Source: Cylindrodendrum hubeiense
Taxonomy: Eukaryota; Ascomycota; Sordariomycetes; Hypocreales; Nectriaceae
Length of the DNA stretch: 64,000 bases
Assembly: GCA_014621425.1 (NCBI GenBank)
Contig: JAANBB010000056.1
Location: 62,001 to 126,000 of the forward strand
Reading direction: 5' to 3'
The first letter of the stretch is position 1, and each line of letters begins with the position of its first letter. The translations under genes were made by a program, and so were the position numbers. Below, one piece after another: positions 1 to 64,000 of the stretch. The notes under the pieces were generated by a model. That model ran no database searches. It was not told the origin of the DNA and saw only the letters and a program-made list of their open reading frames with translations.

Positions 1-306
1 CGTTATCGTCTTAGACAGAGGGATTGTATTTCAGGACTATGCCCGCATCTTCTCGCCCTAAACTCGTCAAGGTTAAACCCAACTCCGGAGTCAGATCCGT
101 CTTCCTTGACTATATTTCTCTAGGAAAAGGTTGCTGCATAAATTCTCACCGACCATTAATGAGATATCTTGATTCAGAGGCTCGTACTGTTATAACATGA
201 TATACTGTACACGAATGAATAAAACTGGGCCTTGCTTCCCTGAATTATTTAAACAGTGTCAACCCATACTTCCTATTTCTTCACACACCGGAAAGGGGAA
301 AAAAAC
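1..306. other. Upstream region of the phosphotransferase gene
   Basis: No gene is seen here. An in-frame extension of the downstream reading frame to a GTG at 256 exists, but GTG is not a normal fungal start. A purine-rich AAAAAAC context directly precedes the ATG at 307. Confidence 0.4.
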
Positions 307-1770
307 ATGACTCAAATCGATGGTGACCATATGCTCGACGAGCAAAGCATCCCAACGCGCGCAAATCCAGAGCTTGATCTGGCAAACGAAGATGACGACT
401 TTTTAAAGGAGATAGATCCAGAGCTTTATCGATCAGACGAGGATGATGATTCTTTGGAGGATTTTGCGGATGTTCTCGCGACGGTGAATCTGGAGCTACT
501 ACCAGAGCTCGGAGCAACAGTCCGCCAAAGGCTCGATTCTGGCGTTGAGCACGAACACCCAGTTGTCGGAAAGCCTATGAATGGATCATACAACATTCTT
601 TTCCCTCTCGACTTCGGCGATGGCATTCGTTGGCTGCTCAAAATACCTATCAATGGAGTGGAGGGGAAGTGGGATCAGATGTCAGCTGCGTCCTTGACAG
701 CAGAAGCGAACACGATGCGCATGTTGAAGCGCGATACTACGATCCCATTACCTGAAGTTTTCGACTTTTCTTCAACTACAGAAAACAAAATCGGATGTCC
801 CTATATTCTCATGTCGCACGTTTCTGGCCTACCCTTGTACGACGTCTGGTTCGGGCATCATTTGAGTGGCGTCGACCCCGAGACTCTCCGCTTACGTCGA
901 ATCCGTATCTTGGATGGCATTGCTTCTGCGATGGTGCAACTTGAGCCATACTCATTTGAGACTGGTGGGTCGCCCTTATTCGATCTTGATGGGTTCTCTG
1001 TGGGTGTCGGTCCGATGCGGCAGCTTGATCAGCAAGCTATGCTCGACCGTCGGTGTATCCACGAGGATGCAAGTTGTGATCCCCTGTATGCTGAAAAAGC
1101 TCCCATATCGGATCCGGAGAAATTCTACACATTCCTACTCAACCTGCACGCTAAATCGAACCCATCCAATGCCGGCGAGAACGCTCTCCTCAACCAGATG
1201 ATCAGTTGGATACCTGAACCGAACAGCTTGAAGCCATTCGTTTTAGCGCATCCGGATTTCGATGTACAAAACATCTTAGTCTCTGAAGATGGCCAGATCG
1301 AAGGAATTATTGACTGGGATGGTGTTGTTGCAGTGCCTCGCAGCATTGGAAATGAAAGATACCCAGGATGGCTCACCCGAGACTGGGATCCTCTTATGTA
1401 CGGGTACGAGGAGTCAATGGATGAGGGTGTAGAGCCGGCAGGTCTTTGGGAGGATTCCCCAGACACGCTTAAGTACTATCGCGCCGTCTACCGTCAGTCC
1501 ATACTGAAGGCTAAGGGGTGTGACAAGCTATCTCTGGGCACCACCCGGATGTCTCTTATCGCGGAAAATCTCGCCATCGCAGCAGATGATCCCGCGTGTC
1601 GGATTCATATCCTGCTCAAGATGGTGGGGGGGATTTTTGGGATTATTGACGATGAAGCAGTACTGAAATGTTTCGACCTAATCGAAGCGTTCACTGAAGA
1701 TGAGGTTGATGAGTTGGAGGTTGCGGCTCTGCAGGACGGCTTCAAGAGGATGTTGGAGATGGATTTGTAA
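307..1770 (+). CDS. APH-fold (aminoglycoside phosphotransferase-like) kinase family protein
   Basis: Single-exon gene of 487 residues from the first true ATG. The fold is the small-molecule kinase fold. An N-lobe segment WLLKIPI has the probable ATP-binding Lys112. The Brenner catalytic loop HPDFDVQN spans about residues 315-322, with catalytic Asp317 and Asn322. The metal-binding IDWD motif follows with Asp336. Fungal genomes carry many such proteins of unknown substrate, so a role in antibiotic resistance should not be assumed. The first 60 residues are very acidic and contain two loosely repeated blocks of the form PEL-x-EDDD. There is no signal peptide or membrane segment, so it is probably cytosolic. 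The family call is firm; the substrate is unknown. Confidence 0.88.
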   Translation: MTQIDGDHMLDEQSIPTRANPELDLANEDDDFLKEIDPELYRSDEDDDSLEDFADVLATVNLELLPELGATVRQRLDSGVEHEHPVVGKPMNGSYNILFPLDFGDGIRWLLKIPINGVEGKWDQMSAASLTAEANTMRMLKRDTTIPLPEVFDFSSTTENKIGCPYILMSHVSGLPLYDVWFGHHLSGVDPETLRLRRIRILDGIASAMVQLEPYSFETGGSPLFDLDGFSVGVGPMRQLDQQAMLDRRCIHEDASCDPLYAEKAPISDPEKFYTFLLNLHAKSNPSNAGENALLNQMISWIPEPNSLKPFVLAHPDFDVQNILVSEDGQIEGIIDWDGVVAVPRSIGNERYPGWLTRDWDPLMYGYEESMDEGVEPAGLWEDSPDTLKYYRAVYRQSILKAKGCDKLSLGTTRMSLIAENLAIAADDPACRIHILLKMVGGIFGIIDDEAVLKCFDLIEAFTEDEVDELEVAALQDGFKRMLEMDL

Positions 1771-2565
1771 TTAATTGAGTTGTCACAGAATAGACTGGGG
1801 AAAGTAGGATTCGAAAATCTTCTTGTGCAGAGTGATTTATTTACATGCAGAATGTGACAATTATGATGCGTCGTCAATTCATGGCCTGCGTTGGGCTAGT
1901 GGCGTGAATTTTGGATGATGTTGAACCCCGGATGTCGTTGATCGACAGCCTACGCGCCCGAGACTAGCCACGGGAGCCCCAATCCTCCCAAGTAAAAAAG
2001 CATCCGACACAGCCGGGGTCAGATCACGGAATTCCGCTACTTTCTTCATCACTCGACCAACACGTTGGTCGCGAGCGTGTCATGAGCCTGGGCAGCAAGG
2101 GGCTGGATAAAATATTGGACATCATGACAGGCAGAGGGACCGAGATAGCTCCGCAAGCTAGCCTCAAATGCTGGGGCTTCTCCAAAATTTGTAACACCCG
2201 ACAGCCCCGGATCCAAGGTGTGGCACTGGGCTATTAGCCTAGCAACCTAGCAGCACCACTAACCAAGGGCTCAGCTGTTTGGATCCTTGTGGTTTTCGGG
2301 CCGTCTCACTCGGTTCCACGACCGTGGCACACTGTGGGGGAAAAGTCGGGGGATTGTGGAGGGATTAATTACAGCCCACTAGGTCCCAGAAAACCCCAAA
2401 TTGCTCCTCTTCCCCACAGGGGGTGATCGGCGTGACCCATCTATCTCCCCACTCCAAGTAACTGAGCACGCGATTTTTGCGTGCAACTGCAGTCTGTTTT
2501 TGCCTTTGAGATGATCCACTGAGCCCGTTGATACAGCTTCCAGGTGCATCCTGTCGGGGTCAACG
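1771..2565. other. Intergenic region
   Basis: No open frame with gene-like features is seen. It holds the 3' end of the kinase gene and the promoter of the WD40-like gene. A short palindrome CCACGACCGTGG lies near 2315-2326. No repeat or RNA gene was recognised. Confidence 0.4.
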
Positions 2566-4269
2566 ATGGCAAAGCATCAAGACAACATGGTTCTCATGGA
2601 TGAAAGGGACGACGGGATCGACGCTCTTCTGACGAGCTTCCCTGCACCGCTGGCATTTCAGGAGGCCTTCGCCCTTAGGCCTGCGGGAAAGGACATCGTC
2701 ATCCCATATGACGATTTTCACCACGATGCGGCTCAATACCAGCTGTTGTCGCCGGGGACCTCGCCGAGAAAGTCTGTGCAGCCCATAATACGACCCGATC
2801 CCCGATCCTCGCAGAGACGACCATCCACTGCATCGTCAAATGTTTCGAGCCGCAGCAAGTATCCTCCTCCGTCAAAGCCTCTGCCACCGCTACCATCGCC
2901 AAAGCCCTCCCAAACACTTTCATCGTATGGTTCGTTGTCGTCCCTCGACACACGCCAGTTCTCACGATCCTCCATTGCAACATCACCCCTGGATTCGGCA
3001 TCAGTTCGCTCGTCCGTGCACCCACTCCACCCCTCCTACCCACCTCCAGAGGTCCCAGACGAGTCAAAACAAACCACCTCGCCGATCACTGTGGTTTTCC
3101 TGGGAAGTTTTGAGTCCGACAAGAAAAGGAAAAATGGTGTTCACTATTTGGACTTATCCTCAACCTCATCCATCCTCGCCAGTAAGCACGGAAAGAACAT
3201 AATTCGAATATGGTCGGTGTCGGATGGAGTTGTCCAATGCACTATCAAATTCTCTGCATACACGGAAGCACAGGCTCGGTCGCGAGAATATCTCATTCGA
3301 AGCCACGCCATCCTTTCCGAAGCGTCCGGCCTCATCGCCATTGCCACTCGGTTCGGGCGTTCCATTGAAATCTGGAGATGGACTGATAAACAGTGCCTCC
3401 AATCAATCGATGCCGCAGACCGGTGGGCAGCATGCCAATTTGAGTCCTACGAAACAGGAAGGGGTGCGCTGGCCGTGTATCACGGCGAAAACAGCACTAT
3501 AGATGTCTATACTGTTGCGCAAGGAAAGAAACCCTTCGCGAAGATACGCACTATCGATCTACGCAAGGCCGATCTCCCATGCACGATGCAATACCCGGAA
3601 CTGGCTTTATCTGCAACAAGCCCCATGCTTGTCGCAGCTGCAGGTCCGCGGCAAACACGCGCAGGGCATCCACCACCAGACAGGGAGATTCTACTGGCTG
3701 CATGGGACATTCTTGATAACACGGACCTCTCAGATTTGCCGTACAAGATGATAAGGCCGTGGCAGCACACTGAACTAGACACAGCGCTTCCCTGCGAACT
3801 GGCGACATATGGGAGTGCCGTTGTATCGATCTGGATCCCCGCTAGCTATCGAGTTGCGTCCGTGCCCACAACTCAGGTTAGTGGTGGTGGCAATTATTTC
3901 CTGTCTCCTACTCCGGTGCCTCATCGATACGTCCTGGTGTGGGATCTTGTGTCGAACTCGACACGCACCTTCAAAATCCCCAATACAGTCTCATGTATTT
4001 CTCCAGACTGCCGCCTCATTGCATACTGCGAGGCGAACAGGAATAACATGGGCGGAAAAGGTTGTTTGGCTGTTCTAGACATCATTACAGGCAAGCAAAT
4101 TTGGTGTTGGCCAGATCCCGACGCGACTGCGGTAAACAGCGGCCCAAAGGCTGGCTTCGAGCAATTTGAGAACTTGGATCGAATTGCTCAGCTCGCATTC
4201 TCTGGAGATGGAAAGTTCTTGGTTTTAGGTGATGTCGATGGTCAAAGTTGTATGTATAAGATAGTATAG
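2566..4269 (+). CDS. WD40-like beta-propeller protein, uncharacterised
   Basis: Single-exon gene of 567 residues starting at ATG 2566. Residues about 75-165 are Ser/Pro-rich low complexity with a PPPSKPLPPLP stretch typical of a disordered SH3-type ligand region. The rest reads as degenerate WD40 blades: strands ending IIRIWSV near residue 213, IEIWRW near 268, IDVYTV near 310, YVLVWDL near 457, and a last blade LAFSGDGKFLVLG near 545. WD40 propellers are protein-interaction scaffolds with no catalysis of their own. I do not recognise the specific orthologue. There is no signal peptide or membrane segment. It is likely a conserved cytosolic or nuclear scaffold; the repeats are weak, so the blade count is uncertain. 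Confidence 0.75.
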   Translation: MAKHQDNMVLMDERDDGIDALLTSFPAPLAFQEAFALRPAGKDIVIPYDDFHHDAAQYQLLSPGTSPRKSVQPIIRPDPRSSQRRPSTASSNVSSRSKYPPPSKPLPPLPSPKPSQTLSSYGSLSSLDTRQFSRSSIATSPLDSASVRSSVHPLHPSYPPPEVPDESKQTTSPITVVFLGSFESDKKRKNGVHYLDLSSTSSILASKHGKNIIRIWSVSDGVVQCTIKFSAYTEAQARSREYLIRSHAILSEASGLIAIATRFGRSIEIWRWTDKQCLQSIDAADRWAACQFESYETGRGALAVYHGENSTIDVYTVAQGKKPFAKIRTIDLRKADLPCTMQYPELALSATSPMLVAAAGPRQTRAGHPPPDREILLAAWDILDNTDLSDLPYKMIRPWQHTELDTALPCELATYGSAVVSIWIPASYRVASVPTTQVSGGGNYFLSPTPVPHRYVLVWDLVSNSTRTFKIPNTVSCISPDCRLIAYCEANRNNMGGKGCLAVLDIITGKQIWCWPDPDATAVNSGPKAGFEQFENLDRIAQLAFSGDGKFLVLGDVDGQSCMYKIV

Positions 4270-4644
4270 GAATATGTCGGTTCAGTGTTTGGCACACGAT
4301 AACAATGATACGCTGGAAACAGGACTTGATAGTTGCCCACAGTTGTGATTCCACCGATTAGAAAAGTCTTGGGTAGCAGTGAGACCAACACCATAAGGTA
4401 TTGGAGTTGAACCAAGATTCACTCACCCTGTGTTACAGGCCAGGTGTAATCAACAGTCACCCGTTTCGCGTTGTGGGACGAGCTTTTAATCCTCTATTTG
4501 CGAATTCTGCCTCATCAGAATGTTTGATGATGAAGATCAAATGTTGATAGGTCAAGAGTATTTTTGCTGTTGGCTTCTATGAAAATGTCATAAAGAGATC
4601 TACGGTTGATATCTGTGACTCTGGATTGCTCAAAAGCGCCGCAA
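4270..4644. other. Convergent intergenic region
   Basis: Space between the 3' ends of the WD40-like gene (plus) and the peptidase gene (minus). Nothing gene-like is visible. It presumably contains both 3' untranslated regions and polyadenylation sites. Confidence 0.4.
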
Positions 4645-6240
4645 TCAGATTCGCTGCTTTCGAGCTCGGGAACCTCTCCTGTACGAGCCCCTCTTCGACG
4701 CATTTTTCTGCCTGTCGGCTGGCTGGTCAGGGTCATAGCCCACCAAACAGTTGACCGTCTCTGCTCCCTCTCCGGCGTCGTTGATTTCGCTACCCTTGGG
4801 GTCTTGCCACTGGCCGGTGAGTTTGATGTACGCATCTAGCGACTGCGCCATGGTGTTGCCCATCTGCAACGCATCGGCGGCTCGAGTATGCGAGTAAAAC
4901 GTCAGTAGCTTCTGTGCCGCCTCCCGCTGACCGTGAGAAATGAGAACTCGTGCGCTCTTCTCCACCCAGTCGGAGACCTGAGCACGCGATTGCTTTTCGA
5001 AACTCTCAAACATTTTGGTAACGATGGGGAGATAGGTGTTGGGCGCGCTGCACATGTAGTACAGTATCCGCTTGAAGACTCGGCCCGCGAAGACGGACGC
5101 CTCCTGGTACTGGTAGTCGGGATTGAGGAAGCTGCCCGAGGCGCCGGTGGTGAGGTATCGATGCTCGCCGAACTCGGGAGGGATGGACTGCACTCCCATC
5201 CACCACGGCACGAAAGGCGCCGCGACGGAGCCAGTCGGTGCAATCCACATGCGGAGAAGGTCCCGGTCGATGCCCGATCGCAAACTGACGAACTGTCCGT
5301 AACCGGATTCATCGTCGTCAATTCGGTAGTCTCGCACACGCTCAATCAGATCCTCCTCCGTGACTGGTGCCATGGCAAGAGTCGCGTTTTCAAGGGCGGC
5401 CTGGGACATGTACTTGTATCCTCCATCGCGGGCAGTGTATCGTGAATCCTGCGGGCCGTAGACGTTGAAGATGTTGAAGGGCTCCCCGGAGTCGGAGCTC
5501 CACCAACCCTGCTCAACAGCAAAGGAGACAATGTTGTCGGAACCCATGAAATCTTTGCTGTGGGTGAAATCGACGGGGAAATCCTCGATGTATCCTGGGT
5601 ACAGAACCTTCACCTCGTTAGGTCCCAGGCGCTGGGCCGCCCAGAGTCCCTCGCCGCCGGCCATCTCCCATACAATCCAGCCCTCGTCCTTGTCAGCAAT
5701 GAGATGCGAGTTGCCTCCATACGTAGCCTCGCCGTACTTGGCGATTAAATTCCCAATAATCTTGACGCCCTCGCGCGCGGTGCTTGCGCGCTCCATGACC
5801 ACACGTGCAAGATCACTGTACTGCAAGCCATGCTGCGGCGTAGGAGTCATGTCGATCAACTCTTGCCTATTATCCGCCCACACATCTCTCACAGCCACAC
5901 CCTTCTCGTTGAGGCCGCCGTTGGTCAGTGGCGCGGGGAAGCCCTCAAAATCCGAGTACTCCATGCTCATATAGCGGAAGGTGTGTTTGACCTGGGGGAT
6001 CTCAATGAGCTCACCGGGGATAGTCGCGTCCTTCGTCACGCCGACGGTAATTGTGGCATTGGCGGCATGATCACGCGCGGGAAACAACTGAAGCCAGTGA
6101 CTCGACACTTCTTCGCCGGTGCCGCCTACCATGACGCTTCCATCTGCTGTGAGGTTTTTCCCGACGTAGAAAGCATAGCTAGCAGCGACGGGCGAAGCAA
6201 GGAGACTCGTTAGAGTCAAGGCTTGAAGCATCATAGCCAT
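4645..6240 (-). CDS. Secreted dipeptidase of peptidase family C69 (Ntn-hydrolase fold), nucleophile position Ser
   Basis: Continuous minus-strand frame. I start at the ATG at 6240 (531 residues) because it opens a clean signal peptide (hydrophobic LQALTLTSLLASPVAA); an upstream in-frame ATG at 6288 would bury it. After predicted cleavage the mature protein starts S-Y-A-F-Y-V-G-K-N. In C69 dipeptidases of the PepD type the mature N-terminal residue is the catalytic Cys of a C-T-T-x-L-V-G-K type motif. Here the aligned residue is Ser21 (codon AGC). Downstream family blocks are well kept (GGTGEEVSSHWLQ, SMEYSDFEGFPAPLTNGGLNEKG, VWEMAGGEGLWAAQR). The length fits fungal members. The C-terminus is unusually basic (KRGSYRRGSRARKQ). 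It would act outside the cell or in the secretory path on small peptides. Confidence 0.85.
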   Translation of the reverse strand: MAMMLQALTLTSLLASPVAASYAFYVGKNLTADGSVMVGGTGEEVSSHWLQLFPARDHAANATITVGVTKDATIPGELIEIPQVKHTFRYMSMEYSDFEGFPAPLTNGGLNEKGVAVRDVWADNRQELIDMTPTPQHGLQYSDLARVVMERASTAREGVKIIGNLIAKYGEATYGGNSHLIADKDEGWIVWEMAGGEGLWAAQRLGPNEVKVLYPGYIEDFPVDFTHSKDFMGSDNIVSFAVEQGWWSSDSGEPFNIFNVYGPQDSRYTARDGGYKYMSQAALENATLAMAPVTEEDLIERVRDYRIDDDESGYGQFVSLRSGIDRDLLRMWIAPTGSVAAPFVPWWMGVQSIPPEFGEHRYLTTGASGSFLNPDYQYQEASVFAGRVFKRILYYMCSAPNTYLPIVTKMFESFEKQSRAQVSDWVEKSARVLISHGQREAAQKLLTFYSHTRAADALQMGNTMAQSLDAYIKLTGQWQDPKGSEINDAGEGAETVNCLVGYDPDQPADRQKNASKRGSYRRGSRARKQRI

Positions 6241-7239
6241 TGCTACCTCTTTGTTCAGATTCTGACCTGTGGAAATTAGTCCCCTCACTTGGGAAAAGAA
6301 GAGGGAGTAGAAGGCTGGGACGAGAGCAGATTGGCTACAAAACTTACAGTTTTATAGTTCTATAGCCTATTTTATGCCTATCTATGTTATTGAAGACGTC
6401 CCACCTTTTAAAATTACCTGCTCGGGCCCTCGCTGCCATGTGTGGCAATTGAGGCCGCCTCTCTCAAAGGGTCGTGTTTTCTAGGTCAATATGGGCAGAA
6501 GATGGTGGAGTCTTGACGTCAGGGACGTTGTGATCCAGTGTTTATTAGATTGCGCGATATAACTGCATGGACAAGTTGGCCTATCTCAAGAGGAATGAGG
6601 AGAAACGACCCATGCTGACAGGGATCATATAATTATCCCGTAGTACCAGACGAACTCCATCATCCTCGATCCTAGTTCTAGGTTGGCGCTACCGTGTAGT
6701 CAGCGCCCCGACCACTGATACGTGCCGATCATCGGTGGATTCGGAGACGCAAGGCCGTTATCCTTTCAGATCAAATTTGACACACTTAAACGACTCATCG
6801 TAGCTATTTTAAACCCTGTTTCAGACCACACAAGCTAGGGTGCGACTCTCCGTCTCCTGGCCGTGCATGTGTCGCCTGCCAGTTTAACGTGGTTATTTCC
6901 ATCAAATACAGCTATTGGCTCCGAAAAATTGACCTATGCTCAGTTGAGACATACCGAAGTCTCCTCGATATTTCTCACGTTGGTTGATGGTTGCCGTTTT
7001 CACTGTTCTCACATCACAATAAACCCATCATTCCCAAGGATTTGTTCCCCGGTTAGTGCTTATCTTATCCCTGATGCTGTAATCATCTTTTTGCCTCAGG
7101 CACGCGACTCCTGAGCCATGCCTGTTGTCCACAACCCACTCACGAATCCCATCTCGCCACCTCTGTCACCTGTATTAGTAGCCTGCATTACAACATAATC
7201 TCAAAACATATCACTTATCCATCCTTCAGTTCTAAGAGA
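6241..7239. other. Divergent intergenic region
   Basis: About 1 kb between the peptidase gene (minus) and the zinc-finger regulator (plus), containing both promoters. A short ATG frame at 6863-7114 lacks any recognisable feature and is not called a gene. The alternative upstream peptidase ATG (6288) lies here. Confidence 0.4.
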
Positions 7240-9330
7240 ATGGATGGGAACTCAAAATTCGGTAGCCCTTCCGCTCCTACCGCCCCGTTGTATTTCTGCT
7301 CTACGTGCGGGAAACCATTTGATCAAGGTAGAGTGCATCGCCATATTCCACTTTCTCGATGACGTCGCATTCCCATCAAACTATTATACCTTTACTTGTC
7401 AACCGATGTCACTCTAGCCTCTAACCATCTCCCGATAGAGACGTCTCATACCCGGCATGTGCAGTATTGCCGTCGGCGAGCAGCTAGAAAACAGCCTGCC
7501 AGACAACAAGCTTGCCATTTTTGCAGAAGCACTAAGAGCAAGTGTGATTTTCAATCGCCATGCTCTCGATGTGTTGCTAAGAACAGGGTATGCTCATATG
7601 GCCGGCACTATGGCAACTCGACATCGACAGCAACACGCCGCAACGGCACTGCCACTACCAGAAGCCCAGAGAATAACCCTCCAAGCGAAACAGTCCTCTC
7701 ATCTACCGTGCTTTGTGATACCCCCGTCTCGGTGCCGGATCTAGATCTTGGAGTCGGGTTGGACCTCTTTCTACTTCCTAGCAACGACGCATTCAACAAT
7801 GATGATCAATTCCATGTTACGTCTGGTCCTTGCTTGGATCAAGGGACATTTGCACCAACTACGTTCCCTGGAGAAGACGAATATCCAACCTTATATTGTC
7901 TTCCAGAGTCAGTCATCGTCGATATGAGTTCAGCTCCCAGTCCGAGAAGAGTCGATCCATTTCAGTTTGTTGATGTGGGACCTTGCCAGGTACCCTCAGA
8001 TGGTTTAGTACCTTCCTTAGCACCCCTGGCGTCCCCAAAGACTGCTAGCCCTGAGAACATGTACTCTTTGGTCCCCGTCCCCCCTCTTACTATCAGTACA
8101 AGTGATCAGCCGCCCGGTCGGTTTATCTCCAATGGCTGCCGTCGGTTCATCGTATCCATTCTCCGAACATACCCGCGGATGATGACGCGCCCGGACAATC
8201 TACCCCCATTTGTGCACCCCATCGGCTGCGGGCTCCACTTCGATCAAGGGGAATTACGACAAGCGAAATCTTTTACTTCCGAGCCCGAGGCTTTCGAGCC
8301 ACTGAAGCCTTTGGCATCGTGCCACGGTATTGCTCACATTTTCGTCTCGCGGAATTCAAACTCGGACGGGTTTCTATGGCGAACTATCGATGGTGAACAA
8401 CGTCGGATTATGAAAGAAGTAAGTTCTTTCACATTAAAGCGCTGCTATGAGTCGGTCGATATTTTGTCATCTATGTCTTCTTGAGAGTAAGACACACTAC
8501 ATGATTGGAGGCTACTAACACTTTTTGTCGCGCCCTCAGATGCGACACTTCTCCCGAGGTGAAACAATATCAGCAATACAAGCCATGGTGATTTATACCA
8601 TAATTCGACTGATTGACTCTGGTCATGAATATTTTATCACTAATCGAGACATGTTAAGAACTATGAAGGTTAGTAAACCGGTATCTACGTCTTCCTTGTC
8701 CTACCCTATGTCCGTCAGTCCATCCGCTGGTTTCTCGACAATCCGACACACGTATTCAATAACCAACACGTTTTAAAATTTTGCAGAAACTAGCAGAGAG
8801 ATTTTCCGAACTCTTCCCAGGACCTTTGAGCCCCACCCATGAGCGACAATCCCGACCTACTTGGGAAGACTGGATCTTTGAAGAAACGCGGCGAAGGTGT
8901 GTACCATAGTTACCCTCTTTTTTATGAAAGAGCTTGCCATCTATATTTCGTTTGTATCAATATTAAACCTTATTTTTACAGGATTTCTATTGTCTGCTTT
9001 CTATTGGCCCTTATCATAGGGACAGAGGGCTTGGATGATATCGCCAATCCATTCTGCCTTCCCTTGCCGGGCAGCAAAGCGCTCTGGGAGGCGCGAAGCG
9101 CCTGGGCCTGGGATAGGGAGTATGGTACATCCTGGAAAGAGCCCAACACCAATAAATATCGACTGGATACTGTGGGCGATCTTGCGGTTGCACATCTACA
9201 ACAGGGTGGTGGGGCTGGTACAACGATGCGAGGGAATGTGAAGGGAACGCTTGACGAGATTCTCGACTGTTGGCATGCGGGGCTGGATGGACTCGGCATG
9301 ATGCTCGCTGCAGTGATAGCGGATGTGTGA
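7240..9330 (+). CDS. C2HC zinc finger plus Zn2Cys6 binuclear cluster transcription factor
   Basis: Five-exon model: 7240-7327, 7439-8418, 8540-8668, 8787-8896, 8982-9330 (551 residues). All introns are GT-AG and phases agree. The first exon supplies FCSTCGKPF; joining at 7439 gives C-x2-C-x12-H-x3-C (Cys20, Cys23, His36, Cys40), followed by a basic YCRRRAARK patch and a Zn2Cys6 cluster C-x2-C-x6-C-x5-C-x2-C-x6-C (Cys55 to Cys81). This finger plus cluster arrangement is known in a subset of fungal regulators. The C-terminal half (TWEDWIFEETRRR and a long helical tail) is typical of the associated activation/regulatory region. Nuclear DNA-binding regulator. It lies about 560 bp upstream of, and collinear with, an oxidoreductase gene that it may control, which is inference. 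Confidence 0.87.
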
Positions 9331-9633
9331 CAAAGAAACAAACTAGAGGGTAATGACAAAATAATGATATGAGGGCTTAAATCCTTGCTATCACACAAGA
9401 AGGGACACCTCTCAAGGTATTCCTCCCCGCAATATTAAGGTCCCTAACCTAACATACTATTTGAGCCGTCTCTGTAACACTCGGCAACCCGAATAGGGAG
9501 AATGATGGCCGAGGAATTTAATTATATTGCTACTGCCACGTCCTGCAATTGTCTGCACCATGTATTTTACTTTCATCCGGCGGTGAGCTCGGCAAGGATA
9601 CGCCCGTGTTTGTCGGCATTGTGGTGCTTGGCA

Positions 9634-9649
9634 CCGGCCAATTGGCCGG
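9634..9649. promoter_or_regulatory. 16-bp perfect palindrome, candidate operator
   Basis: CCGGCCAATTGGCCGG reads the same on both strands. Its right half overlaps a second inverted repeat (AATTGGCC, 4-bp spacer, GGCCAATT, ending 9659). CGG/CCG half-sites are the usual targets of Zn2Cys6 dimers and CCAAT is the CBC/HAP element, so this is a plausible regulator site about 240 bp upstream of the ATG at 9892. Confidence 0.45.
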
Positions 9650-9724
9650 AAGGCCAATTTCGCCGACCATGACTGAGGGGCGGTCCAAGCGACACAGCTC
9701 GAAAATAGGAATTACGTGTTGCAT

Positions 9725-9762
9725 TTGCCCATGGAGGACTTGCCCATGGAGGACTTGCCCAT
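9725..9762 (+). repeat. 15-bp tandem repeat, 2.5 copies
   Basis: TTGCCCATGGAGGAC occurs twice in exact tandem (9725-9739, 9740-9754), with the first eight bases repeated a third time. It sits just upstream of the TATA box. Confidence 0.85.
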
Positions 9763-9779
9763 TTCTTTATTTGATGGGA

Positions 9780-9787
9780 TATAAAAA
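9780..9787 (+). promoter_or_regulatory. TATA box of the oxidoreductase gene
   Basis: TATAAAAA, 105-112 bp before the ATG at 9892, a normal fungal distance. Recognised by sequence only. Confidence 0.55.
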
Positions 9788-9891
9788 GCCCTCAAGGCCC
9801 GGCTACCAGCAATGGGAAATGGAATAGATCAATATCGCGACTTTTCGTACCCTTCCCAGCTTCCTTCCTGACCCACTCATTTCTCTTCATC

Positions 9892-11089
9892 ATGGCGGAA
9901 CATGTTGCAGCCCTTCTACCTGCTGTCAGAAGCGATCTTGCTCTTGACAATCGCCAGAGTCCCTCTCCTGGACCGGGCGAGATCTTGATCCGCAATCATG
10001 TCATCGCTGTGAATCCCATTGATTGGAAAAGACAAGCATCAGGCTTTATGATCTCATCTTACCCAGTAGTACTTGGAGCCGGTATGAAGATGCCAAGACT
10101 AATGGGGAAACGGTCATTGGATTGGAATCTCTTGCCAAATCCATCGACTCCGTCTTTCCCTTGTCATGTCTAGTTATCAGGGAAATCACAGGCTAATGTT
10201 TATTACAGATGTCTGTGGTGTCGTTGCCGAGGCGGGATCATCGGTGACAGCTTTCAAATCCGGCGACCGTGTACTTGCGGTTGCCCACTCATTCTGTTCT
10301 GGCAACAACGATCATGGCGCATTCCAGGAGTACACGGTCGTGAAGGCCACCGCAACTGTTGCGCTGCCTCGGGAGATGAGCTTCCAACAGGGCGCCACGC
10401 TGCCAACCGCCGCGGGCACCGCGACCATGGCTCTCTTCGACGTACTAGACTTACCCCAAGTTACTACCGGGGAGACCATCCACGCCTCACAGGTCGGCGG
10501 CACCGCCAATTCATCCGAGTCGTCGCCTTTGGGCATTTTGGTATGGGGCGGTGCCTCAACCGTCGGATTCCTGACCATCCAGCTTGCCCGCTTGGCTGGA
10601 CTCACCATTTACGCAGCAGCTAGTGAGCACCACCATGATCACCTGCGCTCTGTTGGTGCTAGCATGCTTGTCGACTATCACTCACCTACGGCTGTTGATG
10701 ACCTCCTCGCTGGCGCCGAGCGTGCTGGGTCGCAGATCGCGCTTGCTGTCGATGCCATCTCTACAGCGGAGACACTCGCCTCGGTAGTGCAGGTTCTATC
10801 CAAGTCGACCGCAGTGACTAAGAAGCTGGCGCACACATCACCTTGGCCAAAGAGTGTTCCTCATCCTGAAGGGATCGAAACCGGGGCGATACGGGGAGAC
10901 GATTTTTCGCACCGCAGGGAGGACCTATCTATCTGGCTGTGCAATTTGTCTCTCCCAAAGTGGCTTGCAGAAGGTGTCATTATACCACCAGCGTACAGAG
11001 TCATCGACGGTGGGTTGGGTGGACTCCAGAACGCGTTGAACGAGCTGAAGAAAGGCGTAAGCGGGGAGAAGCTATTGGTGGAGGTTTGA
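9892..11089 (+). CDS. Medium-chain dehydrogenase/reductase (zinc-binding ADH / quinone oxidoreductase-like)
   Basis: Two exons, 9892-10081 and 10209-11089 (356 residues). The intron has a GTATGA donor and TTACAG acceptor, and joining gives LGADVCGVVAEAG, the MDR consensus at this point. The N-terminal GroES-like domain has the PGPGEILIRNHVIAVNPIDWK block. The Rossmann part has ILVWGGASTVG followed by TIQLARLAG. The catalytic-zinc Cys/His set of classical ADHs is not evident, so it belongs with the zinc-free quinone reductase or trans-acting enoyl reductase-like branch common in fungi. Expected to reduce an enone or quinone with NADPH in the cytosol. The substrate is unknown and no polyketide synthase lies in this window. 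Confidence 0.88.
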
Positions 11090-11445
11090 GTTTGCAGACT
11101 GTAAAGAAACAAGAAACAAGACTGGGTGCAGACAGCTTATTCCTGAGAAATCACTAGGAACACATAGTTTCATCAAGATACAGAAGATATTCGGCGTCTC
11201 GAGACCTCGTTTGCCTATTTTAGTGGTCTCTATCATTCCTCGCCGCTTTATTTGAGCACTGCCTCATTTGCTTAGGCACCCTGTCAGCCCGCCCACTTGC
11301 TGGGGCTTTGTGGCAGGGGTCTCCGCGCAGGCGGCTGCCTCCCGCGAAGCACTGCAGCTTATTTACCAGAGATTTCTCCGCTGACCAGAATTTCAGGCTC
11401 TGCTGTCTTCCGTCAAAATTCGCGAAACACACCCGACGCTTCAAC
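11090..11445. other. Intergenic region
   Basis: Nothing gene-like is seen apart from short frames with no recognisable composition. Confidence 0.35.
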
Positions 11446-12809
11446 ATGGCCCTGTCTGAATGCCATGGCTGTCCACAAATTGATATGTTTTGGCGGGGAA
11501 GAGGTCCGTATTCCGTAATGTCGGTTCATTCGGACTCTACTAAAAACCTCCAGAGGCCAAGCATTGGCAGCATCGCCGGACAGGACTTGAACAAATCGAT
11601 CTTGCAAACACGGTGGACTCAAGCGCACTCCTCGATATCGACTCCGATCTCCTAATCATGTCAGCCTTACTTATTCAAGTCGCCATAATTTCATGATGAC
11701 ACTGACTCAAAATAAAGAAAAGCCGAGGCAAAAGAAATTCGTGAATGTACGAGATGTCAAACTTATTTTACTCACGCATTCCAAATCCCTGAGCTTTGGT
11801 GGGAAGAGTATTGCCGAGACCCCAAGGGATATTTTGGCTGCGAGGATACTATAGATGAGCAAGGAAATGCAACCGGCTTCAGTACTGTCCCCTTCCCCGA
11901 ATCTGACGATCCCTACTTATAGCATACATCATCTTAGATACCTGGGCTCGCTTCGTTATTAAGAACGTGAAGCACAATTTTGCTGAGTATGAGTGGTACA
12001 AGCTTAGTATATTTACGCGGTGGCTGCCATCCACCAAGCAAACAATTTTGCTCTTGTTCGATCCGCCTTCGCCAATCGCAGATAGGCTACCGAGTCAGCT
12101 ACTGGGCAATCCAGATGCCAAGCTCCTCGGAGATCCCTTCTGGATTTATGAGCCCTTGCTTCAGGAAATCGTCCGCCTCCAGGACAAAGCTGTGCTAGCG
12201 ATAAGTACGCAGGTTAGGTTCCTGGAAGCAATGCGAACTCCTCTTCAAACCCGCACAATGCCCAACTACCAGGCTTTCCACGATCTTAGCAGGCATACAA
12301 TTCATGTTTCCGAAACCATCGCCGTAAACATTACTACCATTAACGGTATCCTATCGGAGCATAAGGGATTCATCGCTCAATCGAAACATGTCTCGCAGAA
12401 TATCCACAGACGGTTACTCTTTTACGAGCACCTCATTCGAGGTCTACACAATCGCTCAACGTCAAACAGAGAACGCCTGACAAACGAGATCCAACTATCA
12501 TACAATGTCATCGCCCACTACGATTCGGGCATTTCAGTCGCCATTGGACATTCGGCCCAGGAAGACAGCGCAGCGATGAAAACAATCGCCTTTCTCACAA
12601 TGACATTCCTACCCGCCACTTTTATATGCGCTATCTTCAGCATGTCATTCTTCAATTACAATCCTGACACTGGTTCTTGGTCAGTTTCAGAGAAGTTCTG
12701 GCTATACTGGGCAGTTGCTGTGCCTATAACAGTAGCCACTCCTCTTTTTTGGTACTGCTGGCATCAGTCCTTCCCATCTCGAAGGACCATTGGAGAAAAA
12801 TTAGGTTAA
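11446..12809 (+). pseudogene. CorA-like (Mg2+ transporter-type) membrane protein, 5' part decayed
   Basis: The segment 11938-12809 encodes a clear fungal CorA-like C-terminal half: a long helical stalk (FHDLSRHTIHVSETIAV...) and two terminal membrane helices (FLTMTFLPATFICAIFSM and FWLYWAVAVPITVATPLF). SMS stands where classical CorA has GMN. A GT-AG intron 11882-11937 joins an upstream block (ELWWEEYCRDPKGYFG) to give ATGFNTWARF, matching the family. Before that the frame meets a TAA (11713-11715), and the candidate N-terminal pieces after ATG 11446 lie in two different frames: a block with DIDSDLL near 11634-11660 is not in frame with the ATG. Either an unusual set of introns or, more likely, a 5' region broken by frameshifts and stops. 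Confidence 0.6.
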
Positions 12810-13052
12810 TCTCGCTTTGAGTCAGTGGAAAGATATGGCAACCAGAGGGACTTTACTCGCGACACGGCGAGGTTGAGTCGAGCATGAGACGCTGTTCCAA
12901 GCCGAATTACCACACTCATCGAGGTTTCACAAAGACAGTCTGTTCAGTAGAATGATCAATATTCCCGCACGTTCCCTAATGTTTTTTTAGTTGATATATC
13001 AACATCAAAAACTTGGATAATGTATCCCTCCATGACTATCACTGGATTGTGT

Positions 13053-13845
13053 TTACCACCCCGCAATTTCTCCATTGTAACCGATCATCTTTCCTCCATG
13101 TTTCTCCTTGTTAGATACGCCCAGAACCTGCATCATTCCGTCACAGGATTCGTCTACTCCAATCAGAGCTTTGTCGAACCCTAGGCCACGCGCGCCTGCA
13201 TTGCCCAGGTCAGTCTGAACCCAGCCTGGACCCAACACGAGTGCATTGAGCCAGTCTTCCTCGAGGTGAAGTCGAATAATCAGCCAATTGACTGCCGCCT
13301 TCGAAGGGCCATATGCAGCATTCTGAATGGGAGGTTGATTCCTATTTTGTTTTAGCAATGTATGAACTGAAGTAGGATGGTTTAACTCACTCCAGGCAGC
13401 CGGCCGTAGATCCCATTGGGGCAAAAATAGGCTCCTTGGACGATTTCTGCAGCAGCGGTCGTGTGGCCTGATACAAGGTGATCACGCCGTAGACATTGGG
13501 CTCCATGTGGGCCTGCAGGTCGGCAATCTTCAGGTCTCTCACGAAGGGCCAGACAAAAGAGACGCCGGCATTGGCAATAACCACGTCAAGATATTCGATC
13601 CCGTGAGACTTCTGAAGCTCCTTGACAGCGTCGAAAGCGTCCTGGTTGACCGACGCATCGATCTTGACCACTATCAGGCTGCTTCCTTCGCCCTTAGGTA
13701 GTTCAGCGAGCGCTTGGGATGTTGGGTGCCCCGGATCGCGGTTTCCAGCGATCACAATGTGGTTGGGAAGCGCAAGGTAGCGTTGGAGGAGGCCTTTGCC
13801 CAGCCCCCGGTTCGCACCCGTGATAAGAACAACAGTTGGCGCCAT
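13053..13845 (-). CDS. Short-chain dehydrogenase/reductase (SDR)
   Basis: Two minus-strand exons, 13845-13391 and 13341-13053 (247 residues), with a GTGAGT donor and ATAG acceptor. The start is ATG 13845; a longer frame to 13959 would read through the TATA region. Cofactor motif TGANRGLG at residues 9-16, NAG at 92-94, Ser146 in the active-site strand (PMGSTAG) and Y-GPS-K at 162/166. This is the classical SDR catalytic set at the usual length of about 250 residues. It resembles fungal single-domain NAD(P)H reductases of the C-factor type (short ANAG then YGPSKAA). Cytosolic; substrate unknown. Confidence 0.9.
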
Positions 13846-13930
13846 GATGTGTGATAAGATGAATGAGTATAAGTGTTTATGAATGTGTGTGTATGATAGA
13901 GAGGTAAAGATGCACTGGGGGGAGAGGGGG

Positions 13931-13940
13931 GATATATATA
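13931..13940 (-). promoter_or_regulatory. TATA-like box of the SDR gene
   Basis: An alternating TATATATA stretch lies about 90 bp upstream of the SDR start on its strand. Confidence 0.4.
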
Positions 13941-13945
13941 CGTGT

Positions 13946-14688
13946 GTGCGAGGTAGCATCTCTCTGCCTCTACGGAAGGAAGACTGCCCGATTGATCAAT
14001 CGTGCCGAATCCAGTATTGGCTTTCTAACTGAGGATAAGCGCACCCAAATTAGAGCTTACGAATCAGTTGGATATTGAAAACGGATCATGCGTGTCATTC
14101 CGCCTTCTTTGCGCTGTCAAGAAGAGTTAGCTTCCCGCCAAAATGGAGCCCATGAGGTGGAGCTTGCCGCTCAACAATGGGCTCGCGCAGCGAAGCATAG
14201 TGAATCCAGGGCCATCTCAACCGAGAATTGAAGGCACAAACTCCCTTATTTCATCCATGGCGACAGTTCTAGGTCAATAGCTATGCAGCAGACTGCGAGC
14301 TGCCTAGGATACGTCATGGAGGAGAGGCGAGAGTTGGATGCTTGTTGCTCAGAGTCCGCAAAGTATTTCATCCAAGTTTCTGACTACCTCTATTATTTAA
14401 GGTAACCAAATCAACTATTTCCATTTATTTTAGTATTAAATTTGCCGTTCCCATCCTGGAGCAAGCGTGTTGCGCCTGCTAAGTTGAGCACTTTGGCGAT
14501 TCCCAAATGCATTCCATCGGCGATCGAGCGGAAAACTAGCCAGAATTGGAATAGCGCCCGCCGACAGTGCTTATTCACCGGCGGACTTCCGTCGCGGAGC
14601 TGAGTAGCGAACATACCAACCACATCACCTCATTCTAACGAAACTCCGCCAATATTCAGAGCGGTGGAGACCCCACTGCGCTTTGTTG
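13946..14688. other. Divergent intergenic region
   Basis: Between the SDR gene (minus) and a Zn2Cys6 regulator (plus). No supported gene. A 70-residue minus frame at 14411-14623 has no recognisable feature. Confidence 0.35.
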
Positions 14689-15924
14689 ATGCATATGGAG
14701 CGGGGGGAAATCAAGGCCTGTGATGCTTGCAGAATAGCAAAGCGGAAATGCACCAAAGCGTTCCCGGCCTGCGGACGTTGTGAGCTCAAAGGGCTGGAGT
14801 GCGCATATCCGGCCCGCCCGACTTTCATCGTTTATGGTCTTGAGAACGATGGTGTGGACTGTTTCAATGCCCAAGTCGCCGAAAATTGCACTGGTGGACG
14901 CACGACGGAGGGTTCACAGCAGCTAGGGATCACTAGCACTCTGAGCCCACACAGATCTGGTGGTCAACTTGGAGGCTTCCCGTGTCCTTCACTCGTCGAT
15001 CTTCAGTCAGCTTGGTTTCTCTCTCCAGCAGCGTGGGCTATTACACCCATTGAAACTAGTCGCCTCACGCCCATCTGCAACGCAGTGGTGAGGAGGTATA
15101 TTGCCAAGATACAGGATTGGCTAAAGGAATGGGTCGACAATGGTAGCAACCCCTTCATCCATTCCCAGCTATACAAAACACGGCTCCCTAGATCCATTCA
15201 GCATGCCTTCACAACGCTATCCAGCTACCTTAACCTTAACCCTGCGACAGAAGACATGGTTTTTCGAATCATCGAGGAACGGTCAAGTGAAATTGTGGAA
15301 CAAAATCAACCAGAAGCACAATTGCAGCTCAACACTTTCGATCACGTATGTCGAGTCCAAGTTTTAATGATATACTCATATATTCGACTGTTCAATGGAA
15401 ATATCAGACAACGCCACCTCGCCGAACAACAACTTCCCACCCTCTGCCTCTGGACCAATCAAATGCTCGCTTCCGCCACTCACGCAGCGCAAAACGGAAC
15501 TCTCCTCCTTTCGAACCTAATAGGATCCGACGAAGTTGATCAAAATGGCGGTACTTTCCAAGAGAGACTGGAGAAGCTCCTTTGGCACGCTTGGATTCTC
15601 TCTGAGAGTCTTCGCCGCACATGGATCGTCTCGCAGGCCGTCCAGTCCATCTACATCACTATGCGGGATGGGTCAATGCATTGCCCCGGAGGAGTGATGT
15701 TTACAACCCGTCGGGGAGTCTGGGAGGCTGATTCGGCGTTTGCATGGACCAAAATGTGTGCAGAGCGCAACGTTGGCTTCATGCATCGGAATGACACGGA
15801 GAAGGTACTCATTGAGGAACAGCCCGGAGAGGTCGATCACTTTAGCCTGGCTGTTATGGAACTTGACTTTGGCCTTGATAAAATACAAAGATGGGGCGTT
15901 GGTTCGTTGGTTCGAACAGAGTAG
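14689..15924 (+). CDS. Zn2Cys6 transcription factor
   Basis: Single-exon gene of 411 residues; ATG 14689 is used because the two codons before it are TTG (a second ATG at 14695 is possible). The binuclear zinc cluster is at residues 11-38 with spacing C-x2-C-x6-C-x6-C-x2-C-x6-C, including KRKC and the conserved Pro of FPAC. The rest is a helical regulatory region (IIEERSSEIVEQNQ, QVLMIYSYIRLFNGNIRQR), the shape seen in regulators of AflR-like and small cluster type with no full fungal_trans domain. Nuclear regulator with unknown targets. The SDR gene is the nearest divergent neighbour and a plausible target. Confidence 0.85.
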   Translation: MHMERGEIKACDACRIAKRKCTKAFPACGRCELKGLECAYPARPTFIVYGLENDGVDCFNAQVAENCTGGRTTEGSQQLGITSTLSPHRSGGQLGGFPCPSLVDLQSAWFLSPAAWAITPIETSRLTPICNAVVRRYIAKIQDWLKEWVDNGSNPFIHSQLYKTRLPRSIQHAFTTLSSYLNLNPATEDMVFRIIEERSSEIVEQNQPEAQLQLNTFDHVCRVQVLMIYSYIRLFNGNIRQRHLAEQQLPTLCLWTNQMLASATHAAQNGTLLLSNLIGSDEVDQNGGTFQERLEKLLWHAWILSESLRRTWIVSQAVQSIYITMRDGSMHCPGGVMFTTRRGVWEADSAFAWTKMCAERNVGFMHRNDTEKVLIEEQPGEVDHFSLAVMELDFGLDKIQRWGVGSLVRTE

Positions 15925-16333
15925 GCGTAACCGCCATCTCATGTCCCAGGAGCCACGCTATCCAACTGTTAATATCTCTACTATCCTGCAACAATAGATT
16001 CATTGATTTTGCACCAGATAATACACAAGCTAATGAATGATTGATGGACAGAGAAGAATATTCATATCAGCACACAAATTCTGGCTCATTTTCAGGTTCG
16101 AACACTGCAATATGGTGCAAAATGAAACATCTTCATTATCCTCTGGGAATATGTTTATATTAACTGTTTAATTTCGATTATTGTGACGAAGTAGGTCAAG
16201 ATTGCGAACCATTGAGCAGATGACTCCTTATCCGGATGGTGGAGTACCTTTGAGATCCGGATACCAAATATTATGGACGTCGCGAGAGAACTGTTTTGTT
16301 AAATCTCGTGTATTCCTACCCAAATATATATGG
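15925..16333. other. Intergenic region
   Basis: AT-rich spacer between the 3' ends of converging frames. Nothing else is seen. Confidence 0.35.
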
Positions 16334-16726
16334 TCAACTCGTAGTTCTCGTCTTGTAGAGAGTTTCAAGGGGTCCGTACCTGAGCTTAGCGAAATCAATA
16401 TCCATTGACACTATTGTGGATAGGTCTGTGAAATGGGTTTCGGATTTTGACTCCTCGTGTGCGTCCAAGACCGCCTGATTCATTTCCGGACTCTGGACCA
16501 ACTCTTCCATCAATTGGGACCAAACTTTCGCAGCTGAGACTAAATACTCTCCAAGATCGCCGACCAAAGCCGTGCTTTGTGTGACACCCGTTTTATTGGC
16601 ACCCATATTTTTTTTGACCTCCTTTAAGACGGTTTCTAAATGTCTTCGAACGAGGATATCGAGGTAGTCAGGATTAAATCCCTTAATCTCAGACTCGGAT
16701 ATTCTTATGACCAAAGGCGATTTCAT
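16334..16726 (-). CDS. Hypothetical protein, possibly the 3' part of a longer or broken gene
   Basis: A 130-residue frame with gene-like composition: an amphipathic N-terminal half (YLDILVRRHLETVLKEVKKN) and a mixed acidic C-terminus. No domain recognised. In-frame sequence can be extended upstream by splicing a GTAAGT donor near 16820 to a CAG acceptor just before the ATG, but that upstream exon soon meets a TGA without an ATG, so no complete gene could be built. It may be a small gene or a remnant. Confidence 0.3.
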   Translation of the reverse strand: MKSPLVIRISESEIKGFNPDYLDILVRRHLETVLKEVKKNMGANKTGVTQSTALVGDLGEYLVSAAKVWSQLMEELVQSPEMNQAVLDAHEESKSETHFTDLSTIVSMDIDFAKLRYGPLETLYKTRTTS

Positions 16727-19700
16727 GATTGGTGGCCTGGGATTCTCCCAATATTAGAACCAGGTAATCCTTGCCAATGGCTTGGGCCTCGGTGGATTTG
16801 GAGTTCGTTGAACACTTACGTGGTATCTAACAAATAGGAATTTGGCGCAATGGATCAGCTGTTGATGAAGCTGGACAAGGATAGAAAGGAGGGTCGAAAA
16901 ATGAAATCATGGAATACTCCTAGAGATACTGACTTTGTGTGATTGTGGCATTGGGAATACTTCTCAAGGCTGGGATAGCCAGCCTTCTTTATTGTCATGG
17001 AGTAGCGCCATGAATTAGACCATTTGTACTTTGGAGGAGCGGGGAAATTGCCACACTATAGGAACAGATAGCCTGAGGAGAAAACAAAGCTAAGCACCAC
17101 TAGCATTTCGTTTGGGAAATTAATTCCGTCGAAGTAAGTCCGAGAGAAAGGGGACAACTAGCACCCGTCCAAGGGAAATACGCGGGAATGGCGGAAACGC
17201 GAATAATAATATTGTCAGACGTGCTTTCATGCCTTGCTGTTAGCTATACTCCCCTCTGTCATCCGCGCAATGCGTCCTTGCGTCATAGCTCCATATAAAA
17301 CGTCAACTAGAGCAACTAAAACATTTTAAGTATCAGGGTATTCTTTCACCTCAAGGTATCTTTGTAGTCGCAGAGTGTCACATGATTCAACCCATTCCGT
17401 ACGAATGTATCGAACTGCCTCCTGCAAGCGCACGGTTAACTGATCCGGGAATTATCGCCCTTGGGAATTCCAACCTTGATCGAAGACTGTCTGCTCCAGC
17501 TTTGAACGCGGGAGGGTTGCTGCGTTCCATACTTGAGATCGAAAGTCTTCTTTACGTCAGTTTATTGCCTCTTCCCTCTTCCCTCTTATCCTACAAGGCG
17601 ATGATTCGGATTGATTCCAACCGTAGTCCGAATATTCCCGGTCTAGGCTGTGGCAATCATTTTGTGGAGACCCAAGAGTTGGCCGAGGAGGGATAAGAAG
17701 TTTCCGATGCTAACTACCGAATGCAAGGGAATGGCACTAGAGCATCTGTGGGATGGGAAATGTATGACATAGCAAGGCGGATATGCAGGTGAGAATTCCC
17801 CGCCATTCTCTTGTTCACCTGACTGTCCGTTCATGTTGCCTCTTTTCTCTCCCCTCATTCCGTAAAGCTTGCTCGCCGTCGGTCTAGAAACCGATCGTCT
17901 CGTTCGCTATTCAGGCCCACACCGGTTCCCACACCGTTGAGAAGCCCATGGTCGGTCAGGGTCCGAGTCGCTAAAAGCGGGGGTTGGCGTAAGCAAGCCA
18001 GTTTCCGCACACAAAAGAAGCAAGGCAACCCGATTATCGATGGCGCCAGCTGCGCTCGGTAGTACACCCGATGCCATGGAACGATACCATGCAATCTCCA
18101 AGCCCCATAGCACCGTCCCAGATGGATGGGAAGCGAGCCTTTCCACAAAAGGAAGTCGCCAATCTAGTGCTTCAATGCCGGTGCACACACCGCCATGCAT
18201 ATGAGTCATGGAAACGCGCGATTCTCATGCTTGACATCCACGCGAAATACCATGAAGTAGTTCGATCTCAACCACATTCTGCACTGTAGGGAGAGAAAAT
18301 GCCTGGAGTCCGTTCAGGCAGCAAAGAGTTCAATTGATGCGTCATCCCACTATTAATAGCAATCCTATCTACACCATCAATTCGAGCCTCCAGTAGGTAC
18401 TTCGTTTAGAATAAATGTAGCTCCGGGTGCGCCGCTACTAATTGATTCATGACACCGTTTGCACTGGAAATCACGATAAAAACGCGGGGTGGGTCGTTTA
18501 GAATCAGATGATATCCGGTGGTACTGTAAATTGGCGCGTGGTATTGTGAAATGCATCAGCCGTCATTCGATTACTACCACAACAATAAATTACATGTTTT
18601 ACCCAAGATAGCGATATGTTGAACCTAATGTAGAGCGTGGGGGGTCTAGTCGTGGTCTTTTAGTATCGAGGGCTGATCCCTTACTGCTGAGGTGCCAAAC
18701 CCTGTGAGACTGGACCCATGGCAATACGTGCAATTGACGCAAGCCAAAATACTGTGGTCCAGTGAGTATAAATGCCGTGATCTAGTCGTGCTATATAGCC
18801 ATGATACTAAAGAAGTCGTTATTGCTGATGAGGCTCTTCGTGGAGCTAGACAAGTCACGATGGGAATTGGTTGCTGGAGTAGTTAGTCAATGTTTTGAGC
18901 CTATTGAACAAAGTCTGCTTGAAGTTGAGAATTGAGTAAGCCATCTTCTCTCGCAGCGTCGCCTCCCATCTGACTTGTGGTAAGAGAGCACTTCCCTCCC
19001 CTAAGCTGTTTTGTATTGGTGGAGATTCCAAGTGAGACGAGACAGGTCCCAAACCTCATGTCGGCGGCTAATGCTACCTGGGCCGACCTGATCAGGAGCC
19101 CTGTTTCGGCCACTAAGGCTTGCCAAGCCGATGAAGAAGCGGCAGTTCAGCCTTCAGCGGCTGTTACATACTGAGCTACATAATATGCAATGAGGCCCGC
19201 TTCGGCCGCTAATGCTTGCTGGGCCGATCAGGAAGTGGCCATTCAGCTGCTGTGATATATACTGGGTTAACATGCAATGAGACCCCGCTTCGGCCACTAA
19301 TGCTTGCTGGGCCGACTGCTTAACGCGTTGGCCAGCTGCTGATATGTCATGGCCCAACCGGTGACGGTTTCTGCTGAGTCAATAATCCTTGGAGTCCACT
19401 GCCGAGGCTACCCTCCGTTGTCGCCATAGGCTGGATCTCAGACACTGCTATGATGTGGCGCATACAGTATTGTTGCAACAGGCTTCGTTGTTCTCTCAAA
19501 TCGTGCATTATCTGATGAGGAGGGCTTGTTTTACCTGGTCTGCAAATCTAGTCACGCGTCCACGTGGAACGGCACTTGAAACCACCCTCTGCTTCTGGAT
19601 AGATGCTAAACCGAGGATTGTCTCGCAGCTGCATGTATTGCTCTCAATACAAATATCATTATATTATGAATACCCAAGTGAAAGGATCCCATTGAGCTGA

Positions 19701-19779
19701 AGTGCAATACAAATCCAACTCAATTCCGCCCCAACCGATTTTATTTCACACCATTAATTCGAACCAGGTTCATCCCACC
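16727..19779. other. Three-kilobase region without a convincing gene
   Basis: Only short frames occur. The best is an ATG frame 17382-17696 (104 residues), about 85 bp after a TATATAAA-like stretch near 17293, but its sequence has no recognisable domain. The segment 19060-19325 holds an imperfect repeat family, listed separately. The region may be transposon-derived debris. Confidence 0.4.
19060..19325 (+). repeat. Imperfect repeat family of about 90 bp with GC-rich arms
   Basis: A core of the type CGGCCRCTAATGCTTGCTGG followed by GCCGA recurs at about 19062, 19107, 19203 and 19291. The spacing is about 96 and 88 bp for the last intervals, and units carry a shared CATGCAATGAG-like segment. 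Each core has CGGCC/GGCCG ends that can pair as a small hairpin. Copies differ by several substitutions, so the array is old. Confidence 0.7.
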
Positions 19780-21310
19780 ATGAGCAAGCCTTCAGTACTC
19801 ATTATCGGTGGGGGCGTCTTCGGGACGTCGACAGCCTACCATCTATCGCTACGTGGCTACGATAATGTCACTGTGGTTGATCGGTTTGACGCGCCATCCA
19901 AGGACTCCGCTGGGACGGACCTAAACAAAATCATTCGCACAGACTACCCTAACCCGCTATACGCCAAGCTTGGGCTTCAGGCCATGAGCGTATGGGAAGA
20001 CGCCAGGTCTCTCTTCTCCGGTCTGTATCGTGAAACGGGCTGGATTATGGGGGCGCATGACTTGTCCAGGGCGTGGTTGCAGAGTGCGCTGGAAACAGCG
20101 AGAAAGACCAACAAACAGGGCGTGCGGTATATGTCTGCCGATGAGCTGAAGGCAAAGTGGCCAGCTCTGACTGGAGACTTCCCTGATTGGACAAACTTGT
20201 ACAGTCCAGCGGCTGGATGGGTAACATCTGCCCTTCCCCCTTGCTCATGACAGGCTCCTCATTGCTGACTGCTGTGGTAACAATTACAGGTTCCCTCGGG
20301 ACAAGCGCTATTGCGAATGGCAACCGCTGCCCAAGAAAATGGGGTTAAATATATTGTTGGAGATGCCGGCCACATCAGAGATCTGTGGTACGATACAGAT
20401 GGCTCCTGCAGGGGCGCTGTTGCATCCAATGGGGAAATCCATCAGGCTGATCTCGTCGTGGTCGCGGCTGGTGCCAACCTCCCAGCTCTGGTGCATGGTG
20501 CAAGCAGCGATGTAGCAGCCCGGACATCCGCCATCTGCGTCATCCAGCTGGAAAATCACGAAGTTGACAAGTATCGCGACATTCCCATCATTGATGACTT
20601 TGAGCAAGGTATGGCCATATTGCAACTTCAGACGGGAGACACGAACCTAACCTTGAATTCGACAGGCATCCTCTTCCCGCCAGACGAGAATGGCCTGATC
20701 AAAATCTGCAGCGCTCGCCTGGTAAGCAACTATAAAAACCACGGCGTTTCCGGCGCTTCCGTCTTGCACTCGGTGGGCGACAACCCGTACGATGGCTGCC
20801 CCAAGGAGCTTGAGGACGAGATGAGGCAATTTGTCCGGGAGGCTATACCAGAGCTGGCAGACCGGCCATTTGTTACGACGAGGCTATGCTGGTAAGTTGA
20901 AAACGGACCCTCCTTGAAATGCTGCATGTCCCACTCGCATCCCTTGTCTGCGCACTTTGCCCCAAATCATAGCTACAGCTAAAGATGAAACCTCCAGGGA
21001 CGGCATGGCCACAGATCTAAATTTCAGGATCTGTCCCTACCCTGAGACCAAAAATCTCTTCATTGCCACAGCCGGATCGAATCACGGCTTCAAATTCCTG
21101 CCCATAATTGGGCAATATGTGGCCGACATGCTGGAGGGCAAGCTGGGTCCGGAGTGGCAAGATCTCTGGAAGTGGAAACATGGAAAGATCCCGGCCAATT
21201 TCCAGGATGCGTATCCTTGGCCGGTGCGCGATCTCTCAGAGCTGACGGGCTGGAGGGGAAGAAATGCTCCAGGGTCGGGAAAACTGCCTTGGACATGGAG
21301 CCGTCTCTGA
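19780..21310 (+). CDS. FAD-dependent amine oxidase (sarcosine oxidase / fructosyl amino acid oxidase type)
   Basis: Three exons: 19780-20220, 20290-20891, 20998-21310 (451 residues). The dinucleotide-binding motif GGGVFG is at residues 10-15 after a basic start and hydrophobic strand. The last junction was chosen by phase: the AG ending at 20997 gives RLCWDGMATD, while three nearer AGs give immediate stops. Cys347 in this RLCWDG segment aligns with the Cys that carries covalent FAD in monomeric sarcosine oxidases and amadoriases. The C-terminal block SNHGFKFLPIIGQYVADMLEG is diagnostic. Expected reaction: oxidation of a secondary amine such as sarcosine, an N-methyl or glycated amino acid, with release of hydrogen peroxide. 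The C-terminus ends SRL, a peroxisomal PTS1-type tripeptide. A decayed copy of this tail lies at 54778-54950. Confidence 0.9.
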
Positions 21311-21754
21311 CCGGCCGGTGCTAGGAAATTTTGGGCTAATTAGTTTTACAAATCCGTCTCCATTCACACGGAGTAGTGACATGATAACAAGACTACTGCT
21401 AATAAAAGACCGCGATGACGGCCCAAATCATAGCGCTTCCGGGCGAGGCGCCAAAGACCCTGGGGGTGGCGCTAGAATTTGGCGTTGTTTTCTCTCTTGA
21501 TGCTTGTTTTCTCTTCACGCATACCGCTAGACCGGGCGTATGGGTTATTCTTTCGTGCCAAATGCGCCTGGGATTTATTTGCTTCATCCATCCCCAGTAC
21601 ATCATGCATCAGTAATAAACGTATGAGCTCTACATCCACTTGTACGGCAGGCATTGAACCCCCAGTATATTTAAACCAGCTTTCACTTCCGAAGATTGAA
21701 TGACTACCTGCTCGATGCTCTAATCATAGCGTTTTGATCAAGTTTACGATTAAA
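21311..21754. other. Intergenic region between oxidase and regulator
   Basis: About 440 bp between two collinear genes. No further gene. A regulator so close to an enzyme gene suggests co-regulation, though this is only positional. Confidence 0.4.
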
Positions 21755-24030
21755 ATGGGCAAGTTCAAAGGCCGTAACACTGTAGCATGCACTGCATGCC
21801 ACTCACAAAAACTGAAATGCAATGGCGGTAGGGTGCAAGACTTCTAGTATCAAGAATAATCGAGCCTAGTCAGTTGATTCATGTTGCAGGATCCCCTTGC
21901 GAGAGATGCACGGCTCGGCAGCGAGAATGCTTCTACCCCGACAAGAAAAGGTACATTTCTGTTCCTGAGGGCTACATCCGTGACCTCGAAAGAGAAGTGA
22001 ACCTCGCCAGGCAGTCCGGACCGAGTGAAAATGCAGTCCCGGCTTCTGATGATGGCTCAAACTTCTCATCCTCCGATCGACTTGGCTCTGTCGATTCTTT
22101 TCAACCAAATGATGGAATGGCCGTGAGAACACGCCTGCGGCAAGATTACAGCGCAGAAAGTTTTATACAACACTTCAAGGAGCTGTCATCATCACTGGGC
22201 TCTTCCACGGAGAGGGACTTCTCCTCGTCGCCAGACTCAGGCGCAAATAGTGGTTATACATATATACGTCTCAAGTCTGAGTTTATGCGTACGTGACAAT
22301 GGATAACTAGATGTTATGTCTCAATCCTACGAGGCTTTGCTAACATTGGTACTCCTCTAGAGCCGGAGGTGCCCATCCAGTTACCCCCTAAGCCATTGGC
22401 GTTTCGTCTGTTTCAAACCTTTGAGGAGATTTTCTGCGATTACCACTGGTTTTTAAGGGGAGATTTCCACGAACGAATGTCTCTAATTTACAGCGACCCA
22501 GTTCCGAAGTCCAATGATAGAAGCTGGCTTTGCCGTGCCTCACTTGTATTTGCCCTCGCGCAGACATTCATGTACAACGAAAATCCTTCCGACTCCGCAG
22601 AGCGGAATTATCAATCAGCAACGGGAAAAGAAAAGGCGAACACAATGGCACTGCCACCCGGGTCGGACTTATTTGAGCAAGCTCTTCTTCTGTTCAAGAC
22701 ATCACCAGAAGAGCCACTGCCAGAAGATGTAGAGGCGCTCAATCTCATGGTTCGTTCCCTTTCTCCAATACACACTTGAGTTTTAACAGACTTGTTAAAT
22801 CCTAGAATCTAGGCCTTCTACTGTTATTCGCTCAATCGCAGAAAAACAGCATTTACCTACGCAAGTCAGAGCATGACACTCGCCAAGTTGTTACATCTGG
22901 ACAAGCATCAATCGGACGATTTTTCTAGTGCTATCTCACAAATAATTAGTGATGAGGAAGTTCAACACGAGCATCGGAGGCGGCTTTGGTGGACATCGTA
23001 CTGCATGGACAGAATGGTGGCATCGGAACTTGGACTATCCCCTACACAAGCGACGGTGCCAACCGGATTGCCTCTACCCTCATCCAAAGATATCCCCACT
23101 GAGCATTCAACTCAGTTCTTTGATCCCCAAATTATGATTGCGCAGATTCAGATATGCGAGATCAAGTTCAAGGTGGCTGAATCTGTCACGCGAGTCCTGC
23201 AAATCACAGATGAGGAGGAGATGATACATGCTTTACTACCATGCCTGGATATGCTCCAAAATTGGAGACAAAGTCTTCCGCCTCACATGACTTTTGAGTT
23301 TGAGAATGGAATTCCGTCAAGTATGTTGGAATTACCATTCTCGAGGGGCCTTGCGTCTCTCTACCTTCGGTATCATCAGGTAATACTTTTTTCTCTTGCA
23401 AAAGTCCACCTAGTATGCAGCTAAACCCATTTTAGTGTTTTACTATCATTCTACGACCTTTCTACTTGAAGGATCTATCGTCTATTATGCGAAACCAAGG
23501 CAGCAGCTACCGACTAGATGGAAATTTGTCAGGCTTGGTAGACGATGATAAAATTCTGACTCTGAAACGCCAGTGTCTTGATGCTGCCCGAAATAATTGC
23601 CGAATCCTTTTAGATCTCCTCAAACTTGGCAAGATTGGTCAGGCTCCTCATTTCAATAACCACCCAAGAATCTAAGCTAATGCATCGGGCAGCTAAATTT
23701 GGCTACTGGGACTCGGTTCATGCCTTCTCTAGTCTCGCAGTTATATCACTTTCCCAAATTGCACTTTCAGATGCTGGATGGACTGGAAGTCCTTCGGATA
23801 ATGGTATTGGCTCTTACTCTCAATATCGGACAATACTAGAGGAAATGGCACGAGCTGGGAACCCTGCAGCAAAAGATCACAAGACTCTTCTTGAGGATGT
23901 TGAAAAGATTGTTGAAAAGATTTCTTCCAACATGTATTGGCTTCCTGGAGATGCGGCTGTGGATTTGAATGCTTGGGCACTACCATTTAGCTTCCCAGAT
24001 TTTGACTTCAATGAGAATACGGGGCTGTAG
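21755..24030 (+). CDS. Zn2Cys6 transcription factor with fungal_trans-type domain
   Basis: Six exons: 21755-21827, 21890-22288, 22361-22749, 22813-23379, 23436-23637, 23693-24030 (655 residues), with all phases consistent. The zinc cluster is split by the first intron: joining gives C-x2-C-x6-C-x5-C-x2-C-x6-C at residues 12-38. A short linker helix YIRDLEREV follows. The middle homology region has the typical EHRRRLWWTSYCMDRMVASELG and LRPFYLKDL segments of PF04082-class regulators. Nuclear regulator. It lies 444 bp downstream of the flavin oxidase on the same strand and could control it, which is inference. The last intron has an atypical GTCAGG donor. Confidence 0.88.
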
Positions 24031-24887
24031 TACCCGTACAGCTCATTCAACAGCTCATCTGCTCGACGCCAAGTTTGTGCAACGCAGTCATATTTTATGA
24101 GCCCTAAATGAAAAGGCCTACAAGAGAGTACAATCTCGAGGAAAGGCCCAGAGGATTCATCTACAATATGCTTATTGAGGAGAGACTGGAAGAACGTTAA
24201 TCAATTTAGACTGACTGTTATAGAGCTTGGCTTTTGTTTTGAGACGTTATAGCGATGGGGCGTCAGTTCAGTTGTTCATATGCAGCAGGTGTGACAATTG
24301 TGGCATGTAATTTACCGTACATCCTTCAAAGTATAAAGCCGCTTACACAAGGCTTGACTCGCGGCCCTTCTTGAAGTGCTGCGACCAAACTCTTATGTCC
24401 CTTGAACCCAGCCTTTCTTGCCTTCTTTAATTTCCTACCAAAGGGCCTTTGCTTTCTCTTCGATATTCCAACTGAGAGGAAAATCTTGCTTGAAGTAAGC
24501 GGCTTGTCAACTTCAGAGCCGTGTGAGCCCAGAGGGCTAATAAACGCGACTTTAAGCCTGGTACAGGTGGGCGGGTGGTCGTAATAAAGTTGGAAACGCT
24601 CCGCTATCGGCTTGGCTGCACCCTCGAAGCCCCTGTTCATTTACATACAGTCTTTTGCGAGAATTGGTTCAGTCTCTGCCGCTATGATAAGGAAAGTCAT
24701 CGTTCGAGGCGGTGTCAAAACTGCCACAATAACTAACTTGCTTTCTCGCTTAGCTGCTTGTTATAACAATAAAATCAAGAAGTTAATTGATGAATCAAGA
24801 TAATCTGCTAGTTCAAATTCAAGCTTGCCTTAGCTTAGGTTCCAAAACAAAACCAAAACCAAAACACTTGTTCTCAACCTACAAGGG
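24031..24887. other. Convergent intergenic region
   Basis: Between converging genes. A minus frame 24326-24640 has no recognisable features. An A-rich (AAAACC)n-like stretch occurs near 24845-24868. Confidence 0.35.
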
Positions 24888-26729
24888 TTAACTCATGTTG
24901 ATTAATCCCTTGAGGCCAACTTCCATCCTCTTAACTACACTAGTATGTTCCTTCTCTTCGTTTCTCTGCCCTTGTGTCCTTGAATGTTTGTTATCGCAAG
25001 AAACCAACATTTTGAGCAAATAGACTTCCTGAGCTAAGGGTTTGCCATCAATGTCCCCCTTTCGAACCAAAGCAGGTGCCAAAACTAAGGTCACACGGCT
25101 CTTGTTCGGAATGAGCGCTCTTTCCGACTCAACCTGCATCCTGTCATCATCAAGTCGCAACGGCTTTGAATGTGTATGTCCATAGGATAGGATGAGACCA
25201 GAAGCTTGCGTATTCATGATCATATCAAGGCCTACAGCATCATTCCAGATCATGCTGATGGCCTCATTGATATCCTTCCTCTTCGTAGTGACAGGAAGTA
25301 AGTCGCTCAGATAATCAGCAATGTCGCAAATCTTCTTATCTTGAGAGCCGTTCCATTTTTTGTGACCTCGACTGGCGTTTGTGCTTTGAAGTAATGTGCT
25401 TGTTCTAGCCTTCCACAGTTCGAATTGGTGCATTCTTTCCTGCTGATCAACCTGAACCAGGTTCCTATCAGGCCCTAAATGAGCCATCAGTTATATGTAA
25501 CACAAGAGAGAGGTATATGGTCATTCATACTCAACGATTGAGTCAACTCATTCATTGCTCTGGGATTTCCAGACCATACGAACCGCGTAAACACCTGGTA
25601 GTCAAGCACTGCCCATATATACGCCCGGACAATAGATGACAGTTTGAACTCTCTAGACAGAGCGCTAGGCTGTAGGTCCAACACTTCGGCGATGTCTTCC
25701 ACAGATCTGGAGGAATGCCTGCTTTCTATCGGCCAGTTGTTGAAGTGCTGGTACGCAAAGTCTCTGATATTCCGGCGCAGTAGAGAGACCTTGTCAATGA
25801 ATGCTTTATCATCCAAGGGCTTGAAGCCCCGGTCGTTGACCATTCTTATGTTGAACTCCGCTGCATTCTTTTTCCAAAGTTGCTTGAACTCTTCCTTGGC
25901 ATCTTCTTCGGCGTCAAGTTCTTCACTGAGCTCTTGTATCTTCATATCGCTCTGCTCCAAACGGACTCTGTAATGGTTCGTGTTGACCTCTGTGGCATCG
26001 AGGGCTTGACGAAGCTGATTCTCCCTCCTTGCGCTCTGTTCCAGAAGGTGCTTGTTTTCTGTGGTTTTGGCCTTTTCCGTGTTGAGTGCCTGCTGAAGCT
26101 TGTACAACTTGTCACTCAGCCCCTCTTCGTCTATATCCATCTCATCTACCCCTAGCTCCCCTAAAATTCTCTCAGAGCTTCGGCAGGATTCATCCACGTT
26201 GTTTTCTGCCGATTCGTTGTGCCCAATACTCTGGGAGGTGGTCTGCGTGCAAAACATAAGACAAGTCGATGACGTACAAAGGAAGAAGACTCTAAGCTTA
26301 CAACCTCAGGAACACAATTTTTCTCTTGTTTGCTGACATTCATCTCGAACAAGGAGGGCATAGGATTCGCCACTGGTTGCAACTTTAAACTTTGTTGAGA
26401 AGAGGAAATGTTCTCGAGGGTTACAGAAACCTTGGTGATTTCTCGGCTGACAGTAGAGTTGGATGCTTGATGATTCTGTCTAGATCCTCGAACGACAAAC
26501 GACAAAGAAACAGAAAGTATGCTGAGTTAAGATTGCCCGAATGACAAAAGCCGCCAGGGCTAGCGGTGGGGGAGGATGATCCGGGTGGTGAATCGAGGTC
26601 TATGCTTAGCATGCAAATGAGGCTCTGACATGATGGACACCCGAAGAGAGGGGTAAAAAAGCCCAAATGCACTTTTCCTACCAATAGTGTGTTCACGAGT
26701 CGGTTGATCTTGAGCTTGCTGACCGCCAT
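24888..26729 (-). CDS. Coiled-coil protein of unknown function
   Basis: Four minus-strand exons: 26729-26682, 26475-26302, 26242-25531, 25474-24888 (506 residues), phases consistent. The N-terminus is basic (MAVSKLKINRLVN). Residues about 95-215 form a long heptad-type coiled coil (LYKLQQALNTEKAKTTENKH, LRQALDATEVN, MKIQELSEELDAEEDAKEEF). After it comes a compact helical region (LLRRNIRDFAYQHFNN, FKLSSIVRAYIWAVLDYQVF) followed by a globular C-terminal half. Proteins of this layout are multicopy and uncharacterised in Eurotiales as far as I recall. It is divergently paired with the Hsp70-like gene across about 1.25 kb. No enzymatic motif is seen. Confidence 0.72.
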
Positions 26730-27981
26730 CTTTGATTCCCCAGTTTAAATCAGCAAATCATGAACGAGAATTCCCAGCCTGATACGAAAATATTTATGTT
26801 TTCTGTCTATGTGTCGTCACGTAAAACCACGGGTGAGGCGAGCGATGTCCCTGTTCACTTGAGACTGAAACATGGCAGCAGGATTCAGGCTGGCAACATG
26901 CGGCTCGAAACGCCCACTTGAGGTATTTTAAATCGCAAGCTCAGGTGTTACTCAAGGCCGCCTCAAGCTCTCAGGGATGGAAATGGTGGTGAAGGTATCT
27001 CAACCAACTATCTCATCAGCAACCGTTACGTTCTTCACTTTCTTTGCCTGTTTTTGCTATGAGTGGTGCTTCACTATGTCGTTAATGGACTGGTAGGGAT
27101 ATAGATACAGAGCAATATAAATTGTAAGGCTATGAGGCTGGAATGGCTGTGGGATCAATCTTACCACCCTGAAAGTGCATCTCTTACGTGCGTGAATCCG
27201 TGTGACGTGTCAGGTTCACACAGAAAGCTCGTCGCCAACGAATGACGAGCATCATTGTGACTGTGGCATTTACTGGCAAAAGTGTTTGTCTCGGAGTGAC
27301 TGCGGCATTCTGGCAAAAGTGTTTGTCTCGGAGTGACTGTTATACTCGTAGTAGGCTAATGCACTATGCCCATTACTCTGTCACATTCAAACCAAGGCGT
27401 AACCTAATCAGACAATTAAAAGCGATGTCACCAGCTTTTTATGTGGCAGCTCGTTTTCTGTCCCTTGGCCACGTCTATTTTTGGAAAATGGCTGGACATT
27501 GCGGAGCTGAAAGACGATCCTGTAGGATTCTGGATGACCTCTCAAAGTGTTCCGAAACGCTCAAGTTTACAAATAACCGGTGAATGTACTATCTGGCCCA
27601 TTAGGCGAATCCACTTCTTGTGATGCCGGCAAGTATTTCCATCCTTCAAGCTCGGGATTGTCATATTGATAGGTTGGTCCACAAGCCACGGCGGCTACAC
27701 TTCGGTCTTGAATGCATGGGAAGCCAAAAGAAGAAGAAAATGCACATCGGTTCCAATTGGTCGTATCGTGAGACAATTACCTACCTGCTTGATTCAATGC
27801 CCCGTCTACACATTGACAGCCTGGTTCCTCAAAGAGCAATAGCCCAAGCCTCTAAAAGTACCTTCTCAGGATGAAGGTAGCAATTTCTCCTTTCCTAATT
27901 TCTCACAACTCCTCGTGACTGAAACCTCTCCGCGACCAATTCAAACTCAGCCTCCACAAGTGTTCTTCACTTTCATCAAAC
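26730..27981. other. Divergent promoter region between the coiled-coil and Hsp70-like genes
   Basis: About 1.25 kb with no supported gene. It contains a direct duplication at 27258-27335 (listed). Confidence 0.4.
27258..27335 (+). repeat. Direct tandem duplication of about 39 bp
   Basis: Two near-identical copies (27258-27296 and from 27297) of a unit containing CTGGCAAAAGTGTTTGTCTC and ending GGAG. They differ by a small deletion and a substitution in the first third. Confidence 0.85.
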
Positions 27982-30360
27982 ATGCCATTATTCAGCACAA
28001 AGTCTCAGCCTGACCCGACAAAGGGCAACAGCAGCTGGTCCCTGAAGAATATCGTCGACCGCGTAAAGAAGAAGAAGAATTCCGACCTGGACGACCTGAT
28101 GATCATCGGTATTGACTTTGGTACAACGTATGCTCTCATTTCTATGCAAGTTCCGGCAGTGATCAGCTGATCAAGTATAAGATACTCAGGCGCTGCTTGG
28201 GCTACCGTTGCAGACGTTGAGAACGACAGTGTGAATATTGTCACACGCTGGCCAAAATTTGGACTCTTAGAAGGCAAAGCTCCCACTGTTCTTTTCTATG
28301 AGGATGGGGCTACCATGTGGGGTTATGGAGTCCCTCGAGAAGTTGAGCCCATTCAGTGGTTCAAGCTGCTACTTCTTAAAGATGAAGATCAAGGGGAAGA
28401 GATTCGAAATCACGAGTATCTGGTAAAAGCTCGCAAGATGTTGGCAGACGAACAAAAGTCTACGACTGACGCTATTGCCGACTATCTAAAACTCTTGTGG
28501 CAGCATGTGCTTGAAACCATCGTCAAGGCCCGCGGTAAAAATGTTGTTGAGGCCCTCACATTCCACGTTGTTATCACTGTTCCAGCAATATGGAAAAACT
28601 ATGCCCGCGACTCTATGTTCAAAGCTGCTAAGGAGGCAGGTATTCTGGCGCCTCGCCGTGCTGGAGCAACCACGCTCTCCTTTGCCCCCGAGCCCGAGGC
28701 TGCAGCTCTTTCCTCTATTTGCGAACGCGGAGAGGATATCAACGAAGGCGATGTCTACGTCATTTGCGACGCCGGTGGAGGAACAGTAGTGAGTTTTAGT
28801 AATTTCTTCGTCTTTGGAGTTACGTGTTGTGATGTCTGAATTACAGCTCATTGCTTCTAGGATCTAATCAGCTACAAAGTTGAAAGTACGGATCCGATCA
28901 CCCTTCAGGAAGCAGTTGTTGGTTCAGGTTCGTTCGACTTCCCGCATGTTACCTCTAGCTCATTCACCAGACTCATAACAACTTGCTATGTAGGTGGTCT
29001 TTGTGGCGGTATCTTCATCGACCAAGAGTTTCAACGTATCTGCAAAGCAAGACTGGGTCGTCATTGGAGCAGCCTGAGCCAAACCGGTATCTTGGAGATC
29101 ATGAAAGATGAGTGGGAGCACGGAATCAAGCGACACTTTAGGCCCGAGGATACTTCCAAAGAATTCGTTGTCAAGATTCCTGCCGAGGCTTTTAAAAACG
29201 CCGGAGCAAGCAGTATGAATGACAGCTCCAAAAAGCCAATTATCAAAGACGGCAGGATCCACTTCACCAGGTAAGTAATATGGACTCTTCCTAACTTGAT
29301 TGCGAGTCTAATAGACGCAACCAATTAGCGAGAACATTGAACGAACCTTTAATAAGAGCTTCTCCGATATCGCTAGCCTCCTCGATAAGCAAATCCAGCA
29401 GGCGAAGAAGTCCAAGCTATCCGTCAAGGTGAGCTATCGGGTTCTTGCTACTTTCCAGTCATGATCAGCTTACTGATATTTCTTAGGGTATTATACTTGT
29501 GGGAGGACTTGGCTGTAGTCCATACCTCCAGGACTTTCTAGAAGTCAAGTACAAGCGACAGAATATTGAAGTTTTACAAACAGACGGAATGAAACCGTAA
29601 GTCCCCTCCATTATCAGTGGTAGCAGGTAGTTCAGGCTTACCGATCATAAGGCGAACGGCAATCTGTCGTGGAGCTGTCTATAAAGGCTTAATCGACGGC
29701 TCGGAAGCTGCAGCTACAGCTGGACCTGGAACAAGACAAGGGCGAAGAGCCAAAGCACCCCTTGAGCATAAGAGCCCAGTGACTGTTACTTCGACAATAT
29801 CAAGGCTGAGTCTTGGAGTCAGTTTTGCAACCGAGTTCAATGACGAATTACATGACGACATAGACAAGTACTGGGATGAGACCGAGGATAGTTATCAGGT
29901 TTCAGGCATTATGGATTGGTATATCAAGAAGGTTCGTCAATTATAGCCGTATAACCACCGATATCAAGTTTCCCAAATACTGACTTCCGAGCACCGGGTT
30001 CAGGGTCGAAACGTACAAAAGCACGAGCCAGTGAGGCGGTCGTTCTATCGGATGTTTGAAAGCCCTAGTGAGTACGAGACATACTGCTCTTATGCGTCTG
30101 AAGACATACTGCAGTGTGATCGTGAAAACCCATCTAGCAAGCAGGATTCATCAGTGACAAGATTTTGCGAAGTGAAGCTAGACATCACAACGCAATTCGA
30201 ATTACTCGAGGAGTATGAAACTCGCAGTGGGAAAAAAAGGAAAAGGATTGTGTTTGATATAGAAATGGTCCCATCAGGGGCATCGGTTGAGTTTGCGGTC
30301 TACTATGAAGATAGAAAGATTGGATCAAGTGGTATAGGAAATGTGACTGGCGCTGAGTGA
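27982..30360 (+). CDS. Hsp70-like actin-fold ATPase
   Basis: Eight exons: 27982-28127, 28182-28788, 28861-28927, 28994-29270, 29329-29428, 29487-29596, 29652-29931, 30004-30360 (647 residues). The first junction uses a TAAG acceptor because it restores GIDFGTTYSGAAW (phosphate 1, from residue 43); the CAG eight bases later is out of phase. Phosphate 2 is DAGGGTVDLISY from residue 245, and the adenosine motif is GIILVGGLG from residue 400. The C-terminal part does not look like a canonical Hsp70 peptide-binding domain or end in EEVD. It contains a beta-rich segment (FCEVKLDITTQFELLEEYE). Expanded Hsp70-like families of this kind are common in filamentous fungi, with roles mostly unknown. The basic N-terminal run VKKKKN is notable. 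It is the last intact gene before the AT-rich island. Confidence 0.85.
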
Positions 30361-31721
30361 TGAGTTGGTATGAAATCCTTTCTTAAAGCTTAATTTAGGG
30401 TTATGTTTTACTATCTTAAGCTATCTTGCTAGAATGCTTTTTCCTAGCCTCCAGTTCACGCTCTGTTTATCTTAAATGAGTTATTAAATTGAGTGAAATG
30501 ATATCGTGTGAGGTGATAAGGGAATTATTTAGATAAAATAAACTTAAAATACTCAAGATTGAATCAGAGTTATAATTAATTAAAATTCACACTTAAGTGA
30601 GTTATTAATATCTTAATTAACTTTTGTAATGCGGTGTGCGTAGAGGCAGCTGTACTATATAATAGGTGTGTGGCACGGCATGATTGCGGTTTACTGCGAT
30701 TACTGCTTGATCTTTTGCCTCAGCGGTCACTGGCCTATTGCAACAGGCAATAGTGCCCCTAGCCCTGTTACAGCTTTATAATTTATCAATCTTGTTCTTT
30801 TTTTTTAAAAAATAAAGCTCAGGATTATAAGTCAAGATGGAAAATTAATTATTTTTTCTTTTTCCTTTTTTTCTTTCTCTTTTATTATCTCCTTTACTTT
30901 CTCACTTTTTTTTCGAATATATAGTAGATAATACCAAGATACTATTATACTAATAATATTATTTCTACTATCTAATTTATTATCCTAGCTAGATCTTTTC
31001 TAACTATTATTTGATCTCAATATATATTTATTTAGTATTATATATACTATATAATTATATAAAAAGATCTTTTATACTTAATTATCTTCATATATTAATA
31101 ATAATATATTAGCTATACTGTAAGGCTCCGGGCTGCATGCCCATACTTCAATAGACCCTCTGCTGGTTGAGGCAAAGGATCAAGCAATTCCAGTAAGCTG
31201 CGCTACTAGAATTGTGCCATATAACTTATATAAGGGGCCGAGGCGCGCAGAGCCTTCGCCAAATGGCGCGCATACTGTGTTGGGGGCAGCAGACAGCCTG
31301 GAGTTTCAATGACAGCAAGGGCCTAAGACTTTAGCCATTCACTAATTAAAGCTGTGCAAGCTGCTCGATCAATATGACATGCTTTTTCCTTCTCCCAATT
31401 AATATACTATCTTTGACTTAACTTCCATTCCCATTGACCAAGCTGTCACAGAAACTTTTATCGCTTCCTTTCCATCCTTCCAATGGATGCACTTAAAGGC
31501 ATATGATCAGATACTTCTGGCATCCCCATCCCCTGGTTGTGTTCGAAATCTTCCATCATCTTCTTTTCTTTCCTTCCCTCCAGCTACCCTATAAGTGAGT
31601 GTGGGCTGCACTAAAGGGTCATCTCTACTAGTTAAATACTAATCTCTTATATATACCTCTTGTAAAAAGAAAGTTATAAGATATAATCTTTCCTATTCTT
31701 ATTCATAATAATATTAAACTA
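30361..31721. other. Left edge of the AT-rich island
   Basis: Mostly AT-rich, TA-dinucleotide-rich DNA with no gene. Two less mutated stretches (about 30635-30780 and 31115-31350) are compositionally closer to normal DNA and look like fragments of repeats, but I could not identify them. Confidence 0.45.
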
Positions 31722-31771
31722 ACATACTTAATAAGTGAGTGGGCCAAACAAGTAAGTGGGCCAAAAATCCC
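31722..31771 (+). repeat. Left terminal inverted repeat of the outer pogo element
   Basis: Starts ACATACTTAATAAG, then two direct copies of an AGTGAGTGGGCCAAA-like motif. It pairs with 53416-53465 on the other strand. Confidence 0.88.
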
Positions 31772-32825
31772 TCAATCTCTCATCTTTTCAATTGATCAAT
31801 TAATTCTCAACTACCAAAGATATCTCGACTAAATAAAGAGGGAAATATCCTTCTTGCTCTTCAAGCCCTTCAAAATGACCTAAAATTAAGTATCCGGAGT
31901 GCCGCAGAAATCTATAATATACATCATAATACCTTATGTCGCCGGCAAAAAGGCATACCATCTTAACATAATACTATCCCCAAATCACGCAGGTTATCTG
32001 ATCTAGAGGAACAGACTATTATTCAATTCATTCTCGATCTAGATTCGCGAGGATTTCCCCCGTGATTGCGTGGTGTTAAAGAAATAGCTAACTGACTGCT
32101 TGCTGACCGCGACACGTTATTTGTCGGCAAGTATTAAGCTTCCAACTTCATTAAGTGATAACTAGAGCTTAAGATGTGTTTTTTTTTATAAATATAACTA
32201 TTAGAGGGCTAAATGCGAAGATCTAACTATTATTTGCAATTAGTTCTAGCTTATAGAGAATATAATTATAAAATATAATATTAATCTAATTAATATTTAT
32301 AATTTTAATAAGACTAATTTTATAATAAGTATAATTATAAGTGGAATAGTTATTATAGATATAGATAGATATAAAAACCTGAAATCAGTCTAGCCTGAAA
32401 ACTGAGAATAGGTTATAGTTATTTAGATAATTAATATAGAAGGCTAGGTGATCTAGCTATTTATTATAATTATAAGCTAATATTACCTAGCTAGTTAATA
32501 CCGGGAAAATAACTTCTTAGATAATTAAGCTATTATAATAACTTAAAATAGCTAGACTAATAATAAGATAGGTCTTAAATAACTTAAATATTTTAATTAG
32601 TATATAAAGGATTAATTAATTAGTTATTATTATCTTCTAATCCTTAATAAGTATAAAAGTTATCACTCTATTAATTTTAAGAAATATTATAAAGAGAATA
32701 ATATTATTATACTTTATATACTACCTTATTTATCTTATCTATTCTAGTTTCTTAATATTAAGTACTTTAAATCACTTAAAACTATATATAATTAAATAAT
32801 TAAATAATTAAATAATTAATTAAAT

Positions 32826-32839
32826 ACTCTATAACCTAT
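32826..32839 (+). repeat. 14-bp target duplication, left copy
   Basis: ACTCTATAACCTAT, identical to 52701-52714. The pogo homology stops here on the left side and resumes after the right copy. Confidence 0.75.
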
Positions 32840-33359
32840 TTATTTATTTAGCATACTCTAACCTACTTATTTAACTAAGCCTATAATACCTCTATACTTG
32901 TCTATATAAGGGGAAAAACCAGTTTCCCGGGGAAAAAACCTCACTCTACTCTCACTCATTATTTGCGCATCGTGCACTCATCACCTTTAACTCTCTCCTG
33001 TAAAAAAATTCCCTGATTAGCGACTATTAGCACTAGCGGGGAAAATTTTCACAGGCCCACCAAATCTGGCTGCTGAAGGTGCTGGTGCCCCTCAGGGCAC
33101 TAACAGCACAATAAAGGAAGGATTGAGAGAGTTAACTTCCTTTACACAGCAGCCACAGCCATAGCCCAAGGGCTCCGGCTATGATCGAAGCCTATTGCCC
33201 TGACCAGCTGGACAGCTATAATAGCAGCAGCAGCAATCACGGTACCAGTTTCAATCTAGGTGGGCTACGGCCTCGGCCACAGCCTCCCGGCTCCGACTAC
33301 AGATAGCCTTTCTGGCTTCGATCTTTACCCTGACTTCCTGTCTCGGTCCTTAGGCGCAT

Positions 33360-33520
33360 AAGACCACCGCGTCTTAGCACCTGCTTAGGCCTCCGGGTCT
33401 GAGCTGCCTTGGCCTCCGGGCCTCGGCACCTAGGTGTGTAAGATCACTGTATCTTAGTACCTGCTTGGGCCTCTGGGCCTGAGCTACCTTGGCCTCCGGG
33501 CCTAGGTTACTAGGACCTCC
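33360..33520 (+). repeat. Tandem repeat of about 80 bp, two copies
   Basis: Unit copies start near 33360 and 33440 (AAGACCACCGCGTCTTAGCA and AAGATCACTGTATCTTAGTA). Each contains two GGCCTCCGGG-type motifs. It lies in the GC-richer 3' region of the LINE. Differences between the copies are mainly transitions. Confidence 0.75.
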
Positions 33521-36448
33521 GGGTCTTAGATGTCTCGATCTACGGATCTTGGCTGTGAATCCAGGTCTATAAGAAGTCACAGAATCGGGCTACTCATAGG
33601 CATTAGGGTTCTGGTTAGATGGCCCTGATCAATGGATGCTGGCTGTAGTGGTTTTTCCCTCTATCTCTCGCGAGGTTTTCCTATCTATAGTTATTCCTAT
33701 TATACAGATCTCGATTTCTAGAGGTCTTGAAATGCTAGCAGGTAGGAATAGGAATACTAGAGAATTCCAAGCTGGTTAATAAATATAGGTTATTAATATC
33801 CGCCTGACAATCCGCTGACGGATATCGGGCTTGAAATAATAGGTTAAATAGGGCTACTTAATTGCTAGATGGAAGAGGAAGAAGGGTTACAGTCTAGGAC
33901 TGTAGGTCCGGGCTATAAGCCTTTAATACCTATAGCTCTCAGCCCCGGGGTACTGTATGTATTTCAGGTTCCTTCAGCTGTTAACACTAGCCTAGTATAT
34001 TATCTTGCCCGTAGGGGATTCTGTAAATATCTCTAGTTCTCTAATAGCTATCTTCATGACGGTAATAATATAATAACAATAACAACAACAACACTCATCG
34101 CCTTCTACTCTTATTATAGTGCTTAATGACGAGCTGATCTAAGGTGTTAGTGTTTTAGCCCTGGTCTCAGGGCCAGTTTCACTATAGTCAGGGTAATGCG
34201 GATTCACATCGCCCTCAATAAGCGGGACCGGATATCAGGGCTTCTAGCTCCGGGCCCACTCAGTTATGGTGGTATTATCATACCGGGTTTCAGTGAATCA
34301 CTGTAGTGTGTACTACCGCCTGTTTATTTACACCGCTATTATTATATTCAAGTTACTGTGTTTATGTGTCATAATTGCTTTAACTACCTTGTCTTTACGT
34401 GTTCGCGGTGATTGAACAGCTATCTGCGATATGTTACTCGCAGTATAAAGCTACTATCTCTTTTATCTCTCTCCCTCTCTTTCTTTCTTCCTTCTTTTAT
34501 TATTAATACCTATCTTTATAAGTACTTTCCTCTTTTATTTTATACTCGCTTCTATTATATATCACTAACTTCTCTAGTATTAGGTTTATCCTCTACCTCT
34601 AATATCACATTCCCCTTCTTCTTCCTGGCTCTAAGCCCTTTTACTACTTATAGTATATACCCTCCTCCTTTATATCTTCTCTTACTAACTCTGTCTAGAT
34701 ATCCGGTTCTATATCTCACTCACACTACACTTATAGTATTATCCTTAATATACCTAATCTGATTCCTTATCTCCATTATACCTAATATATTACTAGTACT
34801 AATAACACTCTAATTATATTCTATATTCCTAGAGGGTATTCTGGTTATTATACTATATATATTAATAGCTATAAATCATACCACTATATAAGTACTCTAT
34901 CTTCAATTTGTCTTTTATATTATTAACTTACTTAACCTATTCACAGTCTTATTATACTTACTTACTAGTTTTATATAAAGATCTAGACTTAGAATACCTC
35001 GGGTATTCACTTAGTATATTCACAATTTGCTTTCTTATTACCTTCTCTTCACTTTTATATACTAATTCTTACAGGCTCTTACCTGTTTTAATATTATGAT
35101 AATTAAATTTCTATATACTTCTTATAAGGAGATTATAACTAATTATCACTCTCTATCCTACTTAGCCTCTATGTCTAGGATAGAGAAGTTAGCTAAAACT
35201 AACTACTTATTTTAATATCTTTCCTATAATATAAGTATAATTCTCTCTGACTATAGCCTTCCCTAGCTTACTAGCTTAAATAATAATAATAATTCTAGTA
35301 ATTCTATTTCTAACTATATCTACTAGTCTATTAAGGGTAATAATAGTAATAATTCTAGTATTAAGATATATATAATACACTTATATACCACTAGTACCAC
35401 TAATATTAATAGTACTGAGTCTGGGATAGATATGGATAATAATAATAAGAATAAGGATAATAATAAGAGAGAGAGTAGTAAGGATAGTAATAGTAATAAT
35501 AATAATAGTATTAATAATAATAAGAATAATTAAGATAGTTTTGATAATATCTGAACTTAGATGTGGTATAGGTATTCTAATTATAATACTCTTTTAAGAG
35601 ATCTTTTTATTTAAGTTCTTTTTAGCTTAATAATACTCTCTACTTTATTATTATTATCTCTATATCTCTTCTATTAATCTGGTAATTTACTATTCCTTCT
35701 AGAATTATATTATAAATTTAAACTAGTATAGTTATATTATACTAAGATATTATCATACTAATAATATAGCTTTTCTTAATTAGCTTAGAGTATTAGCCAG
35801 GTCCCTCCTAGTCTCTATTAGATAATCCCTATTCCTATCCCTCTAATATTATATATATTATAAGATTATATAAAAGAGATCTTCTCTAGCTCTCCTATAT
35901 TTATATATTAGTATTAATATGTTAGTTATACCTTATATAAAGAGAAAGTTATAAAATGCTATCTTCCTAATCCTTATTTATATTAATATAGTGCTAATAT
36001 ATTTAGGTTATTCTTTGTGTATTTTTAAATATATCTAAGAATTAAATTTCTCTATATCTATTTATAGTAATAGTTAATAGGGGTAATTATATTATAATTT
36101 ATTTATTTCTTACTATTACTATCTCTTCTATTAGTTTTCTATTCTTATTATTAGGTTCTCTCTAAGTTATTCCTAATATTTATATTAAATAATGGATTTT
36201 TCTTATAATTTATATTAGGATCTATAATATTAGTAAAGTATATTTATAATGTGTTATTATATCTTAACTATTAGCCCTTAGATTTCTATTATATATATAT
36301 TTATAAGAGCCTTATCTAATTTTCTATTTATATATAGATCTAGAGGAGAGATATCTAATTTAATCTCTAGGGATCTAGTTAATATTATCTTATAAGCTCT
36401 AGTTATAAGTTATAGGCACTTTATCTATATCTTAACTATTATTCTTAC

Positions 36449-36880
36449 TATTATAGAACCTGGTAATAATAGGATATTAGTGTTATCCTCGATAGTATAC
36501 CTCACTATATTATAGCAGTCTAGACTAGCTAGAGGAAATACCCAGGGATATTTCCAAGGATTAGAAAAAGAAATTAGCTAGAAATCCTGAGATGCACTCT
36601 GGACAGTTCCTGGATTTCCGTGGGATTTCCTAGAATATGGGAAAAGTAATTCTAGGGAAATCCCTAGGATTTCCTTGGGAAAGTTAATCTTATTTTCTGA
36701 GCCTTTCCGAGAATTAATAGAGGATTTCCCTTAGATTTCCTAGAGATTTTCTGAGTATATAATACTCTGGGAAATCTCTAGAAATCTTAAAAGTTATCTT
36801 TCTTTCTATATTTAATTATATAATAATAAAGAAGATTTACTTTATTATTCCTNTANTAATTCTTAGATAGTNNNTTTTTN
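36449..36880 (+). repeat. Left LTR of the gypsy element
   Basis: Begins TATTATAGAACCTGG and aligns with 46590 onward over about 400 bp, including the conserved block GGATTTCCTTGGGAAAG. The right end is blurred by ambiguous bases, so the end position is approximate. Confidence 0.82.
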
Positions 36881-37316
36881 TTNTTCTTATNTATTATATG
36901 ATTAATNGTAAATTNTNTATTAATTTANTAGTAATTATATANTTCNCTNTAATTATATAANTCNNTATAATNNNTANATATTAGNACTTTNTNGAAAACT
37001 NNTCTTTANNTATTATTAATTNCNNGATATCTATTATTANTTTATTAAGGAGATNCTTATTAAANTAANTAATAAGAAATAGNNNAGGATAGAGGAAGAT
37101 ATTANTATTAAAACTTTNTNATAATAAANNGAAGAGTANNTAATCNNTNTAAGNGAGNTTTAGAATNTNTATTATTNTATTTAATTAATATAATTTATAA
37201 ACTNNTAGAATTATAATTATAATCTTATTATAAATAGTCTATAAANCTANNAATATAANCNTAAATANCTTAAATATAGAATATAATTATATANNTATAT
37301 TAANTATCTNNATTAT
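36852..37316. other. Stretch with scattered ambiguous bases (N)
   Basis: Single and short runs of N occur throughout, at the right end of the left LTR and the start of the gypsy interior. A few more are at 43725-43727. Probably low-confidence consensus from near-identical repeat copies. Confidence 0.95.
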
Positions 37317-38528
37317 CTTATTTATTATAAAGGTAAATTATATATTAATTAAATATCCCTTCTAGGTCTATTAATAATTATAACTAATATAAGATTAGCT
37401 AGTATATAGCTAGATCCTCTAGCTAATATGAGATTATAATATTAAGAATTATCTGATTCTCTTATAAGGAGTGATAATTATATAAGCTTATATCTTCTAT
37501 TATAAATACTAACTAATAGATCTCTGGTCTGACCTTTAGTTTTATTTCTAGATTTAGTAATCAGTATATTTCCAATAGTTATTATAACTAATAAGTAATT
37601 CTAATAGTTATTAGATAATATATAATCTACTCTAATAAGTATAGATAATACCTATATCCGCTTTTAGCTAGAAGAAGTAGGATAGTTCTAATCTCTAGGA
37701 ACTTATAATAAATAATTTAATAATATTATTATAAATAGTATTAAAACTATTTACTAGTAAGTGAAATATTTTAATAATACTCTAACCTAATATATAATTA
37801 AAAGACTAAAATATAAAATATTATTAATAGTAAATATCCTATAATTTCTCTTAGAATTCGCTCTTAATTAATATAATAATAATCTAGATAATATTTAGTA
37901 GAGTGCTTATATAAATATTATTATTAGACTTAGATATTAATATAATTTACTTAAAGAATAATTCTAGATATAGACTAATATTATCTTATAATCTTTTAAT
38001 AAATTGAGGTATATCCTTTAAGATATTTATAATTAGATAGACTTCTATATCTAGATATTTTAGATAAAATATTAATCTATTATAACTAGATATAATAATA
38101 TATAGTTAAAATTAATTATCTTTATTAAATTAAATAGTCTTTTATATAAAAAACTAATAGTTCTAATTCTATTATAAATACTTTCCAAATAGATTAAGTA
38201 ATATATATATATAATATTAAATCTTTATTATATTATTATTAAGAGAAATCTTAAAGACTAGATAAATAAATCTAGATAAAGATAAAATATATTTTCTTAT
38301 TTAAATTTAAATATTTCCTATTCTATCTAACTAGAAATAATAAGATTTATTAAGATCCTAGAATAATTATATAATATTCTAAATAAAAGTTATAATACTA
38401 GAAATTAATATACTCCCTAGAATACTTATAGATTTAGAATATTAATTCTATATCTATAGATTCTAATTATATTTAGATCTCTAGGTATTAATCCTTCTAA
38501 TTAAATCTTAATTAAAATATTATTAGAA

Positions 38529-39411
38529 GGCAATTACTAGAGGGACATGACTTTTTATTATGTGGGCATAATCTTACACAGACATAACTTTTTCTACAAT
38601 CCTTATTAGCTCAAAAAAAAAAATCTCCATATATATATATAATTAAAAATAATAAAGTTAACTTAACTAATAGCTATTATACCCGTATTAAGTCTATAAT
38701 TATAATATTCTACTATTATTATATCAAGATAGTATAATTTTAATCTCTTATATTTAAATTCTTAGTTTAACTATAAGTAATTAGAATTATATTATATTAT
38801 AATAATACTACCAGATCATCTTAATTATATCACGATAATGCTATTAGGTCATCTTAATATAATTTAATAATACTATCATAATATTACTAAGATAACTTAA
38901 TAGTACTATCATAATATTACTAAGATAATCTAATAATACTATCACGATATTAATATTATACTCAATATAATAACTCAAAGGGCATAATAGACTCAATTAA
39001 TATAATAGACTTAGTGGGTTAATATTATACTCTACGCGACAGTACTTCTAAGAGATCAATTAATCGCTAGGACTTGAGCTTTAACTTTATCTTCAAGATC
39101 TAGAATCTGGTTTAATATTAGTTTATTGGTAACAAGATATATTTAATCCGCTAGGGGGGGATAGGGAGGACTGATCGGGGGTAGGCTCTAAGAGTGGCTA
39201 TTAGGATATTTATAATAATTATTCCTTGAAGTAAGATTATTTTAATTATAATAGGTTAAATATTAAGAAATATAAAAAGGAAATATGGTAGAATTCTTAT
39301 ATACTAATAATTATTTTTAAATTAATAAGAATAGTAGAAAAGTTATATCTATATAAGATTATACCTATATAGTAAAAAGTCATATCCCTCTAGTAATTGC
39401 CTATTAGAATA
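38529..39411. mobile_element. Non-autonomous inverted-repeat element (hAT-like by target size), inside the gypsy element
   Basis: An 883-bp segment with terminal inverted repeats of about 75 bp: the left end starts GGCAATTACTAGAGGGACAT and the right end is its complement, ending GTAATTGCC. It is flanked on both sides by TATTAGAA (38521-38528 and 39412-39419), an 8-bp target duplication typical of hAT elements. The interior has no coding capacity. It contains short internal repeats (ACTATCATAATATTACTAAG twice near 38870-38930) and a G-rich stretch near 39153-39190. Confidence 0.75.
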
Positions 39412-42400
39412 ATCTAACTAAGTAATTTTAAGTATTCCTAGACTACCTCTAATATATTAATCCTTTTCTTTTTAATAAGGAAATATATATCCTAATAATA
39501 TCTTATAGGAAAACTATATTAATTATCTAGTTAAGAATATCTTAATAGATAATTAAGATAGAGTTTATTTCTTTAAGGAAATATTAGAATAAATATTAAT
39601 AGTTAATAAATAAGATTACCCTCTAATTAAAGATTATATTATAAAGATAATAAGTTTTATAAATAATAAAGCTTTAAATAAAAATAAAACAGATAATCTA
39701 ATAATATCTAGAATTAAGGAATTCTATAGGTTTATCTAAGAAACTATTATTATTACCTTATAGGTAGAGTATATTAACTTTATCCTAGATATTAATAATA
39801 GAAAACTAATATTTAATAATATCACTTTCCCTTTATAGAAAATATCTCTATTATTACCTATAATTAAATATATCTTAATAGAAACTATTCTAGGATTAAG
39901 ATTATTAATATAATATATATATTTCCAGATCTAAATATAAGTCAGATCTCATAAAAAGACTAGGTAGAAAGCTTATCTTAATTTTAGGATTATTAGATTA
40001 GTTATCTTATAGGAAATACTATCCTTCTTTCTAGATATCTCTATAAATAAAAGTCTCTAGGTAAAACTTAAAGGTATAGGAATAAGCTATATTAAAGAAT
40101 AAGTAATCTTTACTATTTATTTATCTAGATATAAAGATAGGAAACTAATATTAATAAAAGTTATTATTAGTATATAAATAATATCTAATCTAAATATTAA
40201 TCTCCTCTTAAAATAAGAATTTAATATATTTTATTAAATAGATATTCTAAACTTAATCTAGGAAATAATAATTAAGTTAGCTAATAGAATATATTTATTA
40301 ATAATAATATATTATAGGTCTAAATTAACTAGAATACCCTTATATATAATAGATTCTATAGTAATTTCCCCGAGGAATAGTAAGGTTATATAAATTTCTA
40401 GAGGAGAATAAGTTAAAGGATAGGATTATTTTCTTAATCTCTAATATAAAGGAATAATTAGTATCTTAGTATAGTAATTAGAGGTAATATATATAATAAA
40501 CTATTCCTAGAAACCTATAACCTTCTAGCTAAATTAATATATAGTTATTTTAAATCCTATTAATCCTAGTAAAAAAATCAAGGAAGTTAATTAGGTTTAG
40601 TTTATAACTATCTATAGAAAATATATACTTACTAGCTATAATATATTAGTTAAAGTAGTGGAAACTAATATCCTAGAAAAAGATAATCCCTAGAAAGATA
40701 ACCTATCTATTTAGATCTAGAATATAGATAATAATATTAAGTTAAGTATCTCCTAGCTAAAATATCTATTAGTATACACTCTCCTATAAGGAATTTATAT
40801 ATTTAAAGAAGAACTAGGATTTACTAATAAACTCTAGGAACTAGTAAAATCCTTTCCTAAATTCTAGATTAATATTAGAGTAATTAATATCAAGGAAAAA
40901 TATTAGATAAAGATATTATTAGTAGAGAATTAATATAAATAAAAACTTAGTTCTAGGATATATCCTCTTAGTCTTAAAAGTAAAGAATTCCTAGATAAAA
41001 TATTTAATAAACTATATAAATAAGATAGGATAAAATAGGCCTATAAACCTATTTTCTTTACTAGCTTAATATTTATTATATAGTAAATAGTTAATAGAAA
41101 AGAAAAAGATCATATTATAATTAATTTATAAACTCTTAACTATATTACTATCCTAGATACCTATCTAATATCCCTCTAATAGGATATTCTCTAAAAACTC
41201 TATAAAAAGAAATAGATAATAATTATAGATATCTAAAGCTTTTTCTATCAGTTTCTTATATATTAAACTTATTATAACCAGTTTATAATAATTAGTTATT
41301 AAGGGATAAAGTAATCTAAGATTACCTTAATAGATTTTAAGAATTTACTAGTCTATATCTAATAATTTATAGATTATATTCTAAAAGATTATTAGGAATA
41401 TATTTTTATATTTATTAATAATATTATTATTTACTTAGATATTAAGGAAGAATATTTAATATAACTTATTAAGATCTTTTAATTATTCTAGTAAAGAAAT
41501 ATTATCTTATTCCTAGAAAAGATATTCTTAGGATACCTTTTAGTAAAATTATTAGATTTCTAGATTAATAGGATTAGTCTTATTAATATAATTAGATAGG
41601 TTAAAATCTTGAAGAATATCTAGTTTCTAAGTATCCTATAATAACTTAAGAAATAGGTTAATATAATTAGATAGTTTTAATATTTAGTAGGAAGATTTAC
41701 TAGTTAAATTAAATTATTATAATAATATAAAATAATCTTACTAATAAAAGGGAAATAAAAAGATAAGATAATTATAGGATAAGCCTAAATAGTTTATACT
41801 AGTAAAACTATATTTAACTTTATTATAATAAAAAAAGAATACTTTAAAGATATCATAAATAGCCTAATAAAAGTTAATATCCTATATTATTTTAACTTTA
41901 ACTAATAACTATTCCTTTAATTAAATACCTTTAAAAAATAGGAAATAGGTAAAATAATATATTATTTAAACCTTAAATATTTATAGGATAATCTAAGTAA
42001 GATTCTATTTACTATAATCTAATCTATTATATATCTTAGTTAAATATTAAGGGATACTAAAAAATAATACTAGCTTATAGAACTTAAGATAATTTACTTA
42101 ATATAAATATATTAAAAGCTTTATATCTAATTATATTCTATAAAAAGAAAAAGGGTAATTATATTTACAGATTATTCTATAATATATATCCTAGTAAACT
42201 AAAAGTTAATATTCTCTTAGAATTCTAAGGATAATAAGAGACTTATTATAATATTATAATACTTAAGCTAATTTCTACTAGATCTTAAGTATATTCCTAG
42301 ACCTAATAATATTATATCTAATACTTTATTCTACTTATTTAAGGAAATCTTTAGAAATAAATAGGAACTTAAAGGGGAACTAGATATCTAATAAGAAGGG

Positions 42401-45400
42401 AAAGTAAATATTAAATAAATATACTATTTCTTAGAAATATTAATTAAGCTCATACTTAAAAGGGAAATAAGAGATAGTTATTAGATAAATAGGTAAATAA
42501 TCAGAATTATCTAATAATTAGGTAATAAAAATAAGATATCCGGATTATTATTTGTGTATATTAAGGAAATAATTTATCTAATTAAATTAAATAGGTAAAA
42601 AAAGCTCTATATCTTATAGAAAGTGATTAAATAGTTAATTTAGGAAATATATTCCTAAAAGAACTATCTAAGAAGAGATTAAATATAATATAACTTATAG
42701 TTAACCTTTATTATTAAGAAATTCTAACTATTAATTAATTAATATATAAATAACTATAATACTTATCTATATAATTAAATATCTTAAGATAAACTAAATA
42801 AATAGTTCTAATCTATATAGATATTAATAATCCTATTCTATATTATAATTATAGACTTTATTACTAGCCTTCTAGTAATTAAGACTAAGAACTCTCCTTA
42901 AAAGATTCTAGGAAAACTATATTTTAATATCTTATTTATAATAATTTATAAGTTTTATAAAATATATTTACTTATCTTAGAGAATAACTAATATATTATT
43001 AAAAATTAGGCCTAGACCCTATATATAGAACTTTTATATACTAATTAGGAAATTCTAAAGAATATTATTTCTGACTAAGATCTAAAGTTTATAAATAAAT
43101 TCTAAAGAGAATTATAATTAGTATTTAATATTAAGTTATTAATATTAACTACCTACTATTTACAAATAGATAGAATATTAGAAAGAAAAAATCAGACTAT
43201 AAAAATATCCTTATAATATTATATCGCGGATTTTCCTGACTAATTATAGATAGAAATAATTATCCCACTATAATTTAATCTTAATAACTTATATTCCTTG
43301 ACAATTAAGACTATTCTTAGTAAATTGATCTCTAAATAAAAGATAGATAATAGATAATATTATCTAGGTAATTAATAAAAACTACTAGATTATAATATTA
43401 TAAGAGAATAGGCCACTCTTATAATTATATTTAGATAAGTTATTATAAAGGAATAATATAATTAATAATATTAGCTAATAGAATTTAAGGTCAGAGATTA
43501 AATCTAACTGGAAATTAGTAAAGGATATACTATAGTTAATAACTAAATAGATAAACTTAAAGAAAAGTATACTAGTCTATATTAGATTATTAAAAAAATT
43601 GAAAATCTAATATATAAATTAGAAATAAAAGATAATCTTAATATCTATTTAATAATATTAGTTATATACTTTAAGTTAGTAAAAGCCCTAGAATAATAAA
43701 TTAGAACTAGTAAAAAAAAAAAAANTNACCATAATTAATAAAGAGATAAATATAAATATTAGGAAATTAATAAAGTTATTAAATTAAGAATAATAAAAAG
43801 AGATAAATAAAACTAATAAAAATATCTTATAATATAAAAAGAATATCTAAGTAATTATAATCTCTAATTAAAAAAAGAAACTATTAATATAAAGGAAATA
43901 ATTTAATCTTATCTAGACTAGGAAAAGGTAAAATTTATCCTAATAGATATTAAGACTAAGAAGAGAGTTATTAGAAGATTAATAATATTTCCTGAAAAAC
44001 CAGAGAAATTAATAATTATAAAAAGGAAATAAAAGTAATTATTAAAAATACTAGCTAAAAGTAAGTAAGAAATCCTAATTATCTTAGAAGATTAAACTAT
44101 AGGAAAACACACTAATAATTAAAATACTATAAACTTAACTTATCTAATAATTAGCCTATTAAAGAAGGATAGCTATTAGTACCTAAAAAATAAAAGTATT
44201 ATTACTAAAGAAAAATAATATACCTAAAGATCTAGGTAATTACTTATTTATTAATAAAAAGCTATTAGAATATACTATTAGAATTAAGGAAATAAGAATA
44301 GCTAATACTAGATAGTAATTAGCTATTTAGAAAACTATAAAATAATAAACTAATAAATATAAATACCCAGAAATTACCTATATTATAATTAACTTTTCTC
44401 TCTTTTTATATTATACTTATATAAACTTTCTCCTAATAACTTATATTATAAAATTATATTATCTTAAAACTATCTAACTAATTAGCTATCTTTTCTCTTT
44501 TTATAATATAATAGAATATATTTATTTCCTAATTATCCTATATAATTTAACCTATCCTTTTAGAGATATCTTATATTAGGCTCACTTCTCTAAATTACTA
44601 TCTTAGAATCCTAGATATATTAAATATAAAGAGTATAAATATACTTTTTAACTTTATAGAAATAATAACTTAATTTTAAAATCTAAGAAAATTAGATATT
44701 TCTTATAATAGACTAAGAATAATAAACCCTTATTTATTAATTTCTATTACTATATATAACTAGAAGGATATAATCCTCTCTTAGAATATATTAATTATAA
44801 TAAAGGATATTATTATTATTATTACTTAAAAGATATTTATAGTCTAATTGTAATTACCTATTATTAATATATAATAAAAAAACTTATTATAATTAGTAAT
44901 TTTAAAGATATTATATTAATATATACCCTATATAATAACTAAAAGTAATTTACCCAGAATTAAACTATTCCCTTAACTCTTTAAAATATATTAGGATATT
45001 ATATCTTAAATAAGACTAATCCTATTAAAACTATTATTAAATATACTAAGATTTTCTAAGTATTAATAGAAATCCTATAAAATATCCTTAATATTATCTT
45101 AGAAAATATAGAGATAGTCTAGAAATAAACTATTAATATTCTCAAAATACTTAGAGGAATTATAGATATAGTCTAATTCATAGAATATACCTATAAGAAA
45201 TATTCCCTTAAATAGCTAGCGGAAACTCTGATAATTAAATTAACTCTATAAGGAGAACCTATTCCTATCTTAATAATCTATAATTTTAGAATATAATTCA
45301 TACTAATCCTATTCTATATTCCTATTAGAATCCTAATTAAGAGTAATACCCTTATACTATAAACCCTTAAATATATAATAGAGACTAAACTTATTAATAT

Positions 45401-46580
45401 ATTCTAATAGAAATCTATAACTAAGATATATATTATTATCCTTATATAAAACTTATATAATCTTATTAAGTCTGGTATTACCTATCCCTTTATAATATAA
45501 TATCAGATAAGTCTAGATAAATAGGAGATTTTAATATAGACTTTTCACTTAGATAACTAATACCTTATACTTACTAATTATAATAATAGTTTTAACCTAT
45601 TCTATTTTTATAATCTATATTAGATAAAGATATATAAGGATATTTCCTTAATATAGATAGTTTAATATGTGAGTATTTCCCCGGGATATATTATTAACCT
45701 TAATATAGTGATAATCATCGCCTATATTAAATGTCTAGTATTCTTATAGGCTATGCAAGACATCCTAGAATAATCTCTCTTAACTAAACCTAATAGTCTG
45801 AGTAACTACCTTATAGATATTCTTGACTATTAGGCTAAGAATAGTTAGGATCTTAATACCTTACTAGATATTATTATTATATGTCCCTCTATTTAGTTAC
45901 TAATCTATAGTATGGGATATCCTCTTCTTATCTTAGATATAGTTAAAGGAATATTTGGGTCTCTGGTACTAGAGCTAGTTCTAGAAGGTTAATAACTCTC
46001 CTTGTAAGTGATCAAGATATTGGGAATAATCTAAGTGATTAGTCTATTATGGGAAAATATTAGTAATAACCTATTTAAGAATATTATTACTATTAATAAT
46101 ATGGAAATCTATAAGGATATTATTAAGTGATTCTACCCGCTGATATTTATATATTCTAAGATATATTTTATAATGACTATTAATATATTGAGCCTTTTTA
46201 TTTTATTTGAGATTATATGTTTACGGGAAATATAAAAACGGGTATTAGTTCTGGCTAATATTAGCCTATTTGCTTGATTATAGATATTAGGCTTTTTCTT
46301 TATTAAATATTATAATAGACTTTATCTAGTATAGTATAGATAGGATAATAAGACCTAAAGTAATAGATTTAATCTAGTGATAATTCTTTATTATATATAG
46401 ATAGATAAATTCCCTTTATCTATATATATTTCTATTAAAATAAGTATTCTAGCTCTATATTTCTTTATATATAGATATATAATTATAAATAATTATAATA
46501 ATTATTATTAGCTAGTAAGAAGAATAGTAGCTATCTGACTTTATAAAGTACTACTAAGAATAACAGTCTTTCTTTTATTT

Positions 46581-46589
46581 GCGGGGAAT
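46581..46589 (+). other. Polypurine tract before the right LTR
   Basis: GCGGGGAA followed by T, directly before the right LTR start. This is the usual primer site for plus-strand synthesis, and the position supports the plus orientation. Confidence 0.55.
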
Positions 46590-47020
46590 TATTATAAAAC
46601 CTGATAATAATAGGATATTAGTATTATCCTCGATAATATACCTCACTATATTATAATAATCTAGACTAGCTAAAGGAAATACCCAGGAATATTTCTAAGG
46701 ATTAGAAAAAGAAATTAGCCGAAAATCCTAAGATATACTCCGGATAGCTCCTAGATTTCCGCGGGATTTCCTGGAATATGGGAAAAATAATTCTAGGGAA
46801 ATCCCTAGGATTTCCTTGGGAAAGCTAATCCTATTTCCTGAGCCTTTCCGAGGATTAATAGAGGATTTCCCTTAGATTTCCCGGAGATTTCCTGAGTATA
46901 TAATACTCTAGGAAATCTCTGGAAATCTTAAAGGTTATCTTTCTTTCTATACTTAATTATATAATAATAGAGAAGGTTTATTTTGCTATTCTTCTAATAA
47001 TCCTGGATAGTTCTTTTTTT
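46590..47020 (+). repeat. Right LTR of the gypsy element
   Basis: Begins TATTATAAAACCTGA. Visible differences from the left LTR are nearly all transitions, as expected of RIP. The end is estimated from where the LINE sequence resumes. Confidence 0.82.
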
Positions 47021-47776
47021 CTTTATACTAGATTGGTAGATTCTATATTAAAGATTATATTATATTCTATTATTTATATCTTATAGATTTTATAGTTAGT
47101 TTTAATATATATATATATCTCTTATATTATTATTCTTATTATTAATAGATCTATATTATTAGTAAAACTAATTATTATTAAGCTCTCCTATTCCTCTAGT
47201 ACCCTATATAATCTATAAATAAAAATAATAAATAATAATAATAAGAATAATAATCTCTATAATATATCTAAGAATATCTCTATCTCTATTATTATATTAT
47301 TATTAAATACTAATAATATCTTTTTATCTATTAAAAATAATTAAATCTATTAGATTATCTAATCTAATAGACCTATCTTAATTAATATTTTAATTAGCTT
47401 TTAGTAATTAATTCTATTAAAGATTCCTATTATATTAAGGAAAAAGATTAATATAACCTTATATTATACTTATATTTCCCTTATTATTTTAATTATAATA
47501 TAAAGTACTATTTCTATTAATCTTTTAATTTTATTTCCTATCTATCTTAGGGGGAAAAGATTAATTTCTTTTATTATAATTATTAATTATTTTATAATTA
47601 TAATCTTAATTATTTTTCTTAGTATAGATAATAATAAGATTAATTATTATTCTTTTAATCTTATTCTCTTAACTTTAATCTTCTCTAATTTTAAGATAAT
47701 TATTACTTTTACTTTATAAAAGTATTATAAATAGTGTATAAGTTATAAGCTTATCTTTATTAATCTAAGTAATATA

Positions 47777-49636
47777 ACATACTTAATAAGCAAGTATCTT
47801 AGACAAATAAATATCTCAAAAATCCTAACCTCTAAGATTAAAATCACAATAAAAATACTATAAACTATTTAATTAATTTAAACTACTTATTATACTCTTC
47901 CCTAGATATCTTAATCACTATCTAATATATTCTTATATTATAACCAGGCTTACTACAGATACTATAATACTAAATACCTATTTATACTAACCTTCCTTAA
48001 CTATTATTTCTTAATAATTTAGCTACTATCTATATATTAATATCTATCCGATTAATTATTTATCTTCCTTTCTCTATTATTATTATCCCTCTTCTTTATA
48101 ATCTAGTTCTTTTTACTCTCTAATACTAGCTTAATATCTTATTTATCTCTTAAAGGTCTTTAATTTTAGCTCTTAATAAGATATTCTTATATATAATTAT
48201 TATTATATTCTTAATAAGAGACTTTAAGGTTCCTAGAATTAATTTTAGGGAGCTATTATAATATCTTCTAATTTATCTCTTAAAGTAATTAGACTAAGAT
48301 CTAGCTTTAAGTATAGTCTTTAAGATCTTTAAAACCCAAGGGATTAAGGGCTTAGGTCCCTCCTTAGTAGGTATTAGAGTCTATAACTATATATTAAGCT
48401 TTAAGATTACAGTTTTTAGGTTAAGAGAAATAAGCCCAGTTCCTTTAAAAGCCCCCCTAATATTTCTTTTTATTATAATAGCCTAATATATAATATAAAA
48501 GGCTAAAAAGAACTTAATCTTTAAAATATAGATTATAGAATATCTAATTAGATATTCTATTTCTTAACTATAAACTTTCTTAAGGAATCTAAAATACTTA
48601 ATATTAAGGGGTTAAAGTAAATAAGAGAAATAAACTAGTATATAAAGCCAAATAATTTTCTTTTCCTTATAATATCTCTTAAATTTAATAGACTAATAAC
48701 TTTTATAACTATTAAGGATTAGAAGATAATAATAACTATTTAATCACTTAACTATATACTAATTAAAATATTTTAACCACTTAAGATTAATCTTATTATT
48801 AATCTAATTATTTTAAGTTATTATAATAATCCAATCACCTAGGAAATTACTTTCTTAATATCAGTTAGTAAGATAATATTAACCTATACTAATAATAAAT
48901 AACTAGATTACCTAGCCTTCTATATTAATCACTTAAATAACTATAATCTATTCCTAGTTTTTAGACTATACTAATTTTAACTTTAAATATCTTTCTAAAC
49001 CTATAATAACTATTCCACTTATAATTATACCTATAAAAAAGCTAGTCTTATTAAAATTATAGATATTATCTAATTAGATACTATACTTTATAATTATATT
49101 TACTATAAACTAAAACTAATTATAAATAATAATTAGATTTTTATACTTAATTCTCTAATAATTATATTTATAAAAAGAATATATCTTAAACTCTAAGTAT
49201 TACTTAACAAAGTTTAAAGCCTAGCACACACTAACTAATAATATATTATAATTAGCAAGTAATTAATTAGCTATATCTTTAATACTATATAATCAGAGGG
49301 GAAATCCTCATAAATCTAGATCAAGAATAAAATAAATAAGAATCTATTCCTCTAAATTAGATAGTTTGTGTGATTTTATAATAATATCTTACTTAGAAAG
49401 AATACCCTTCTACTAGCGGCCTAGGGTCTTCTAAGAGACTGTATATATTATTATAGTATATTAGAGATTTAATATTAGGTTATTTTAAAGGGCCTGAAGA
49501 GTAAGAAGTATTCTAGCCTCATAATTACTCTATAATATACTAGGTAGTTAAGAATCAATTAATTAAATAGGGATGATATAGGTTGAGGGACTTTTGAGAT
49601 ACTTGCTTGTCTGAGATGCTCGCTTATTAAGTACGT
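47777..49636 (-). mobile_element. Second pogo/Fot1-type transposon, inverted, inserted in the LINE
   Basis: 1860 bp with 50-bp inverted repeats (47777-47826 and 49587-49636) and flanking TA. The minus strand encodes a RIP-mutated transposase of the same family as the outer pogo element: the N-terminal part runs from about 49560 downward (LSNLEE, DLDL.GFP), the DDE core is near 48960-48700 (IYNFNKTSF, GQYYL, LKWLKYFN), and the zinc-knuckle end is near 47930. Stops are numerous. The subterminal motif differs from that of the outer element, so it is a separate subfamily. Confidence 0.85.
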
Positions 49637-52600
49637 TAAGTGTTATTTAGTTCTCGCAAAGCTTAATAAACCCTATTAGAATATTATCTAAACCTATAAT
49701 TTTCCAGTTTTAGATATTTATTATAATCTCTTTTAGTTCTTCTAAGTTAATATTTTAGTTAATTTCTAGTATTATATTAATAAGTTATTTATATTCTTTC
49801 TTATTCTTAAAATTTACTTCTATAATTAGGAAAAAATAAGTTATAAGGAATACTATCTTCTCTGTAAATTCTAAAATTATTATTCTATTTAATTTCTCTA
49901 AGTTTAGTATTTTTATGATTATCTTATTATTATTAATATATTATAGTACTTATTTCTCTATTAATTAGAGGGCCTTTATTTAGATTCTCTTAAGATATTT
50001 ATATTATTTTAATCTCCTAGTCTTATTAATTATATCTATAAGTTTCTTCTAAGCTTTTTATAACTTATCTTAATTATTATCTATTAACTATCTTTAGGTC
50101 TCCCTTTTTATAATCTTAATATATTTCTTTATCTTATTATTTTTAGTTAATTACTATTTATATTTATACCCTATATAGGGATAATATATTAGGATTAATA
50201 CTTTTATAATCTAGCTAAATTCTATAATTAATTTCTTAGCTTTAATATTTAATTCCTTAGATATTTTCATATTAATTACTATTTTATAAAGGGCTTTATT
50301 AGATTTACATTAGGCCCTATCTATATCTATCCTTTTCTAGTTAAGTCTTATCTCTATTCTCTCTGCCTATATATTAACCTTACTATATATATAGATTATT
50401 ATTATTTAGGGGATATAATCTAAGTTTTTAAGATTAATAGAACTATTAAAAGCTATTTATAATTAGCTATTAGTCTAGATAAAATTAATTATATTATATT
50501 AGATATTATTAGATAAATATATTAATTTCTCTCTTAAGATAATTAGTTTTAAGTATATTCTAGTTATAATTTTAATAAGATATAAACTATATAATAAATA
50601 ATAATTATAAATATCCTAAATTAGATAGTATTAATTAAAATCCCCTATAAGGATAATATTATTATTATATATTATTATATATATTTTAATTTTATAGATC
50701 TAGTATAGGTTATTATCCCTGTTTTCCCTTAGGGGATAATATATTATATAGATTATAATACCCTCTTTTAGGATTATTACTCTAGTTTAGTATTTATTAT
50801 TATATAGATTAGTTATTTTATATTATTTATATATATAGAATATAATATCTTTATTATAATAGTTTATTATATACTATCCTTAATTTAAATAAGATAGTTT
50901 TCTTATTATTTAGTTTATATATATCTCCTAAATCCTTATAATATTAAAGATCTTTAATATTACTTAGTATTAGGTAGGTAAGAGTGGCTTTCTTCTATAT
51001 ATTCTATATTATTAGTTTTATTTCTATTAGTTTAATTATTAGTTAATTTCTATACTTATATTATTATTATTATTATTATTTTCAAGTCCTATTATATTTG
51101 GGGTAGTTTTAAGATTAGTTATAAATAGTATAGCTAAAGGTAGTATACTCTTAGAATATATCCTTATAAATTGGAGAGTTAATTAATCTCTTAATTATAG
51201 GTTTTTATATATATTTGTTAATCCTAGGGGTCTATTCTTCTTTTTTCTTATAATTAGGAAAGCTAGTTAGCTTTGTGATCCTTGGTCAAATAGTATTATT
51301 ATTCTTAATTTATTCTTGTTCTAAGGGAGATTCCTCTTATTATTCGCAAAGTGATAGGGTCTTTTAGAGTATGCTATTCTAGCTCTTTCCCAGTACTTTT
51401 AGCTTATCAGGTAAGTCCTGTTCTATACTAGGTATTTCCCCTAGTATAGGAGATATCCCGGTTCTATTATATAGTTATTCTTACCTATTATATGTGCTAT
51501 ATATTTACATTACCTGTATCTTATTTTTAAGTTATAATATTTTATAATATATCTATATTAGTAGTATCTGAAGTACTATTATAGGTGGAGTTTTTCCTTA
51601 TAGGGTTTATTATTAAAGATCTACATTTTAAGAATAAGGCCTTCCTTATATATTCTATTTGTATTTTTAAGGGTTAGTATAATAATAATTATTAGTGTTA
51701 TTACTATAGTTTCCTATTACTTTCTTATTACCTTTATTCCTATTATCTTAATTATATTCTGTTATTAGAGTGTTTCTATTAGTCTTTAATATCCTATTAT
51801 ATTAATTATTTATTATAAGATATTCTTAATTATAATATTATAGATTCAGGTTATAATAATTATTTTCTTATTAAATATATTCTAGATCTATTCTTATTCT
51901 ACCTAAATCCTATTAGTTTTCTCTTAAAAGGTTAGGATTATATCTTCACTTTATAATTAGTGTGTAATTATTATTATTACCTTTATCTTTAGTACTCTAT
52001 TTATTATCTTAATTATATTATTTATATTATAATTTATTAGGTCTTTAGTGAAGTTAATTCCTTAGATTATAATTTCCCTATATACTCTTATTAGTACTCA
52101 CTTCAGGGATAGTTCTATTATAGTTTAATAGTCTTATCCTAGTCCTTCTATAATCACATTTACCCAGGTTTTATTTCTAGTCTATAATCTTTTAATTATT
52201 TAGGTAATAATTTCTTTAATAATAATTTTAATATTCATATTATTTATATTATTCTGAGTAAGTAAGGATATATTATTATTATATTATATATACTCCCGGT
52301 TCTCTAGTAATAGTATAAAAATCCCCTAAACTTACTTGAGAATAGGGCCTTAGATTAGCTCCACTATCTTAATATATACTTATTTAGTTAGGTTTTTATC
52401 TAATTATATTATATTTTAGATATCTTTAATATTTAGTGTCTTAGTTATCTTAACATAGGCACGCGGTATATATACCACTACTCCCGCATTCAGATAGTAT
52501 ATATTCTATTTAAGGCCCTTTCTATCCCTATCTATATCTATTGGGAATGCTACCTCCGCGCCTATGATCTGTGTGTACTGTGATATTGTTAATCCTTTCT

Positions 52601-52700
52601 GGGCGCTGTAATAGGTGTGTCTGAGAATTGAGTGGGTATTTTACCTGCTATTTAGGTGAGATATTCCAGAAACTCTCATAGAGCTTCTAATATATGTATA

Positions 52701-52714
52701 ACTCTATAACCTAT
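52701..52714 (+). repeat. 14-bp target duplication, right copy
   Basis: ACTCTATAACCTAT, identical to the copy at 32826-32839. The following bases (ATTATAAAGACTGAG) continue the pogo transposase as judged against the inner pogo copy. Confidence 0.75.
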
Positions 52715-53415
52715 ATTATAAAGACTGAGTTCTTTCTAGTTTTCTATATTACCTATATAGTTACTATAATAAGGAATAATATTAAAAGAGGTTTTTAAGG
52801 GTCTAGACTTATTCCCTTAAACCTAGAAAATATTATATTAAAGCTTAATATATAACTATAGATTCTAACACTAATTATAGAGGAGGTCAGCCTCCCTGAC
52901 CCTTAGATCTCAAAGACCCTAAAGATAGTATTTAAGGCCAGTTCACAGTCTAAATACCTTAAAAGATAAATAAGAAGGTATTAGAATAACTCTCTAATAT
53001 TTATCTTTAAGGTATTTAAGTTATTTTCTAAGAGAATAAAGATAATAATATATTAAATAATATTATTAAAATCTGAAAACCAGATCCTTTAACAAATAAA
53101 TAAAACTCTTAGTAAATAGCACAGAGCAAAAAGAACCCACCTATAGAATAAAGGGAAGATAACTATAGAGGAAGGAAGAGAAGTAATTAATCAAATAGAT
53201 ATCAATACACAGGTACAGGCTAAATCATCGAAAAGTGGTGGTCAAGGAGGGTTAGCACGATCGAAGGAAAGGTACTATAGAACTTGTAGAAAGACTGGCC
53301 ATAATACAAGAACTTATCAGGCTATAATTAAAATCTCTGGAGAGGAGTATAGCAATTAGTTTTAATTGATTAAATAGTTTGTTGTGTTTTTATTAAAGTT
53401 TTAATTTTAAAGGTT

Positions 53416-53465
53416 GGGATTTTTGGCCCACTCACTTGTTTGGCCCACTCACTTATCAAGTACGT
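53416..53465 (-). repeat. Right terminal inverted repeat of the outer pogo element
   Basis: Read on the minus strand it starts ACGTACTTGATAAG and carries two AGTGAGTGGGCC copies. Differences from the left repeat are mostly C-to-T or G-to-A transitions. Confidence 0.88.
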
Positions 53466-53689
53466 TAATAAACTCAGATAGGTCTTTAAATTATTTTAGA
53501 CACATTTTAGGATTCGATCTCTCAATGTCTATTTACCGAGGAGGTCTAAATTAATAGGTTATATTAACTTTCTAGATTAGATTTCTCTTAATTTACATCT
53601 TTAGGCATATAATTATTAACCTGAATTACTTATAATTATTCCAACTATTATACTATTTAATAATTTATATTCAGAGGTGACTGATGTAT
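53466..53689. other. Right edge of the AT-rich island
   Basis: Short AT-rich spacer after the outer pogo element; no feature recognised. Confidence 0.4.
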
Positions 53690-54587
53690 GAGATACGTCT
53701 CTGGCCTCCTGGAACTTTAAAAACGCTTACCGCAGAGAGGTGTGACCCATTAATTTCCAGCTATTTGCTATCGTAACTGAATATGAGACCAGCGTTGCAG
53801 TGCATGCTAAGAAACCACTGTATCGTGTAACATGTGGGGATATCGGCACACAGCCTGAAGCTGTTGAGCGATATATGAGTCAAGTGTTGAAGCGTGCTAT
53901 AGCATGGGGCTGTGGTATGGTCTCAATTCAGTCATTTTAATTGTTTAACTCGCTGACAAGCAGGAAGTGGTGCTGTTAGATGAAGCAGAAGTATTTCTAC
54001 AGGAGAGATCTCTGACAGATCTCCACAGAAACGCTCTTGTTTCTGGTAACTGTCCATTCTATTAACCTTCTAGACTGAAAATACTAATTCGCTCTCAGTG
54101 TTCTTACGAGTCCTGGAGTATTATGATGGTAGGCTCATGATCAAATGTAGCCGCACCCCCTACCTTGCTAAAAATCCAATTCAGGCGTTCTAATACTCAC
54201 AAGCAATCGGTCGGGTCACTAGACGAGGGCTTTAGTTATTGGATCCAATTGTCGCTTGAGTACCCGAAGCTCGACAGTACATCACGACGACGGGTCTGGG
54301 AGAATTTTATCAGCAGACTGGACAGCGATCGCAGTGTGTCTGGAGAGCTTGATATTTCCGATCTTCGGAGAAATCTCGACAACCTGTCGAAGTATGAGTT
54401 GAATGGGCGAGAAATCCGAAACGAGATCAACGTAGCACGCCCCCTTGCGTTATCGACGGAAACACAAGTTGATTTCAAGTGCTTAAAGAAGGTCATCGGG
54501 GTGCAGAGTAGGTTTGATCAGTATATCAAAGACATGAACGAACGCTTACACGACGAGAAAGTTGCAAGGGAAGAAGGAAAACGGTAG
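53690..54587 (+). pseudogene. AAA-ATPase, 3' fragment, frameshifted
   Basis: Exon-like blocks: about 53788-53914, 53968-54045, 54099-54128, 54185-54587, joined by good GT-AG introns. They give KKPLYRVTCGDIGTQPEAVE, the Walker B region VVLLDEAEVFL, LHRNALVSVFLRVLEYYDG and sensor 1 VLILTSNR. Directly after sensor 1 (near 54208-54214) one base is missing: the frame hits TAG, while the next frame continues GSLDEGF and then a normal C-terminal region (YELNGREIRNEINVARPLAL, FDQYIKDMNERL). This is the C-terminal ATPase part of the large fungal AAA proteins that carry an N-terminal unknown domain. Walker A is not recognisable upstream and the N-terminal domain is missing. Non-functional as it stands. 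Confidence 0.82.
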
Positions 54588-54777
54588 CGGGGTCAATTTT
54601 CGTTAAGCAGCAATGTCGACATATGTGCCAGCTGAGTGCGAGGCTTAGGCCATGAACGCGTGTGGCAAAGATGCATTAAAACTCGATATCTCAGCACTGT
54701 TGTTTGCCCTCTACATTGTGTAACATCGTGGCATTTGACGTGTTTTGGACTAGGTAACATCCAATAATGGCACAATT

Positions 54778-54950
54778 GCTAGATCGAATCACGGCTTCGT
54801 ATTCTTGCCCATAATTGGACATTACGTAGCCGATTTAGTTAAGGTTAATCTAGAGTTGGAGTAGCGAAATATCCAGGACCCCCATTCATGGCCTGTGCGC
54901 GATCTCCCAGAGTTGACTGGTTGGGAGGGGAAAATATTCTCGCTGTCGAT
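54778..54950 (+). pseudogene. Fragment of the 3' end of a sarcosine oxidase-like FAD oxidase gene
   Basis: In one frame it reads SNHGFVFLPIIGHYVADL, a TAG stop, then WPVRDLPELTGWEGK, which mirrors the C-terminus of the intact oxidase at 21076-21270 (SNHGFKFLPIIGQYVADM and WPVRDLSELTGWRGR). A short internal segment is missing and the stop sits where the intact gene has TGG. Clearly a paralogous or duplicated relic. Confidence 0.85.
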
Positions 54951-56319
54951 GGAATTCCCCATGAATCGTCAAGAAGACAGATTTCGCCAGCGTGCAAGGA
55001 GTATTGGGAGAGTAACTGGAAGGGGTATTAAACTAGTCATGCTCATGATGTTGTAGAAATATGATTTTACTTAATTCTTTTGTTTTCAATCTTCTGACGA
55101 ACTCGCTCGAAGGTGTGAACCATTGGTCAGGGAGGGGACGTGTCACATATACCGTGCAGGATCGTGACTATCGCGGCCCGCCGCATCGATTCCTCAGCCG
55201 ACCCAGCGAGGCGGTCCCAGGGCTGACGCCATCGTCCAAACTTACGCCTCACATGCGAGCTAATCTTGGTGATGGAGGGCTAGGCCAGGATGCTGATGTC
55301 GCTGACGTTGTGGCTGTTGTCAGTTCGCGACTTAGTGTGACACAGGCGGCGGCTTTTGATATTCTCCAGCATTTCTGGAACAGCTGTTCCAGCTGGTGAA
55401 AGTTTGTCCGTGACGCTAGAGGCCTATGATACAGTCGTGCGCTGCGAACCGAGAATGAAATAACCTGCAGGCGAGGGCAAGCTAGAGGTTCGTCCTGATA
55501 ATTTGTCTAGTGTCTGGAGGGCGTAGCTCGTCTCAGCGGGCGGTGGAGGTCGCGTTAGGCATTGAGGCCCATCTTCCACGAATACGAGCACGTCAAAAGC
55601 TGTTCCCGGTGTGGTGTCCCCGGGCGTAGTGTCCCCGGTGTGGTGTCTCCGGCGTAGTGCCCCCGGTGTGGATGCTGCTCGTGTAGCAACAAGCTCTCCA
55701 TTTGGAGTAGATCGGATCTGGCGGAGCGCCAGCTGGCTGACCACTTAAGCGGGCAGCACCCGGACGGCTCGCCAAGCGTCTCATCGCTCCGCCACCGGTC
55801 AAGGCACCAGATCGCTTAGTTGGCTCCGGGGGGCATTCAAGGCCTCTTGGACGCCAATACGTAAAGCATGACACCACACGCGCACAAGTTCCGCGCCACG
55901 CAGTGGCCTAATTTCTGCTTTTCTCAACCGTCAGTCTGTTCTCCGCGTCAGGTCGTGCGCTAGCCGCCCCCCTGGACCAGGTTCCGGAGGTCCGGCCAAC
56001 TCTATTGCCGGCCTCGGGGAACGGGGGCGGCCGCTGATTGGGCATCTCGCTCGTCCTCGAGTCATGGCGATGGAAGCGCGCAACAGCCCCGGCCTCGCTT
56101 CCGCCTCCCCCTGGTCCCGCACCAGCCCATAGCAGCAAGGAAGCACTGGACGGGTGCTCCCCGCGCGGCATATAGCTATCACGTAGTGGTCTGCTTGGTC
56201 GGCCACAGCAGCCCATCCTGCATCTTGCTTTTTCCATACGGACAGTCCAACGTCCCTCCAACGTCCATCTACAGTTCTTCTCACTATGACGGTATGACCT
56301 TGCCGCAATCCTTCGCGCT
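54951..56319. other. GC-rich intergenic region
   Basis: Composition jumps from very AT-rich to GC-rich after about 55.1 kb. Long frames on both strands (e.g. 55061-55399 plus, 55908-56375 minus) are probably a by-product of GC content; none shows a domain. A minisatellite lies at 55604-55671. The 3' part is the promoter of the rhodopsin-like gene. Confidence 0.4.
55604..55671 (+). repeat. GC-rich minisatellite with 14-bp period
   Basis: Alternating CCCCGGTGTGGTGT and CCCCGGGCGTAGTGT units, about five in a row, so the full unit is about 28 bp. Confidence 0.85.
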
Positions 56320-57581
56320 ATGAAAGTGTCTACCGACGTCACCTTCGACATCGCGTCGGCATGCGTGTGCGCCACGCTGATTCTGGCCCGCTGCGCCTAC
56401 CGCGGTCTCTTCCGGTGCAAGCTACACCCGACATGCCATCGAACATGGCGCTCCGATGATCTCTACATGGCCATCGCCCTGCTGCCGCTCATTGGGCGCA
56501 CAACGTGCATCTGCCTCTCCTTCGTCCTCAATCCCACCCATACATACGAGCCTGCCACCGAGGTCGAAGCCGTAACCCTCGGCATGTCGACCGCCAAGAT
56601 CGACCACGACCGCATACTGTCGCACAAGTTGCTGATACCCGGCCGCATATGCTACGCGTTGTTGTGCGTGCCACCCTGCCGACAGACCGCATGCCGTTTG
56701 ACATCTCGTGCTGACCCTCCGTAGCTTGTGGTGTCTTAAGCTTGGCTTGCTCGGCTTCTACTCCCGCTTTGTCGACATTCTGCCCTGGGGCAAGCGAGTC
56801 GTAAATGCCCTCTGGATCTTCATCGTCGTTACCTTTATTGCTGTGCTCGCCACTACTCTGTCAGAGTGCCGTCCACTGTCGCTGTAAGTCTGAGTTTGGT
56901 CCGCGGCTCCGCAAAACCGTTGTGCAAAGCTGAACCCGCATTAGAATGTGGGCGTTAAACGCCGATGACGACCGTAGGTGACCCCATCCACATGTGGACT
57001 TGCCCTATTATTCCAGTCGGACTATTCTCTAACGTATCCATTCCAGGCGAGACATGCCACCGCGCCGTTGGCCAATTGATTCTCATGGCTATTTGTAATA
57101 TCATATCCGACGTCGCCCTCATTCTTTTACCGTTTCCGATATTGCAGCATTTGCGGCTCGACATAAAAGCGTACGATTTTACAAAGAATGCATCCGCTCT
57201 AGACCTAACATTCTGACATGCTTCCAGGAAAATCCAACTCAGTCTTTTGTTCGGCATTGGCTTTGTTGTTGTCGCCATCACGATCCTCCGACTTCCTCTT
57301 ATCCTAAATGCATCAGTATCCCAAAAATCCCGGTCAATGGTGAGTTTTTAATAACCCTCCCCCCTCTTGTTGTAGTAATTAACCAGGCATATCAGTGGGC
57401 TTCAATTGAGATCCTATGCGCTTGTGTGGTTGCCAACACAGCATTCTTTTACGCGCTTGTAAAAGATATCCAGCGACCACATGATGACCGGACTGCAATG
57501 TCTAGTAATAATCACCGGGGAGACTTCTTTATGGAAACATTACCTTCCACTTCCAGCTATACAAATATGGCCAAGGATTAG
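56320..57581 (+). CDS. Rhodopsin-domain (PTH11-like) seven-helix membrane protein
   Basis: Six exons: 56320-56663, 56725-56883, 56945-56973, 57047-57170, 57228-57339, 57396-57581 (317 residues), phases consistent. Seven hydrophobic helices can be counted, e.g. DIASACVCATLILARC, YMAIALLPLIGRTTCI, LWIFIVVTFIAVLATTL, LILMAICNIISDVALILLPF, LFGIGFVVVAITILRLPL and IEILCACVVANTAFFYAL. The order and the CRPLSL...CHRAVGQL block between helices 4 and 5 fit the fungal rhodopsin-domain family (PF20684). The third exon is only 29 nt, supported by phase and by the resulting WALNADDDRETCHRA. The protein is a little short for the family, with a brief C-terminal tail. Plasma-membrane location is expected; ligand unknown. 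Confidence 0.78.
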
Positions 57582-58884
57582 TAGAGGCCTAATTATAACG
57601 TAGTTTAATGATATAACGCATGCTCTGCGACGATATGGGACACTTAAGTATCCTCTTATCATACATTTGATCTCAATCGATACGCCAGATCTCACATTCC
57701 AAAGTGAGGCTCCGTAAAAGTTTTCATCAAGGACTGGGCCCCAAATTTGATGCAAAATTCCAGTCAATGGCTGGGCAACTCTATTTCCATTATGAGCCCC
57801 ACCGTCCAACGCTTCATGTATAATTGGTTGGCCCCTCATTTACTCCTTAGAACTACCGTGAGACATTCATAGCGTATGCCTATTATGCCGAGCAGTTCGT
57901 CCATGTGATGGCGTCGTGCACATGGTCACCGTGTGGTCATGAAACCCGTCGCGGAGAGAGGTCAGTGAACAGAGAGGAAAGGGTCACTTGCCCTATCAGC
58001 GGTTTCGTGTTCCCTTAATTGCTTATCTGGGAATTACACGGATGTAAAAAGCACCCGTGGTCAATCTGTCCATTCTTGAAAAGCCCCTATTTCTCGATTA
58101 GACTAAGGCCAGTCGGTGGTACTGAATAACCGCCGAGACTCTCGGTTTCCATCCTCCCTGTTCGCTGATCACATGCCATAGCTCAATAGACTTTTTCTAG
58201 GGAGGTATTACATGAAGAGATAGGGGTAGGCAATATGATACGCCGGCATGTGGGCATATCGGCGTTTGAAGGAGCTCAGCGACGTGTCGAAAGAAAGGAA
58301 CAAGAAAACACAAAGTGAAACACGGGCATGAAGAGATACATCCGGGTCATGTCGGAATATGGTAGGGCAGGATATTGCGATAAGTCAATTATAGAGCTCA
58401 CACGAAATCTGAACCAAAGAGAAACTGACGCTCAGGAAAAACTCATATGGATGGCAAAACAAGTCATCTCAACTACCCCGCCATTTCATCCTCCAAGACA
58501 GTCAATCTCTCTGACTTAGATCCCTCTGTTTGCGCTATGATCATTTGTCGAACGTCTCACCGCCTGTGCCAGTGGACAGGATCTACATTGCTCGTCAAGG
58601 TCGGATTGACATCCGAAGGTCTCCATTTGTCTACGTGATACGTCTTCTATGTTAATCAACTGTTTTGGGGTTTAAATCTCTGCAGAAGCCCTTTTAGCAT
58701 ACCCTCATATAGTGCTTACGACTCGTACAACTGTTCCAAATCTTACACCAAGGAACCACAAAGCCAACCCGTTTGTTACCTACCCTGCCCTGAGTCTCTA
58801 CCGGGGTTGCGTGTATCTCAGGTTACCTTGAACCTTTGTCTTTCTATTACTACAAGCCATCAACCAACACCAACAGGGTTACAC
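57582..58884. other. Intergenic region
   Basis: About 1.3 kb with only short frames lacking features. It contains the promoter of the MFS transporter. Confidence 0.35.
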
Positions 58885-60392
58885 ATGTCACGACGGTCGA
58901 CCGAGATGCACAACCAACATGGCCCTACACTCGAAGTGCCAACCTCCGACTCATCCGAAACGGCTGTTTCCGACGGAGATGACTCTGAGAAGTCAATCAC
59001 CGGAGAGCACATATCTCTGCCGCCCGCAGATCATGGAAAGGATGCGTGGCTCTTCTTGGCCGCTTGCTTCTTTGTCGATGCTCTGGCTTGGGGTATGTGA
59101 TCGAGGACTGCACAACCGAAATCTTCAGGACGCCTATGGCTAACGCTTGCTTACTCACAGGCTTTCCCAACTCCTTTGGCGTCTTTCAAGAATATTATAG
59201 CGACCACTCGCAGTTTGCTGGCTCTCCCATGATCCCAATTATTGGAACTTGCACCCTGGTAAATCCCCTGTGGTATATGTCAGGTCTTGCGCTCATTGTG
59301 TTTTAGGGCATAATGTACTTGACGATGCCACTCATCATGGGAATCCAGCGGCTCTACCCACTGTTCGGAAGGTGGTCACCAGTCATCGGTCTATTCATCA
59401 TGAGCACCTCCCTCGGCATCGGCTCTTATTCGCAAACAACAGCCCAGTTACTGGTCGCCCAGGGAATCTTTTTCGCAATTGGCAGCTCCATCCTGTACTG
59501 CCCTTGTGTCTTGTACTTGGATGAATGGTTTATTGAACGAAAGGGATTTGCCTTTGGGATTTTCTTGTCGGGCACTGGCTTAGCGGGATCAGTCCTCCCT
59601 CTGCTGCTTGAATATTTCTTGGGCCGTTATGGCTTCCGTACCACGCTGCGGATATGGGCGGTTTCATTGGTGGTTCTAACAGCGCCGCTAGCATACTTCA
59701 TCAAACCCCGACTACCAGCCATAGCGACATCGCACATCCGACCATTTAGATTTGGATTCGCTCTGAAGCGGACATTCGTCTTGTTTCAGGCGTCAAACAT
59801 CTTCCAGGCTCTCGGATTTTCCCTTCCAATGATCTACCTACCAACATATGCCCGCGCTATCGGCGCGAATCATTTTCTATCAGCTTTCACGCTTGTACTC
59901 GTCAACTTTATGTCCATGGTCGGTTGCGCTGGAATGGGTGTGTTGACGGACCGCTTCCATGTCACTGTGTGCTTTTTGACGTCAGCTATCGGAACCACAC
60001 TTGCGACATTTCTGTTGTGGGGATTTGCGACCAAAATACCGACATTGTTCATATATTGCATAATCTACGGACTTTTTGCTGGGTCGTACCCCTCAGCTTG
60101 GCCAGGGATCACGCGCCATATGATGGAGGCGGCTCCTAAGGGATGGAGTCGCAACGAGAAAGGACAAGAGGACCTTGATCCAACTATGATACTTGGTGTT
60201 CTTTCAATAGGCAGAGGTATTGGCAGTACTATGTCAGGGCCCATTGGCCATGCACTGATTTACGGATTACCTTGGTATGAGAAGGTTTATGGCGGCTATG
60301 GGACAGGATACGGGCCTCTTATTGTCTTGTCCGGAGTGTGTTCAATTATTAGCGGTATGAGTTTCTTATGGTGGAAACTCAAGTTGATTTAG
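58885..60392 (+). CDS. MFS transporter, monocarboxylate transporter-like
   Basis: Three exons: 58885-59092, 59161-59258, 59307-60392 (463 residues). ATG 58885 is the first true ATG of the frame (an extension to 58807 starts with TTG). The N-terminal 60 residues are hydrophilic and acidic, then DAWLFLAACFFVDALAWG starts helix 1, followed by FPNSFGVFQEYY, the signature of fungal MCT-type permeases. Further helices include LGIGSYSQTTAQLLVAQGIF, GFAFGIFLSGTGLAGSVLPL and TLFIYCIIYGLFAGSY. The long central loop and 12-helix layout fit the MCT family, which carries monocarboxylates or related acids with protons, and also includes cluster-linked exporters. Substrate unknown. Confidence 0.88.
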
Positions 60393-62229
60393 CATAAGAT
60401 TAAAATATTCCAGTTAGTTACGAGTGTTTGATGTTGTCAAGATGCCCATGTTTACCTCAGCTTTCGAGTTTTTGAGACAGTTAGTCAAGAAATTTTACTT
60501 AGAGACATCTTTAACTGCTCGGGCGAGCAATTTAGAACATTCAGTGAATATTAAGGGAATATTCCCCCTCAGCAAACAAGCCCATGATAACTCTATCGTA
60601 ATTTAGTGACTCGGGCTTTGTCTCAGATCTCCTCAGGGCCAATAGGAGATTCTTTTCTGGTTCTCGTCGTAAATGGATTTCTCTTCTTCAAATGTCACAT
60701 GTGGCCAAGTCCTTGACTGATCCTCGGGATACAGCTCCAAAATGTTGTGTAGCCAATTAGGTTAGGTATGGTATCCTATTCTTTTATACTGGACTGTTTC
60801 CCCTTAGAGGACTTGATGTTAGCCATGTCGACAGCGATTGACCTCATCAAGGCTAAATGGCCCTCGATGCGCGAACGGCAAGGATTGCTTTCCCCCTCGT
60901 TCCGTAGCTATCATCTAACATAACACTCAAAGCATGACCATGGATTCATTATATCAGACACTAAACTGAAGCGCCAAAATGAATTATTCCTCACACGTGC
61001 CTGATCACCGCACACACCTTGATGATGCGCGCGGCTTAGCAGCAGCGCCTTTGTTGCTAGTGAACCCCGTGCCGCACAAACCCCTGTTAGGCAATCGGCG
61101 GTCTGGACCGATTTTGACATTCCTAAGACAATCTAGTTTGAAGGTACTCCTGTTAGTGTCTAAAATACCCTACTAGTTCTGTGCGTGTCTCTCTTTTGCA
61201 TTTGGAGTATATTTTCTTGAAATTATGAAGTTGTTGCATCTGGCCCCCATTACGAGGAGTGAGCGAGCACAAAAGCACTGACCCAATTGTGCGATCTAAT
61301 CTCTTCATACAGCCGGGAGGAAATGCGGGGTATGACGTAGCTTTCAGATCAGACAAGGACTGAGCGCGTCTCATACATTTTCCCAGGATGCCCATGTGAT
61401 AACTAGTCCATGCTTGAAGTTTCAAAGCCCAATCTGGGCTACGCTGGCTACTCTCTCCATCAAACCACGACACTGATTCCGGGGAAAACATGCGATCTTG
61501 CACCCTGTCCGACAGGCTAGCAATAAGCAAATGCTTGAATTTTCAAGGCGGAAATTAGGCTGCGCCGCAGGCATGCTACGTAGTACTCTCTCCATCGAAC
61601 CACGACCCTGATTCTGGGGAAAACGTGCGTTCCTGTGCCGTGCCCCACAGGCTAGCAATAAGTCGGTCACGCTTGCACAAAAATATACAGCACGTTGTCC
61701 CTACTAGTGCGGGGAACGGGGAATTCATGAATAAGGCACAGCAAGTGTCCAGCCACTAGACTAGAGCCGCGCAAGGTGATCAGGCGTGGTGAAAATTTGT
61801 TCTCGAATTGGCTAAGGAGTTCTGGGGTAGAGCCAGAACCCCTCTCAGGGGAGGAGTATCACCAATATCCAATCACTCTTGGCGGCGTGACTAACGACTA
61901 TGGACAGATCCACCATCCTATGAGCTTCAATTACGTACAGCTTATCCAATAGAAGATTCGCAAATTCTAGCTTGGAATTCGTCAAGCGTTGAGAAGTCAA
62001 ATTGGCTTTCTCATTACGTGAGAAATCGGAAAAGCCGGGCTTTCTCAACGAAGGACTGGCCGAGGGAGTCGAAACACGCAAACTATGACCCTACCTTTGC
62101 AACAAGTAGGCAGGATCCCTCTCCGACTCAGCATCGCGCGCCTATGAGGGGTCATGGCAAATCTAGATGCAGAATCCTCAACGTGACCTTGCGGGTATCC
62201 ATTCGGTGCCACACGTTCTCGTTTTTCTG
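60393..62229. other. Intergenic region
   Basis: About 1.8 kb without a supported gene. It contains a direct duplication at 61411-61668. Confidence 0.4.
61411..61668 (+). repeat. Direct duplication of about 120-137 bp
   Basis: Copies at 61411-61531 and 61532-61668. Both start TGCTTGAA-TTTCAA, contain ACTCTCTCCATC and GGGGAAAAC, and end CAGGCTAGCAATAAG. They differ by substitutions and a short insertion in the second copy. Confidence 0.88.
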
Positions 62230-62239
62230 GTATATATAG
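62230..62239 (+). promoter_or_regulatory. TATA box of the amidotransferase gene
   Basis: GTATATATAG about 95-105 bp upstream of the ATG at 62334, a usual spacing. Confidence 0.5.
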
Positions 62240-62333
62240 GGGGTGCTTGAGCTCTGGGATCGCTTTCCACAGCAGCTACTTTGACCTCCAAAAATTCTCC
62301 CAGACTTCCCAATTCACCTATAACTTTTACATC

Positions 62334-63214
62334 ATGACTGGATCATTCCGACTTGCTGTTTTGGAGTGCGAGGCGCCGCCAGGGCCGGTGCTAGAGAAGT
62401 ACGGAACGTACGGAGATGTTGTCAGAAACCTCCTGACCAGTGCTCTTGAAACAGCCGCTTTTCCCAACCTTGAGATTTTAAAGTGGAATATTATTTCAGC
62501 GGAATCATTCCCAGATCTCAACTCTATTGATGGCGTTCTGCTGACGGGAAGTCGTATGTCGTGCTCGGTACCTGACTGTCGGAATCGTGATGCTGACCAT
62601 CGCGCAGAGAACACCGCTTTTGAGAATGACGCTTGGATTCCTGGCCTTACCCAATTCATTCAAAGGGTGTACGCGGCCCGCAAGCCACTCGTGGGATTCT
62701 GCTATGGCCATCAGATTATCTCCAGAGCGCTTGGTGGTACTGTGGCTCGAAACCCAACAGGATGGGAAATGGCTGTTGAAGAGGTTGAGCTAAACTCATT
62801 GGGCGCCAAGTTATTCCGTAAAGACGTGTTGGTAAGTGCGCACTCTTTGGGACTGAGTGAATTTGACTAAATTAAGGTTTCTTTCAGCGCATTCACCAAG
62901 TCCATCAGGACGCTGTAATCGTCACTCCCCCTGGCGTTGAGGCCATTGGGCGCAGCGCACAATGCGGTGTTCAGATCTCATACCAACCAGGAAGGATTCT
63001 AAGCTTCCAGGGACATCCCGAGTTCAATGAATTCATTACAACCCATGAGATTGAAGAGAGATACAGTCAAGGGAAGCTTCTTACCGCTCCTTACGAGGAG
63101 GCTATGTCTAGGGTAGGGCTTGAGCATGACGGACCCTTGATTGCCTCTGTGCTTTGGCAACATTTCTTGGGTGGTGATCAAGATGCTGCCATAGCTGGAG
63201 CGAGCCGTCTGTAA
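62334..63214 (+). CDS. Class-I glutamine amidotransferase-like protein
   Basis: Two exons, 62334-62831 and 62888-63214 (274 residues), with a GTAAGT donor and TTTCAG acceptor. The nucleophile elbow GFCYGHQ places the catalytic Cys at residue 123, and QGHPEF supplies His209 and Glu211, completing the GATase1 triad. The stand-alone domain resembles the fungal and bacterial GMP synthase-like amidotransferase family (LAVLECEAPPG, a GVLLTGSR loop). It would hydrolyse glutamine or a gamma-glutamyl compound. Related proteins act on glutathione conjugates in some secondary pathways, but nothing here shows that. Cytosolic; ATG 62334 has good context. Confidence 0.9.
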
Positions 63215-64000
63215 AATAAAAAAAGCATCAAGAGATGGGGCGCAAAGGGTCTCATCATAAAAGGAGTATTTGCTTTAAATAAGGTAGTTTTGTTGGGAAA
63301 TAAAGCGTGCGACGGAGCGATGTTTCTTTCGGACTTGGTCACACAATTTTATTGTGAGGTTATCACATATTTTACAGTGGTTTTGTGAAATGTGAGTGAA
63401 CTTTAAACCTTACAAAGCTTCGACCGGTTCCTATGGCTTTGTTTTCGCGTTGTACTTTGACTCTCGTGTCTCTCGCACCCTTCAAGCAAGAACAGTGCAA
63501 TCCCTGTGTCTTGGACATCATTCTTTTGCAAATAATCCCGCGCTAGTGGGATTTATGGTGTGCAATGGCTGCTTATTAGGCTGCTAGAAGAATATGATAC
63601 CACTGTAAATTGCTTTTTGGCTAGGTTTAGTTGTCAGCTTTTACACTCCAGATTTACAAGACGATTGTTCCGGTAAAATAACCACCAAAAGATATCCCGG
63701 CTCGACATTCACTTTGATCACATGGCCATTTGTTCATTCTACTAACAGCGGAATGCAGTCCTCATCAAATCTATGGCGTGCTAACGTATGGCACAGCTAC
63801 GATGTTGTGGGGGGCTCTACTGAAGCGACGCGACGCGATGGTGGCAGCAATTTGGCTCTGTGTGCTGTCATTGCCACCATTAGTACCATAACCTCATCTC
63901 GCCCGACCAACCAACAGTGAGGAAAAAAGCATGAACATAAATCCAAGCTATGTGTCCAAGTTCTATTCTTCTAACAACTCAAGTCTCCCTAATTTACATT
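63215..64000. other. Right end of the window
   Basis: No gene recognised. Short frames (63396-63587, 63714-63920) lack features, though a gene beginning or ending outside the window cannot be excluded. Confidence 0.35.

Follow-up and report, generated by a model that had tools for sequence, protein, structure and literature searches.

Nested transposable elements at an AT-mutated locus of Cylindrodendrum hubeiense retain much of their order of arrival

At least seven transposable elements were found inserted one within another in one stretch of fungal DNA. The analyzed stretch, referred to as the window, is 64,000 nucleotides long and comes from Cylindrodendrum hubeiense. An MFS protein was most similar to one of Ilyonectria (81%), followed by Tolypocladium and Hirsutella (66%), which points to Hypocreales without matching any one species. 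The nested insertions are real, as other copies in the same genome continue across the junctions and lack the insert. Direct observation covers the nesting, these uninterrupted copies and the majority of the target duplications. Because the elements are nested inside one another, much of the order of arrival can be read. With a probability of about 0.9, we interpret the locus as an AT-mutated chromosomal island of an ascomycete in which transposons inserted one into another in succession. A LINE copy (LINE-A) was entered by a pogo element (outer pogo), the outer pogo by another LINE copy (LINE-B), LINE-B by a gypsy-like LTR element, an inner pogo and a retroposon, and the gypsy-like element by a Mutator-like element. 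Each class would have used its usual insertion mechanism, and the history would further involve RIP-type mutation between and after the insertions, recombination of two gypsy copies and copying of the retroposon by a second LINE's enzyme.

A sequence-only reading of this DNA had described four layers, in the order pogo, LINE, gypsy and inner pogo, and an inverted-repeat element in the gypsy. The nesting was confirmed, and copies at other places in the genome that lack the inserts supported the order. The base layer (LINE-A) and a third insert in LINE-B, a 1,104-bp retroposon, had been overlooked. With LINE-A, an older, decayed copy of the same LINE family as LINE-B, as the most likely host of the outer pogo, the nest would have five levels; it is deeper and more irregular than the earlier reading had it. 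It had also been proposed that taking out any layer restores the one beneath it. This was true for the outer pogo, the inner-pogo site and the inverted-repeat site, but it failed for the gypsy-like element, whose flanks did not match and where LINE sequence was missing.

The outer pogo (31722–53465) is flanked by TA on both sides (31720–31721 and 53466–53467), as had been reported. Its inverted ends, previously given as 50 bp, were measured as 52-bp inverted repeats (31720–31771 and 53416–53467) with 94% complementarity. The left part (31722–32839, plus strand) contained a DDE_1 match at 32457–32795, with 22.8 bits against a cut-off of 22, an E value of 0.0014 and 10 stops inside. The same domain scored 71.6 bits in a sister pogo copy (C334) and 13.3 bits, below the cut-off, in another copy (L002, by hmmscan). 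The TA target duplication at both window copies and the DDE_1 transposase domain place these elements in the pogo group (Tc1/mariner). The left part and the right part (52715–53465, plus strand) adjoin in all seven copies tested (L002–L008), which were seven loci out of 48 genome matches.

Between these two parts lies LINE-B, on the minus strand. Its 14-bp duplication, ACTCTATAACCTAT, was confirmed at 32826–32839 and 52701–52714, with no other plus-strand occurrence in the window, and the rejoined outer pogo flanks aligned through the 14-mer with the other pogo copies compared. The chance of a 14-bp match exactly at the junction was estimated to be well below 1e-5, assuming that bases in DNA of 80% AT agree about one third of the time. 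The uninterrupted pogo copies settle the insertion of LINE-B independently of this estimate. The 14-mer had also been said to occur once in the inner pogo. It was absent there; the sole match with at most two mismatches was ATTCTATAATCTAT, and both differences were C to T.

LINE-B consists of a 3' end with a (TAAA)n tail (32840–32987), a second part (34105–36448) collinear with 3457–5796 of another LINE copy (L052), a third part (47051–47774) and a 5' part (49639–52700), of which 51016–52700 had few matches in the genome. The same 3' end and tail were shared by all seven aligned copies. Target duplications of variable length were identified in three of these seven (window, L055 and L057), and short 3' copies indicated 5' truncation. 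Pfam searches of the mutated frames of LINE-B and its copies (window, L052, L053 and L058) detected neither a reverse transcriptase or endonuclease nor any other domain, the window search taking in parts of LINE-B outside 51503–52700 and 34105–34499. The LINE label thus rests on the insertion marks. The inner pogo (47777–49636, minus strand; 47775–49638 with TA on both sides) separates the third and 5' parts, and its inverted orientation and flanking TA agreed with the sequence-only reading. LINE copies without it were found in three of three cases: L052 and L058, which run on from the third part into the 5' part, and L059, which is diverged there.

The outer pogo itself most likely lies in LINE-A, judging from alignments of its minus-strand flanks. 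The left flank comprises two LINE-A parts, 30920–31118 and 31635–31719, aligning to LINE-B 35727–35931 and 35910–35989, respectively. They are separated by an unclassified insert of about 0.5 kb (31119–31634), parts of which are dispersed repeats. Both parts and the right flank (53468–53675) scored above every one of 300 shuffles against LINE-B. The right flank is the weakest piece, and its placement in the LINE is ambiguous. It also exceeded all 300 shuffles against L052 and L058, and its best placement differed between targets, falling at 5964–6076 in L052, elsewhere than against LINE-B. Against L053, which covers little of this flank, 28 of 300 shuffles reached the score, which was not significant.

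The gypsy-like element (36449–47050, plus strand) has a 5' LTR starting at 36449 and a 3' LTR at 46590–47050, which were 89% identical over 431 aligned columns. Its only Pfam match was SH3_Tf2-1 on the element's pieces, with a sub-threshold score of 18 bits (cut-off 30) in a search of pieces outside 36449–38520. Pieces of another copy (L045) gave no Pfam match, and a genome-wide search for RVT_1 and Integrase_H2C2 (PF00078 and PF17921) gave none on C512. The gypsy label is a putative one, based on the LTRs, the 5-bp duplications of five of eight other copies and the sub-threshold SH3_Tf2-1. The window element is flanked by CTTAC and AAGAT, without a matching 5-bp duplication, and 338 bp (versus L052) or 337 bp (versus L058) of LINE is missing before the third part of LINE-B. 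We prefer the reading that gypsy inserted twice, at sites about 337 bp apart, and that recombination between the two copies left a single element whose flanks do not match. A single insertion followed by a deletion of about 337 bp of LINE together with one duplication copy is a doubtful but serious alternative. Both comparisons show the missing LINE, and by eye each junction has a few shared bases (TATT left and TTA right); however, such short matches are frequent in AT-rich DNA, and since both LTR ends are complete, the endpoint of a deletion would have to coincide precisely with the end of the LTR. An assembly error, joining repeat copies of different loci into a partly chimeric contig at least at this element, was considered very improbable. 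The genome assembly is in 798 contigs, the gypsy flanks are unmatched, and 50 of the window's 52 N runs fall within 36853–37311, where the 5' LTR passes into the interior. Yet the LINE-B parts on either side of the element keep their order and lack only about 337 bp between them, and the outermost LINE-B ends have a common 14-bp duplication and lie in the two halves of a single pogo that complement each other, so that two compensating errors would be required.

The third insert in LINE-B is the 1,104-bp retroposon with an (AAC)n tail (32988–34091, plus strand). It is absent from five other LINE copies that run past the site uninterrupted (C488, C651, C2, C12 and C90). Its right duplication (34092–34104) is identical at 12 of 13 positions to the left copy, the last 13 bases of the LINE-B 3' end part (32975–32987). 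Duplications were present at all six loci read on both sides (window, L010, L011, L012, L016 and L018); L014 was read on the 5' side only, and L013, L017 and L019 were left out of the count. From about 33810, the 3' end matches a second LINE family through the (AAC)n tail (C334, C11 and C201), and many SINEs have the same 3' end as a LINE. The head contained no tRNA and had no Rfam family, 5S or other, near threshold; the polymerase III promoter from tRNA, 5S or 7SL that defines a SINE was not found. The retroposon may be copied by the enzyme of this second LINE, with which it has the 3' end in common. The match at these three places would also fit the view that the retroposon is no separate family but consists of second-LINE copies that were truncated or rearranged, an explanation we hold to be the less probable one. 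Against it, copies beginning at the same 5' position recur, at six loci with duplications of their own and also at further loci, indicating that the retroposon multiplies as a unit. The locus also suggests a retroposon family of 1.1 kb whose 3' end is seemingly borrowed from a LINE.

Within the gypsy-like element lies an inverted-repeat element with the 8-bp duplication TATTAGAA on both sides (38521–38528 and 39402–39409), as described earlier; its length is 873 bp (38529–39401) instead of 883 bp. Three of three gypsy copies (L045, L046 and L047) were uninterrupted and contained the 8-bp site once. The element is a deletion derivative of a Mutator-like transposon of ~3.77 kb, internally deleted and non-coding. 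A MULE domain was found in the larger relative (L066; E 2e-16, 60.7 bits against a cut-off of 27.6), and six of the 17 MULE matches in the genome lay between the element's two ends (C68, C514, C707, C173, C5 and C502). The MULE transposase of the autonomous relative, the long inverted ends and the 8-bp duplication, seen in the window element, in L067 and by eye in L066, all agree with a Mutator-like origin.

The locus is heavily AT-mutated, in the pattern that RIP leaves. TpA/ApT was 1.05–1.37 in all layers versus 0.65 and 0.72 in the flanks, and an excess of C-to-T changes was found in CpA context, which accounted for 28 of the 47 C-to-T/G-to-A changes in the window retroposon. RIP-type mutation dominates at this locus, and we therefore rejected LTR divergence (11%) as an age of the gypsy-like element. 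A target duplication, being present twice, could serve as a paired sample, in which changes shared by its copies would predate the insertion and private ones postdate it. The two copies at the retroposon share two C-to-T changes, which four of six other LINE copies (L054–L057) do not have, and the left one is altered at one more position. From these changes we tentatively suggest that LINE-B underwent C-to-T mutation both before and after the retroposon arrived. If true, paired duplications across the nest would order bouts of RIP or deamination relative to insertions without a molecular clock. Under RIP, LTR divergence is no clock, and nesting and paired duplications can give at least an order.

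In the proposed history, LINE-A was present and the outer pogo would have entered it by cut and paste into TA. LINE-B would then have entered the outer pogo by target-primed reverse transcription. The gypsy-like element (by integrase), the inner pogo (by cut and paste into TA) and the retroposon (by target-primed reverse transcription) would have followed into LINE-B, where their positions give no mutual order. Finally, the non-autonomous Mutator-like element would have entered the gypsy-like element, making the 8-bp duplication. At a single Hypocreales locus, DNA transposons, LINEs, a retroposon and an LTR element would thereby have left a record of their invasion order, and C-to-T mutation would have continued between insertions.

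Nested transposon stacks are well known in fungi, and the components of this one also have known counterparts. Fungal Fot/pogo transposons have TA duplications, a size of about 1.86 kb, inverted ends and a DDE_1 domain; the window pogos agree in all four, and the only difference seen was heavy mutation. Compared with Mutator-like elements with a MULE transposase (Pfam PF10551), the long inverted ends are alike and the larger relative's domain is above the cut-off, whereas the window copy is internally deleted and non-coding and made an 8-bp duplication, 9 bp being the commoner length. Fungal SINEs such as AfuSINE of Aspergillus fumigatus (PMC5063351) are likewise short non-coding retroposons with target duplications, whereas the window retroposon is 1.1 kb long and has no tRNA, 5S or other Rfam head. 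Nested, RIP-mutated element clusters with verified duplications have been published for Mycosphaerella graminicola, with 78 clusters of 7.5 to 63 kb (PMC4522978). Both cases show elements inserted into one another, duplications that were verified, a low GC content and RIP-like mutation; the present locus is from another fungus, has a LINE and a pogo instead of an LTR element at its base, and mixes DNA elements, LINEs, an LTR element and a retroposon.

The outer pogo element (31722-53465) was compared with the inverted inner pogo, and its two parts (31720-32839 and 52703-53425) each paired with the inner copy in the window self-comparison. In all seven other pogo copies of the genome (L002-L008), the left and right parts of the outer pogo were contiguous with nothing inserted; in L006, alignment was poor over about 10 bases at the join of the two parts. 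The rejoined flanks aligned through ACTCTATAACCTAT or its variants in all seven copies and in the inner pogo. This 14-mer was located at 32826 and 52701, confirming that a LINE (LINE-B, minus strand) inserted in pogo with a 14-bp duplication, as the sequence-only reading had claimed. The same reading had placed the exact 14-mer once in the inner pogo, which instead has ATTCTATAATCTAT. The 3' end and (TAAA)n tail were common to LINE copies in 7/7 aligned rows. A reverse transcriptase was looked for in the mutated LINE and none was found, so the label 'LINE' is based on insertion marks. At 5661-7770 of L055 (contig C2), a separate pogo copy is interrupted by a short LINE that is truncated at its 5' end and bordered by a 15-bp duplication, its copies unlike at one A/G. 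LINE-into-pogo insertion therefore occurred at least twice, in the window and in L055.

LINE-B was interrupted in turn. The inner pogo (47777-49636) lies between TA and TA where two LINE copies, L052 and L058, have AAGTAATATAAGTATTATTT; no element stands there in L059 either, a copy whose sequence has diverged at the site. The expected cutting of the LINE by an inverted pogo was thus borne out. A retroposon of 1,104 bp (32988-34091, GC 48%), flanked on both sides by CACTCATC[A/G]CCTT, is absent from LINE copies on contigs C488, C651, C2, C12 and C90, which run straight from about 32987 to 34092. Its duplications were about 12-16 bp at all six loci with both flanks read. Copies on C446 and C777 were 94% identical. 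The window copy differed from the column majority at 56 positions, 47 of them C-to-T or G-to-A and 28 of these 47 in CpA context, indicating that it was also mutated, lightly. The C446 copy (L010) had 39 C-to-T and only 2 G-to-A changes, as if one strand had been mutated in a single round. An 80-bp tandem duplication within the retroposon (33342-33514, 80-81% identical) occurs in other copies too. The retroposon 3' end, including its (AAC)n tail, matched C334, C11 and C201, and C287 over the first part only. In the genome comparison, 12 loci matched the 3' part alone, and five of them (C334, C11, C201, C287, C190) lay 1.7-2.0 kb downstream of a same-strand RVT_1 match. The retroposon has the appearance of a derivative of this second LINE, or of a parasite on it.

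The gypsy element (36449-47050) was also inserted in LINE-B as proposed, but its flanks did not rejoin cleanly. They read CTTAC (left) and AAGAT (right), and LINE sequence of 338 bp in L052 and 337 bp in L058 is missing from the window between them. Five of eight other gypsy copies (C265, C468, C244, C237, C276) had a perfect 5-bp duplication; C68, C681 and C568 did not. In ten rows read, the LTR starts with TATT and ends with TA or CA; we infer an original TG start before RIP. Unmatched flanks beside complete LTR ends are what recombination of two nearby gypsy copies would leave. Deletion rather than recombination is a rival explanation for the mismatch and the lost LINE sequence, and an assembly fault is a further possibility, given a strip of N at 36853-37311. 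Here, where the 5' LTR ends, lie 50 of the 52 N runs of the window, mostly single bases, and the strip is an assembly weak spot.

Within gypsy, an inverted-repeat element at 38529-39401 measured 873 bp, not the 883 bp first reported. Its insertion with an 8-bp duplication was verified: TATTAGAA stands on both sides and is present once in gypsy copies L045, L046 and L047. Elsewhere in the genome, both ends of the element stand about 3.3 kb apart, and this larger form has a MULE domain (E 2e-16); six of 17 MULE matches lay between such ends. Two loci were flanked by duplications, L067 by TAGGAAAT on both sides and L066 by TAATTTAT (read by eye). The 873-bp element is therefore a Mutator-like element with an internal deletion.

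Beneath the outer pogo, its left flank aligned to LINE-B in two parts, 30920-31118 (to 35727-35931) and 31635-31714 (to 35910-35989), and its right flank in one, 53468-53675 (to 35997-36220). The pieces were collinear with LINE-B, and none of 300 shuffles matched any of the three scores. On LINE-B, the left alignment end and right alignment start were at most 8 bases apart, as TA insertion of the outer pogo into an older copy, LINE-A, would leave. The right flank was the weakest piece, scoring 77.5 near a shuffle maximum of 72.5. It scored higher against L052 (87.5) and L058 (81.5), but the match then lay about 600 bases farther on in the LINE. L053 has little of that part, and 28 of 300 shuffles reached the score obtained against it. 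LINE sequence thus appears to lie on both sides of the outer pogo, continuing either directly or following a deletion. At 31119-31634, LINE-A carries about 0.5 kb of inserted DNA of no assigned class, made up of two pieces of dispersed repeat that meet near 31272 and recur at several other loci.

LINE-A probably came first, then the outer pogo and then LINE-B. Gypsy, the inner pogo and the retroposon followed LINE-B, with no mutual order assigned, and the Mutator-like element then entered gypsy. Being only lightly mutated, the retroposon may be young, but load depends on copy number and length too. In LINE orientation, its site reads CGACGAGCG in L054, L055 and L057 and TGACGAGCG in L056, and the window duplications read CGATGAGTG (right) and TGATGAGTG (left). 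Two C-to-T changes are common to both window copies and a third is confined to the left copy. C-to-T also stands at the same positions in L052 and L053, both heavily mutated, and the shared changes therefore occur beyond this locus. Each of the three changes lies in CpG context, making methyl-C deamination as good a cause as RIP. The paired-duplication reading rests on one site and carries no general claim.

The window covers bases 62001-126000 of contig C512, one of 798 contigs in a genome of 47.5 Mb. Host genes, among them Zn2Cys6 factors and an MFS transporter, place it in Hypocreales, as do protein neighbours. GC was 12-35% across most of about 30.9-53.7 kb versus 49% in the flanks, and TpA/ApT was 1.05-1.37 in the layers and 0.65 and 0.72 in the two flanks. 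To judge from composition, the nest resembles typical repeats mutated by RIP. GC was far higher at the ends of the outer pogo and LINE-B (31722-32190, 34105-34500, 52401-52700), at about 35-42%, than in their bodies, at about 20%, and several other pogo copies showed a similar pattern. Self-comparison also revealed short stretches flanking the AT-rich island on either side (21075-21269 and 54782-54941, 87% and 78% alike) and, in the flanks of normal GC, tandem repeats of local extent (61449-61662 and 19096-19315).

In M. graminicola, 78 nested clusters of 7.5-63 kb have been described, low in GC, with RIP-like mutation and with duplications that were verified; the authors also cite reports in L. 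maculans and Epichloe (PMC4522978). A paper on Podospora crapaud covers how RIP alters LTR starts and how copies recombine. The nest described here adds another example of this kind, one that mixes element classes.
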